Virus record (IMG/VR): IMGVR_UViG_3300021959_000109
Span: 1-41,079 of that record
Direction: 5' to 3' (one strand)
DNA length: 41,079 nucleotides
From: a virus
Shown here: piece after piece, positions 1 through 41,079 of the stretch
Layout: the number at the start of each line of letters is the position of its first letter
Numbering within the stretch: the stretch's first letter is position 1
Translations under genes and position numbers: made by a program
The notes under the pieces: model-generated
Database searches by the model: none
Told to the model about the DNA's origin: nothing
Seen by the model: only the letters and a program-made list of their open reading frames with translations

Positions 1-879
1 AGCGTAGCGGTCATCGTTAGTCAGCGAATACCCGCCGTCTTCCGCTTTTTTCTCTTCTATGTCGGTGTGAAACGCTTCAGGTTCCCCAAGGTCTACGTCC
101 CTGTAGAACCCACCAGCCTGTAGCTTCTTCAAATCATTCTTTGTTTTACGCATAATGTGCGTAACACGCTCCGCAGACTCGATGTTTGACGCGCCGTAAG
201 GCACAATTACGTCTTCTGCGGAGATATACACAGCGGCCTGACGACCTATATTTGGGTCAAAATACACCTTTTTAAATGCCGATCCAGCCAACCCAAGGCT
301 ATATAACATGCGTTCATGCTCGGGGCGATACTCTACCATGCGCTCCGTAAGCTCATAGTTCATGTCCGCCTTGACCCGTGCAGCAGCTTCTTCCTTCTCC
401 TTGGTCTCTTCACCAAGAATCTTGGTCTTTACTGGGCCTGCAGCAGGGAATGTTTCGCTCATTGTCTCTGCTTGGAACCGTATCGCGGCCTCGGCAAGTA
501 CGGTAGAGAACACGCCACACGCGCCTTCCCATGGGTCTGTACGTTCCTCATACTTGAAGCCCAGCACATCCAGACCTTTGACGAACGTATCTGCCCAATC
601 TTTGCGGCTATCTATATCGGACTGTACCTGCCCCATGAGGTCATCAGACAGGGACGCTAGGTCACGCTCGTCCAGAACTTCAGCTAAGTTCATACCAAAC
701 TCAGTAAAATCCATCTCGTTGCCGGGAATTATGGTTATCTCCATACCCCCATCGGATAGGGTTACAGCCTCTGGATCTACAATCTCTATCTCCAGATCAG
801 GAACTTCCATCTCTTCCATGTCGGTGATGTCCTCGTCCATCCCGAGTGGGGCGGAATATAGTCCTTTTTCAATAGCCAT
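1..879 (-). CDS. Portal protein, N-terminal 293 residues (cut by the window edge)
   Basis: The reading frame is open from an ATG at 879 to the left edge, so the C-terminal part is missing. The portal forms the dodecameric ring at the capsid vertex through which DNA enters and leaves. The N-terminus is acidic (many Asp/Glu in the first 60 residues). It is followed by a stretch around residues 85-130 with the pattern W-x-D-T-F-V-K-G-L-D, then G-F-K-Y-E-E-R-T, P-W-E-G-A and F-Q-A-E-T, which I recognise from P22-like portal proteins of marine phages. The gene lies 11 bp downstream of the terminase gene, the usual order. AGAGGG about 6 bases before the ATG is a reasonable ribosome binding site. 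The family call is by recollection of conserved patterns; the genomic position supports it strongly. Confidence 0.85.
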   Translation of the reverse strand, partial: MAIEKGLYSAPLGMDEDITDMEEMEVPDLEIEIVDPEAVTLSDGGMEITIIPGNEMDFTEFGMNLAEVLDERDLASLSDDLMGQVQSDIDSRKDWADTFVKGLDVLGFKYEERTDPWEGACGVFSTVLAEAAIRFQAETMSETFPAAGPVKTKILGEETKEKEEAAARVKADMNYELTERMVEYRPEHERMLYSLGLAGSAFKKVYFDPNIGRQAAVYISAEDVIVPYGASNIESAERVTHIMRKTKNDLKKLQAGGFYRDVDLGEPEAFHTDIEEKKAEDGGYSLTNDDRYA

Positions 880-890
880 TTCTAACCCTC

Positions 891-2441
891 TTAATAATAT
901 CCACCGCTGCGTTGTCTCCAATACTGCGGTTCTTCCGGTTCATCAGTGGGTAACCGGATAAACCCACCTTGCCTAAAACGCATCAGAGCCATAACCGTCG
1001 AGTCCACGAGGTCATCATTACTCATAAACGGGAATCCTGCAATCTCTTCTACAACTTCTTCTGCCCACCGTGTCTGTGGCACCCATACGAGTTCGGACGC
1101 TATTATGTCCGCTACGGAGTTTAAACGCGCTGTTTTGTCCCCCGACCCCCTATGTGGGGTGTACTCCGATATCGGCAAGCCCATACGCCGCATCTCTTGA
1201 TATAAGGCCACGCCAGAGCTTTTCTTCTCCACGATGAACGAATCAGGCTCCCAATCCCTATACTCGTCCATAGCAAGCTCTTTAAGCTCTGGAAACTCCA
1301 TACGGCGCTTTATGCTGTTTAACAATATAATATTGTAGTTGTTTGTGTGCTCGTTCAGGAACACTCCCCACGTGGTGAGTGCTGTATAGTCTGCGCGGTT
1401 GTGCTTCTCGGCTGCTGCGTCGAGCGACATTATGATGTATTCACACGGAGGCGGGCTTTCCTCAGTCCACTCCTGCCACCACTCACGCTTAACAATAGCT
1501 GCTTCTTCAGCGGTGGGTTGTTGTTGGTACTGAGCGTTCCACTGGAATGTAGGCATCGACGCCTTAGTTCGTAACAGGGCGTCCAGATCAAAGAACTCAG
1601 GCCACAAGGGCTTCTGTACCTCTTTCTTCGTTTTTTTGCTCATAACGTCCAGTATGGCTGGGAACTCGACCACCTCATACTGATCTGAGCGTTCGTTCTG
1701 CGCCATATCCCGCACAACACGACCCGTCAGGTCGTCCATGTGCCAACGCGTCTGGATTATCGCAACCCGTCCACCGGGCATTAAACGTGTTCGCGCACCG
1801 AATGTGAACCACTCGTAGGCTTTTTCAAAGACTTCAAAGTTCCCGTTGATAACATCTTGTTCAGAGTGGGGATCATCAACCAAGAGGAGGTCAGCACCCC
1901 GCCCAGCAAGAGCAGACCCAATACCACACGCATAATATTCACCTCCTACATTGGTGTTCCATCGTCCCGCTGACTTACTATCCTGCGCTAATGATGTGGT
2001 AGGAAATATAGAGCGATACTGGTCTGTAGCGATCAAGTTACGCACTTTACGACCAAAATCCACCGCGAGGTCCGTGGTATGGGACACCATCATCACCTTT
2101 TTAGTGGGGTTTCGCCCCAAAAACCATGCAGGATAAAAGATCGAAACAAGCTGTGATTTACCATGTCTAGGGGGTATATTCACGCACACACGGTCCTTAT
2201 CGCCCCGCTCAATACCCATGAGCATATTAGCCAGTATGCGGTGGTGCTTACCAACTATAAAGTCAGGCATCATCAGCTTACAAAACTCTATCAAATCGTC
2301 ATGTGCAGACTTGTTTGCCGTCCGATTATGCAGCTCATCGACCATTTTATCAATCTCGGCCACCTCATCAACACTAAACGAGTCCAGATTAGCCAACATC
2401 AGCTCAATCTCTTCGTCCGTGAAGTCCAACGGCTTATTCAT
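891..2441 (-). CDS. terL: Terminase large subunit (packaging ATPase and nuclease)
   Basis: This is the motor that pumps DNA into the prohead and cuts the concatemer. At 516 residues it has the usual family length. The ATPase half shows a Walker A-like P-R-H-G-K-S-Q at residues 91-97 and Walker B L-L-L-V-D-D at 185-190. The C-terminal RNase H-like nuclease has acidic residues at D341 (I-I-M-S-L-D), E405 (F-I-V-E-K-K) and D477/D480 (D-D-L-V-D). Both halves look intact. The start overlaps the end of the upstream small-subunit gene by 8 bp, which suggests translational coupling, and the portal gene follows. All three would be transcribed leftward from the promoter near 3063-3090. No insertion or frameshift is visible. 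Confidence 0.95.
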   Translation of the reverse strand: MNKPLDFTDEEIELMLANLDSFSVDEVAEIDKMVDELHNRTANKSAHDDLIEFCKLMMPDFIVGKHHRILANMLMGIERGDKDRVCVNIPPRHGKSQLVSIFYPAWFLGRNPTKKVMMVSHTTDLAVDFGRKVRNLIATDQYRSIFPTTSLAQDSKSAGRWNTNVGGEYYACGIGSALAGRGADLLLVDDPHSEQDVINGNFEVFEKAYEWFTFGARTRLMPGGRVAIIQTRWHMDDLTGRVVRDMAQNERSDQYEVVEFPAILDVMSKKTKKEVQKPLWPEFFDLDALLRTKASMPTFQWNAQYQQQPTAEEAAIVKREWWQEWTEESPPPCEYIIMSLDAAAEKHNRADYTALTTWGVFLNEHTNNYNIILLNSIKRRMEFPELKELAMDEYRDWEPDSFIVEKKSSGVALYQEMRRMGLPISEYTPHRGSGDKTARLNSVADIIASELVWVPQTRWAEEVVEEIAGFPFMSNDDLVDSTVMALMRFRQGGFIRLPTDEPEEPQYWRQRSGGYY

Positions 2442-3030
2442 CGTCGTCGAACCCGAACTCTTCGTCTATGTCAACGGCCTGACCCTCTAACACCACCGCG
2501 TCTTCCACGTCTGGCTCGGGGTTTATGAGCTTTGTGAGCTTAGTACGCAGCTTTTCCTTGATGTCATCGGTAGTTTGGTGCGTAATAGTGACCTCAGACT
2601 TCTCCGCAAACAGCCCAACGTCCGAAATTTTGCCCAACAGCTCCAACGCACGTATCCTTATGCGTGCATCAGGGTTGTCCGACTCTTCTATAAGTTTATT
2701 CGTAACCAAATGGCGTAACTGAACCGAAGATTCGACTACAGAATGACCAAAATCTTTCAAAATCTTGTCTGTCAGCAGCAAAGTTGCAGGTGTGAGCTTT
2801 GATACCCGTGACGCCGTAGCCTGTTTAGACGTACCTTCTGGGTCTTCTGCGTAAGAAGTAGCTAAAGCAGCCGCAACATCCTTATCATTACTGTCTACAT
2901 CTATGTCTAATCCATGATGAGAAAGGAGTTTTGCAGTCTCGGCAGCGGCAGATGCCCTTACCGTCAGGTCTACCACGTCGGGTAGCTCGTCTATAGGGAT
3001 ACTTACATCAGGTTCTAGGTGCAGAGACAT
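2434..3030 (-). CDS. Probable terminase small subunit
   Basis: This 198-residue protein lies directly upstream of the large terminase gene and overlaps it by 8 bp, the standard place for the small subunit that recognises the packaging site. The sequence is mostly helical and charged, with a central region around residues 65-150 (K-L-T-P-A-T-L-L-L-T-D, then R-I-R-A-L-E-L-L-G-K-I-S-D-V-G-L-F) that could form helical DNA-binding and oligomerisation segments. The C-terminus is highly acidic (ending D-D-D-E). Catalytic motifs are neither expected nor seen. The assignment rests mainly on position and general character, because small terminases diverge strongly. The ATG at 3030 has no clear Shine-Dalgarno sequence. 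Confidence 0.75.
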   Translation of the reverse strand: MSLHLEPDVSIPIDELPDVVDLTVRASAAAETAKLLSHHGLDIDVDSNDKDVAAALATSYAEDPEGTSKQATASRVSKLTPATLLLTDKILKDFGHSVVESSVQLRHLVTNKLIEESDNPDARIRIRALELLGKISDVGLFAEKSEVTITHQTTDDIKEKLRTKLTKLINPEPDVEDAVVLEGQAVDIDEEFGFDDDE

Positions 3031-3062
3031 AGATTTTCGCAGGTTGTTGGCCGATTTTGCCG

Positions 3063-3090
3063 ATTATATAGAAAAAAAATTTTTTATCAA
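3063..3090 (-). promoter_or_regulatory. Strong sigma70-like promoter for the packaging operon
   Basis: Read on the minus strand, TTGATA (3085-3090) is followed by 16 bases and a perfect TATAAT (3063-3068). The spacer is an A/T run. The start of transcription would be near 3056, about 25 bases before the small terminase ATG. It is the best-scoring -10 box I saw in the window and points only into the minus-strand packaging genes. Confidence 0.7.
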
Positions 3091-3106
3091 GGAACCTTAC
3101 TTTTTT

Positions 3107-3142
3107 GGGGTGGGGGGTATCCCTGTGAGGAGGGGTGGGGGG
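3107..3142 (+). repeat. Duplicated G-rich tract (possible G-quadruplex)
   Basis: The 11-mer GGGGTGGGGGG occurs exactly at 3107-3117 and again at 3132-3142, giving four runs of at least four G on the plus strand within 36 bases. It sits between the two divergent promoters. A G-quadruplex is an inference from base composition only. Confidence 0.5.
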
Positions 3143-3150
3143 TCTGGATT

Positions 3151-3180
3151 TTGAAAAAATGGGGATTATTCGTGTAGAAT
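3151..3180 (+). promoter_or_regulatory. Putative sigma70-like promoter for the isolated gene at 3384
   Basis: TTGAAA (3151-3156), an 18-base spacer and TAGAAT (3175-3180) face rightward. Transcription would begin near 3187, leaving a leader of about 200 bases that carries the palindromes at 3244-3253 and 3262-3279. Both boxes are one or two bases off consensus, so this is weaker than the divergent promoter at 3063-3090. Confidence 0.5.
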
Positions 3181-3243
3181 AGTATTTATAGAGTAGTGCG
3201 GAGTCCCATATGTGAGCGTTGGGGGTAGGGGGCGGGTATGCCT

Positions 3244-3279
3244 GCTAATTAGCGATATTGAGTTAGTAAGCCTGCTAAC
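3244..3279. repeat. Palindrome pair: GCTAATTAGC and the 18-bp GTTAG...CTAAC site
   Basis: GCTAATTAGC (3244-3253) is a perfect 10-bp palindrome. GTTAGTAAGCCTGCTAAC (3262-3279) is the first member of a dispersed 18-bp inverted repeat family found at least 13 times in the plus-strand early region. Both lie in the leader of the gene at 3384, consistent with operator sites. Function is inferred. Confidence 0.7.
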
Positions 3280-3383
3280 TGCTAGCATCCTAAGACACAC
3301 GTCTACATATCTGCTATAACTATTACATCGGACGAGGCAACACGCCGCGGGATCGATTAACATTTACCTTGAAAGGGTACACC

Positions 3384-4007
3384 ATGACTAAAAAAGCAAA
3401 CACAACCGACGCCATCGCAACCGACGCGCAACGCTCTAATATGCAGGCTGCAGCGCTTGCCGCGCATAAGGCCATTGATAAAGCGGTCAAAGCAACGCTG
3501 GATAAAGACAAGCTTGCCCTCGCATGGCGCGACATGGTTGCGGAAACATATGGCAATTATAAATATGCAACCGCGCCATCAGGCACTGTTACCAACGCGC
3601 ACAAGCCTGCATTCGTTGCGATAAAAGAAGACGCGTTTATCGCTAAGCACGGCGCGGATGCGCTGACCTTTGCCAATGATCCAACCATTGGCAGCGCTGC
3701 CAAAATGAAAACGGGCAAGTTTCGCGGCAAGACTAAGAAGTATGTTCAAGCACAAAAGAATGTACCGCTTAAACAATTACGCGACGCCGTGACGGTTGCG
3801 GAAAAGAACTTGGAAGCGGGCAAGAAGTCAGGCACGCGTACCAAAAAACAAAACGTCGATACCGTCGCCAATGCGCTGCAGACTATTGCAAACCTGCTCA
3901 AAAAAGATCTCAAAGATCTGGATAACACGACGACGGCGCAACAACGCAACTGGCTGGCAACGGTTGTTAAGAACGCCAAGAAAAACCAAGGCTTCAAATT
4001 GAAGTAA
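3384..4007 (+). CDS. Lysine- and alanine-rich protein of unknown function
   Basis: The product has 207 residues. I chose the ATG at 3384 because GAAAGG lies about 8 bases upstream; an in-frame TTG at 3369 would add five residues. The protein is rich in Lys, Ala and Thr, strongly basic in its second half (residues 110-207), and has no membrane segment or cysteine cluster. A central part around 85-125 (T-F-A-N-D-P-T-I-G-S, then K-T-G-K-F-R-G-K-T-K-K) could bind nucleic acid. I do not recognise the family. The gene stands alone between divergent packaging genes and the repeat-rich region, with its own promoter and a strong terminator. A lone, separately controlled gene next to a likely origin could be an early or DNA-binding protein, but that is inference. 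Confidence 0.8.
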   Translation: MTKKANTTDAIATDAQRSNMQAAALAAHKAIDKAVKATLDKDKLALAWRDMVAETYGNYKYATAPSGTVTNAHKPAFVAIKEDAFIAKHGADALTFANDPTIGSAAKMKTGKFRGKTKKYVQAQKNVPLKQLRDAVTVAEKNLEAGKKSGTRTKKQNVDTVANALQTIANLLKKDLKDLDNTTTAQQRNWLATVVKNAKKNQGFKLK

Positions 4008-4015
4008 TACTAATC

Positions 4016-4044
4016 GGGTCGGCCTTCGGGTCGGCCCTTTTTTT
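4016..4044 (+). terminator. Rho-independent terminator with UUCG tetraloop
   Basis: A 9-bp stem (GGGTCGGCC, 4016-4024, with GGTCGGCCC, 4029-4037, including two G-U pairs) closes a TTCG loop with a C-G pair and is followed by seven T (4038-4044). It begins 8 bases after the stop codon of the gene at 3384-4007 and insulates it from the downstream region. Confidence 0.93.
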
Positions 4045-4209
4045 ATGTCTTCTAAATGGAAGCCAGTTCTCTGAGCAGCTCTGAGCCAAACGCGCACGCC
4101 TGTTAGTAAGCCTACTAACTCGCCCTCCCTAAATTAAACCAGTTCTCTGAGTAGTGTTGAGCCACACCTCTCCATATAAACTACCACACGTAGACCCGAG
4201 GAGCTGGGA

Positions 4210-4646
4210 CGTAACATTACACGCACGCAGTTAGCAGCACTACTAACTCACCCCGCCTAATTTAAACCAGTTCCCGAAGTAGCTCTGAGGCAAACGTAAC
4301 ATTACAAACCCCGATTTTGCTAAGTCATTGAAAACAAAGTAATGTTTCAAATGTTACGTCAATGTTACGTTTTTAAACCCTTGTTTTTTAGGCTAAGTCT
4401 TTGATTTTATTATAATGTTTCTATTGTTACTAATGTTACGTTCAAATACACAAACAATATTTCGTCTTCGAGGAGTTCTCCTGTACGAGTTTTTTCTAAA
4501 CTACACAGACATCGGTTTCAAACCTTCCTCACCGCCAAAAGCGTAACTTTGTAACTTTCCTTTCATTTCAATAACCTACAAGCCGTTTTCGCGTAACTTT
4601 AGCGTAACTTTAGCGTAACTTTAGCCCACACCTCCCGTAACATTAG
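4210..4646. repeat. Iteron-like array of CGTAAC[A/T]TTA repeats
   Basis: CGTAACATTA-like units occur on the plus strand at 4210-4220, 4295-4305 and 4636-4646, and inverted (ATGTTACG) at 4351-4358, 4362-4369 and 4433-4440. The related GCGTAACTTT lies at 4541-4550, with GTAACTTT at 4551-4558. GCGTAACTTTA stands three times in exact head-to-tail tandem at 4591-4601, 4602-4612 and 4613-4623. Copies in both orientations in a gene-free, partly AT-rich segment suggest initiator or regulator binding. Confidence 0.75.
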
Positions 4647-4755
4647 CCCCGAGTTAGTAACCTTGCTAACACCCTGCCCCTAAATAAACCCAGACATACG
4701 TTCAAATACCACTGATGCTAAGCTACGATTGTAGGGTGCTAAGGAAACATTCTCC

Positions 4756-4784
4756 TTGACATCTACGCTCACATGTGGTATACA
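4756..4784 (+). promoter_or_regulatory. Near-consensus sigma70 promoter for the early operon
   Basis: A perfect TTGACA (4756-4761), a 17-base spacer and TATACA (4779-4784) face rightward. Transcription would start near 4791, giving a leader of about 100 bases that includes the 36-bp repeat at 4849-4884. It probably drives the long plus-strand operon beginning at 4894. A host-type polymerase would read it, as expected for immediate-early phage genes. Confidence 0.8.
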
Positions 4785-4848
4785 CGCAGAGGTTTTCAGA
4801 AACCTGCAACGAACTGTGTGTGTCAAGCCGACATGCACGATCACTAAA

Positions 4849-4884
4849 TTAACCGCTGCTTGTTAGCAGCCTTACTAACTGAAA
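4849..4884 (+). repeat. 36-bp leader repeat, copy 1, with 18-bp palindrome
   Basis: This 36-bp segment is identical to 6692-6727. Its core is the palindrome GTTAGCAGCCTTACTAAC (4862-4879), and its end GAAA overlaps the Shine-Dalgarno region of the gene at 4894. An exact copy in front of two different genes implies a shared leader function, either a DNA operator or an mRNA hairpin next to the ribosome binding site. Confidence 0.85.
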
Positions 4885-4893
4885 GGTAAAACA

Positions 4894-5100
4894 ATGAAGA
4901 AAGCATACTGTGTCGGATGCGGCGAACAATACCCGCTGCGTCGTAAGACTGAACTGGGCATTAACTTCTGCCTCGACTGTGGAGACTTCCACGCTGTGCG
5001 TGCCCGCGAGAACTGGTGCCGAGTGCCGTTGCCGAAACAAGGTTACACGCTGGTCACACGCAAGTCTGACCTGCTGCACCTAAACCAGAAGGTACGTTGA
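4894..5100 (+). CDS. Small zinc-ribbon-like protein
   Basis: The 68-residue product has two C-x-x-C knuckles (C6/C9 and C26/C29) separated by 16 residues, the pattern of a zinc ribbon. The rest is basic. No enzyme signature is present. Zinc ribbons this small usually bind nucleic acid or a partner protein. GAAAGG 7-12 bases upstream supports the ATG at 4894. It is the first gene of the long rightward operon, after the promoter at 4756-4784 and the 36-bp leader repeat. The next gene starts one base after its stop codon. The exact family is not recognised. Confidence 0.8.
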   Translation: MKKAYCVGCGEQYPLRRKTELGINFCLDCGDFHAVRARENWCRVPLPKQGYTLVTRKSDLLHLNQKVR

Positions 5101-5101
5101 T

Positions 5102-5377
5102 ATGCCGATATCAAATCAACATGGGACATCGCACGAGGTAAAGCTGGCGCACAAGTCAGAGGCTGCGCTGCGTGTCGTGAAGATGTTCCTGACAAGCTAC
5201 ATGGGCGAGCCTTGTTACAAGCCGTGGAGCGAGAAAGGTTCGGGCGATCTTCGCAAGGACTTGGAAATATCTGCAGACGGTGACGACAACACTTGTGGGT
5301 GCCCATGCTGTGATGCGTGGGCAGCGTTTGAACATATCGTAAGACTTAATGAAGAAGCAAATGGAGAACTACAATGA
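5102..5377 (+). CDS. Small cysteine-containing protein of unknown function
   Basis: A 91-residue protein beginning one base after the previous stop codon and overlapping the next gene by 4 bp (ATGA), so translation is probably coupled on both sides. It has a cluster C-G-C-P-C-C (C65, C67, C69, C70) following an acidic D-G-D-D-N segment, and a further Cys at 38. This could bind a metal, but no complete known motif is evident. The N-terminal half is a predicted amphipathic helix (V-K-L-A-H-K-S-E-A-A-L-R-V-V-K-M-F). The family is not recognised; the coding call rests on operon packing and ordinary composition. Confidence 0.75.
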   Translation: MPISNQHGTSHEVKLAHKSEAALRVVKMFLTSYMGEPCYKPWSEKGSGDLRKDLEISADGDDNTCGCPCCDAWAAFEHIVRLNEEANGELQ

Positions 5378-6372
5378 ACAAGTTGAATGAAAACATCACC
5401 GCAGGTAGTAACGCTGCTAACAGCAAACCTCAAATTGACATGCCCTCAATGGCTTCGTCCACGATGGTCACCACGTTGAACATCGGCGTGTGGAGTGACG
5501 AGCGCAATGACCGTGCAGCGACAGCGCAGGTCACCGTGTCTAACAATGCGAGCGACAAAGCAGCCCGTGTTCAGAAGTTCTTGTTCGGTGGTAACTGCGC
5601 CGAATTGGAAGCGATCAAAGCGTTCACGAGTGAAGCACGTCGTGTGCACAAGTCGCTCACTGTGCCATGGGGTGACGGTGGCCCGCGTGCACTGGCTAAT
5701 TTGGCTATGCCCAACCACGTGAAAGTGATGAGCTTCTATGAGCAGGAGCACGCTAAAGCCGTAGACGCACTGGTGGCTGTGTGGAATGATCTGGTGATCG
5801 ACGCGCAGGTAAGCCTTGGTGATATGTATGACCCGAGCGAGTACCCGACATCCGAAGAGGTACGTAATCGGTTCTACTTCCGGTGTGGTTACGAGCCAAT
5901 GCCTCAGTCTGGTAACTTCCTCGCTGACATTGCGGACGAGAACGTGCGTGTGGCTGTCGAATCATGTGACCGCATGAATGAGTTTCGTATCCAGAATATG
6001 CTGCGTGATGTGTTCAACAATGTGTTCAAGATGTTGGGTAACATGTCCGAGCGTCTGGACTACACAGACACAGGTGAGACAGAGGAGTATCGGACGAAGC
6101 CGAGTAAAGCTAACCCCAACGGCAAAGTGATGACGCGTAAGGTCGGCGTGAAGAAGTTCCACGACACACTTGTGTCTAACGCGCTCGACGCTGCAGATCT
6201 CATGGCATTGTATATCCCCAACGATCCGGTGGTGCGTGATGCCAAGCGCAAGCTCGACGAGACCTTGCGTAACGTGACCGAGGATGACCTGCGTGGAGAT
6301 GGAGACCTGCGCAAGGACGTGAAACGTAACGTCGACGATGTGTTGGCGTCACTAGAAACGTTCGACATATGA
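5374..6372 (+). CDS. DUF3150-like phage protein, part of a MoxR/VWA module
   Basis: The 332-residue product resembles, from memory, the DUF3150 family of phage and bacterial proteins. The best-matching part is the middle (residues about 130-210: a W-N-D-L-V-I-D-A-Q-V helix, then D-M-Y-D-P-S-E-Y-P-T and R-F-Y-F). DUF3150 genes typically sit beside a MoxR-like ATPase and a VWA/metallopeptidase gene, and here those follow at 6740 and 7868. Its molecular role is not established. The protein is soluble and largely helical, with no cysteine cluster. The start overlaps the previous gene (ATGA). A variant of the 18-bp palindrome (GGTAGTAACGCTGCTAAC, 5404-5421) lies inside the early coding sequence. 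The family call is not verified by a profile search. Confidence 0.75.
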   Translation: MNKLNENITAGSNAANSKPQIDMPSMASSTMVTTLNIGVWSDERNDRAATAQVTVSNNASDKAARVQKFLFGGNCAELEAIKAFTSEARRVHKSLTVPWGDGGPRALANLAMPNHVKVMSFYEQEHAKAVDALVAVWNDLVIDAQVSLGDMYDPSEYPTSEEVRNRFYFRCGYEPMPQSGNFLADIADENVRVAVESCDRMNEFRIQNMLRDVFNNVFKMLGNMSERLDYTDTGETEEYRTKPSKANPNGKVMTRKVGVKKFHDTLVSNALDAADLMALYIPNDPVVRDAKRKLDETLRNVTEDDLRGDGDLRKDVKRNVDDVLASLETFDI

Positions 6373-6455
6373 TCCGCCACGTGATCGGGGCAGTGTGTAT
6401 ATTCTACACACTGTTCACCCTCCTGTGTATCGGCAATGTAACTGGCTTAGGATAA
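6369..6455 (+). CDS. Possible 28-residue membrane peptide
   Basis: A short frame starts with the ATG of an ATGA overlap with the preceding stop codon and ends two bases before the ATG at 6458. The peptide has a short basic N-terminus (M-I-R-H) and then a hydrophobic stretch of about 18 residues (V-I-G-A-V-C-I-F-Y-T-L-F-T-L-L-C-I-G), which would make one membrane helix. The stop-start overlap and the exact filling of the gap support translation. The length is too small for a family call. It could also be a chance frame. Confidence 0.45.
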   Translation: MIRHVIGAVCIFYTLFTLLCIGNVTGLG

Positions 6456-6457
6456 CC

Positions 6458-6676
6458 ATGACTGACAAAAACAAACTTGTGCACGAGCTTGCGGTCAAGT
6501 TCATAAAAGATCTGCCTGATGATCTGACTAACGGCACGATTTCTGTGGTGCTTGCTCAGGTATTGGCTTCGTACGCACAAGATGCCGAGGACGGGTTGGA
6601 TATCCTAGACTTAGCAGGGAACATATTTCTTGAATACATAGTCTCAATATCAACAGAGGGGCAAACATTACACTAA
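6458..6676 (+). CDS. Small acidic helical protein, unknown function
   Basis: The product has 72 residues. The ATG at 6458 is preferred over an upstream GTG at 6395 in the same frame: the upstream extension overlaps the candidate peptide gene and has poor composition, while AGGATAACC precedes 6458. The protein is helical and mildly acidic, with a hydrophobic C-terminal half (V-V-L-A-Q-V-L-A, then L-A-G-N-I-F-L-E-Y-I-V). No known motif is seen. It lies between the DUF3150-like gene and the ATPase gene of the same module. Confidence 0.65.
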   Translation: MTDKNKLVHELAVKFIKDLPDDLTNGTISVVLAQVLASYAQDAEDGLDILDLAGNIFLEYIVSISTEGQTLH

Positions 6677-6691
6677 CGACTACCTGACTAC

Positions 6692-6727
6692 TTAACCGCT
6701 GCTTGTTAGCAGCCTTACTAACTGAAA
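6692..6727 (+). repeat. 36-bp leader repeat, copy 2, with 18-bp palindrome
   Basis: Identical over 36 bp to 4849-4884. The palindrome GTTAGCAGCCTTACTAAC is at 6705-6722, 17 bases before the ATG of the ATPase gene. It lies in a 63-bp gap between genes, so it marks a second control point inside the early operon. No promoter-like boxes were seen next to it. Confidence 0.85.
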
Positions 6728-6739
6728 TGGAAAACTAAA

Positions 6740-7855
6740 ATGGAAAATGCAAACGCAACATATTCTTTGGACTTGGATCAAGCTGTAAATCTTATTGACG
6801 CAGTGGGTGCAGTACGTACTGTCATTGTCGAGGGTGGCATGGGCACGGGTAAAAGCTCAGGCATCAAGGCTAAGCTGAAAGTGAAACGCCCGCAGAATAC
6901 TCACATTGATTTTGACTGCACCAACAAAGACATTCAGGATCTGACAGCGCCACAGTTCAAGAAGAAGCTAGAGGAGCACATCTCTGACTATGTAGAGTTC
7001 GTGCCGAATGCAGAGTTGGGCGTGCACTTGGGTATCCCTGTGACTATTAACTTCGACGAGTTCAAGAAAGCGTCTGACCCCGTACGTAAAGGCGTACGCG
7101 CATTCATGTTGGAGCGTGAGATCTGTGGTGTACCTCTACCAGAGGGTAGCATCATCTACGGTACGTCTAACCTCAGTGAAGAAGGACTGGGTGACGTGCT
7201 GTTACCGCATCAGCGCAATGCGATTATCGTGGTGAGACTTAGTAAGTCTACTAACATCAAGTGGATCGAATGGGGTATCGCACAAGAGCCGCCCATGCAC
7301 TCATCTGTACTGGTGTACGCCAAGAACAATCCTCAACTTTTTGACTGCTTTACTCAGGTCAAGAACCCCGAGGACAACTTGGAGATCTATCACCCCAAAG
7401 ATCCATCGCGTCTGTCGTTTGTTACGCAGCGGTCGCTACACATTGCGTCCGACATACTGCACGCACGTGACAAGTATGGGTTGGATGACCACACCGTGAC
7501 TGCTGCACTTATTGGCTGTGTCGGTGCGTATGCTGGGCCGAACCTCATGGCAAGCGTGAAGCTGGGTGACAGACTGCCATCACTGGATGCCATCAAGCAA
7601 GATCCCATGGGCGCAGTCGTGCCTGACACTGCTGCAGCTACGTGCATGGTCGTGTTCCGTGCGCTCGCCTCTATCGAACGCGAGTGGGTTAACGAGTGGA
7701 TGACATACCTCATGCGTCTGGACACAGAGGCTCAGGGCATGTTCGTCAAAGGTGTCATAGCTAAAGACTACCCACGTCAATGGGTGGCTAATAACCCGAA
7801 GTTCCAACAATGGATGCTGGATAACAACTACGTCTTTTCAGCAGACCAAGCGTAA
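6740..7855 (+). CDS. MoxR-like AAA+ ATPase
   Basis: The 371-residue protein has a Walker A loop G-G-M-G-T-G-K-S-S (residues 32-40), a Walker B-like V-T-I-N-F-D-E-F (101-108) and a sensor-1 segment G-T-S-N (141-144), in the order of AAA+ ATPases. Such MoxR-type ATPases act as chaperones with VWA-domain partners to remodel or load cofactors into a target complex, and the partner gene follows 12 bp downstream. Together with the DUF3150-like gene this forms a conserved-looking three-gene module. The substrate in phages is unknown. A copy of the dispersed palindrome (7238-7255) lies inside the coding sequence and encodes L-S-K-S-T-N. The start follows the second 36-bp leader repeat. Confidence 0.88.
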   Translation: MENANATYSLDLDQAVNLIDAVGAVRTVIVEGGMGTGKSSGIKAKLKVKRPQNTHIDFDCTNKDIQDLTAPQFKKKLEEHISDYVEFVPNAELGVHLGIPVTINFDEFKKASDPVRKGVRAFMLEREICGVPLPEGSIIYGTSNLSEEGLGDVLLPHQRNAIIVVRLSKSTNIKWIEWGIAQEPPMHSSVLVYAKNNPQLFDCFTQVKNPEDNLEIYHPKDPSRLSFVTQRSLHIASDILHARDKYGLDDHTVTAALIGCVGAYAGPNLMASVKLGDRLPSLDAIKQDPMGAVVPDTAAATCMVVFRALASIEREWVNEWMTYLMRLDTEAQGMFVKGVIAKDYPRQWVANNPKFQQWMLDNNYVFSADQA

Positions 7856-7867
7856 GGAGAAGAACTA

Positions 7868-9058
7868 ATGCCTTTATGGTCAAATGAACTAACCGCAGAG
7901 CAGCGCCTGTCCAAAGCTCTCATTGCAATCATGGAAAGGGCACCCGCCATCGGCGGGGTTGCTATGGTGGGTAAACGTGTAGTCGACGAGGATACACCCA
8001 CCGCCTGCACTGATGGTCGTGACGAGTGGTATGGTCGGGCGTTTGTTGCGAAACAGAGTGACCCGCAGCTACGCTACTTGGTCATACACGAAGTCTTCCA
8101 CAAGATGTATCGACACCCGATAACGTGGCGTGACCTGTCCAAGAAGTGTCCGCAGATTGCGAACGAAGCATGTGACTATCATATCAATCTAAAGATCACA
8201 GATGAGTTTGGTAGTGGCGGGTTCGCTATCATGCCTGATGGTGGGCTGTATGACGTGCGGTTCCGTGGCATGAATGTGAAACAAATCTTTGATATCCTGT
8301 GGCAGGAGAACGGTGACCAGCCGCGCTCGAAGCAAGGTGGCAGTGGTGAAGGTGGTGATGGTGACATCGATTGGGAGAAAGCCAAGGAGCTAACCAAAGC
8401 CGAGGAAGCCGAGCTTGATCGTGAGATCGACGAAGCTATTCGCCAAGGTGACATCGTTGCAGGTAAGATGAAGGGTAACAAGAAGCTAGACGTGGATGAT
8501 CTGCTCAAGCCGAAAGTGAACTGGCGCGATCCTTTGCGTGAGTTCTGTGTGGATACATGCAGAGGTGCGAGCTACTCATCATATCGCAGACCTAATCGCC
8601 GTTACCTGCAGCAGGGTGTGTACATGCCAAGCGGTGTGACTGATATGGTGGGGGAACTGGTATTTGCTGCTGATACGTCCAGTTCGATTTTCGGTCGCCC
8701 GTTAGCAATGGTGCTAGCCGAGATGCAGAGTATTTGCACCATGGTCAATCCGTCACGTGTCCGCATACTGTATTGGGACACAGAGGTGTGTAAGGAAGAG
8801 ATCTACATGCCTGAAGACTATGACCAGCTTAGTAAGTCTACTAAGCCAAAGGGTGGCGGCGGCACTGACGTGCGCTGTGTACCTGCATACCTGCGTGCCA
8901 ATAACATCAACGCGCAGGCTGTCATTGTTCTGACTGACGGTGACTTGTGGGGTGGCTGGGGCGAGTGGACGTGGCCGCTGCTGTGGTGCATACTCGACAA
9001 CCCAAGCAAGATGCCGCCCGTTGGTAAGGTTATACACACTAACACAGGAGACATGTGA
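7868..9058 (+). CDS. Metallopeptidase-like plus VWA domain protein (DUF2201-like)
   Basis: The 396-residue protein has two parts. Residues 1-150 resemble a zincin domain: H-E-V-F-H (74-78) matches HExxH, and N-E-A-C-D-Y-H-I-N (99-107) fits the third-ligand region. After a Gly-rich, acidic linker (155-200), residues 262-380 form a VWA-like domain with an intact MIDAS: D-T-S-S-S (269-273), T333 in G-G-G-G-T-D, and D357 in L-T-D-G-D. This is the DUF2201 architecture as I recall it, usually encoded next to a MoxR ATPase, as here. Whether the zinc site is catalytic is unknown. TAAGGAG precedes the ATG. A palindrome copy (8828-8845) inside the VWA part encodes L-S-K-S-T-K. The next gene overlaps its stop codon (TGATG). 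Confidence 0.9.
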   Translation: MPLWSNELTAEQRLSKALIAIMERAPAIGGVAMVGKRVVDEDTPTACTDGRDEWYGRAFVAKQSDPQLRYLVIHEVFHKMYRHPITWRDLSKKCPQIANEACDYHINLKITDEFGSGGFAIMPDGGLYDVRFRGMNVKQIFDILWQENGDQPRSKQGGSGEGGDGDIDWEKAKELTKAEEAELDREIDEAIRQGDIVAGKMKGNKKLDVDDLLKPKVNWRDPLREFCVDTCRGASYSSYRRPNRRYLQQGVYMPSGVTDMVGELVFAADTSSSIFGRPLAMVLAEMQSICTMVNPSRVRILYWDTEVCKEEIYMPEDYDQLSKSTKPKGGGGTDVRCVPAYLRANNINAQAVIVLTDGDLWGGWGEWTWPLLWCILDNPSKMPPVGKVIHTNTGDM

Positions 9059-9237
9059 TGGCCGAGAATATGTTTGTAGACAACCCCTTCATCGCGTGCC
9101 CCGAGTGTGGTGGCGAAGGTCAAGTCACTGCAGAGCGAGCAGTATGTATGAGCAACGACAACCCCTACGGGTATCTGGAGGAGTACAAGCGCGAGTGCGA
9201 TAACTGCCACGGACTTGGGGAGATAGAGCGTGACTGA
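9058..9237 (+). CDS. DnaJ-type zinc-finger mini-protein
   Basis: The 59-residue product has two C-x-x-C-x-G-x-G motifs: C-P-E-C-G-G-E-G (C14, C17) and C-D-N-C-H-G-L-G (C47, C50). This is half of the four-repeat DnaJ zinc-finger, enough for one zinc site. Stand-alone copies are common in phages and may bind proteins or unfolded chains. The ATG at 9058 overlaps the stop codon of the VWA gene (TGATG), which favours it over the in-frame GTG at 9055. Its position suggests it belongs to the MoxR/VWA module. Confidence 0.82.
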   Translation: MAENMFVDNPFIACPECGGEGQVTAERAVCMSNDNPYGYLEEYKRECDNCHGLGEIERD

Positions 9238-9403
9238 GGTGAGTGACTTTATGCCCACACGTGTGGAGGAACTACTGGACGTGCTAGGTGTGCGTCCCGA
9301 TCCCAACGTTACCACTGCTGTCGATGCGGGTGAGCCGAAAGTGGAGCGAGACTTCACCTTCAAACAGGTACAACTGGACGAGAACGGGGAGCCGCCATGG
9401 TAG
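9230..9403 (+). CDS. Short acidic protein (57 residues), GTG start
   Basis: A frame with a GTG start at 9230 overlaps the stop of the zinc-finger gene and ends inside the start of the next gene (ATGGTAG). GGGGAGA at 9216-9222 is a good ribosome binding site for 9230. An in-frame ATG at 9251, also preceded by GAGGTGAG, would give 50 residues. The product has an N-terminal helix (V-E-E-L-L-D-V-L-G-V) and an acidic C-terminus ending E-P-P-W. It fills an otherwise empty 160-bp gap in a densely packed operon. The family is not recognised. Confidence 0.62.
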   Translation: MTEVSDFMPTRVEELLDVLGVRPDPNVTTAVDAGEPKVERDFTFKQVQLDENGEPPW

Positions 9404-9621
9404 AATACTTTACGATACTCATGCTGACATACAGCATCAGTGGGGAGACCTTGCAATCAAGCACGGTCTTTCCGAGCGCAGAAGCATGCGGCGATGCACT
9501 GCCTGCGTATTACGAACCCGTCTATGCGTTTGATAAGAATGCAATCGGGCAATGCAAGAAGACGGACGCAATGTCCGTAACAATTAAACCGAAACCAAGA
9601 CCAGACATGGAGAAGAACTAA
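9397..9621 (+). CDS. Small two-cysteine protein with hydrophobic N-terminus
   Basis: The 74-residue product begins with a hydrophobic segment (Y-F-T-I-L-M-L-T-Y) and has two cysteines (C31, C53) that could form a disulphide, around a part typical of small exported phage proteins of marine phages (S-T-V-F-P-S-A-E-A-C). The C-terminus is rich in Lys and Pro. The N-terminal segment is short for a signal peptide, so export is only a possibility. The gene overlaps the 3' end of the preceding frame, and its stop overlaps the next ATG (TAATGG). Confidence 0.65.
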   Translation: MVEYFTILMLTYSISGETLQSSTVFPSAEACGDALPAYYEPVYAFDKNAIGQCKKTDAMSVTIKPKPRPDMEKN

Positions 9622-10490
9622 TGGGCTATAACAAAAAACTTGTTTCCGACATTAACGAAGAGATCAAATCAGGTATGAATGCGTCTACTCAGCCTGATGA
9701 GCTAGTAGCGTTCGGTATAGCGGTGCAGCGTGCCATACGCGGCGTGAAACTGAAGAATCGTGACGGCGCTAGTACGTGGGTATACAGGGAGGACGACATG
9801 TATGCCATGGGGTGGATCGGGTACGGTGACTTCTATACGACTAGGTATGGACCTAAGAAGTTCGTTGTATATTCACGCAAGATTGAAAACAAAAAGTACA
9901 GCAGCGGGTCGAAGCAACACTATATGCGTATGTCTAACCGTATGGACATTGCGGTGAAGGCAGCGCGTCAAAAGCTGAGCAGCTACACCATACCCGAGAT
10001 AGGGATGCTGCACGCAGATAACATGAGGCACGAACTGTACAGGTTATCGTCTTCTGCGAGTGACAGGTTGAGGAACGCTTATGAAGCTCTGGGTTTGAAC
10101 AGGTACTCAAAACACAAGTCTAGTATTCTACAAGAGCTAGTGCACCTTGCCGAGGTCGGGCATGTGTTCTTAAACGCAGACATAAAACCAAAAATGGAGG
10201 AGCTTATTGCCGCACAGAAGGTAGATATAAAGGATGATGAGGTAGTGCCCGTGGACTTTATCAATGTGCGGGAGCGGTTCGGTAGGCAGTATGTGGACAA
10301 GGTGCGTCTGGAGAACGTGAACACCTTCACTATTAACGTAGTCGAAGAGGAGTGCGAGATGTGGGAAGAGAACAGCGTACCCGAAGACGTACAGCGTAAG
10401 GTCGCTGTTCTCTATGCGTGCCAACCAAAGCAGTTCGTCGAAGGTGTTGGGTACAAGTTCAACGATACTATGTTTTATATCTATGCCTAA
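9621..10490 (+). CDS. Hypothetical phage protein, 289 residues
   Basis: A soluble, mixed-charge protein of unknown function. The N-terminal half (residues 30-100) is rich in aromatics and Gly (W-V-Y-R-E-D-D-M-Y-A-M-G-W-I-G-Y-G-D-F-Y-T), suggesting a compact beta-rich domain. Residues about 110-200 look helical. The end is again beta-like (F-N-D-T-M-F-Y-I-Y-A). The following protein ends with a similar W-V-Y-Y-pattern, so the two may share a small domain. No catalytic motif was identified. The start overlaps the previous stop codon, and the next gene overlaps its end by 8 bp. Confidence 0.78.
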   Translation: MGYNKKLVSDINEEIKSGMNASTQPDELVAFGIAVQRAIRGVKLKNRDGASTWVYREDDMYAMGWIGYGDFYTTRYGPKKFVVYSRKIENKKYSSGSKQHYMRMSNRMDIAVKAARQKLSSYTIPEIGMLHADNMRHELYRLSSSASDRLRNAYEALGLNRYSKHKSSILQELVHLAEVGHVFLNADIKPKMEELIAAQKVDIKDDEVVPVDFINVRERFGRQYVDKVRLENVNTFTINVVEEECEMWEENSVPEDVQRKVAVLYACQPKQFVEGVGYKFNDTMFYIYA

Positions 10491-10761
10491 AACATCTCAA
10501 GGGATACCCGATAACAGTATATACCGTGTTAAAGTAGACCCTGACACTAAATCTATCTCAATCTTCTGTTTTGGTAGTAATGCTATTGACAGGACAGTAA
10601 ACGACTTCTATATAGGTGTGGAAGACTTGCCAATATGGCTGCAGCGGAAGCTGAGCGTGCTGGCAGGTACAAGCCCAAAGCCACCCGAGCATGAGGTGGT
10701 AGGGGTCGGTAGGAGAATAGATGAGAATGTCTTTTGGGTCTATTACGGCGACGATAGTTAG
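10483..10761 (+). CDS. Hypothetical protein, 92 residues, similar in ending to its upstream neighbour
   Basis: The ATG at 10483 overlaps the end of the preceding gene by 8 bp and gives 92 residues. An upstream in-frame start at 10414 would only add low-quality sequence inside the preceding gene. The C-terminal part (L-P-I-W-L-Q-R-K-L-S-V-L, then G-V-G-R-R-I-D-E-N-V-F-W-V-Y-Y-G) parallels the end of the preceding protein (V-P-E-D-V-Q-R-K-V-A-V-L, then G-V-G-Y-K-F-N-D-T-M-F-Y-I-Y-A). This points to a partial tandem duplication of a C-terminal domain. Its function is unknown. Its stop codon lies inside a palindrome copy (10757-10774). Confidence 0.75.
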   Translation: MPKTSQGIPDNSIYRVKVDPDTKSISIFCFGSNAIDRTVNDFYIGVEDLPIWLQRKLSVLAGTSPKPPEHEVVGVGRRIDENVFWVYYGDDS

Positions 10762-10797
10762 TACACGTACTAATACGGAGGGCGGCTATTGCTGCCC
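10757..10797. repeat. 18-bp palindrome and adjoining GC-rich hairpin
   Basis: GTTAGTACACGTACTAAT (10757-10774) is a dispersed-palindrome copy that includes the stop codon of the upstream gene. Six bases on, GGGCGGC (10780-10786) pairs with GCTGCCC (10791-10797) around TATT. No T-run follows, so termination is uncertain. The hairpin may be a processing or pausing signal between genes. Confidence 0.6.
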
Positions 10798-10829
10798 TTC
10801 GAAGCCAGTTATTTTACAGGGGGATGAGC

Positions 10830-11135
10830 ATGACGCCTGAAGCTAAAGTTAAAAAGAAAGTTGTTGCCTTGCTGAAAGATGCAGGTGCCTATTATTTCTA
10901 CCCCGTTACAGGTGGGTATGGAAAGAGTGGTGTGCCTGACATCGTGGCGTGCGTTAACGGTATGTTTGTCGGTATCGAATGTAAGGCTGGGAAGAACAAA
11001 CCCACACCACTGCAGGAGAAGAACCTGCGCGAGATTGTTGAAGCGGGTGGCGCAGCGTTGGTGATTAACGAAACCAATATTGATTTAGCGGCTACAATAA
11101 TAAAAGATATTAAGGATAAACAACCCAAGCTGTGA
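10830..11135 (+). CDS. VRR-NUC domain nuclease
   Basis: The 101-residue protein matches the stand-alone VRR-NUC form of the PD-(D/E)XK fold: G-V-P-D-I-V-A (D37), then G-I-E-C-K-A-G (E50, K52) and a following T-P-L-Q (59-62). These are the catalytic Asp, Glu and Lys and the downstream Gln. Family members cut branched or flap DNA. The start at 10830 is chosen over the ATG at 10824 because AGGGGG (10818-10823) would touch 10824 directly but sits 6 bases from 10830. It lies among early genes and may process replication or recombination intermediates together with the PD-(D/E)XK nuclease at 16357. Confidence 0.9.
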   Translation: MTPEAKVKKKVVALLKDAGAYYFYPVTGGYGKSGVPDIVACVNGMFVGIECKAGKNKPTPLQEKNLREIVEAGGAALVINETNIDLAATIIKDIKDKQPKL

Positions 11136-11287
11136 GTGGGTAGCGGTTAGGTTTGCTCCGCAATAACCACAGCAGTATGGGCAGGACACTCCATGATTAC
11201 CTTTCAGTCCTGTGACCATACCGGAGAAGCCACGAGACGGTTAGTCCCCACGAACCAAACGTGGGGCACAATATTATGGAGGGATTT
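11136..11287 (+). ncRNA. Structured intergenic RNA candidate (leader of the gene at 11288)
   Basis: Two nested pairings stand out: GTATGG (11175-11180) with CCATAC (11216-11221), and within it CAGGAC (11182-11187) with GTCCTG (11207-11212). Downstream, CCCCACG (11246-11252) pairs with CGTGGGG (11260-11266). GGTT (11239-11242) could pair with AACC (11253-11256), which would make a pseudoknot with the last stem. The region has no open frame of note, while almost all neighbouring genes abut. The tRNA T-loop motif is absent. Function is unknown; a cis-acting leader or a small RNA is possible. Confidence 0.45.
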
Positions 11288-11476
11288 ATGGGCGACGAGC
11301 AGCTATCTACGTTTCAAGAAGCTAACCTAAAATGGTTGAAGCGGCAGGTTGATAATTTACAGGATGAACAGCACCGTGCAGATGCACGCCCCCGTGTAAA
11401 ACAGGAACTCTGGGCTGCGCGTGAGGAGCTTGACAACTACGTCAAGACACTGCGTGACCACGGTATAAAGATATGA
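11288..11476 (+). CDS. Small charged helical protein, unknown function
   Basis: The ATG at 11288 is chosen because GGAGGG lies 4-9 bases upstream; an in-frame GTG at 11261 would place the start inside the hairpin stem. The 62-residue product is almost entirely amphipathic helix, with alternating charged and Leu/Val positions (L-K-W-L-K-R-Q-V-D-N-L, then A-R-E-E-L-D-N-Y-V-K-T-L), and could form a short coiled coil. No known family is recognised. It overlaps the following HTH gene by 4 bp (ATGA), so the two may act together. Confidence 0.72.
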   Translation: MGDEQLSTFQEANLKWLKRQVDNLQDEQHRADARPRVKQELWAAREELDNYVKTLRDHGIKI

Positions 11477-11787
11477 AGATACCGCACCGGAAAGAATACG
11501 AAGAGTTCTACCGCACGTGTTGGGAGAAACAGGTTAAGCAGGATAAAAAAGAAAACCCGCGGTTAGTCTATAACACTCGGTATATAAATAATTCTGCTCA
11601 CAGGAAGAATGGTTTCAAGGGCGGTAGGCCCAGAAAGGAGGAGAACAAATTAGGACTAACGAAGGATGCCGAAATGCTGAACAGGATGTTACAGCGCGGT
11701 ATGACAGTGACAGACGCCGCTCAGATAATGGGCATAAGTAGAAAATGGGCGTCAATGACAAAGAAAAAATATGGTTTGCCAAGATAG
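11473..11787 (+). CDS. HTH DNA-binding protein with AT-hook-like segment
   Basis: The 104-residue product has a very basic N-terminal half, an AT-hook-like G-G-R-P-R-K at residues 50-55, and a C-terminal helix-turn-helix around 68-100 (R-G-M-T-V-T-D-A-A-Q-I-M-G-I-S-R-K-W-A). It resembles the C-terminal HTH of Hin-type resolvases but lacks a catalytic domain. It is a good candidate for a phage transcription regulator and for binding the dispersed 18-bp palindromes, although nothing in the sequence ties it to those sites directly. It overlaps the upstream gene (ATGA) and is followed closely by the gene at 11798. Confidence 0.8.
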   Translation: MKIPHRKEYEEFYRTCWEKQVKQDKKENPRLVYNTRYINNSAHRKNGFKGGRPRKEENKLGLTKDAEMLNRMLQRGMTVTDAAQIMGISRKWASMTKKKYGLPR

Positions 11788-11797
11788 GAGAATGGCT

Positions 11798-12559
11798 ATG
11801 GTTGCGAAGAAAACAGCAGGGGCACCCCTTGAGATACATACTGTTAAGCAGGGACGTATCAAACTGCGTATGATCGGGCAGACACCGATGTACTTTAATA
11901 GTATGGGCGCGAAGGCGTGGCGGGATCTGTTAGTTGGCGCTGGTAAGAAGACAGCGGCAGAAAAGAAAGAGTTGAAGCATAACCCCGAGCAAGAGTTTCG
12001 GGAGAGTGTCTATACTAAAAAGACCGGAGACACACTACTGTGTTTCCCTGCAGCGGGGGTAAAAGGCGCGATGGCTACGGCTGCGCTGGAAACGGCTGGC
12101 ATTACTAAGACAAGTGTGCAGCGGTTAATCTTTCTACCCGAAAGCCATGTTCAGGTTTGGGGTAAGCCTTACTTGAAGATGGACATTGTTCGCTCGGCGG
12201 ACATGAACAAAACACCCGATGTTCGTAGTCGGGCGTACTTACCCAACTGGTGTGCAGAAGTGGACATAAAGTTTGTCACACCAACGCTCAGTGCCATGGC
12301 TATCTCGTCATTGCTAATGAACGCAGGGATAATCGTGGGGCTTGGTGACTTCAGGCAGGAGAAAGGTCGGGGGTCTTACGGTACGTTCTCTGTGACAGGT
12401 GCTGAAGACATGGGAGACCACCAAGCGCTCTGGGATGACATTACGCAAGAAGGGCGTGAGGTCCAAGAGATGGCGATGGAATACCCCGAATGCGCCGATG
12501 AGCAGACAGCAGAGTTGATGCAGTTTCTACAAGAAGAGCGGTTGCGTCGAGCAGCTTAA
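11798..12559 (+). CDS. Phage protein with RAMP/Cas7-like signatures, function unknown
   Basis: The protein has 253 residues. The ATG at 11798 is favoured because AGGAG (11786-11790) lies 7 bases upstream; the ATG at 11792 would be only one base from it. Two segments recall RAMP-superfamily proteins such as Cas7/Csm3: C-F-P-A-A-G-V-K-G-A-M (82-92), like the P-G-S-S-L-K-G-A segment, and G-L-G-D-F-R-Q-E-K-G-R-G-S-Y-G-T-F (181-197), like the Gly-rich loop. The N-terminus (I-K-L-R-M-I-G-Q-T-P-M) fits a first ferredoxin-like strand. No other cas genes are present. In a replication context it might bind single-stranded nucleic acid. The resemblance is by eye only and may be convergent. Confidence 0.7.
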   Translation: MVAKKTAGAPLEIHTVKQGRIKLRMIGQTPMYFNSMGAKAWRDLLVGAGKKTAAEKKELKHNPEQEFRESVYTKKTGDTLLCFPAAGVKGAMATAALETAGITKTSVQRLIFLPESHVQVWGKPYLKMDIVRSADMNKTPDVRSRAYLPNWCAEVDIKFVTPTLSAMAISSLLMNAGIIVGLGDFRQEKGRGSYGTFSVTGAEDMGDHQALWDDITQEGREVQEMAMEYPECADEQTAELMQFLQEERLRRAA

Positions 12560-12567
12560 ACGAAGAG

Positions 12568-12585
12568 GGGCGGTTAACGCCGCCC
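12568..12585 (+). other. GC-rich hairpin after the RAMP-like gene
   Basis: GGGCGG (12568-12573) pairs with CCGCCC (12580-12585) around TTAACG, nine bases after the stop codon. No T-tract follows, so it is at best a weak terminator or an mRNA end stabiliser. GGCGGTT within it resembles the core motif of the array that starts at 12600. Confidence 0.4.
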
Positions 12586-12599
12586 TAATTCACGGATAC

Positions 12600-13159
12600 G
12601 GCGGTTGAGGCGCGGTGAGTTGGGTTAAGGCACGAACGGGCGTGGCACGGCGGTCGCGGCACGGTTGGGTACGTTGAGTTATGGTAAGGCATGGTGAGGC
12701 AAGGCGGTCGGGGCGAGATGTGTTTCGGTTTTATTGGTTTTGGTATTGTATGTTAAGGCGGTCAAGGTGTGTTGTGCTCGGGTATGGCGAGCTACGGTGA
12801 GGCATGGCGGGTGAGGCGGTCGGGGCGGGGTGTAGCACGTTGAGTTGTGTTACGGCAAGTCGGGTTCAGGCGGTCGAGGCGTGTTACGTTGTGGAATGGT
12901 TGGGTGCGGTCCGGTTGGGCGGTCAGGGTATGGTAAGTTCTGGCGCGGCGAGCTTTGGTCGGGTGCGGCATGGCGAGGCGGTCTAGGTCCGGTTCGTCGC
13001 GGCGAGGCACGGTGTGGCGGGGCGGTCGTGGTGCGTTCCGATGTGGCGCGGTCCGGTGTGGCGGGGCGGTCGTGGTTCGTTTCGGTTTGGTCGGGTCGGG
13101 TGCGTTCAGGCGGTTGAGTTTGGGTGAGGTCCGGTGAGGTCAGTGATGGCATGGCGGTC
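12600..13159 (+). repeat. Compound pentamer array: GGCGGT(C/T) cores with (NNGGY)n spacing
   Basis: Twelve cores GGCGGTC or GGCGGTT start at 12600, 12649, 12703, 12757, 12815, 12869, 12918, 12977, 13021, 13065, 13109 and 13153. Spacings are 49, 54, 54, 58, 54, 49, 59, 44, 44, 44, 44. All but one equal 5n+4. Between cores the DNA reads as pentamers close to NNGGY (often ATGGT, AAGGC, GAGGC, ACGGT), 7 to 10 per unit, followed by two bases. The 58 spacing looks like a unit of 59 with one base lost. The plus strand is rich in G and T and poor in A. Open frames crossing it are by-products of stop-poor composition. Function is unknown. Confidence 0.9.
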
Positions 13160-13176
13160 AAGCTAATGAGAAGGTG

Positions 13177-13195
13177 GTGGGCTGTGGTGGCCCAC
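13177..13195 (+). other. Hairpin between the pentamer array and the next gene
   Basis: GTGGGC (13177-13182) pairs with GCCCAC (13190-13195) around a 7-base loop. It lies 18 bases after the last array core and 35 bases before the ATG at 13231. The sequence after it is A-rich, not T-rich. No promoter boxes of quality were seen here. Confidence 0.4.
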
Positions 13196-13230
13196 TACGC
13201 AAACATAAAAAAGCTATTGGAGAACTATAT

Positions 13231-13734
13231 ATGGCTAACTTTTCGAAGAAGACGAAGCAGCGTATCATTGATGATTACCTGCAGCAAACAGGCGCGAACA
13301 TGTTTGTGCCAGCGGATTTTGTTGATTGGCTAGCAGGCCAGCCCCAGCATGAGGCTTACCCTGCGTTCTATGAGATGGATGATGCAGAAGCAGCGCGACA
13401 GTTTCGTATTCAGATGGCACGTCAAATGGCGTCTGGACTACGTATCGTTGCTAAGGTGGAGGAGGTCGAGAGTTCTGTGGTCTCTATCAGAGTGGCAGAG
13501 TATCCTGCGTATATATCGCCCGTGTCCAAGCGGCGTGATGGTGGTGGGTATGAACCATTTGATCCCACGGACGAAGTGGCGCAAGCCGAATTACGTAGGC
13601 AAGCAGGTACGAGCCTCGCTGCGTGGTTGGAGCGGTTCCGTGGTTGTGCTGAACACGTGGGTGTAGACGTTACTCCATTGGAGGACATTGTGCATGTGTT
13701 GCGCGATGACAAAGACAAAGCAGTAGGAGAGTAG
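13231..13734 (+). CDS. Hypothetical phage protein, 167 residues
   Basis: The ATG at 13231 is preceded by TTGGAGA with an 8-base spacer and is preferred over 13174, which lies before the hairpin. The protein has a basic N-terminus (N-F-S-K-K-T-K-Q-R), a middle segment with beta-like alternation (R-I-V-A-K-V-E-E-V-E-S-S-V-V-S-I-R-V), a Gly-rich turn (R-R-D-G-G-G-Y-E-P-F-D-P) and a helical C-terminal third. No catalytic motif was identified and the family is not recognised. It starts the second part of the early block, directly after the pentamer array. Two bases separate its stop from the next GTG start. Confidence 0.75.
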   Translation: MANFSKKTKQRIIDDYLQQTGANMFVPADFVDWLAGQPQHEAYPAFYEMDDAEAARQFRIQMARQMASGLRIVAKVEEVESSVVSIRVAEYPAYISPVSKRRDGGGYEPFDPTDEVAQAELRRQAGTSLAAWLERFRGCAEHVGVDVTPLEDIVHVLRDDKDKAVGE

Positions 13735-13735
13735 T

Positions 13736-14080
13736 GTGGGTAAAGTAGGGATTATTAAATTAACCCAACGTATGCTTACCAAGAGTATCATCGACGCAAA
13801 CAAGTCTGTAGTTGCGTTTGCAAACGAGAACTTACCTGTGGATTATGGTCACATAGAAAACGGTAAGAAAGCACGTTTCCTTGCAGTATTCGATGATGGT
13901 TCTGCTTCAGAGCTGCGTTTGTATCGCCGCCCAAGAGGTGACGAATTACTTTCTATCAAAGGGCTTTCCAAGAAAGCTAGAGCGGGAGACATAGTAAAAC
14001 TCACCTGCTATAGCGGCGAAGACCCAAAAGTTCGAGTCAAAATAACTGTAGAGGAAGAAGTAAATGAAAAAGAAAACTAA
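13736..14080 (+). CDS. Hypothetical 114-residue protein, GTG start
   Basis: The GTG at 13736 follows the preceding stop by one base, with AGGAG about 6 bases upstream. The product has a probable compact alpha/beta domain (A-R-F-L-A-V-F-D-D-G-S-A-S-E-L-R-L-Y-R-R, then K-A-R-A-G-D-I-V-K-L) and an acidic, Glu-rich C-terminus. The pattern of a strand, an acidic turn and a basic strand loosely recalls DNA-binding modules of some restriction enzymes, but the resemblance is too weak for a call. The end overlaps the next gene by 17 bp. Confidence 0.7.
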   Translation: MGKVGIIKLTQRMLTKSIIDANKSVVAFANENLPVDYGHIENGKKARFLAVFDDGSASELRLYRRPRGDELLSIKGLSKKARAGDIVKLTCYSGEDPKVRVKITVEEEVNEKEN

Positions 14081-14531
14081 AGGCTCACCGTACGCGGATA
14101 AGATTTGGGCGTACAAAGTCAAAAACCCCACCGCAAAGATCCGAGAGATAGCGGATGCGACTAACACGTCTTACGGGTATGTGCAGAAACTTATGCAGAA
14201 AATCGGCACCCCGAAGGAAGTGTTGGAGCGGGATACCGCGCCGCCTGAGAAGCAGGGCACAGCGATCACACGTGGACAGGTGCTAGACACCGCCAAAGAA
14301 TACGTGACCAAAGATCGTGCGGCTGACCATGGCAACATGGAAGATAACTTCAGCACTATTGGTAAGTATTGGTCCGTGCATTTAGGTGTAGACGTGAGTG
14401 CTACAGACGTGGCCGTTATGATGAACCTGTTGAAGGCTGCTCGTATAAAGTCAAACCCCACGCATCCTGACAACTGGGTAGACGCATGTGGTTACATGGC
14501 GTGTGGCGGCGAGATAGTGAGCAAGACCTGA
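14064..14531 (+). CDS. HTH plus DUF6378-like protein
   Basis: The 155-residue product starts with a basic helix-turn-helix-like segment (residues 22-50: N-P-T-A-K-I-R-E-I-A-D-A-T-N-T-S-Y-G-Y-V) followed by a domain matching what I recall of DUF6378. Its signatures are R-G-Q-V-L-D-T-A, D-R-A-A-D-H-G, then N-F-S-T-I-G-K-Y-W-S and a terminal D-N-W-V-D-A-C-G-Y. DUF6378 is common in phages and its role is unknown. The HTH suggests DNA binding. The gene overlaps both neighbours, and its stop shares one base with the polymerase ATG (TGATG). Confidence 0.78.
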   Translation: MKKKTKGSPYADKIWAYKVKNPTAKIREIADATNTSYGYVQKLMQKIGTPKEVLERDTAPPEKQGTAITRGQVLDTAKEYVTKDRAADHGNMEDNFSTIGKYWSVHLGVDVSATDVAVMMNLLKAARIKSNPTHPDNWVDACGYMACGGEIVSKT

Positions 14532-16360
14532 TGGACCTGATAGCCCTAGATTTTGAAACGTACTACGACAAACAGTATTCCCTGTCGAAACTAACGACGG
14601 AGGAGTACATACGTGATGATCGTTTCGAAGTCATAGGGCTATCTGTAAAAATAAACAACGGCCCTACGCAATGGGCCGCTGGTGAGGAGGCCGCGGGCGA
14701 TTTGCTTGCGGCCACCGACTTTACCAATGCCGCAATACTCTGCCACAATACTATGTTTGATGGGGCTATACTGAGTTGGCATTACCAGATTAATCCAAAG
14801 ATGTGGCTGGACACGCTTTGCATGGGGCGTGCGTTACATGGCACGGAGCACAGCGTTGCGTTAAAAGCTCTCGCACAGAGGTACGGCGTAGGTGTTAAGG
14901 GCACCGAGGTCGCTGATGCCATGGGCAAGCGGATAGAAGACTTCGCCGCTGACGAGTTAGAACAGTATGGACGCTACTGTAGCAATGACGTGGATCTCAC
15001 AGTCGCCCTGTTTAGGTTGATGGCTAAGAAGTTCCCCAAAAAAGAATTACAGTTGATAGATCTGACGTTGCGTATGTTCATCGAACCGATGTTGGATTTA
15101 GATGAGGGGTTGCTTGAACAGCACCTAGAGGACACGCGGGATGCGAAAGACAAGTTACTAATAGCGGCGAATGTAGAAAAAGCCGATTTGATGAGCAACC
15201 AGAAGTTCGCAGACCTGTTACGGGGTTTAGGTGTAGAGCCGCCCACAAAGATCAGTCCGACTACAGGTAAAGAAGCGTTTGCTTTTGCTAAGTCAGACGA
15301 AGCGTTTAAGGCTCTCCACGAACACGAAGACGTACGTATACAGGCGCTTGTGGCTGCACGGTTAGGCAATAAGAGCACATTGGAAGAGACACGTACGCAG
15401 AGGTTTCTGAACATATCACGACGAGGACTGCTGCCAGTTCCCGTTCGCTACTACGCTGCGCACACAGGAAGGTGGGGTGGGTCAGACAAGATAAACCTGC
15501 AGAACTTACCGAGCCGTGGGCCGAACGGGAAGAAGTTAAAACGTAGCATCATCGCCCCCGAGGGGTATACACTGATTGACTGTGATAGCTCGCAGATCGA
15601 AGCACGGGTATTGGCATGGCTGGCGGGTCAGAATGATCTCACACAGGCGTTCGCAAGTGGTGATGACGTATACAAGCACATGGCGTCGACTATCTACAGT
15701 GTGGGTGTTGGTGATGTAAGTAAAGAACAACGCTTTGTTGGGAAGACTACGATCCTTGGCGCAGGTTATGGTATGGGCGCGGCAAAGTTCCAGATGCAGT
15801 TGAAGGGTATGGGTGTAGAGATACCTCTGGACGAAGCCAAGCGTATCATTGACATCTACCGGAGCGCAAACTCAGACATAAACGGGTTGTGGGCCGATGC
15901 ACAGGGTATGGTTAGAAACCTTGCTAACAGACATGTGATGAATTTCGGTAAAGCTGGGGTTATAAAAGTACACCCCGACAAATACGCACTGCAGTTACCG
16001 TCTGGTCTGTTGATGTATTACGAAGACTTGAAAGGCGAAAAAGAAAAAGACAGCGGGCGTATAGAATACTCATACAAAACCCGGCGGAGCCGAACCCGTA
16101 TATACGGTGGGAAGGTTGTTGAGAACGTGTGTCAAGGTATTGCACGTTGCATTATTGGTGAACAAATGCTAAGTATAGCTAGCAAGTACAAGGTAGTGCT
16201 AACTGTACACGATTCAGTTGTAGCCTGTGTTCTGGATGAAGAAGTCGACGAAGCTCAAGCGTACATAGAGAAGTGTATGAGCAAGACACCAGACTGGGCC
16301 GAAGGATTACCCGTCACCTGCGAGAGTGGTACAGGCAAATCATACGGGGATTGTGAATGA
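14531..16360 (+). CDS. Family A DNA polymerase with 3'-5' exonuclease domain
   Basis: The 609-residue replicative polymerase starts at the ATG at 14531, which overlaps the previous stop. The exonuclease shows D7/E9 (L-D-F-E-T), a C-H-N-T-M-F-D segment near 71-77, and Y-C-S-N-D-V-D near 148-154. The polymerase shows motif A D-S-S-Q-I-E-A-R (catalytic D352), motif B R401-x3-K405-x3-L409 followed by G-A-G-Y-G, and motif C H560-D561-S562. The residue equivalent to E. coli Pol I Phe762 is therefore Leu, a type frequent in marine virioplankton surveys. Motif C has Ser where most family members have Glu (HDE). There is no 5'-3' exonuclease domain. A palindrome copy (15911-15928) lies inside the gene. 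Confidence 0.96.
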   Translation: MDLIALDFETYYDKQYSLSKLTTEEYIRDDRFEVIGLSVKINNGPTQWAAGEEAAGDLLAATDFTNAAILCHNTMFDGAILSWHYQINPKMWLDTLCMGRALHGTEHSVALKALAQRYGVGVKGTEVADAMGKRIEDFAADELEQYGRYCSNDVDLTVALFRLMAKKFPKKELQLIDLTLRMFIEPMLDLDEGLLEQHLEDTRDAKDKLLIAANVEKADLMSNQKFADLLRGLGVEPPTKISPTTGKEAFAFAKSDEAFKALHEHEDVRIQALVAARLGNKSTLEETRTQRFLNISRRGLLPVPVRYYAAHTGRWGGSDKINLQNLPSRGPNGKKLKRSIIAPEGYTLIDCDSSQIEARVLAWLAGQNDLTQAFASGDDVYKHMASTIYSVGVGDVSKEQRFVGKTTILGAGYGMGAAKFQMQLKGMGVEIPLDEAKRIIDIYRSANSDINGLWADAQGMVRNLANRHVMNFGKAGVIKVHPDKYALQLPSGLLMYYEDLKGEKEKDSGRIEYSYKTRRSRTRIYGGKVVENVCQGIARCIIGEQMLSIASKYKVVLTVHDSVVACVLDEEVDEAQAYIEKCMSKTPDWAEGLPVTCESGTGKSYGDCE

Positions 16361-17025
16361 CTAAAGTTGCGCCGTGGTCTTTTAGTAGACTTAAATCTTT
16401 TGAGCAGTGTCCAAAACAATTCTACCACGAGAAAATATTAAAGGCATATCCCTTTGTGCAGACCGAAGCGATCTTGTACGGTAATGAGTTTCACAAGGCT
16501 GCGGAAAACTTTATTGGCAAAGACGAACCTGTTGCGGAGAAGTTCAGCTACGCGCAGAAAGCGTTAGAGAACCTGAAAGGTCGTGAGGGCGATAAGCATT
16601 GCGAACTGAAGCTAGGTATTACAGAAGATTTACAACCTTGCGGATTCTACGACAAAGACGTGTGGTTTCGCGGTATAGCCGATCTTATTATCGTAAACGG
16701 TAGTCGTGCACGTGTAGTCGATTACAAGACAGGCAAGTCCGCACGGTATGCAGACAAAGGGCAGCTAGAGCTAATGGCGCTTTCGGTGTTCGCGCACTTC
16801 CCTGAAGTAAAGACAGTGCACGCAGCGTTGTTCTTTGTGGTGTGTCGTGACCTTGTACAGGAGAAGTATGTCTTCGATGATAGAAAAGAGCTTTGGGGGA
16901 AATGGATAATCAAGTATAATGCCATGGCCGAAGCCGCGAAGAACGATGTATGGAACCCCCGACCTAGCGGGTTATGTCGTCGCCACTGCCCCGTGGTAGA
17001 GTGCCCACATAACGGAGTTAACTGA
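16357..17025 (+). CDS. PD-(D/E)XK nuclease, RecB/Cas4-like with cysteines
   Basis: The 222-residue protein has the RecB-family motifs: W-S-F-S-R-L-K-S-F-E-Q-C-P (8-19), H46 in N-E-F-H, G-I-A-D-L (D109) and V-V-D-Y-K-T-G-K (D122, K124), with Q-L-E-L-M-A downstream. C18 plus C207, C211 and C216 near the C-terminus resemble the four-cysteine iron-sulphur site of Cas4/AddB-type nucleases, though the spacing (C-x3-C-x4-C) is only approximate. It probably trims DNA ends in replication or recombination. It overlaps the polymerase gene by 4 bp (ATGA) and the next gene by one base. No adjacent CRISPR genes exist, so a role as Cas4 in adaptation is not supported. Confidence 0.9.
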   Translation: MTKVAPWSFSRLKSFEQCPKQFYHEKILKAYPFVQTEAILYGNEFHKAAENFIGKDEPVAEKFSYAQKALENLKGREGDKHCELKLGITEDLQPCGFYDKDVWFRGIADLIIVNGSRARVVDYKTGKSARYADKGQLELMALSVFAHFPEVKTVHAALFFVVCRDLVQEKYVFDDRKELWGKWIIKYNAMAEAAKNDVWNPRPSGLCRRHCPVVECPHNGVN

Positions 17026-17312
17026 TGCCTTACGTAAACAAGCCCCGCCCGTACAAGAAAGAATACCAACAGCAGAAGGCTAGAGGTGAGCACGAGGACC
17101 GCATGGAGCGGCAGCGTGCGCGGCGCAAAATGGATAAGACTGGCAAAGACGCCAACAAGAACGGCAAAGCCGACAAGCGTGAGGGTAAAGACATCGCGCA
17201 CAAGAAACCGCTAAGTAAAGGTGGCTCAAACAAACACGGGTATACTGTGCAAAGCCGCAACAAAAACAGAGCGGCAGGCGGTGCCCTGAGCAGCCCAAAA
17301 AAGAAAAAGTAA
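17025..17312 (+). CDS. Very basic small protein, possible HNH-like remnant
   Basis: The 95-residue product is extremely rich in Lys, Arg and Gly. The C-terminal part (D-I-A-H-K-K-P-L-S-K-G-G-S-N, then N-K-N-R-A-A-G-G) recalls the H-K and N positions of HNH nucleases (D-H-x-x-P, then N-L-x-x-L-C), but no cysteine pairs are present and the core is too short for a full domain. It is more safely called a basic nucleic-acid-binding protein. The TGATG overlap with the nuclease gene supports coupled translation. Its stop codon abuts the palindrome at 17313. Confidence 0.72.
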   Translation: MPYVNKPRPYKKEYQQQKARGEHEDRMERQRARRKMDKTGKDANKNGKADKREGKDIAHKKPLSKGGSNKHGYTVQSRNKNRAAGGALSSPKKKK

Positions 17313-17330
17313 GTTAGTACCCGTACTAAC
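17313..17330. repeat. Perfect 8-bp-arm copy of the dispersed palindrome
   Basis: GTTAGTAC (17313-17320), CC, GTACTAAC (17323-17330) is the most symmetrical member of the family. It sits alone in the 30-bp gap between the basic protein gene and the helicase gene. GAGGAG follows at 17331-17336 as the ribosome binding site for the GTG at 17343. Confidence 0.85.
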
Positions 17331-17342
17331 GAGGAGAACATT

Positions 17343-18878
17343 GTGGAAATACTGAAGAACAAGGCGCTTTTGCTGACCTTGCGAGACCCCAACCGCGTTG
17401 CAAAGTACATACCCAACTGCAAGTTACTGCCAGACAACGAAGTCGTGGTGAAGTGGGGCGTAGATGAAGCGCAGACACTTAACAGCATGGGCATAAGCGT
17501 ACCGTCACCTATTGAGGGTAGGTATACGTGGACAGGTCAATACAAACCATTCGACCACCAAAAGAAAACTTCAGGTTTCCTAACAATAAATCGCAGGGGG
17601 TTCTGTTTTAACGAGCAAGGCACAGGTAAGACTGCCTCTGCGATATGGGCCGCAGACTATTTGATGCAACAAGGCAAGATAAATAGGGTATTGGTTATCT
17701 GCCCGCTGTCGATCATGGACAGCGCGTGGCGGGAGGATCTGTTTACCTTTGCCATGCACCGTAGTGTGGACATTGCCTATGGCAGCAAGAAGAAGCGCAA
17801 AGATATCGTAAACGGCGGGGCCGAATTTGTCATAATAAACTACGATGGTGTTAACATTGTAGAGGATGACATCCGTGCAGGTGGGTTCGACCTCATTATT
17901 ATAGACGAAGCTACCCACTACAAAAACGTACAGACCAGCAGATGGAAGACGTTACGTAGAGTTATCACAGAAGACACGTGGCTTTGGTTGATGACAGGTA
18001 CTCCTGCAGCACAGTCTCCGCTGGACGCGTACGGGTTAGCTAAGTTGGTAAACCCTGACGGGGTGCCGAGGTTTTTCGGCGCGTTCCGAGACAAGGTTAT
18101 GTACAAACAAACTCAGTTTAAATGGGCCGCAAAAGAAAATGCCAACGAGGTTGTGTTCCAAGCACTGCAGCCCGCTATACGGTTCACCAAAGATGAATGT
18201 CTGGACTTACCCGATATGGTGTACGTGAAGAGAAACGTAGAACTGACAAAGCAACAAGAGAAGTATTATGAACTGCTACGCAAGCGGTTAGTGATGCAGG
18301 TGGCAGGGGAAGACGTAACCGCAGTCAACGCCGCAGTTGTTATGAACAAGCTCCTACAAATATCGGCAGGGGCTATCTACGTTGATGGGGGCGACACCGT
18401 AGAGTTTGACATAAGCAATCGCTATAAAGTTCTAAAGGAAGCCATTGATGAGAGCAGTCAGAAAGTGCTGGTGTTTGTACCGTTCAAACACACCATCATG
18501 GCCCTGCAGGATAAGCTCAGCAAAGACGGCGTTGCGTGCGATATTATAAACGGAGACGTACCTGTTAGTAAGCGTACTGACATCTTCGCTCGTTTTCAGA
18601 AACAAACTGATCCGCAGGTTTTGTTGATCCAACCGCAGGCCGCTGCACACGGTGTTACACTTACCGCAGCCAACACGGTTGTCTGGTGGGGACCGACATC
18701 CTCCCTTGAAACCTACGCACAGGCAAATGCACGCGTGCACAGGTCTGGTCAGCAGCACAAGTGCACAGTTATCCAGTTGCAGGGTTCGTACGTAGAGAAG
18801 CGCATGTACGGTCTCCTTGATAAACGAATAGACGTACACACTAAAATGATAGATCTTTACAAAGAGATGCTTGACTAG
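17343..18878 (+). CDS. SNF2-family DEAD-like helicase/translocase
   Basis: The 511-residue SF2 protein starts at GTG 17343 behind GAGGAG. Motif I is E-Q-G-T-G-K-T (91-97), motif II D-E-A-T (188-191), motif III T-G-T-P (219-222 region), and the C-terminal lobe ends with A-N-A-R-V-H-R-S-G-Q, the SNF2-type motif VI. Phage relatives act in replication, recombination or displacement of DNA-bound proteins. The Gln in front of G-T-G-K-T and the spacing fit SNF2 rather than DEAD-box RNA helicases. A variant palindrome (18564-18581) lies within it. It is flanked by DNA polymerase and primase-helicase genes. Confidence 0.95.
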   Translation: MEILKNKALLLTLRDPNRVAKYIPNCKLLPDNEVVVKWGVDEAQTLNSMGISVPSPIEGRYTWTGQYKPFDHQKKTSGFLTINRRGFCFNEQGTGKTASAIWAADYLMQQGKINRVLVICPLSIMDSAWREDLFTFAMHRSVDIAYGSKKKRKDIVNGGAEFVIINYDGVNIVEDDIRAGGFDLIIIDEATHYKNVQTSRWKTLRRVITEDTWLWLMTGTPAAQSPLDAYGLAKLVNPDGVPRFFGAFRDKVMYKQTQFKWAAKENANEVVFQALQPAIRFTKDECLDLPDMVYVKRNVELTKQQEKYYELLRKRLVMQVAGEDVTAVNAAVVMNKLLQISAGAIYVDGGDTVEFDISNRYKVLKEAIDESSQKVLVFVPFKHTIMALQDKLSKDGVACDIINGDVPVSKRTDIFARFQKQTDPQVLLIQPQAAAHGVTLTAANTVVWWGPTSSLETYAQANARVHRSGQQHKCTVIQLQGSYVEKRMYGLLDKRIDVHTKMIDLYKEMLD

Positions 18879-18932
18879 CTATCTCATTACCACTATATAC
18901 CACCTATAACAATAAAATAACGGAGAATACCT

Positions 18933-19322
18933 ATGGCGGCGTCCATTGAAAAGCTGGTCAAGACCTATGTGAAGATGCGCGATAAACGTGCAGAGTTGTC
19001 AGATGCATTTAAGGCGGCAGACAGTAAGCTGACCGCTAAGATGGATCTTATAAAGCAAGCCCTCTTGCAGCATTGTAAAGACCACGATGTTACAAGTGTC
19101 AAAACTTCCGAAGGATCATTCTTTAGGACTACCAAACAACGTTACTGGACCAGTGACTGGGAGTCCATGCACGAGTTCATCATGGAAAACAACCTACCTC
19201 ATTTCTTTGAGAAACGGTTAAACCAGACAAACGTAAAGCAATTCTTGGAAGAAAACCCTGATCTTGTTCCGAAAGGTCTAAACGTTGATTCGGAATATGT
19301 TGTTTCTGTGAGGAAAAAATGA
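18933..19322 (+). CDS. Helical phage protein of unknown function (possible DNA-end or Gam/Gp157-like role)
   Basis: The 129-residue product begins with a long amphipathic, charged helix (residues 1-50: Y-V-K-M-R-D-K-R-A-E-L-S-D-A-F-K). A beta-rich segment follows, with T-S-E-G-S-F-F-R-T-T-K-Q-R-Y-W and then F-I-M-E-N-N-L-P-H-F-F-E-K-R. The coiled-coil start plus small domain recalls small Gam- or Gp157-like phage proteins, but I cannot confirm this. CGGAG precedes the ATG. The upstream gap (18879-18932) is AT-rich and has no clear promoter. The stop overlaps the next gene (ATGA). Confidence 0.75.
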   Translation: MAASIEKLVKTYVKMRDKRAELSDAFKAADSKLTAKMDLIKQALLQHCKDHDVTSVKTSEGSFFRTTKQRYWTSDWESMHEFIMENNLPHFFEKRLNQTNVKQFLEENPDLVPKGLNVDSEYVVSVRKK

Positions 19323-19507
19323 CTAACCAAGAATATCTAACATTAAACGAAGTATCTGAACACCTACGCATCTCTGTGTCTACATTGAGAAAGTGGCTAG
19401 CCAAAGGACACATACCGTCTGATACGTATATCCACGTGGAGGATACGTACAGGTTTAACCTTAACAAGCTGGTCGATGCGTTGCAGAAGAGCAAGGAGCA
19501 ATCGTGA
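19319..19507 (+). CDS. Excisionase/MerR-like HTH protein
   Basis: The 62-residue product shows L-T-L-N-E-V-S-E-H-L-R-I-S-V-S-T-L-R-K-W (residues 7-26), the winged-helix start of HTH_17/excisionase-type proteins, followed by a wing with the basic G-H-I-P. In temperate phages such proteins act as Xis, but no integrase is present in the window, so a regulator role is equally likely. It overlaps the previous (ATGA) and following (GTGA) genes. It is another candidate reader of the dispersed palindromes. Confidence 0.82.
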   Translation: MTNQEYLTLNEVSEHLRISVSTLRKWLAKGHIPSDTYIHVEDTYRFNLNKLVDALQKSKEQS

Positions 19508-20163
19508 TCGACGTACGTAGGATAAGTACACGTGACGGTTTATTCAGCGTGCCTGATAAAGGAGAGTTAGACACGCTGAACGTCATACTTATAAATGCAG
19601 CGGGTATATCCCGTGCGTACTACAAAGGGGTCTATGATCCTGCTAATCCTACACCGCCCACTTGTTGGTCTGATGATACACAGAGACCTGCTGCAGAAGT
19701 ACCAGAACACAGGCGGCAAGCACGGCGCTGCCTTGACTGCACGCAGAACATACGTGGTTCAGACGATGGGGGCGGTAGGGCGTGCAGATTTTCACAGCGT
19801 TTAGCTGTTGTTTTTGAGGATGACCTTGATAAAGTATACCAGTTACAAGTCTCTGCCATGTCAATTTTTGGGCAGGGGCGTGGAGGGGCCACACCGCTAC
19901 AGGCGTACGTAAAGTTCTTAACAGGACGCAGTACACGTGCAGTGGACGTGATAACTCAAATCTATTTTGACGCGCAAAGTAGCGTGCCAAAACTCTTCTT
20001 CAGGCCACGTAGACCTGTTGCAGGAGACGAAGCCGAGACCGTTGAAGGTATGGTTAACCATGCTGATACGCTCAGAGCTATAGCGTACCAACCGTTCGAG
20101 GTTGATATGCCTTCAACATCACCGTTTTCAGAAGAAGACGGGTTTAGTATAGAAACTAACTAG
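19504..20163 (+). CDS. Cysteine-containing replication-associated protein, unknown
   Basis: The 219-residue product starts at GTG 19504 within an overlap. A central part has four cysteines (P-T-C-W, then R-C-L-D-C-T, then A-C-R-F; residues about 53-93) that could bind zinc. Then comes a conserved-looking segment with F-G-Q-G-R-G-G-A-T-P-L-Q-A-Y. The C-terminal tail S-P-F-S-E-E-D-G-F-S-I-E repeats a motif of the next protein (S-P-F-D-V-E-D-G-F-T-V-E). Adjacent to the SSB-like gene and before primase-helicase, it is probably a DNA-binding or replisome accessory protein, but no family is recognised. The next gene starts 11 bases downstream. Confidence 0.78.
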   Translation: MIDVRRISTRDGLFSVPDKGELDTLNVILINAAGISRAYYKGVYDPANPTPPTCWSDDTQRPAAEVPEHRRQARRCLDCTQNIRGSDDGGGRACRFSQRLAVVFEDDLDKVYQLQVSAMSIFGQGRGGATPLQAYVKFLTGRSTRAVDVITQIYFDAQSSVPKLFFRPRRPVAGDEAETVEGMVNHADTLRAIAYQPFEVDMPSTSPFSEEDGFSIETN

Positions 20164-20174
20164 GAGAACTAAAA

Positions 20175-20861
20175 ATGGCTGATGCCAACACACCCTATAT
20201 TATCCGTGGCGTAGAAGCGATATACCCACGTCTAGACTCACCCTATCGTTTCGATCAGACCGCGGGCACACGCGGCAAGAGCGTACCATGTGACCCTCTG
20301 GACGAAGGCGCAAAATATGAAATTCAGTTTCGTATGAGCGCAGAACAAGCAAAAGCTTTGTTCAAGTCTATGATGGAAGCCTATGTAGCGAAGCGAGAGC
20401 AAAACTGGCCTGAAAAGATTACTATGCCGTTTGCAAAAGAATCGGACGGTACTTTCACAGGTAAAGCCGCTCTTAAAGGGGCGTACGGTAAGCAGGTTAC
20501 TAACAAACCAGAACAGTATGATGCCAAGAACAAAGAGTTGGCGGAAGACTTTCAGCTTACTACAGGCAGTACCGTTAACATTCAGGTGGTGTTTGTGCCT
20601 TACAGCATGAGAGACACAGGTGTATCCTTACGTCTACGTGCAGTGCAGGTTATTAAATACAAACCGCGTGAGGCTTACTCGCCGTTCGATGTCGAAGATG
20701 GTTTCACTGTCGAAGACGATACTGAGGTTACTGGGTTTGAGTTGCCTACAGACGAACCTGAAGAGATTGCTGAGCCTGTCAAGGCAGAACGCAAGAAAGC
20801 TAAACCAAAACCAAAAGAAGAAGCAGAACTAGATGATATCTTAGCCGAATTTGACGACTAA
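20175..20861 (+). CDS. Probable single-stranded DNA-binding protein (T7 gp2.5-like)
   Basis: The 228-residue protein has a beta-rich N-terminal two-thirds. The C-terminal tail is Lys/Pro-rich and then strongly acidic, ending E-L-D-D-I-L-A-E-F-D-D. An acidic tail with a penultimate aromatic residue is a hallmark of phage ssDNA-binding proteins such as T7 gp2.5, where it contacts polymerase and helicase. The core also fits that group by size and by its place in the replication block. S-P-F-D-V-E-D-G-F-T-V-E (about 170-182) is shared with the upstream protein. AGGAG precedes the ATG. The OB fold itself is inferred. Confidence 0.75.
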   Translation: MADANTPYIIRGVEAIYPRLDSPYRFDQTAGTRGKSVPCDPLDEGAKYEIQFRMSAEQAKALFKSMMEAYVAKREQNWPEKITMPFAKESDGTFTGKAALKGAYGKQVTNKPEQYDAKNKELAEDFQLTTGSTVNIQVVFVPYSMRDTGVSLRLRAVQVIKYKPREAYSPFDVEDGFTVEDDTEVTGFELPTDEPEEIAEPVKAERKKAKPKPKEEAELDDILAEFDD

Positions 20862-20871
20862 GTATTTCATG

Positions 20872-20911
20872 GCCGTGACGGTGTTACCTGTTGGGTATGC
20901 AGCGTCACGGC
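20872..20911 (+). terminator. Hairpin after the SSB-like gene, weak terminator
   Basis: GCCGTGACG (20872-20880) pairs perfectly with CGTCACGGC (20903-20911) around a 22-base loop, followed by TTCTTTATCT. The 9-bp stem and T-rich tail suggest partial termination or 3' end protection, which would separate abundant SSB-like message from the primase-helicase downstream. The loop is long for an efficient terminator. Confidence 0.6.
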
Positions 20912-20939
20912 TTCTTTATCTCTAGCGAAAGCTGCAATC

Positions 20940-23765
20940 ATGGACACAAAAAGTTTTTTAGGGAGTGTACTAAGCGACGAGGGTTATTATTGCCTGTTCG
21001 CCGCTAACGCTGCCAAAGACCACCGACAGCAGAAATTCTACACTTCGATAGATACTATGCAAGACGCGGCGGTTACGTATGACGAGGACGGGTACGATGT
21101 ATATTTCGCACTAGCCACGTTTACACAGAATAATTCACGTAAACAAGATAACGTGAACTCGCTACGGTCCTTCTTCCTTGATTTGGATTGCGGGCCAAGC
21201 AAAGACTACGCAGACCAGAAGACAGCTATAGCAGATGTACGTAAGTTCTGCACGGCGTTGTCACTGCCTACTCCTGCTATGGTAAACTCTGGTAGAGGAG
21301 TGCATGTATACTGGCCGCTAACCGAGGCCGTGCCACGGAGACAGTGGACGCGAGTTGCTGAAACATTGAAGCAGCGGTGCGCCGAACATAAACTGCGGGC
21401 CGATGCAGGGGTGACTGCGGATTCTTCGCGGGTACTACGTTTTCCTGACACGCACAACTACAAACAAGATCCGCCGTTAGAGGTGAAGTCGTACGGTGTC
21501 GATCTACCAAAGGCCACGTCGTTCACTGAGTTTGCTAGCCTGCTGCATGGCAAGCCTGTGGAGATATCTGAAGCTCCAGAGGAGGTTGCAGGGGTAGAGG
21601 CACCTGTTGCGTTGTTCGACAAATTGGCGAGTAACAAACAATGGTCGTTCAAAGACATACTAACAAAAACGGCTGATGGGCGTGGGTGTGAACAGATACG
21701 CAGGTACTTAGAAGATCGTAACTCTGCATCCGAACCGTTGTGGCGAGGTATATTAGCAACGTTGAAAAACTGTGGCGATAGTTCTTTGAAGATCGCGCAT
21801 AGTATATCTCGTGGGTACGAAGGTTACACCGAAGAAGAGACAACGAATAAGTGGCACGCCTTAGAAGCGGACCGCGCTTACCGATGTTCTACGTTTGATG
21901 AGGCTACCCCAGACGTGTGTATAAACTGCATACATCAGGGCAAAATACGAAAGCCTCTTGATCTTGGCGAGCGCGTTGCCGAGGCCGAAGAAGAGGAAGA
22001 GATTGAAGCGCCAGACCCGCAAGGTAAAACGCTTACAATACCGACATACCCTAAACCTTATTTTCGTGGCCGAAACGGTGGTGTGTATATACGATCTACT
22101 GTGGATGGGGAGGTGAACGAAGAGTGCCTTTACCACCATGATCTTTACGTTACGCGGTTACTGCACGATGCTTCCCTTGGAGGTTACGTGGTCGTGTTTA
22201 ACCTACACCTTCCGCACGATGGTGTGCGGGAGTTTACTATCCCCATGGCGTCAATAACTTCAAAAGAAGAGTTTAGAAAAGCCGTAGCAACTAATGGTGT
22301 AACAGCGTGGGGCGGTACTTTGGAGAAGCTAATGCGATATACAACTAGATGGATTGATGAGTTACAGATGGCTAATGCAGCGGATGAAGCGCACCTGCAA
22401 TTTGGGTGGACCAATAAAGATATGAAGGAGTTTGTCTTAGGTGACACACTCGTGCGTGGTACGGACGTGGATTACAACCCTCCGTCAAAGAAGACAGCAG
22501 GACTGTTTCCTGCGTTTGTGCCAGAGGGCACACAGGAAGAGTTCTTGGACTGTTTGAAGTTCTATAACCGTCCGCGTTTTGAACTGCACCAGTTTGTTAT
22601 CGGCACAGGGTTCGGCTCAATCTTGATGCCGCTCACAGGTCAGAACTGTATGGGCCTGCATCTGTTCGGTGGGTCGGGTGTCGGCAAGACAACTGCTATG
22701 CGTGCAGCCTTGGGTATATTCGGCAACCCCGAAGAACTGATGAACCACCACAAAGACACAACAAACTCACGTATGAACAGGGCGGAGGTAATGAAGAACG
22801 TACCACTGTCTTCTGACGAGATGACGAACATCACTCCAGACTTCGCATCTTCTTACGTGTACGAGTTGTCAGGCGGTCGACAGAAGAACCGTATGTCCAG
22901 CAACGGTAACACAGAGCGGTTCAGGGGTGACCCGTGGCAACTGATCGCTGTGAGTTCGGCTAACTCCAGTATTTGGCAAATCCTGAGCCGAGACAAAGAG
23001 TTTCCAGAAGCAGAGATGTTACGCATGTTGGAGATATCTGTAGATAAGTCATTGAAAGATCCGTCGTTGAAGGCAGAGACAGACGCACTGTTTGAGCGGA
23101 TAACAAAGAACTACGGGTGGGTTGCGGTACGCTACATTCAGTACATTATAAACCATAGAAGGCAGGTAGAAGAGTGGTTGACTGAGTTACGCCGTAACTT
23201 GGACAAGAGCGCAGGTCTGGCACAGGAGCACAGGTTCTGGTCTGCAGGGTGCGCCGCGTCCCTTACAGGTTTATACATTGCAAAGAAGTTAGGGTTTATA
23301 GATTGGGATCTAAAGCAGGTTCGCAAGTGGTTAGTTGCACTACTTATATCCCGTAAGAACCATCTGCAGGATGCAACCGCCTCCGTGCACGAGACTTTAA
23401 ACAACTATGTGTTTGAGAACCATGCGTCTATTCTGCAGATCCGCGGGAGCTACGACATGCGCTCAGCCAATAACAACGGTCTTGACGAGCTTGTTATACC
23501 CGAAGCGTCTCCTCGCGGTGAATGGGTGGGCCGATACGAAACCGATACAAAGAAGCTGTACCTATTACCTAAGCCGCTGAAGAAGTGGTGCACGAACCAG
23601 CAGGTACTATACGAACACTTCATACGTGACCTGCAAGACGAGATGGGTGCGAAGCGTGTGTCGATACGTTTAGGTAAAGGTACACATCTAAACCTACCTG
23701 CAGCGCGTACGATATCAGTAGACTTCCATGACATGAAGGACGACGACAGTGCGGAGAGTTCTTAA
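20940..23765 (+). CDS. Primase-helicase: AEP-type primase fused to DUF927-like ATPase
   Basis: The 941-residue fusion has an archaeo-eukaryotic primase domain: F-F-L-D-L-D-C-G (D81, D83), S-G-R-G-V-H-V-Y-W (H122) and then D-S-S-R-V-L-R-F-P-D. A middle part around 320-330 carries cysteines (C-I-N-C-I-H). The C-terminal half resembles DUF927 helicases: Walker A G-G-S-G-V-G-K-T at 577-584, then S-S-D-E-M-T-N as Walker B region and A-V-S-S-A-N-S-S as sensor. It should synthesise primers and unwind DNA for the family A polymerase. The start at 20940 has only a weak ribosome site. It follows a partial terminator, so its level may be lower than SSB. Confidence 0.92.
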   Translation: MDTKSFLGSVLSDEGYYCLFAANAAKDHRQQKFYTSIDTMQDAAVTYDEDGYDVYFALATFTQNNSRKQDNVNSLRSFFLDLDCGPSKDYADQKTAIADVRKFCTALSLPTPAMVNSGRGVHVYWPLTEAVPRRQWTRVAETLKQRCAEHKLRADAGVTADSSRVLRFPDTHNYKQDPPLEVKSYGVDLPKATSFTEFASLLHGKPVEISEAPEEVAGVEAPVALFDKLASNKQWSFKDILTKTADGRGCEQIRRYLEDRNSASEPLWRGILATLKNCGDSSLKIAHSISRGYEGYTEEETTNKWHALEADRAYRCSTFDEATPDVCINCIHQGKIRKPLDLGERVAEAEEEEEIEAPDPQGKTLTIPTYPKPYFRGRNGGVYIRSTVDGEVNEECLYHHDLYVTRLLHDASLGGYVVVFNLHLPHDGVREFTIPMASITSKEEFRKAVATNGVTAWGGTLEKLMRYTTRWIDELQMANAADEAHLQFGWTNKDMKEFVLGDTLVRGTDVDYNPPSKKTAGLFPAFVPEGTQEEFLDCLKFYNRPRFELHQFVIGTGFGSILMPLTGQNCMGLHLFGGSGVGKTTAMRAALGIFGNPEELMNHHKDTTNSRMNRAEVMKNVPLSSDEMTNITPDFASSYVYELSGGRQKNRMSSNGNTERFRGDPWQLIAVSSANSSIWQILSRDKEFPEAEMLRMLEISVDKSLKDPSLKAETDALFERITKNYGWVAVRYIQYIINHRRQVEEWLTELRRNLDKSAGLAQEHRFWSAGCAASLTGLYIAKKLGFIDWDLKQVRKWLVALLISRKNHLQDATASVHETLNNYVFENHASILQIRGSYDMRSANNNGLDELVIPEASPRGEWVGRYETDTKKLYLLPKPLKKWCTNQQVLYEHFIRDLQDEMGAKRVSIRLGKGTHLNLPAARTISVDFHDMKDDDSAESS

Positions 23766-23973
23766 AGTCGGTGATTTGAACCCTGACGGTGTAGTTATAA
23801 CCGTGGCATGGAACGATATGCGGGTAGGTCATTCCATTTTTGTGCCCTGCATCAACACGGAAAAGTGTAAAGAACAGCTAAAATCTATAGCAAAATTAAA
23901 AAAATGGTCTTTTTTGATTAAAATTCGCGTAGAAGATGGTAAATTAGGGTTACGCCTGTGGAGAACAGTGTGA
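23749..23973 (+). CDS. Small basic protein at the end of the early operon
   Basis: A GTG start at 23749 overlaps the 3' end of the primase-helicase gene by 17 bp, with AAGGA 8-12 bases upstream. The 74-residue product looks like one compact alpha/beta domain (V-V-I-T-V-A-W-N-D-M-R-V-G-H-S-I-F-V-P, then C-I-N-T-E-K-C, then L-R-L-W-R). The two Cys could bind metal but no complete site is seen. It is unrecognised. It is the last rightward gene before the convergent junction. Confidence 0.72.
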   Translation: MRRVLKVGDLNPDGVVITVAWNDMRVGHSIFVPCINTEKCKEQLKSIAKLKKWSFLIKIRVEDGKLGLRLWRTV

Positions 23974-24012
23974 TAGACTATATGTGACAACTCGACATAT
24001 AGGTTGTTCTCC
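23960..24012. other. Two-tier hairpin at the convergent junction
   Basis: GGAGAACA (23960-23967) pairs with TGTTCTCC (24005-24012), enclosing CTATATGT (23978-23985) paired with ACATATAG (23995-24002). The result is a long interrupted stem directly after the last rightward gene. It may block read-through in either direction or protect the 3' end of the message. Confidence 0.55.
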
Positions 24013-24020
24013 TCCCTATA

Positions 24021-24048
24021 CCCCCTACTATATGTAGGGGGTTTTTTT
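24021..24048 (+). terminator. Rho-independent terminator of the rightward operon
   Basis: CCCCCTAC (24021-24028) pairs perfectly with GTAGGGGG (24034-24041) around TATAT, followed by seven T (24042-24048). It works in the plus direction only. Its T-tract overlaps the stop codon (24047-24049) of the leftward giant gene, a very compact junction. Confidence 0.93.
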
Positions 24049-27000
24049 ATTGGATCTGAGTATCGTACTCTTTCAGGCTAGCCCGCATGTACGGAGTATA
24101 GGTAATACCGCCCGTCATATCCCCCGTAGTACGCTGGAAAGACTTGCGGGACTTAGCCACAGTGCTGTTTCTACCTGCAGTCGTGATGACAGATTTGCGT
24201 GCAGTTTTGGGCAAGCGTTTATTAAACTCACGGATTTGCTTCATAGCATCACGCATTCCGTCAATATCACCCTCACGCCGTGCGATATTTAGTTTGCGTA
24301 GCAGGCGCTGGCGTTTAGAATTTATAGCGTTCTGTTTACGGCGTTCGTTGTTGTTAATCTTACGGATTTCCGCCAAAGGCACATCCTCTGTCTGCGGCGT
24401 GAACCCTAATGCTTGAGCTATTAGATTAGCAGAATTAAGATCACCTACAATGGGGTCACCCCGACGTGTCTGTATACCTTCTTTTTCGTACCGTTCTGCT
24501 TTAATAAAGTTACGCACCGCTACAGGCATCATATTCTCTATCCCACGACGATACTCACCCTGCATAATGTCGTCGCGTATTGCTCTGCTTGTAGATAGGT
24601 ACACCCCGAGCGCTGGACCGCCGAGTTGTTCTGCCAACGTCCACATAGGGTCTTGGTCTTTTTCAATAAACGGTTTGCGGTAAAGCAGGCTGTTCATAGA
24701 TATACGGCTAGCAATATCCACACCAAGCAATTCGTTTGCGAACCCGTCGTAGTAACCTCCACCGACAGATTTTCGTAACATTGATTCAAAGTCATCTTCA
24801 AACTCGTCAGAGAACATGTTGTATATCGCGCCGAATAGACCCATCAACGGCATACCACCAATGCCAGAAGCTAGCCCTGTTGTTATCAAGAACATACCGA
24901 ACTGCTTGCGTGCAATGGCACGTTCTTTTGGATCAGCGTTGGCAACTGAGTCTGAAACCATGCGGCCCATCATGTAGTATTTGCTGATGGCGAAGCGCTT
25001 AAACAAGAACAGAATGTTCCCAATGTTACTTTGCGCAAAGGTTGGACGCCCTGCGGAGGCTGCACTACCTAACACGAACTCAGTCTCACCAATCGCAAAG
25101 TCAACCGCTTCTTGGTACTCTTCTTCTTTTAAACTGTTTAGATCTCTACCCTTAGCTAACTGACTAAGCTTTAGATCATACGCAGCGGCCATCGTGGCTT
25201 CACGATTGATACGTTCTGAGTGGTGGAACATAAAGCTGGTGTATTTGTTTATGGTTTCCAGCGGAGCATCACGCCCGATCTCTAACTGTTCCTGTGTCAT
25301 AGACTGGTTGAACTGCCCCTTAGCTAGCCCTCCCGCTACGATATACCTCATGTACGCCAAACCCTTTGGCGCATCTTTGGAGTCAAAGTCATAGTTTGCA
25401 ATCGACTTGCCCTGCATCCCCATCTGCACGACTTCTTTAACGGGTTTGCCGTCTGGGCCTGTAACTTCGATAGTTCTCTCTTTGGGTGCACCCAAAAGCA
25501 ACTTCATAGATCTGCCATATGCTGCGTTGGTTGCGCCGAAACCAAAGCGCCCGCTAAGTATAGGCATAGCGCTCATACCCACATCGAAGAACGTGATAGC
25601 TGCGGAAGAGAAGTTAGCCCCCATTGTCCAGTTAAACCCAAGCGCCGTAGCCCTCTGTGACCAACGTGCCACATTAGGGCTTTGTGCAAACTCAGCAATA
25701 CCTTTTAGTTTTTGTGCTATGACTTTTGTTTCTGGGTTTTTCTCGTACCCACCGTCCTCAAGCTGTTTCAGGAAGCCTTGTATCTCTGCACCTGATTTTA
25801 ACTGCACGATCTGGCGGCTGAAGTCTCGACCCTTGGATTTAATCATTTCGGCAAAGTCAAACCGTTGTCCTGATATACCTGTAGTTGGGGTTATGTCTCC
25901 GATAAACCCACGCACGCCTCGACCTTCCGCAGTGGTCTTACGTTTGCGAAAGCCCTGCATGAAAGAACGTTCTGGCATCGCGTCAAGCGACAGTTCCAGT
26001 ATATCGTTGGTTACTTTGGAGTCAGTTATACCATTCTTTTTCAACGTCTCAAGGATGTTGGATACAAAAGAAGCACTGGGGTAGTTCTTCATACCACGTG
26101 GTGCAGCGGCGAGCGATAGTATGGGCGCTTCCTTTAAGGTAGCGTCAGTGCTCTTTGATTTCTTGTTGTATGCGGTCACCTCTGCCTGTGCACGTTTAGC
26201 TTGCGACTGACTGGTAAAATACTCCACAAAATATTCTACTTTACCCGACATGGGGTCCACCGCGTTATACTCTAGTCTCCACTCACCTCTACGGTTTAAT
26301 GGGAAGTACGGGCGAATGAGGCCACCCTGTGTCTGCAGTAACTCGTTTATTTTATCCAACGCACTTCTACGTTGCTCTTCACCCACAGACACTGCATTTA
26401 TACGAGCCTCTAGGGCAGCGGGGATCTCGTCATATATCTCTTGGAAGAAGTTGCGTGTGGTGCGGTACAGATCTCTCCCTGCGTCTCCAACTTCCTTGCT
26501 CTCGTACATGGCGTTCAGCTTGTCCCAATCCGCCATTTTATCGGGATCTGGATTACCAGCCGCTCGCGCTTTGGTGCGATTCGCAGGTATGTTTGCGTTC
26601 AAGGATTTTATCTTAGCGTCACGCTCGTCTTTGGTTTTGTACTCTTGGAATGTAGTTTTGCCTGTCTCTGTGTTCGCGTAGGACAACCTGTATGAATCAT
26701 AAGTGCTCCGTGGCACGGAAGGGTCTACTTGTAAGAATGTGCTGGTAGAGGTTAGGTAGTCTAGTCGTTCGTACCCAGCATTGTTTTCTTTACGGTATTT
26801 TTGAATACGGCCCGTAAGAGAATCGATCCGCTCTAACCTATTGCGAAGTTCACCAGTCTGTTTCAAGATTAAATCATGTAGGTCTTTTGCAAATGGTATT
26901 TTGCTAGACGCAATGTCGGTAAGAATACGAGAATCTAAGAAGCTCGACACAATGTTAAGCAGTTTGTTGCCCACACTAGATTTTGTATCGTTTGCGTAGT

Positions 27001-30000
27001 CTTGTATTTTTTGTATTGTAGGGGGAGTGCCGCTTGCCTTGTTGTCGAAGATGCTTTTAATTAGCGCCTCGCTACCTTCAGGAGTAGAGGCCAACATATT
27101 GTAAGTCGGGCCGTTACGGTATTTGGGTGCAGGGGCCATGATGTTATCGAACAAGGCATCAACGCGGTCTGTTACTGTTTTTTCCCGTGGGTAGCCTAGT
27201 AGCCTGCGCCACAAGGTGCCCAAGATGTCCGCAAGCTTATCGTACGCGGTTCTAAATTTAACGTCTTTTATCTGCAGTGTAGACAACACAGACCGGAACT
27301 CAGGGTTGCTTAGCGCCTCTGAGAGGAACTCGTCCACAGATGTTGTGCCGTACATTCCGCCAATCTGCTCGCGGACTGCCTCGTATAAACGAGTGAGGCT
27401 CTTCGTTGTCCCTGCGTTTTTGTTAGCCAGTGAAGCCGACGCTAACGCGTGCCCCATCTCGTGCAGGAGTACGTGGTTGTTTAAGCCTGCTTTGCTGTCC
27501 AAAGATATTGTGTTTGTTTGGGGGTCAAACGTACCTGCAGCAGGCATATCCGCCGAACCACGTAAGTCTTTTACGACCTTTACTTTAGTAGTGCCAACGG
27601 CTGTAGCCATTTTCTTGGCTAGTGCGCGGACCGCGGGGCTACCCGCCATGTTATTCAGGGCGTCTTCTAATTTATCCGCACGAACAGCCTTTTTGACCGA
27701 AGCCGAAAGGGGTCTAGCCAGAGCGACCACATCGTTCCTTGGTAGATCAAACGCGGCATACATACCAGCATACGGATCTTGCGCTTGCAGATCCCTAATG
27801 TCTTTTGCCCCACGTTTGATGTCCACGTTAGTTTCAAAAGCTTCGCGTAACGCTAAGACTTCCGCGTCGGACATTGCGTCCAGATCTAACTCCTGCTCTT
27901 TTGCGTATGCTTCAAACTTACGGTCAACTACAACCTGCGCTTTAGATGTAGTAGCCCTTTCACGAGCGACATCTACGTCTGACTTCCCTTTAGCTGTAAC
28001 CTCTGCGGGGGCTGCAGTAGCTTCGTCTGCCACAGCGTCACGTTCTGCAGCTTTGGCAGCATCTTTTATCTGCTTGTTCAGGGCTTTTGCCTCATCAGAC
28101 TCTACTTCTTTAGCCTTTGCCGCCACCCGTGTCGCAACGCCCTGTTTGTCTAACGCGGTGCCTTTGGACATATTATTTATGCCCTGTTTGATGTAGCTGA
28201 CAGCCTCTGCGCCCATGTTGGCCTGCACCCAACGTTGAGCGGCCTCGCCCATACCGACAGTGTTTACGTCCGCATAGAACTTGTACTCCGCGTCTGACGC
28301 ATAGGCAGGCTCTTGCTCGACTTTCCCTTCAAGCGTTTTAAAGTTTACTACACGGCTGGGCTTTTGTTTATTTTTTGATGCAATGGCTGCGCCGATAGTT
28401 TCGAGTGCATCAGATGGGCGACGATACCGTTTGAAGAACGCTTGCGCGGCACGGGCATCAGTGTCTTTCTTGCCGCCTTTTGATAGCTTGCGATCCAGTA
28501 GCTGTGCGACTGCCTCTCTGTCGACGGGCGTAGTACGGTCTACATCCGCGCCCAAGGCTACATCTACAACTTCTTCTTGTTTAGTATCTTTGTTGTAGCG
28601 CTTACCACGGATCGTTCGTACATCACCCCCCTGCGTGTCTGCGCCAGCCTCTTCTTTAAGATAAGCAAGCTCGGGGTCAACTGCCATGCGCTGAGCAAAT
28701 GCAGCATCTAGTTTATCTTGTGCCACACTGCTTTGATACTCGGGGCTAGTTTCGGAGGCAACTTCTGCTTCAGGTTCTTTTCCTACAACGGGCGGTATAC
28801 CCGCAGCTATTGGTCCTTTACGCGCACGGGCTAAGAACACATCGGTCAGTATTGCCGCCTTCTTACGGTTTTCGGGGTTTTTAATTTTACCTAGCCGTTC
28901 CTGCAACAGGGTAACAACTTCTGGGTCTCCCGCATCTTTGTTGAGCAGGTCTTTGTATAACTTAGTTCTAGGCCCAATTTTAAGATCTCGTAGGACTTCC
29001 TTTGTCACTTTACTAGCTGCAGGTGTACCTTCACGGGCTGGACCCATTTTATTTGCAGGGGCACCGAACAGTTTTGTTAGCCTCTCCTTTGCGGGAGAAG
29101 GCGGACCCTGCATCTCAGGCGGTCCTTGGCGAGGTAGGGGCGGACCCTGCATCTCAGGCGGGCCTTGACGCGCAGGCATACGTGGCCCTTGCATTTCAGG
29201 TGGACCTTGTACGGGTAACGGTGGCCCCTGACGTTCAGGTAGTTGTGGGCCTTGGCGCTGTGGGATCGGCCCTATACGCTCAGGGAGCGGGCCTTGTCTT
29301 TGTGGAATTGGGCCTTGGCGTTCAGGGAGCGGCCCCTGACGTTGAGGTACTGGACCTATCAGCGCAGGGAGCGGGCCTTGTTTTTGTGGGATTGGACCTT
29401 GACGTGGTGGCACTGGACCTATCAGCGCAGGGAGCGGGCCTTGTCTTTGTGGGATTGGACCTTGACGTGGTAGAGTGGGTGTAGCCTCTTGTACTTCCGG
29501 TGTAGGTGTCCCTGTATCTTCTTGAGTTGGGTCCGCACTGGGACCACGTGGTCCTCTACGTCCTACGAAGGCATCCATAAGAAGCTGGATAGTAGCACCT
29601 GCGCCACCACCGTATGCGGCGGGTTCGGCTAACCCTGCAAACAGTTCGCGGTCTGGGTTGTACCCACGCTCGGCTAGGTTTTGAACAAATTCGGTTGCAA
29701 CTTCTTGTGCGGCTTCTACACCGCCTGCTCCCGCTGCGCTCTTCATGCGGTTTTTTAAGCCAGTTACTGCCTCTTCCCCAACATCCCCAATGAGTTTGCC
29801 AAGATAAGGACGGGCAAAGCGAGCGATAGGCAGAGCTTCTAACGCACCGAATGGAGCAGCTTGACGGATAGCGCGGTTACGTTCTTCTTCAGTAGCCCCC
29901 GCTGCACGAGCGCGTTCGCTCGCTTCGCCTGCCTGTGCGCCTATACCCAATGCTGCACCAGCACCAATACCTGCAGCAGTCACTGTAGGGGCAGACACGG

Positions 30001-30517
30001 GTAGGGTGGCAATACCGACTAACGGCGCAGCGAACCCAGCAATAGAACCAAAGGTCTGGCCGATTTTATATGAGATGTCGTCTTGTCCACCACCCTTGGG
30101 TTTTAACGCATCGGCAGTGGCCTTGATGGAATCTCGTGCACGTAGCTCTTTTTCTTCTTCAAGTAGAGTGGCTAAACCCAGCGCCGCTGACTCACCTGTA
30201 CTTATAAACCCCGTACCAAACCCTTTACGTAGGTTCTCAAACGTGCTCGGTTCTTCCTCGGGTACAGGCACCGGAGCTTGCGCCTCGGCTAACATCTGTT
30301 CATATATACGCTGTTGTTCCTGCCGTGCAGGAGATGCAGGTTCGGTTTCTGTGGGTTCTTCTACGGGGGGCTTCGCTTCTTTTTTGGGTAGTTTGCTGGA
30401 TAATTCCATACCCTTACCCTGCCGCAAGAGTTGCAGTAACTCATTTTGGGTAGCTTCAGGGGCAGCTTCTACGTAGAACTCTGTCCCGTTAGTTAGCGTA
30501 ACCGAATGTATAGCCAT
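24047..30517 (-). CDS. Giant polyvalent-type virion protein, likely ejected internal protein
   Basis: The 2156-residue protein starts with a short beta segment (M-A-I-H-S-V-T-L-T-N-G-T-E-F) and a Gly/Ala-rich hydrophobic part (about 135-300) that could span or insert into membrane. Residues 351-475 are heptapeptide repeats of RQGPLPx type. A zincin motif H-E-M-G-H (1019-1023) with a downstream A-S-A-S-L follows. The C-terminal third resembles the large polyvalent-protein-associated domain LPD38 as I recall it (M-P-L-M-G-L-F-G-A, then F-A-N-E-L-L-G-V-D). Such proteins are stored in the virion and injected with the DNA. The tight spacing with the 766-residue gene (no gap) and leftward direction place it in the virion operon. 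Confidence 0.85.
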   Translation of the reverse strand: MAIHSVTLTNGTEFYVEAAPEATQNELLQLLRQGKGMELSSKLPKKEAKPPVEEPTETEPASPARQEQQRIYEQMLAEAQAPVPVPEEEPSTFENLRKGFGTGFISTGESAALGLATLLEEEKELRARDSIKATADALKPKGGGQDDISYKIGQTFGSIAGFAAPLVGIATLPVSAPTVTAAGIGAGAALGIGAQAGEASERARAAGATEEERNRAIRQAAPFGALEALPIARFARPYLGKLIGDVGEEAVTGLKNRMKSAAGAGGVEAAQEVATEFVQNLAERGYNPDRELFAGLAEPAAYGGGAGATIQLLMDAFVGRRGPRGPSADPTQEDTGTPTPEVQEATPTLPRQGPIPQRQGPLPALIGPVPPRQGPIPQKQGPLPALIGPVPQRQGPLPERQGPIPQRQGPLPERIGPIPQRQGPQLPERQGPPLPVQGPPEMQGPRMPARQGPPEMQGPPLPRQGPPEMQGPPSPAKERLTKLFGAPANKMGPAREGTPAASKVTKEVLRDLKIGPRTKLYKDLLNKDAGDPEVVTLLQERLGKIKNPENRKKAAILTDVFLARARKGPIAAGIPPVVGKEPEAEVASETSPEYQSSVAQDKLDAAFAQRMAVDPELAYLKEEAGADTQGGDVRTIRGKRYNKDTKQEEVVDVALGADVDRTTPVDREAVAQLLDRKLSKGGKKDTDARAAQAFFKRYRRPSDALETIGAAIASKNKQKPSRVVNFKTLEGKVEQEPAYASDAEYKFYADVNTVGMGEAAQRWVQANMGAEAVSYIKQGINNMSKGTALDKQGVATRVAAKAKEVESDEAKALNKQIKDAAKAAERDAVADEATAAPAEVTAKGKSDVDVARERATTSKAQVVVDRKFEAYAKEQELDLDAMSDAEVLALREAFETNVDIKRGAKDIRDLQAQDPYAGMYAAFDLPRNDVVALARPLSASVKKAVRADKLEDALNNMAGSPAVRALAKKMATAVGTTKVKVVKDLRGSADMPAAGTFDPQTNTISLDSKAGLNNHVLLHEMGHALASASLANKNAGTTKSLTRLYEAVREQIGGMYGTTSVDEFLSEALSNPEFRSVLSTLQIKDVKFRTAYDKLADILGTLWRRLLGYPREKTVTDRVDALFDNIMAPAPKYRNGPTYNMLASTPEGSEALIKSIFDNKASGTPPTIQKIQDYANDTKSSVGNKLLNIVSSFLDSRILTDIASSKIPFAKDLHDLILKQTGELRNRLERIDSLTGRIQKYRKENNAGYERLDYLTSTSTFLQVDPSVPRSTYDSYRLSYANTETGKTTFQEYKTKDERDAKIKSLNANIPANRTKARAAGNPDPDKMADWDKLNAMYESKEVGDAGRDLYRTTRNFFQEIYDEIPAALEARINAVSVGEEQRRSALDKINELLQTQGGLIRPYFPLNRRGEWRLEYNAVDPMSGKVEYFVEYFTSQSQAKRAQAEVTAYNKKSKSTDATLKEAPILSLAAAPRGMKNYPSASFVSNILETLKKNGITDSKVTNDILELSLDAMPERSFMQGFRKRKTTAEGRGVRGFIGDITPTTGISGQRFDFAEMIKSKGRDFSRQIVQLKSGAEIQGFLKQLEDGGYEKNPETKVIAQKLKGIAEFAQSPNVARWSQRATALGFNWTMGANFSSAAITFFDVGMSAMPILSGRFGFGATNAAYGRSMKLLLGAPKERTIEVTGPDGKPVKEVVQMGMQGKSIANYDFDSKDAPKGLAYMRYIVAGGLAKGQFNQSMTQEQLEIGRDAPLETINKYTSFMFHHSERINREATMAAAYDLKLSQLAKGRDLNSLKEEEYQEAVDFAIGETEFVLGSAASAGRPTFAQSNIGNILFLFKRFAISKYYMMGRMVSDSVANADPKERAIARKQFGMFLITTGLASGIGGMPLMGLFGAIYNMFSDEFEDDFESMLRKSVGGGYYDGFANELLGVDIASRISMNSLLYRKPFIEKDQDPMWTLAEQLGGPALGVYLSTSRAIRDDIMQGEYRRGIENMMPVAVRNFIKAERYEKEGIQTRRGDPIVGDLNSANLIAQALGFTPQTEDVPLAEIRKINNNERRKQNAINSKRQRLLRKLNIARREGDIDGMRDAMKQIREFNKRLPKTARKSVITTAGRNSTVAKSRKSFQRTTGDMTGGITYTPYMRASLKEYDTQIQ
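29090..29467 (-). repeat. Region coding for about 18 heptapeptide R-Q-G-P-[LIV]-P-x repeats
   Basis: Within the giant gene, residues 351 to about 475 consist of heptapeptides close to R-Q-G-P-L-P-E, with variants L-I-G-P-V-P and, toward the C-terminal end, P-P-E-M-Q-G-P. The DNA is repetitive too, for example CTTGTCTTTGTGG-type copies at 29293 and 29441. Such Pro/Gly/Gln-rich repeats usually form extended, flexible linkers, and copy number may vary between relatives. Confidence 0.9.
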
Positions 30518-32818
30518 TTATTTGCTCACTACTTTAGAACTCGCAATGCCCGCACCACCTAACGGATCACCCGCACCTCCTCCAAGAGCGGCAGTGCGAG
30601 ACTTAACTTGTTCACCTAAATCTGCGCTCTTCTCAGAATAGTAGACGATAGCGGAATTACCGTCCATCACCTCACCGTCTATGGTAACTTTGTAATTTTC
30701 CATAAACGCTGAGCCTGCAAGCTGAGCTTGGTCAAACAGGCTGGGGTCTGCTAACGCAGCCTTGGTTGCATTTATACGTTGGTCAAATCCAGCTATCTGC
30801 TCTGGGTCTTCAACAGTTGCCTTAGATTTTATCAGTTCTTCCAACTCAGTAAGCAACGGGTTACGTAGCTCGTCCTCTTTCTTTTCTATCTCTGCATCGC
30901 GCAGAGAGATAAGGTTGTTTGCCGCCTCCAAGGCCGCTGTCTGCTGCCCTGCGAGTATATCTATATTAGTTTTCGCTTGGTTAAACGTTTGATTATCGCT
31001 TAAACGAGCTTCTTGCGCGGCGGACGTTGCCGCATTGGCCTCCTGAACTGCGATTGTAGCCGCTCTATATTCTGCTGTGTCTGCCCGTTCCGCAGCTTTT
31101 TGGTCCATCTCTGCTTGTTTCAGTATGGCTTGTAGCTGTTGATCTTCTACACGGTTTGCTGCGGCAGTGGCGGCAGCTTGTGTTGCACGATCCTCGGCCA
31201 GTAAACTAAACCCAACGTTTATAGCCGCCTGCTGTAGGCTAGAATCCAACGCTAGTGCCTCTTTGTCGAGGTTGATCTGGTCTATAAGCTGTTGTCTTGT
31301 AGCTCTTTTCTGGCGATTGCGTTCCGCACGTACAGAAGAAGATACTCCTGCGCCTAGAGCACCAAGGCTTGTTTTACCTGCAGCGCCCTCAAAAAACGCG
31401 GCCCAGCGGTCTCGCTCCATTTCTTCGGGGCTGTAGTTTTTATCGTCCAAATCTTTCAAACGTTGAGTTAGCTCTGCGTACTTCTCTTGGTATTTGTCTG
31501 CACCAAGCAGTTTCCGTGCTTCTGCAGTGTAGCTTTCCAGAGAGCCAAGGCCACCTGTACCTGTACCTTTAGACCTGCCACCACTTACTTTGCTAACATC
31601 TCCGTCTGCTGAAGTAATATCCACAGTGTTTGCATTGACTACCTCGTCTAGCTTCGGCTTTATAGCTCCTGAACCAATACCTCCAGCTAGAACGTCCGTG
31701 TCAGGCATTGCGAGATTAGAGATCCCCGCTTTTACTTTAGTAGTGCCAACGGCTATATCCGAAGGTATTTGTGCGGTGCCCTCAGAAGGTCTTTGGTTAT
31801 CATCTTCGGTAGGTAGTATTGTAGGCTTCGTATCTAAGGGCAATGCGGATGTAGGTCTTTGTGATAACGAGGGTAACCCCTGTAGTTGTTTTTCCTGTGG
31901 AGTAGTACCTGACTCAAAGCCTAAATTAGGTGTTCTGCCTTGCTCTATTGCAAACTGAGATGGGCTTGCAATGTAATCTTGAAAAGAATCTTTAGCAGAG
32001 CCAACTGCTTTTACGGTTTTCTGACCTAACTCTGTAGGTAAAGAAAGCAAGGAATCGGCAGCGCCGCCCAAACCTTCTGCCACTTTTAATGGGAACTGAA
32101 GTGCGGCCTCTCCTTTAGTCATAGCAGGATTTAATCCAAAAGGACCAGTATCGCTCTGTGGCTGTGGTTCTGTAACCGGACCTAACTCTTGTAGCATTCT
32201 TTTAGCTGTATTCGCCTCTTGAGGCATACTCTCTAAAGTCGTGATAAACCGATCAGCCCGAGCACCGAACTTCTGTCGTGCTGCAGCCTTCTGTGTGGGG
32301 GTAAGTTTGACTAGCTTGCCTTCTTGAAACGCAACAATGCCGCCCCCTGCCATCTTCGTTGGGCCTTGAGCCATTCTAGCAGCGGCAAGCCCCTGTGTAG
32401 GTTGTGGCCTTGGTTGTGGGCGTACGCCTCCTGCGAGTGCGCCGAGACCTGCGGGACGTGCAGGTGGCAGACCTTTGGATGCACGCTGCACATTCTTTTG
32501 CGCGTCCGTATTCTTCTTATCCATAACGCCTTTGACGTTACCTTTTACCTCGTCCTGCGTCATGGACATGACGCTTGCTTCAAGCTGCTCAGCAATACTA
32601 CGGGGGTCAGTATCCATCTTAGCCTGCATATCACGCATAGCGGCTTGTTTTTCCCGCTCTAACTTTTGCATAGCTAGCACTTCGACTAGCGGCTTTTTCT
32701 GCCCCCCTTGCATGGGAGTGGGTATACCCTGAGCTTGAGGGTTTGGCATGCCGCCTTGTGGATTAGGACCACGAGATTGAGGAAGTTGCGCTATGCCGCC
32801 GCGAGGTGCCAAACCCAT
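30518..32818 (-). CDS. Virion protein with Pro/Gln-rich start and coiled-coil body
   Basis: The 766-residue product starts with a Gly/Pro/Gln-rich stretch (1-45). It contains M-A-G-G-G-I-V-A-F-Q-E-G near residues 156-167, a pattern I recognise in structural proteins of marine podophages. From about residue 420 to 700 it is rich in Ala, Glu, Gln and Lys with long helices (A-A-I-N-V-G-F-S-L-L-A-E-D-R-A-T-Q-A-A) that would form a coiled coil. It is probably an internal or tail protein near the giant protein. The genes abut: one base after its stop comes the giant gene, and two bases separate its ATG from the upstream gene. Confidence 0.78.
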   Translation of the reverse strand: MGLAPRGGIAQLPQSRGPNPQGGMPNPQAQGIPTPMQGGQKKPLVEVLAMQKLEREKQAAMRDMQAKMDTDPRSIAEQLEASVMSMTQDEVKGNVKGVMDKKNTDAQKNVQRASKGLPPARPAGLGALAGGVRPQPRPQPTQGLAAARMAQGPTKMAGGGIVAFQEGKLVKLTPTQKAAARQKFGARADRFITTLESMPQEANTAKRMLQELGPVTEPQPQSDTGPFGLNPAMTKGEAALQFPLKVAEGLGGAADSLLSLPTELGQKTVKAVGSAKDSFQDYIASPSQFAIEQGRTPNLGFESGTTPQEKQLQGLPSLSQRPTSALPLDTKPTILPTEDDNQRPSEGTAQIPSDIAVGTTKVKAGISNLAMPDTDVLAGGIGSGAIKPKLDEVVNANTVDITSADGDVSKVSGGRSKGTGTGGLGSLESYTAEARKLLGADKYQEKYAELTQRLKDLDDKNYSPEEMERDRWAAFFEGAAGKTSLGALGAGVSSSVRAERNRQKRATRQQLIDQINLDKEALALDSSLQQAAINVGFSLLAEDRATQAAATAAANRVEDQQLQAILKQAEMDQKAAERADTAEYRAATIAVQEANAATSAAQEARLSDNQTFNQAKTNIDILAGQQTAALEAANNLISLRDAEIEKKEDELRNPLLTELEELIKSKATVEDPEQIAGFDQRINATKAALADPSLFDQAQLAGSAFMENYKVTIDGEVMDGNSAIVYYSEKSADLGEQVKSRTAALGGGAGDPLGGAGIASSKVVSK

Positions 32819-32820
32819 AT

Positions 32821-33660
32821 TTATGCCCCATCTTTCTTATCTTCTTTACCGTACATAAGGTTGTACAGCGCTTGTAGTCCGCCAGCCCCACCAAGGATCT
32901 CTGACAACATACTAGGTTCAGCGTAGCTGTAAGACTGCGCCCCAATCGGCAACCCCTGCAGGAGTGATTGCATGTACTGTACTTGCTTGTATGGGAAGTC
33001 ACGTTCTTCCTCAAACTGCAATCTATCTGCGGTGATACCTTCAGATTCAATGGCACGCTGCTCTGCACCCGCTGCGGCTATGTCACCAATGAGGTTGCGA
33101 GTGTACTGATTGGCCGCGGTCTGAGCCTCCATCTCGCGCCCTTGCTCGGTATTGAACTGGCCCATAGCTTTGTCAAACGCGTCTGAGTAACCTTGACCTG
33201 TTATGCTAGATAAGTTTTGAGCCATGTTACGAGCGGCTTCCGCATCGAACAATGCCTGAGCCGACCCACCGTACGCCCCTGCAAACTTATTAGCATTCTG
33301 TGCAGCCGTAATGCCTGCTTGGCGGCGAACCTCATCTAGCTGTGGCTGCAGCCCTGCCATAAGGTACGGGTTCATGTATTGTTGTGCAGTATCCGCGGTA
33401 AACGTTTGTGGGGTAAATACCCCCATTTCGTCTGTAGGGATGTCCATACCTTCGAACGCGCCGAACGACACATCCTGCAGTTCAGATGTACCTGCTGTAA
33501 GTGGACCGCCATACCCTTGATAATCTTGACTACCTAGCGCTGCACCCTTGCCGAGCATATCGGTAACGTAGTCACCTGCCCAAGTAGATAGGGACGACTC
33601 TCTACCCGTTTCTGCGCCCGCCATCGGGTCAACGTAAGTTGAAATGTTTTCTTCTGCCAT
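32821..33660 (-). CDS. Virion structural protein, probable DNA-ejection type
   Basis: The 279-residue protein is rich in Ala, Gln and Glu. Its segment Q-A-G-I-T-A-A-Q-N-A-N-K-F-A-G-A-Y-G-G-S (about 117-136) is typical of structural proteins next to ejection proteins in marine podophages, as I recall. The middle is a long helix with N-T-E-Q-G-R-E-M-E-A-Q. The C-terminus is Gly-rich (I-L-G-G-A-G-G-L) and ends basic. Function as an internal core or ejection protein is inferred from context and composition. Confidence 0.75.
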   Translation of the reverse strand: MAEENISTYVDPMAGAETGRESSLSTWAGDYVTDMLGKGAALGSQDYQGYGGPLTAGTSELQDVSFGAFEGMDIPTDEMGVFTPQTFTADTAQQYMNPYLMAGLQPQLDEVRRQAGITAAQNANKFAGAYGGSAQALFDAEAARNMAQNLSSITGQGYSDAFDKAMGQFNTEQGREMEAQTAANQYTRNLIGDIAAAGAEQRAIESEGITADRLQFEEERDFPYKQVQYMQSLLQGLPIGAQSYSYAEPSMLSEILGGAGGLQALYNLMYGKEDKKDGA

Positions 33661-33668
33661 GGGTTACC

Positions 33669-34379
33669 TCACGCGGGTATGAACTTTTTAGGGTCTATTT
33701 CTTTACCCTGTTTATCGTTTCCAGTACGCGCTTTGCGTACCCGAGCCATCATGCCTTCTAAAACTTTCGCGCCTGCGTCAGAGTTGCCGTTGCCGAGGTG
33801 GCTTACAACGTCTGCAGGGATCACAAACTCCCCATCGCTAAGACGGGCTTCTTGTGTACCTTCAATAGTGGCGGGCACTTCATCGGCCATACCATCGGTC
33901 TTGCCGTCAAGATACTTACCTTTTTTCAGTGTGGCAATACCCCCTGCAGCCATTTCTTCTACAGGCATCGGTATACCCACAGCAGGGCGTTTGCGTTCTT
34001 GGCGTGCAGGGTTGGTTAAATTTAGTGCAGCCAGACCTTCTGCTTGCTCCGTTGCTGCGAGCTTTGCCGCCTCTTCACCTCCCGGTGAAACGTACTGAGT
34101 GTCAGTAAAATAACGCTGTCCGCTACTACCTGCGCGTCTATTGGGGTCGTAGGACTGAGGGACCATCTGACGTTCTACAGCGTAATCAGGTATTTTGCCT
34201 TGATAGCCTACCTTTTTTGACTGGCTATCGGCCAAACCTGTAGCTTTTAACAAGGCACTCCCGCCGAGGAGACCCGCCATACGTGTAGCAGGGTCGCCAT
34301 CTTGACTAAGAAAATCAATGTCCGGTAAATCTACAGCGCCACCAGTTACGCTTTTTATCGTATCGGTAAACCAACTCAT
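33669..34379 (-). CDS. Small virion protein with SDGEFVIPADVV motif
   Basis: The 236-residue product contains E-E-M-A-A-G-G-I-A-T-L near residues 141-151 and A-R-L-S-D-G-E-F-V-I-P-A-D-V-V-S near 178-193, followed by G-N-G-N-S-D-A-G-A-K. This SDGEFVIPA pattern is common in tail-associated phage proteins and may be a processing or assembly signal. The N-terminus is hydrophilic and the C-terminus basic. It overlaps the giant repeat-protein gene by 4 bp (ATGA), so the two products are probably made together. Confidence 0.8.
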   Translation of the reverse strand: MSWFTDTIKSVTGGAVDLPDIDFLSQDGDPATRMAGLLGGSALLKATGLADSQSKKVGYQGKIPDYAVERQMVPQSYDPNRRAGSSGQRYFTDTQYVSPGGEEAAKLAATEQAEGLAALNLTNPARQERKRPAVGIPMPVEEMAAGGIATLKKGKYLDGKTDGMADEVPATIEGTQEARLSDGEFVIPADVVSHLGNGNSDAGAKVLEGMMARVRKARTGNDKQGKEIDPKKFIPA

Positions 34380-37300
34380 CGTATTTCTCCAAGAACTCTT
34401 AACAGCATATCATTTTCGTCCTCTACTTGTCCACCCTGCGCAAACCCACCCCTTAGTCTAGCCGCCAACATACCCATATTCCCGCGTTGAGTCGGAGGAG
34501 CGGCGTCCAATGCTTCTTGAGCGGCGGTAGCTTGCGTGCCCCCATACGGAGAAGTATACCTACCAGCTTGCCCCGCATCTCTGAAGATAGATTCAAAACT
34601 ATAAGGGTTAATGTCCCCGATAGGGTCAGGTGTAGTGACCGTAGTACGTTGCCCTTGCAAATCATCCGCACCCGCGAGAAGCTGTGTAAAATCAGAGATG
34701 TTGCTCTGCCGCTGCTTTAGGTCTCGGTCGGCCTGTGCGGTGGTCATTTGCGTGGTTATGTCTGTAGAGAGCGTGTTCATAAGCTGTGTAAAGGCATCAG
34801 TCTGTGTATCTAGCTCACTGTATATACCCGTAGCCGCAAGTTGTGTTGGGTCTGTGTCAGACATATACCCGATCAGGGCATCACGATCTGCAAAGGTGAT
34901 TACACCGTCGCCATCTACATCAAACTGGGCTACTTGTGCGGCATTTAGCTGAGTCTCTTCTTCAACTGCGCCTGTTACAAGATCTATATCTTCCTGCGTT
35001 ACGTCCCGTGCAGGTTTACCGACTGTGCGGGCAATATCGTCTACATCAAGGCCAAGCTCAGCCACCTGCCCAGTAATGGCGGTCTCGGTCTCGCCTAGCG
35101 CATTAAGAAGATCTGTTTTAGTTGTGCCTATCTCGCCAAGAAGCGCCTCTTTGGTCACACCGAGATCAGTGGCAACATTGCCTATAGCAGTATCAAGAGC
35201 TTCATCTCGTAGGATACCGTCAGCTTCGTACTGCTCTACAAGCTCCACTATGCGGCTTTCTGCGGTATCTATACCCGCAAACACGCCTGTCGAAGGGTCT
35301 ACTATATTACCTTCTTCATCCAGTACGGCAGGCTTACCGATGTCTGCCCGTATACGCCCCTCCGCATCAGATATGGCGGTAGTAAGTGTGGTAGTTTGCA
35401 GGCCAAGGTTGGTGGCAAGTTGCAGGATTGCTTCGTCTCTAGTTAATCCAGAAGCCTCCAGCGTAGCTAGATCTGCAAACACCCCTGTAGCCTCTTCGAC
35501 TACATTACCTTCTTCGTCTAGTACCGCGGGTTTACCGACTGTGCCTGCAAGAGCCGATACATCTTCTGTTATTTTACCTGTAGCGGTGTCTATATACCCG
35601 TAAAGCCCCGTACTCGCGGCGTCGTCCGTAGCGGGAGTACCCAACGTGTTAGCAATCGAATCGAGGTCTAGCCCAAGATTACCTAATTCTGCGTATATGC
35701 CCGTAGCTGCAGTATCATCTGTAGCAGGACTACCCACGATCCCTGTAACAGTCGTTGCAACCTGTTCTTGTGTAAGCCCCGCGTCTTTGAGTGTTTGTAC
35801 AGCACTGTCTATATACGCGTACAACCCCGTGCTGTCGACGCCGAGTTGAGCCGCTGCACCAATGGCGTTTGTAAGGTTGGTGGTAACCGTGTCTATAGTG
35901 TCAAGACGAGTATCTATAGCTGCAAAGTTAGCAAACACCCCTGTAGGTTCGGTAACTACATTACCATCCACGTCTAACTCTGCAGGATTACCTAGCACAT
36001 CCGCTACGTTCCCAATGTCAGTAGACAGATTTCCTAAGTCTGCGTATAGCCCTGTCGGGTCAACGGGGTTGTTATTTGCATCTACACCTGCAGGGGTTCC
36101 TACGTAGTCTTCTAATGCGGTTTTTACGTCTTGGTCACTTAGATTGTTGAGGCCCGCAAGAGCGCCAAACAGCCCTGTATTATCTTCCGTCGAGCCGACT
36201 ATCTCTTTTACAATATCGGTAACGTCCGAGTCACTAAGGTCGTTTAGGTTATCTATGGCACCGAGCACGCCTGTGCCTTCTTCAGCGGAACCAATAACAT
36301 CACCAATTAGTTTTTCTACATCCGCCTTTGCATTGGTGGACAACCCCGCTGCCTCTAAATCGGCTAGCTCTTTGTATATGCCTGTGGGGTCAGTCGCATC
36401 TCCATTCTCATCTACACTTGCGGGGGAGCCTAACGCTTCACCTACAATGTTAGCTACATCTTGTTGTGCTTTTGTGCTAAGTCCTGCATCGTTTAGGGCG
36501 GCTTCCACCGCATCAGCAACGTCGTCCTCACTTAGATTGTTCAGTTCTGAAAGCGTCTTAAATAACCCTGTAGGCGCTGTGGTAAAGTCACCCACCGTCT
36601 CGCCGGGATTACCTAGTATATCGTTGATCGCCTCAACATCCAAATCGGTGTCGGTCAGTGCTTTGTATAGTCCGGTCGCTTCAGTTCCCGCATCCTCATC
36701 CGCAGGGGTACCCACAAGGTCTTGAACAGCTTTTGTTACATCGTCCCCCGTTAATGTACCACCTGTAGCATCTTCAATCGTTTTATGCAGCCCCGTAGCA
36801 GGTATGACGTTGCCGTTTTCATCCACACCCGAGGGCGTGCCGACTGCAGCGTTGACCGTGTTGGTCAGTTCTGCATTTGTAACTAGAGAGTTCAACGCTT
36901 CCACCGTTTCATTTGCCGCATCATCCTCGTTTTCAACTTGCCCTACATACTCGTCCGCTTGCTCATCAGTTAACACGACGCCCGCGGCTTCCGCTGCTTT
37001 CTTTACTTCGTCTCGGTCAAAATAGTACGGATCAATAAAATTACCTAGTAGTGTGTCTAATTCTGCTTGAGATTTGTTACCCCCAAACTGTTCATACGCC
37101 TGCGCTGATAACTCTTCAGACGGGTTGAACGCAGGGTTTATAAGTTTTATTTCGTTAGATATTTCGTCTTTGGTTACGAAATCGTTACTATACGCAACAT
37201 TGCCAAGATCTGTAATCGTATCTGTGTCAAAGCCCAGACCACTTAGCGTACTTACAAATTCAGTAGAATTGCTATCCGCAGGGTTACTTGGAACTGCGCC

Positions 37301-40300
37301 CCAAGAAGCAAGGTTGTTTAGCGCTCCTGTGTACAATTCATACTTAACTATTGAGGTTAGTGCTTGGTCAGCGGCAGAGTCTGTTGCATCACTGTTAGGC
37401 TGATCTGGGGCGAATGTAGATCCGTCAGGTGCTGTGTACGTGCCATCTGCTACTGACTTTACAGTGTTTTTTATGGTGGACAGAGAGGCTTGAAAAAAAT
37501 CTGCAGCGGTGGTCGCAGTGGCCCCGCTAGAAGTACCCACTAAAAACGCAACAGGTGTGCCATCAAGAATTGATACCTCGTCATCACTTAGAAAGTTTGC
37601 GTTTATAATAGCCATGTTTACGGGTACTTGTTCAACAGCTTCATTAATTCCTTCAGATAACCCGCCAGCGCCTGTCTTTACTATGGGTTTTAATACTGTG
37701 GGTACATTGTTCAGCAGGGTAGAAGCCCCACTAGCCCCAGCTATCTTTGCTAAAACAAGATCCCCAAGACCCCCTACGACTCCAGAAGCTGCAGCGTAGC
37801 CCATACTATTATCAACTAGCTTTTCAAAAGCGGCGTCCATATCACCGTCATATAACCGCACAAGGTCAAGAAACTCAGGGGATTGTTGTAACGCACCGGA
37901 ATCGTAACCCGCTTGTAAACCAGCTTTAATTTCATCTGCCGCGGCTTCACCTGCTTCAAGCATACTTGTACTAGCTACAACACCACCTAAAACGGCAGGG
38001 TTTTTGGTAAGCGCCAACAACGCTACGTCAACTAATAAGTCGGGTAGCTCCTGTGCGCCTGACATCGCTGTAGCCACTGGGTCACCAAACCCGTAGGGTC
38101 TACCCAAACGATCTTTTGCCTGTCCTGATAGTATTTGTTCCCATGTAGTATCTGGGTGAGGGAGCGCATTGTACTGGCGGATCTTCATCGCGGGAGATAT
38201 TTTCTTTGCCTCAGATTCACTCCAGCCTAAAAGTGTGTCTTTTAGCGGATCAGTAAAGTTAGTAAAAAACGTTATATTCGCGCCCTGCTCAGCTTCTGCT
38301 TTCGCGTTTGCTGCCGTCGCTAAAGCTACATTATTTGCTATTTTTTCTACTTTCTCATCATCGGTCAGATCAGGGTCATATTGTATAGCTAGACTTTCAT
38401 ACGATAACCTTTCAGCTTCAGACCGATCTACACCAAACGCATCTATAATATTTTCTGTTGTCTGGTTTAAGAGAGTGCCAGCACCGCCTGCAGTAAATCC
38501 GAACGCTTCTCCAAGTCCAGATGTAGCATTGCGGTATGCGTCCTTAAAAGTCGTTAGCACACTCGACCCTGCTTCGGTTAAATATTCTCCGTACTCTTCT
38601 GGAGTTAGTCCGTAATCTCTTGGGTCACCTCCACGCCCACTAGCTAGGGAAGGAGGTCTTTGCGGCACGGTAAAATCTATGTCTGGTGGTAGACCGCCAT
38701 CAAGTGGAGCCAAACCTTCTGGTGCGCCGTAAGCGTTGGGTACAATGTCTTTTGTAGAGCCTACCCACTCTGGTAACTCATCAATTTCACCGTTTTGCAA
38801 CTTTAATATAACATCTTGATATTCGCCTGCTATATTTGCGGCTATTGTGCTATCTGCAATCTGCTGGTTGTTCAAATAGTGCTCGTAGGCGTTCACATCA
38901 TCGTCAAGCCCCAATACTTCTTTATACGCGGCCTCGTCGAACTGTGGACGTATGGTAAACGCGGCGACTTTATCTGCTTCGCTGAACGCGGGTAGATAAT
39001 CAGTGCCCCAATCATCTGCCTTAGATAAGATAGTACCCAGTGCATCTTCATAGTTTCCTGCTGCGGTAGTATAGGGTTCTACCAAGTTGTTACGAGCAGC
39101 GGAGGCGCTAGATAGCTGATCCGTAAAGAAAGCGCTGTCTATCGTGTCAACACCGTATTTTGTTTTAAATTCTTCAACTTTAGCCGTAAACGCATCCAGA
39201 TTTTCCTGCGTCATGTCTGCATTGTAAGTGGACGCCAAAGCGTTAAATTGCGTAGCGTCTGTACTTAAATCATTTACCTTGTTGGTAGCGTTTGCCAGAT
39301 TGGTTTCAGCAGTTTGAAGTGCACTCGCAGCGCTTAAAGTATCTTCTTTGTCGCCAAACAAACTGTCTAATTTATCATTTATTGCAAGGCCATCTGGGGA
39401 ATTTACCCACTCTTTGAACCCTTTGTCAGCGTTATCTCTAAATGTTTGGAAGAAAGCGTCTGTGGGTTCGGCCCCGCCTTTTATTGCAGCGGAAAGACTG
39501 TTGCCCATAGCTTGGGTCCACAGCGTAGCCATGGCGTCTGACATGCCTGTGGTTTCAGCTAGCGCATCGGTAACGTCTTGGCCGATACCCGCATACCCTT
39601 TGACCAGTCCTTCCAGCATGCTAGACGTTATGTCTCCGCCTGACACAGCAGTTGCTATACCCGCAGAAATGCTAGCCTGCACAGAATCAGTCAGATTGGC
39701 AAAAGAAGACCCTTCAAGCCCAAGAACATCGTCAATCTTGCCAAGAGTAGTATTGAGGTACGTCTCTACCTCACCTGATTGTAGCGTAGCTCCACTGAGT
39801 GCAGACGCAGTAAATGATCTGGCTAAATCTTCAATACTCGCATTGGGGTTATGTATGAGAACCCGTGATACCCCTGTGGTGCCTGCGCCAATAGCGTTGG
39901 CTAATGCTTCGTTTAACGGTGCTAAAGTACCCCCCGCTTGACTTGATAACGCCTGTTTCAATGGCTCTGTTAGTTTAGTATCAACTATATCGCCTATCTG
40001 AGTTCCTGCATAAGTGGTTACCGCAGATAGAATAACATCCTCTAACGACCCCCCACGGGCAGCAGTGTTAGCGCCCTGCACCATAGCAATAACGTGAGGT
40101 GGCACCCCTGCCATCGTGAGCGCAATAGTACCTATAGTGCCAATAGGGTCTTCAGCTATAGCGTCAGCTATTATTTCCGCAGACTCTACAAGATCTACCT
40201 CAAGATAATCGCCCGCATCGAAAGGGTTAATATCAATGTTAGTTAGGTCAACCTGATTTTCTGTTGTAGTAGGGTCAATCCCGCTCCAATCTAGTAAATC

Positions 40301-40357
40301 TTTTCCCGAAGGATCTACACCGCTCCAGTCAAGCCAATCTTTGTCCCACCACGCCAT
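34376..40357 (-). CDS. Giant repeat-containing virion protein (fibre or internal)
   Basis: The 1993-residue protein is acidic and rich in Ala, Asp, Thr and Leu. The N-terminus repeats D-W-S-G-[VI]-D-P twice (near 11-30). A central hydrophobic stretch (about 760-960) resembles a module in the other giant protein. Residues about 1170-1850 hold roughly 16 repeats with the core V-G-x-P-A-x-x-D-x-x-G-N and T-G-[LIV]-[FY]. D1813-D1824 (D-V-D-G-D-G-V-I-T-F-A-D) is a canonical EF-hand/dockerin-type calcium loop. The C-terminus R-G-G-F-A-Q-G-G-Q-V-E echoes motifs of two other virion proteins. Its length and repeats suggest a tail or tape-like protein; it could also be ejected. The 4-bp overlap with the downstream gene is ATGA. 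Confidence 0.85.
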   Translation of the reverse strand: MAWWDKDWLDWSGVDPSGKDLLDWSGIDPTTTENQVDLTNIDINPFDAGDYLEVDLVESAEIIADAIAEDPIGTIGTIALTMAGVPPHVIAMVQGANTAARGGSLEDVILSAVTTYAGTQIGDIVDTKLTEPLKQALSSQAGGTLAPLNEALANAIGAGTTGVSRVLIHNPNASIEDLARSFTASALSGATLQSGEVETYLNTTLGKIDDVLGLEGSSFANLTDSVQASISAGIATAVSGGDITSSMLEGLVKGYAGIGQDVTDALAETTGMSDAMATLWTQAMGNSLSAAIKGGAEPTDAFFQTFRDNADKGFKEWVNSPDGLAINDKLDSLFGDKEDTLSAASALQTAETNLANATNKVNDLSTDATQFNALASTYNADMTQENLDAFTAKVEEFKTKYGVDTIDSAFFTDQLSSASAARNNLVEPYTTAAGNYEDALGTILSKADDWGTDYLPAFSEADKVAAFTIRPQFDEAAYKEVLGLDDDVNAYEHYLNNQQIADSTIAANIAGEYQDVILKLQNGEIDELPEWVGSTKDIVPNAYGAPEGLAPLDGGLPPDIDFTVPQRPPSLASGRGGDPRDYGLTPEEYGEYLTEAGSSVLTTFKDAYRNATSGLGEAFGFTAGGAGTLLNQTTENIIDAFGVDRSEAERLSYESLAIQYDPDLTDDEKVEKIANNVALATAANAKAEAEQGANITFFTNFTDPLKDTLLGWSESEAKKISPAMKIRQYNALPHPDTTWEQILSGQAKDRLGRPYGFGDPVATAMSGAQELPDLLVDVALLALTKNPAVLGGVVASTSMLEAGEAAADEIKAGLQAGYDSGALQQSPEFLDLVRLYDGDMDAAFEKLVDNSMGYAAASGVVGGLGDLVLAKIAGASGASTLLNNVPTVLKPIVKTGAGGLSEGINEAVEQVPVNMAIINANFLSDDEVSILDGTPVAFLVGTSSGATATTAADFFQASLSTIKNTVKSVADGTYTAPDGSTFAPDQPNSDATDSAADQALTSIVKYELYTGALNNLASWGAVPSNPADSNSTEFVSTLSGLGFDTDTITDLGNVAYSNDFVTKDEISNEIKLINPAFNPSEELSAQAYEQFGGNKSQAELDTLLGNFIDPYYFDRDEVKKAAEAAGVVLTDEQADEYVGQVENEDDAANETVEALNSLVTNAELTNTVNAAVGTPSGVDENGNVIPATGLHKTIEDATGGTLTGDDVTKAVQDLVGTPADEDAGTEATGLYKALTDTDLDVEAINDILGNPGETVGDFTTAPTGLFKTLSELNNLSEDDVADAVEAALNDAGLSTKAQQDVANIVGEALGSPASVDENGDATDPTGIYKELADLEAAGLSTNAKADVEKLIGDVIGSAEEGTGVLGAIDNLNDLSDSDVTDIVKEIVGSTEDNTGLFGALAGLNNLSDQDVKTALEDYVGTPAGVDANNNPVDPTGLYADLGNLSTDIGNVADVLGNPAELDVDGNVVTEPTGVFANFAAIDTRLDTIDTVTTNLTNAIGAAAQLGVDSTGLYAYIDSAVQTLKDAGLTQEQVATTVTGIVGSPATDDTAATGIYAELGNLGLDLDSIANTLGTPATDDAASTGLYGYIDTATGKITEDVSALAGTVGKPAVLDEEGNVVEEATGVFADLATLEASGLTRDEAILQLATNLGLQTTTLTTAISDAEGRIRADIGKPAVLDEEGNIVDPSTGVFAGIDTAESRIVELVEQYEADGILRDEALDTAIGNVATDLGVTKEALLGEIGTTKTDLLNALGETETAITGQVAELGLDVDDIARTVGKPARDVTQEDIDLVTGAVEEETQLNAAQVAQFDVDGDGVITFADRDALIGYMSDTDPTQLAATGIYSELDTQTDAFTQLMNTLSTDITTQMTTAQADRDLKQRQSNISDFTQLLAGADDLQGQRTTVTTPDPIGDINPYSFESIFRDAGQAGRYTSPYGGTQATAAQEALDAAPPTQRGNMGMLAARLRGGFAQGGQVEDENDMLLRVLGEIR
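34810..36850 (-). repeat. Region coding for about 16 VGxPAxxDxxGN / TG[LIV][FY] repeats with a calcium loop
   Basis: Copies are 30-70 codons apart and differ in length, and the linking helices start with L-x-x-[LD]-x-x-[DN]. Sequences such as I-G-K-P-A-V-L-D-E-E-G-N and V-G-K-P-A-V-L-D-E-E-G-N are nearly identical, pointing to recent duplication near 35300-35540. The calcium-binding loop is coded by 34886-34921. Repeats and loop together suggest a calcium-stabilised rod. Confidence 0.85.
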
Positions 40358-40840
40358 CTAGTTTACCCTCTCCGTTTTTGGCATAGCAATGAGGTATCCT
40401 TCCAACGCTCCATTGTTTGTAGCCAACATACGTTTAAATCCTTTGTCTTTTAGCGGGCCATCAAACAAGGCAGACAAAAACTCTTCGTAGGGCACGCCGA
40501 GGTAGTTTGGTAACGTCGGGGCGTAAGCTATGTACGTTAGTCCTCGTTTGCTTGCAGCCATAAAAAACTCAACGGCGTTAGCCACCAAATTTTCAGGGGT
40601 GTCTATATTGTATATACGCAAATATGACGTTTTAGGCTTTGCGTCTTTCTTTGCGTCGAATAAAAGAAATAATGTATTTCCAAACTGATCTATAGTTAAT
40701 TTTGGGTCTTGCATAGCCTTAGAAAGCTGTAAGGTCTCTGCAGATACAGTTCTCTCGTCCCCCGCGTTCTCCATTATAGACGCGTTCATTATTACAGGCA
40801 CCGCCAAGAACTCTTGTTCACTATCTATAACTGTTGTCAT
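40358..40840 (-). CDS. Hypothetical virion-cluster protein, 160 residues
   Basis: A soluble alpha/beta protein, N-terminally acidic, with an N-N-G-A-L-E-G-Y-L-I-A-M ending typical of acetyltransferase-like or small structural domains, but no motif is definite. It lies between a C-terminal fibre-like fragment (one-base overlap, TAATG-type junction) and the giant repeat protein (ATG starts right after its stop). Given its place, it may be a fibre accessory or chaperone. The family is not recognised. Confidence 0.7.
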   Translation of the reverse strand: MTTVIDSEQEFLAVPVIMNASIMENAGDERTVSAETLQLSKAMQDPKLTIDQFGNTLFLLFDAKKDAKPKTSYLRIYNIDTPENLVANAVEFFMAASKRGLTYIAYAPTLPNYLGVPYEEFLSALFDGPLKDKGFKRMLATNNGALEGYLIAMPKTERVN

Positions 40841-41079
40841 TATGCGTTACTCACGAATGATACGTCGATAGACGCGGATGGTATACCGGGGTGTGGGGAT
40901 GTAGCTACCTCGGTATGTAGGTTTAACTGAGTATCTCCTGTAGCCCAATATACTTCTATATAATCGTTTGCCGCAAGTGACACGGTGAACCCCCAGTGTA
41001 TAACGTAGTCATCGTTACCTTTTACATCGAACATATGCCCCGAGTAAGCTATATCGCTGCCGTTCTTTTGCTCCCAAAC
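40840..41079 (-). CDS. C-terminal part of a fibre- or head-decoration-like protein (cut by the window edge)
   Basis: The frame stays open to the right edge; an internal Met at 41034 is probably not the start, because the 15 preceding codons are good coding sequence (W-E-Q-K-N-G-S-D-I-A-Y-S-G-H). The visible 79 residues look like a jelly-roll end: F-D-V-K-G-N-D-D-Y-V-I-H-W, then L-A-A-N-D-Y-I-E-V-Y-W and H-P-G-I-P-S-A-S-I-D-V. Such strands occur at C-termini of C1q/collagen-like or fibre proteins of marine phages. Only the C-terminal portion is in the window. Confidence 0.75.
   Translation of the reverse strand, partial: VWEQKNGSDIAYSGHMFDVKGNDDYVIHWGFTVSLAANDYIEVYWATGDTQLNLHTEVATSPHPGIPSASIDVSFVSNA

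Follow-up and report, generated by a model that had tools for sequence, protein, structure and literature searches.

A candidate SaPI/P4-like replication origin in an uncultured aquatic phage and its putative primase-helicase initiator

Introduction

The alpha protein of phage P4 unites a primase, a helicase and an origin binder in one polypeptide. The excerpted text of PMC6092414 describes PICI origins as two iteron sets on either side of an AT-rich region; that of PMC7581432 assigns iteron recognition by SaPI Rep to the C-terminal domain and reports that the C-terminus of Cch2 in isolation binds the putative origin. Among the matches listed by a literature search on iterons associated with primase-helicases, no such phage appeared.

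In this study, the 41,079-base virus record IMGVR_UViG_3300021959_000109, derived from an uncultured aquatic phage, was analyzed over its full length (hereafter, the window). We consider it probable (about 0.74) that the segment at 4210-4646 is a SaPI/P4-like phage replication origin, the iterons of which are read by the phage's own 941-aa primase-helicase. If so, a large group of uncultured aquatic phages would gain a concrete candidate both for its origin and for its initiator.

Results

Genomic context of the array

A nucleotide search of a phage collection with the window gave no match. IMG/VR was shown to hold near-identical and syntenic contigs, the longest of which reach 58-65 kb, and the window is therefore a phage fragment. 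Genes for a large terminase subunit and a DNA polymerase, both encoded by the record itself, speak for a phage rather than an island; no tRNA was found in the record, and the isolates nearest by terminase were HTVC027P, HTVC023P and DSL-LC04.

The plus-strand genes extend from 4894 to about 24 kb and represent the early and replication functions, namely, a MoxR-type ATPase, a VWA-like protein, DNA polymerase, exonuclease, helicase, a Gp2.5-like protein and the primase-helicase, while the rest of the window, including the terminase and very long proteins, is encoded on the minus strand. The array occupies a divergent segment flanked on one side by a terminase-small-subunit-like gene (weak match to PHROG 51, E 0.0033) and on the other by the first early gene. 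The features of the locus are summarized in Table 1. The stretch at 4013-4050, containing the terminator-like stem, showed 95% identity in L017, L019 and L049. Sites resembling the possible early promoter were recognized by eye in L017, L022, L025 and L083; the promoter scan, which demands T as the last base of the second hexamer, did not list the site in the window. Separately, an early module kept in relatives was observed at 5374-9058 (a DUF3150 relative, an ATPase and a VWA-like metallopeptidase-domain protein, DUF2201), and two very long minus-strand frames, 24047-30517 (2156 aa) and 34376-40357 (1993 aa), probably encode virion proteins.

Table 1. Features of the candidate origin locus and associated genes in the window
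Feature	Position	Strand	Basis or remark
Palindrome GTTAG-N8-CTAAC, 5' of the 207-aa gene	3262..3279	.	
207-aa protein, proposed early-gene regulator	3384..4007	+	subfamily follows palindromes, not iterons
Intrinsic-terminator-like stem, 3' of the 207-aa gene	4016..4044	+	region count 3 vs 2.4 in shuffles
Palindrome GTTAG-N8-CTAAC	4102..4119	.	
Iteron array CGTAACWTT (reverse AAWGTTACG)	4210..4644	both orientations	10 exact copies and a one-mismatch copy
Palindrome GTTAG-N8-CTAAC	4230..4247	.	
AT-rich centre, candidate unwinding region	4300..4499	.	GC 26-32%
Forward box 1, GCTAAGTCATTGAAAACAAA	4319..4338	+	kept in syntenic relatives
Forward box 2, GCTAAGTCTTTGATTTTATT	4392..4411	+	direct repeat; equivalent place in relatives
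Inverted box TCAATAACCTA, reverse TAGGTTATTGA	4568..4578	-	two mismatches to TAAGTCATTGA; inverted repeat
Palindrome GTTAG-N8-CTAAC	4653..4670	.	
Possible early promoter TTGACA-17-TATACA	4756..4784	+	read by eye
Palindrome GTTAG-N8-CTAAC, just 5' of ATG at 4894	4862..4879	.	
Palindrome GTTAG-N8-CTAAC, just 5' of ATG at 6740	6705..6722	.	
Palindrome GTTAG-N8-CTAAC, within the DNA polymerase gene	15911..15928	.	
Palindrome GTTAG-N8-CTAAC, just 5' of helicase start at 17343	17313..17330	.	
941-aa primase-helicase, proposed initiator	20940..23765	+	PHROG, Pfam, model, structural matches
C-terminal ~140 residues (801-941), varying with iteron type	23340..23762	+	comparisons, model

Iteron array

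Ten exact copies of CGTAACWTT, seven forward and three reverse, were located (starts 4210+, 4295+, 4350-, 4361-, 4432-, 4542+, 4592+, 4603+, 4614+ and 4636+). As a chance test, 2000 mononucleotide shuffles of 4046-4890 gave a mean of 0.02 copies and at most 2, and the rest of the 41-kb window contained only two more (24506 and 24774); the array recognized in a preliminary description of this DNA is thus real. Its count of "at least eleven" units is valid only with one mismatch allowed, since the eleventh, TGTAACTTT at 4550+, deviates from the exact motif at one position. The three exact 11-bp tandem copies noted at 4591-4623 are present. The segment had also been called AT-rich and gene-free: it is indeed free of genes, from the end of the 207-aa gene at 4007 to 4894, whereas AT-richness is confined to its middle, with a GC content of 26-32% in the 100-bp windows across 4300-4499 and of 40-51% in the others between 4000 and 4899. 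The cumulative GC skew, proposed there as a check, displayed its minimum at 4.5-5.5 kb and its maximum at about 24 kb; because both extremes fall where the gene strand changes, the skew cannot distinguish an origin from transcription, and it was rejected as origin evidence.

The preliminary description missed two further kinds of repeats that this segment contains, namely, the boxes TAAGTCATTGA/TAAGTCTTTGA and palindromes of the form GTTAG-N8-CTAAC. In the comparison with a near twin of the window (L158), the iterons exhibited 2 substitutions among 98 columns, each falling on the free A/T position, the boxes 0 in 59, and the remaining columns 18 in 690 plus a 33-nt gap, such that by rate the iteron columns were no more conserved than the rest (2/98 vs 18/657).

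Mirror architecture in relatives

The relatives were shown to share a common plan, in which a forward box TAAGTCATTGA(AAACAAA) precedes two or three iterons; then come another forward box with iterons after it, a stretch rich in AT, and an inverted half composed of inverted iterons, an inverted box and further inverted iterons. Among all 39 intervals, a forward box was present in 36 and both orientations in 30, a count biased by the fact that many of the intervals had been fetched by the box itself. The frequency was hence determined in the 17 intervals found independently of the box (the window and 16 loci from protein queries), allowing up to two mismatches to the 11-mer: 14 of them contained a forward box, 11 contained two or more, and 13 contained both forward and inverted boxes, as compared with 0/17 having both for the reversed 11-mer as control. 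The most distant syntenic group (L050-L052) had no recognizable forward box. In L109, L139 and L021, the second forward box was an exact copy of the first, 63 bases apart, and in other contigs it often ended in TTTTAAA or TTTCAAA.

The iteron letters differed by lineage (TGTTACG in the window; TGTTCCA, TGTTCCG, TGTACCA, TGTACCG, TGTT[GA]CA and others elsewhere), the iteron and palindrome patterns having been defined after the sequences had been read. Absence of the repeats from replicating relatives had been named as an observation against an origin; the more distant relatives indeed have no array with the exact letters, while the position, number and arrangement of the iterons are kept with other letters. 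The boxes TAAGTCNTTGA may represent a second origin element that is much more conserved, perhaps a site for a host DNA-bending protein or a primer start. Across the wider primase-helicase family, only 5 of 24 records contained the strict 18-base box (up to two mismatches), indicating that the box drifts.

The primase-helicase and its structural model

Although the preliminary description saw no known initiator nearby, the window encodes a primase-helicase resembling SaPI Rep and SCCmec Cch (Table 1). The 941-aa protein consists of an AEP primase N-terminus, a DUF927-type helicase and a predicted winged-helix C-terminus. The structural model was of moderate confidence (mean pLDDT 72, pTM 0.45). 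Its top match (Foldseek, VIA-align) was SCCmec Cch (5dgk, E 1e-16, Z 29.8, model residues 368-935), followed by SaPIBov1 Rep (8tch, E 1e-14, Z 25.5, 370-940), both with large rmsd values of 14-16 A, and the N-terminus matched AEP primases. In the C-terminal part, the model predicted the order strand-strand-helix-helix-strand-strand (E864-867, E872-875, H877-886, H891-902, E905-910 and E921-928). A sequence search of the PDB with this C-terminus gave no match, and VIA-align, which barely tests that part, listed for it neither a P4 domain nor any other winged-helix domain. No Rep_3-type initiator was identified by Pfam among the ten window proteins scanned, including all six annotated-size genes within 2434-7855. 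As for its distribution, 597 of the best 600 candidate stretches listed encoded a relative of the primase-helicase, and the enzyme was recovered in 13 of the 24 syntenic records.

Coupling of iteron letters to the C-terminus

To relate the enzyme to the iterons, six close primase-helicases carrying three iteron types were compared (TGTACCA, L207 and L209; TGTTCCA, L208 and L210; TGTTCCG, L211 and L212), and L214, L216 and L217, which break off ahead of the C-terminus, were left out. Within residues 801-941, the three same-iteron pairs ranked first to third of the 15 possible pairs for fixed differences (8, 6 and 3; the next had 1). Their combination was also the best of the 15 three-pair arrangements (17 vs 9). 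The six sequences had been picked as the close clade, and the conservative chance level is 1 in 15. The same pairing ranked first more weakly within residues 391-800 (12 vs 8) and third within residues 1-390, the density of fixed differences being 17 per 141 residues in the C-terminal part vs 6 per 390 at the N-terminus. The L208/L210 pair had stood out before their common TGTTCCA was read.

Four of the eight differences marking TGTACCA fell in the predicted wing strands (908, 923, 925 and 928). Residue 923 was W in 8/8 labelled TGTTCC records, belonging to three divergent clades, and in 0/6 labelled with other iterons. Taken as a strict rule, with W923 present if and only if the iterons are TGTTCC, the association broke down in L246, which has V and mostly TGTTCC. 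With the residue-923 prediction set before fetching, L266 (D, mainly ATGTTCT) agreed and L295 (D) was mixed; no array was seen in the five W923 records fetched for a blind test.

Since the iteron letters and the C-terminus change together, these comparisons suggest that the primase-helicase reads the iterons. The two could also covary through joint inheritance or recombination, with no binding involved, given that the comparison comprises six sequences only and that the two segments could have been exchanged in a linked manner. This account appears unlikely: the array and the C-terminus are separated by 16 kb containing mosaic genes, and the differences concentrate in one domain, half of the TGTACCA-specific ones in the predicted wing strands.

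An improbable reading, likewise, is that the array is a regulator-bound operator or enhancer cluster serving divergent early and late promoters, and no origin. It would suit the location of the array in a divergent intergenic region 5' of the possible early promoter at 4756-4784, as well as the boxes seen by eye shortly 5' of promoter-like sequences in some unrelated viruses. Against it, the iteron type tracks the C-terminus of a replicative primase-helicase, and iteron sets around an AT-rich centre are, in the excerpted text of PMC6092414, typical of SaPI/PICI origins.

The designation of the segment as a probable replication origin is supported by both the architecture conserved in syntenic relatives and the coupling of the iterons to the C-terminal domain. 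In the origin mechanism that we propose for 4210-4646, the C-terminal winged helix of the primase-helicase would bind the iterons, the enzyme would load onto each of the two inverted halves, facing opposite ways, and melt the AT-rich centre, and unwinding and priming would then start at both forks. A mechanism of this kind has been proposed for phage P4 alpha and for SaPI Rep and SCCmec Cch2. The natural series of iteron and C-terminal-domain pairs makes SaPI/P4-like initiator recognition directly testable by swapping.

Palindromes and the 207-aa protein

The approximately 18-bp palindromes occurred in the window in 8 exact copies vs 0.1 in shuffles, and in 14 vs 0.95 with up to one mismatch. 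All 14 were confined to the early region (3262-20160), several of them directly 5' of start codons. The 207-aa protein is basic (38 K+R, 18 D+E) and belongs to no known family, and the predicted fold of a protein of this type (L020 and nine relatives) was not interpretable (mean pLDDT 56). A gene was present at its position in 37/37 usable intervals, that is, the 39 intervals minus L061 (in which the ORF is of a different kind) and L146 (which has no ORF). These genes form subfamilies too diverged for a good alignment, and profile comparison suggested distant kinship of most.

The subfamilies F1-F7 matched seven palindrome types one to one in 37/37 contigs, corresponding to about seven independent pairs because many contigs are near-duplicates. 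In contrast, the iterons cross-assorted: F2 occurred with TGTTCCG (6), TGTACCA (4), TGTTCCA (2) and TGTTACA (1), F3 with TGTACCA (6), TGTACCG (2) and TGTTCCA (2), and a single iteron type was also seen with several subfamilies. Out of sample, in records fetched for another purpose, two of three tests came out as predicted: G045 combined the palindrome GTTAGTG..CACTAAC with an F4 protein (72% identity) and G036 the palindrome TTAGTC with an F6 protein (E 7e-11), while G038 carried TTAGGGA..TCCCTAA as in F2, yet encoded F4-like proteins.

The preliminary description had offered the protein at 3384 as a possible new initiator, and that the array is an origin served by this protein would accord with its position adjoining the array, its basic character and its lack of a known family. 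The one-to-one match to the palindromes, borne out in G045 and G036 and missed in G038, together with the cross-assortment of the iterons, makes this quite unlikely, and the protein was rejected as the initiator. Because its subfamily tracks the palindromes and the iterons do not track the subfamily, it is better read as the palindrome partner; it probably binds the palindromes and controls the early genes as a separate, independent pair. The palindromes and the 207-aa-type genes look like an undescribed regulatory system that is quick to diversify. Finally, a packaging (pac) site for the adjacent terminase small subunit, as the nearby gene with the weak match might suggest, is very improbable, given that L017, L020, L021, L022 and L046 encode terminase-small-subunit-like proteins 57-60% identical to that of the window beside different iterons and that the covariation is with the primase-helicase.

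The box beyond these phages

The 19-mer CTAAGTCATTGAAAACAAA, taken from forward box 1, was detected in 112 viral stretches, as opposed to 2 for the reversed 19-mer as control, and also in 35 bacterial and archaeal genome stretches (counted without a reversed control). Many copies adjoin other repeats, such as GCGGAAG, GTGGTTCA, GGTGTCA and TGTACCA. Proximity of the box to tRNA-like sequences or integrase genes was also observed in some viruses and bacterial genomes (L072, L089, L132, L137, L174 and L183). The 81 unrelated viral loci with the box were grouped into 42 flank clusters, and for 30 of these one ORF per cluster was scanned. In 11 of the 30 (L060, L062, L145, L159, L161, L104, L070, L117, L055, L089 and L151), a primase or replicative helicase lay within 4 kb of the box, a proportion that is suggestive only, because large ORFs were chosen for the first ten and the comparison has no random-locus control. 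A DNA polymerase was found in 3 (L086, L100 and L119), and something else or nothing in 16. Loci combining the box with tandem repeats, several of them by unrelated primase-helicase genes (L062, L104, L145, L161, L060 and others), are candidate origins. At the genome loci, no primase was found in the ten of 35 scanned (one large ORF per locus, on one side), the ORFs being mostly host genes and one integrase.

The reverse of the box, TTTCAATGACTTA, fits the IHF consensus, WATCARNNNNTTR, at all but one position; IHF alone is insufficient to explain the box, because GAC within N4 is conserved as well. A search of the open literature for the string TAAGTCATTGA returned only unrelated papers.

These distributions raise the tentative possibility, which we hold to be rather less than even, that CTAAGTCATTGAAAACAAA is a general origin box of many unrelated replicons, near-constant in sequence and combined with lineage-specific iterons that are read by each element's own primase-helicase, and that in these phages the 207-aa protein and palindromes are a second such pair, exchanged independently. 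A conserved host factor would then read the box, or the box would serve as a primer start, and the initiator and iterons would be swappable as key and lock while the box stays constant. If functional, the box would serve as a sequence tag by which to locate origins in those mobile elements that lack an annotated initiator.

Discussion: comparison with known systems

The mycobacteriophage stoperators and start-associated sequences are the nearest counterpart of the palindromes. Like the palindromes, they are numerous short sites scattered over part of a phage genome, several of them just 5' of early-gene starts. The stoperators are bound by a phage repressor (PMC9283540, PMC3203893). The palindromes of the window and its relatives differ in that their letters change with one neighbouring gene family.

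The candidate origin itself agrees with SaPI/PICI origins in several respects. As in the description excerpted from PMC6092414, iteron sets lie around an AT-rich stretch, in the window at 4210-4440 and 4542-4644 around 4300-4499; the AT-rich trough also contains three reverse iterons, and the relatives are alike in this. A Rep-like initiator helicase is likewise encoded, as the window protein resembles SaPIBov1 Rep, albeit in a moderate model with large rmsd. In SaPI/PICI, iteron recognition is assigned to the C-terminal domain (excerpted texts of PMC7581432 and PMC6092414); for the window protein, it is proposed from the covariation of the iterons with the C-terminus. On the other hand, SaPI/PICI elements are islands, whereas the window belongs to a phage with extra conserved boxes, and primase and helicase, joined in one chain in the window protein, are so joined only sometimes in PICIs. 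SCCmec Cch provides the best structural match to the primase-helicase; Cch2, in contrast, pairs with a separate polymerase, while the window protein has its AEP primase fused N-terminally.

The P4 record (L199) likewise encodes a primase, gene product alpha, and its annotated 8-bp ori type 1 repeats occur in both orientations, like the iterons of the window. In comparison with the P4 alpha family, AEP primase and helicase domains were found in the window protein, and a C-terminal winged helix is predicted by the model. In P4, the origin has two separate parts, ori and crr, and is without the box: P4 gave no match to TAAGTCATTGA within one mismatch, and of its two matches with two mismatches, one sits close to attP, beyond the annotated crr, and the other lies within the ori type 2 repeats, so that the box was rejected as a P4 ori/crr element. 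In L062, L145 and L161, a primase- or AAA_25-type gene ends less than 200 bases ahead of the box, just as crr comes after alpha in P4. In SaPI, PICI and P4 crr, the origin stands beside the gene, whereas in the window, a linear fragment, the array at 4.2-4.6 kb and the gene at 20.9-23.8 kb are 16 kb apart. With its fused primase, distant origin, extra boxes and residence in a phage instead of an island, the system is a variant of the SaPI/P4 type and not a member of it.

Follow-up and report, generated by a model that had tools for sequence, protein, structure and literature searches.

The window analysed here is the whole of IMG/VR virus record IMGVR_UViG_3300021959_000109, a stretch of 41,079 nt. 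A cassette lies on its plus strand, consisting of a gene for a putative 262-aa guide-binding protein (11771-12559; phrog_4652, of unknown function), an array of G-rich pentamers (12600-13159), and a gene for a helical protein of 167 aa (13231-13734). We refer to the first gene as vipr and to the last as the partner gene. Between vipr and the array lies a hairpin, GGGGCGGTTAACGCCGCCC (12567-12585, plus strand), with an RNA fold z of -4.3, and a similar hairpin with compensated changes occurs in the relative L018. It possibly marks the end of the vipr mRNA or the boundary of the array. A second plus-strand hairpin 3' of the array (13174-13198) is present in some relatives only, and L015 and L047 lack it. 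An Rfam search of the region gave no match, and its DNA showed no similarity to GenBank phages.

Other features were noted elsewhere in the window. An eleven-base tandem repeat, TTTAGCGTAAC, is present in 3.5 copies at 4587-4625, and a phage AAA ATPase gene followed by one for a VWA-like (DUF2201) protein occupies 6740-9058. Long genes on the minus strand (2156, 766, 279, 236 and 1993 aa) form a block over 24047-40840; three of them were tested and had no PHROG match. The first, a 2156-codon open frame (24047-30517), contains tandem repeats of 18-63 bp, all multiples of 3, at 29099-29471.

The array comprises 11 units bounded by 12 cores, GGCGGT(C/T), which start at 12600, 12649, 12703, 12757, 12815, 12869, 12918, 12977, 13021, 13065, 13109 and 13153. 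The successive intervals are 49, 54, 54, 58, 54, 49, 59, 44, 44, 44 and 44 nt. The preliminary description had given the twelve cores, their spacings and the four final intervals of 44 exactly as they stand in the sequence, and was right that the plus strand is rich in G and T. It had also proposed a unit length of 5n+4, which held for 10 of the 11 window units (binomial p = 9e-7) and, among the 398 distinct units of 20-80 nt read in related phages, for 342. The 5-nt periodicity was scored by lag, since the phase shifts at every core. Lag 5 gave 49 GG-to-GG coincidences in the array, compared with 21.2 +/- 4.1 in 2000 dinucleotide shuffles (maximum 34), and the autocorrelation suggested in that description thus revealed a phase preference. 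The 58-nt unit (12757-12814) also obeys the rule, because it contains a second 4-base insert, GGGT, in addition to GGTC (58 = 10x5 + 2x4). Its 3' end reads ...ATGGC-GGGT-GA-GGCGGTC. The rule can therefore be stated more sharply: the array is a chain of NNGKY pentamers in which a tetramer, GGTY, is inserted after NNGGC every 8-11 pentamers, each unit being (NNGKY)n + GGTY. A terminal core, GGCGGTC (13153-13159), closes the array, and a final core was found in relatives too. An extra core at 12569 sits inside the upstream hairpin and outside the ladder. The RNA folds of the units were unremarkable (z about 0 to +0.6).

The vipr gene has hundreds of relatives in IMG/VR, 80 of which were fetched for reading of their arrays. 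A search for the pattern in phage and metagenome data had been proposed, and a phased array was indeed found at the same place in nearly all of the 80, always immediately 3' of vipr. In total, 420 distinct units were read in 95 arrays, with 4-18 cores in each. The pentamer consensus was N-N-G(95%)-K-Y, with G or T at position 4, a pyrimidine at position 5, where G was almost absent, and nearly random NN letters. A G-quadruplex is unlikely to be the constraint, given that 28% of pentamers have T at position 4 whereas the phase and position 3 stay fixed. At the DNA polymerase-anchored loci with enough sequence, vipr, the array and the partner gene occurred together in 34 of 34 loci and were all absent in the other 20 of 20, with no mixed case. 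The partner gene is thus an obligate companion of the cassette in the loci compared.

Substitutions between nearly identical units were most frequent at the pyrimidine of position 5 (9.2%), followed by position 4 (5.4%), NN (3.8%) and the G of position 3 (1.7%); the difference between NN and position 5 was significant (Fisher p=1.3e-5). When unrelated units were compared, NN was the most diverse part. Units were also shuffled between phages, and divergent phages had guides in common whose NN letters were identical although their scaffold letters differed. The string TC TG CT AA TC TG AA, for example, occurred in 15 arrays, where six versions of the full sequence carried it. This pattern indicates that the information of the array resides in the NN letters.

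A profile built from 28 relatives of the vipr product matched PDB 36pp, 'SUSP1 Vipr protein', with E=5e-4, making it the closest solved relative. In hhalign, the similarity to SUSP1 Vipr covered the C-terminal G-loop region (probability 93%, E=2.7e-7), and a G-rich loop, GIGDFRQEKGRG, is conserved in the family. The AF2 model of the protein was weak (pLDDT 65), and its best Foldseek matches in the PDB were mostly CRISPR RAMP proteins (Csm and Cmr subunits, Cascade, type VII). Taken together, the profile and the model indicate that the protein adopts a RAMP/Cas7-like fold with a G-loop and is kin to the known Vipr. It was not recognised by Pfam, NCBIfam or PADLOC. The partner protein showed no similarity to SUSP1 vap1 or to any named family, and its fold had no structural match; it is a candidate accessory (vap-like) protein. 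Genes annotated 'hypothetical protein' in the Gordonia phages UmaThurman, Pipp, Ecliptus and ODay are 25-27% identical to Vipr. Among GTDB genome contigs, vipr occurred only in L163 and L164, 3-kb contigs binned into sediment MAGs. These are probably phage contigs, so the bins are uninformative on the host.

VIPR (Viral Interference Programmable Repeat) systems have been described as a phage RAMP protein with vrRNAs of YNNGG repeats (PMC13142463, bioRxiv 2026, April-June). The NN dinucleotides of these RNAs recognise double-stranded DNA with one base skipped, usually the codon wobble, the system acts against competing phages, and it can be reprogrammed through the NN letters (PMC13142463). We consider, at a probability of about 0.93, that the array is the guide-RNA bank of a phage-encoded VIPR system of a marine phage, aimed at rival phages or mobile elements. 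The element is of a known, very recently described kind, and the window version is a tail-less, GGTY-joined array. The preliminary description was aware of no published element that follows such a rule, but the vrRNAs share its YNNGG/GGY-NN grammar (PMC13142463). The same match favours one of its suggestions, a non-coding RNA, expression being assumed from the published system. TRAP-like rings, RecT-like filaments, Rho sites and G-quadruplexes were dropped as candidates once the Vipr relationship emerged.

We searched IMG/VR for predicted targets using seeds of 8 NN (16 letters) with a 1-nt skip. A convincing target was found for only two of the ten regular window guides. The guide at 12703-12756 (NN = GG GA GT TC TT TG TT AT AT AA) matched the seed in 37 viral contigs, and in 10 of them the match extended to 20/20 letters, including both flanking dinucleotides, which are 4 letters outside the scan pattern (0.14 contigs expected). 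All 10 matches were antisense to FIIKQNDTSP, encoded by the first codons of an open frame about 110-120 codons long, which Pfam identified as BppU_N (baseplate) in the one example tested. The ten contigs are not ten independent events, because they represent about three protein lineages. With up to 2 mismatches allowed, this guide matched none of 149 genomes from the family to which the L164 MAG belongs.

The predicted target of the guide at 13109-13152 (NN = GA TG GA CC GA CA AT AT) lies in other phages, at the EWEPDQMI motif of the terminase large subunit. Its seed matched 99 viral contigs. In 75 of 80 fetched contigs the site fell within an open frame 100 or more codons long, almost always translated there as (Y)WEWEPDQMI, and in 71 of 80 the contig encoded a TerL homologous to that of the window phage (46-50% identity in the longest alignments). 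The homologous codons of the phage's own terminase, DWEPDSFI (1233-1256, minus strand), mismatch the guide at 3 of 16 letters, which we read as apparent self-avoidance. A window-type Vipr was found in 0 of 27 of the target contigs tested. Taken alone, this guide could be a lucky match, because it offers only 16 letters against an abundant gene.

For the remaining regular guides the search was less productive. Exact 18-letter scans gave no match for all the letters of 12600-12648 (GA GC GA GG AA AC CG GT AC) or for the inner letters of 12918-12976 (AG AT AA CT GC GA TT CG GC AT GA). No target was found for 12649-12702 (GC AC TG AC GA AT AA AT GA AA), 12815-12868 (GG GG GT AC GA GT AC AA GG CA), 12869-12917 (GA GT AC GT AT TG GC CC TG), 12977-13020 (TA CC TC GC GA AC GT GG) or 13065-13108 (GT TC TC TT CG CG GC CA). 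The NN of 13021-13064 (GT GC CC GT GC CC GT GG) has a period of 3, and this guide, with its repeated GT GC CC, is retained in many relatives. Its match to a VAPVAP/ATGATG repeat gene was weak and of low complexity (E=0.06), and it could aim at a VAPVAP or GAT-repeat (collagen-like) gene. The matches of the window guides stop at the cores.

Guides of related phages gave further matches. One matched the tyrosine integrase motif FHDLRHEA and another the serine recombinase motif HIGLKGTM, with Pfam agreeing for the examples tested. The matches to tyrosine integrases reached 22/22 letters and fell in three in-frame registers. The serine recombinase was matched in two registers, as an unrelated L022/L023 guide covers the motif four codons further on with one mismatch. 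The first codon was spelled in alternative ways by different guides, with CT or CG for Arg and AA or AG for Leu. When 300 guides were compared with the target regions that had been collected, 16 reached E<0.01 at skip 1, compared with 1, 0 and 1 at skips 0, 2 and 3 and with 0 for shuffled guides at skip 1; since the target loci had been picked by 16-letter seeds, the test is independent only for the letters outside the seed. The serine-recombinase pattern occurred in 13 of 198 genomes of one bacterial family and its reverse in 0. Any codon-like pattern is expected to cluster its matches in one gene family. Within the related phages' own genomes, target matches were at chance level at skips 0-2, and skip 3 gave three scattered matches with 0-1 mismatch. 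The strength of the target test lies in the letters outside the scan pattern, the multiple registers and the NN conservation, and these sequence matches indicate that the NN letters recognise targets through a 1-nt skip. In the relative L245, the guide GA GA GG CT GA CC CC AC AA matches GAGGAGGGACTCGAACCCCCGACACA with one mismatch. This sequence resembles the complement of a tRNA T-arm and 3' end, and the guide might target a tRNA/att site.

These results also bear on a reading in which the RNA is a RAMP-bound scaffold or decoy without a guide role and the target matches arise by chance from abundant motifs. Most window guides are without a target found, and integrases and terminase are common genes, as that reading would have it. 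However, chance does not readily explain 20/20 and 22/22 matches that include letters outside the scan pattern, several in-frame registers on the same motif, the NN conservation or the specificity for skip 1, and published VIPR was reprogrammed by its NN letters (PMC13142463). We regard the scaffold or decoy as improbable. Still less probable is a G-rich R-loop or a replication or recombination signal, like a switch region or a transcription-primed origin, in which the phased G-rich non-template strand would favour R-loops. There is a strong skew of G over C at 12-14 kb, and the genes around the array include those for DNA polymerase, exonuclease and helicase. Nevertheless, such a signal does not predict the fixed 5-nt phase, the G-free position 5, the conserved NN strings or the 1-nt-skip matches, and phages with the same polymerase locus lack the array and vipr alike. 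The recombination or replication signal and the protein-binding ladder on DNA that had been suggested earlier are not needed. A selfish minisatellite grown by slippage and unit duplication, also suggested earlier, has a negligible probability: some neighbouring units are alike (13010-13114) and units are shuffled between phages, but slippage is not the source of the pattern because neighbouring pentamers are identical no more often than chance predicts (27 of 2058; 1.7% expected), and the substitution pattern, with its preserved scaffold and NN letters random between units but conserved between related ones, already refutes it.

The guide-bank reading thus rests on features computed here, namely array grammar, conservation, co-occurrence with vipr, the RAMP relationship, NN conservation and the 1-nt-skip target matches, and its mechanism can be outlined by analogy with the published system (PMC13142463). 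The array would be transcribed rightward, and the transcript would be cut or delimited at the GGCGGT(C/T) cores. Each inter-core stretch would then serve as one guide, with 7-12 NN dinucleotides in a fixed GKY scaffold. Vipr subunits may coat it, one pentamer per subunit, forming an RNP. The NN letters would pair with the target DNA; because one target base is skipped after each NN pair, the skipped base would be the codon wobble position. The RNP would finally bind and silence a gene of the rival phage. The predicted aims are conserved coding motifs, those of the terminase and of the baseplate (BppU_N) gene start for the window phage, and of tyrosine and serine integrases for its relatives.

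The cassette independently confirms, in uncultured marine phages, a non-contiguous RNA guide code first described in 2026. Large multi-guide arrays exist in nature, natural targets are supplied by the terminase, baseplate, and tyrosine and serine integrase genes, and both apparent self-avoidance and guide sharing between phages were seen. The multi-register matches on one integrase motif make guide acquisition and target escape directly testable.

Compared with class 1 CRISPR-Cas, in which Cas7 filaments form on the crRNA, the proposed system is alike in lining up RAMP subunits along a guide RNA in which a base is left unpaired at regular intervals, and in arraying different guides. However, it lacks identical repeats and contiguous spacers. 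We rejected a CRISPR-Cas array as such, in that only the 7-nt core recurs and the 'spacers' retain the GKY scaffold. No other Cas proteins were found among the scanned window proteins.

The likeness to VIPR type II, known from Escherichia phage SUSP1 and a Pseudomonas fulva prophage (PMC13142463), is much closer. In both, a RAMP protein of the same family lies beside G-rich intergenic arrays of GGY/NN pentamers with hypervariable NN, the 1-nt skip falls at the codon wobble (judged here by sequence matches), and the systems are phage-borne with targets in competing phages and prophages. Several differences were also observed. The cassette described here has a single tail-less array of 4-18 cores joined by GGCGGT(C/T), with 8-11 NN per window guide between cores, whereas SUSP1-type vrRNAs have 9-16 repeats each. 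Position 4 is often T, Vipr has 262 aa rather than 195, the partner gene is different, and the motifs identified as targets belong to terminase, baseplate and integrase genes. The units have no 3' tail or pseudoknot of their own, and RNA folding revealed no structured tail like that of SUSP1 between the window units. The window array was therefore not filed as type II, although the invariable structured 3' tail is a feature of the SUSP1 clade only (PMC13142463). Neighbouring window units have one core in common and are shifted by -1 relative to the pentamer phase. This recalls the 'staggered arrays with overlapping vrRNAs' of PMC13142463 (fig. S18), which, going by the name only, are possibly the same architecture. 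Set against the seven published types as far as that source was available to us, we tentatively suggest, as the less favoured option, that the cassette represents a further, distinct VIPR architecture: a compact tail-less multi-guide array in which GGTY after NNGGC marks the guide boundaries, accompanied by a new partner protein, with guide sets that pass from phage to phage and follow amino-acid motifs of terminase, baseplate and integrase genes, the wobble being skipped and separate guides serving alternative Leu or Arg codon boxes.
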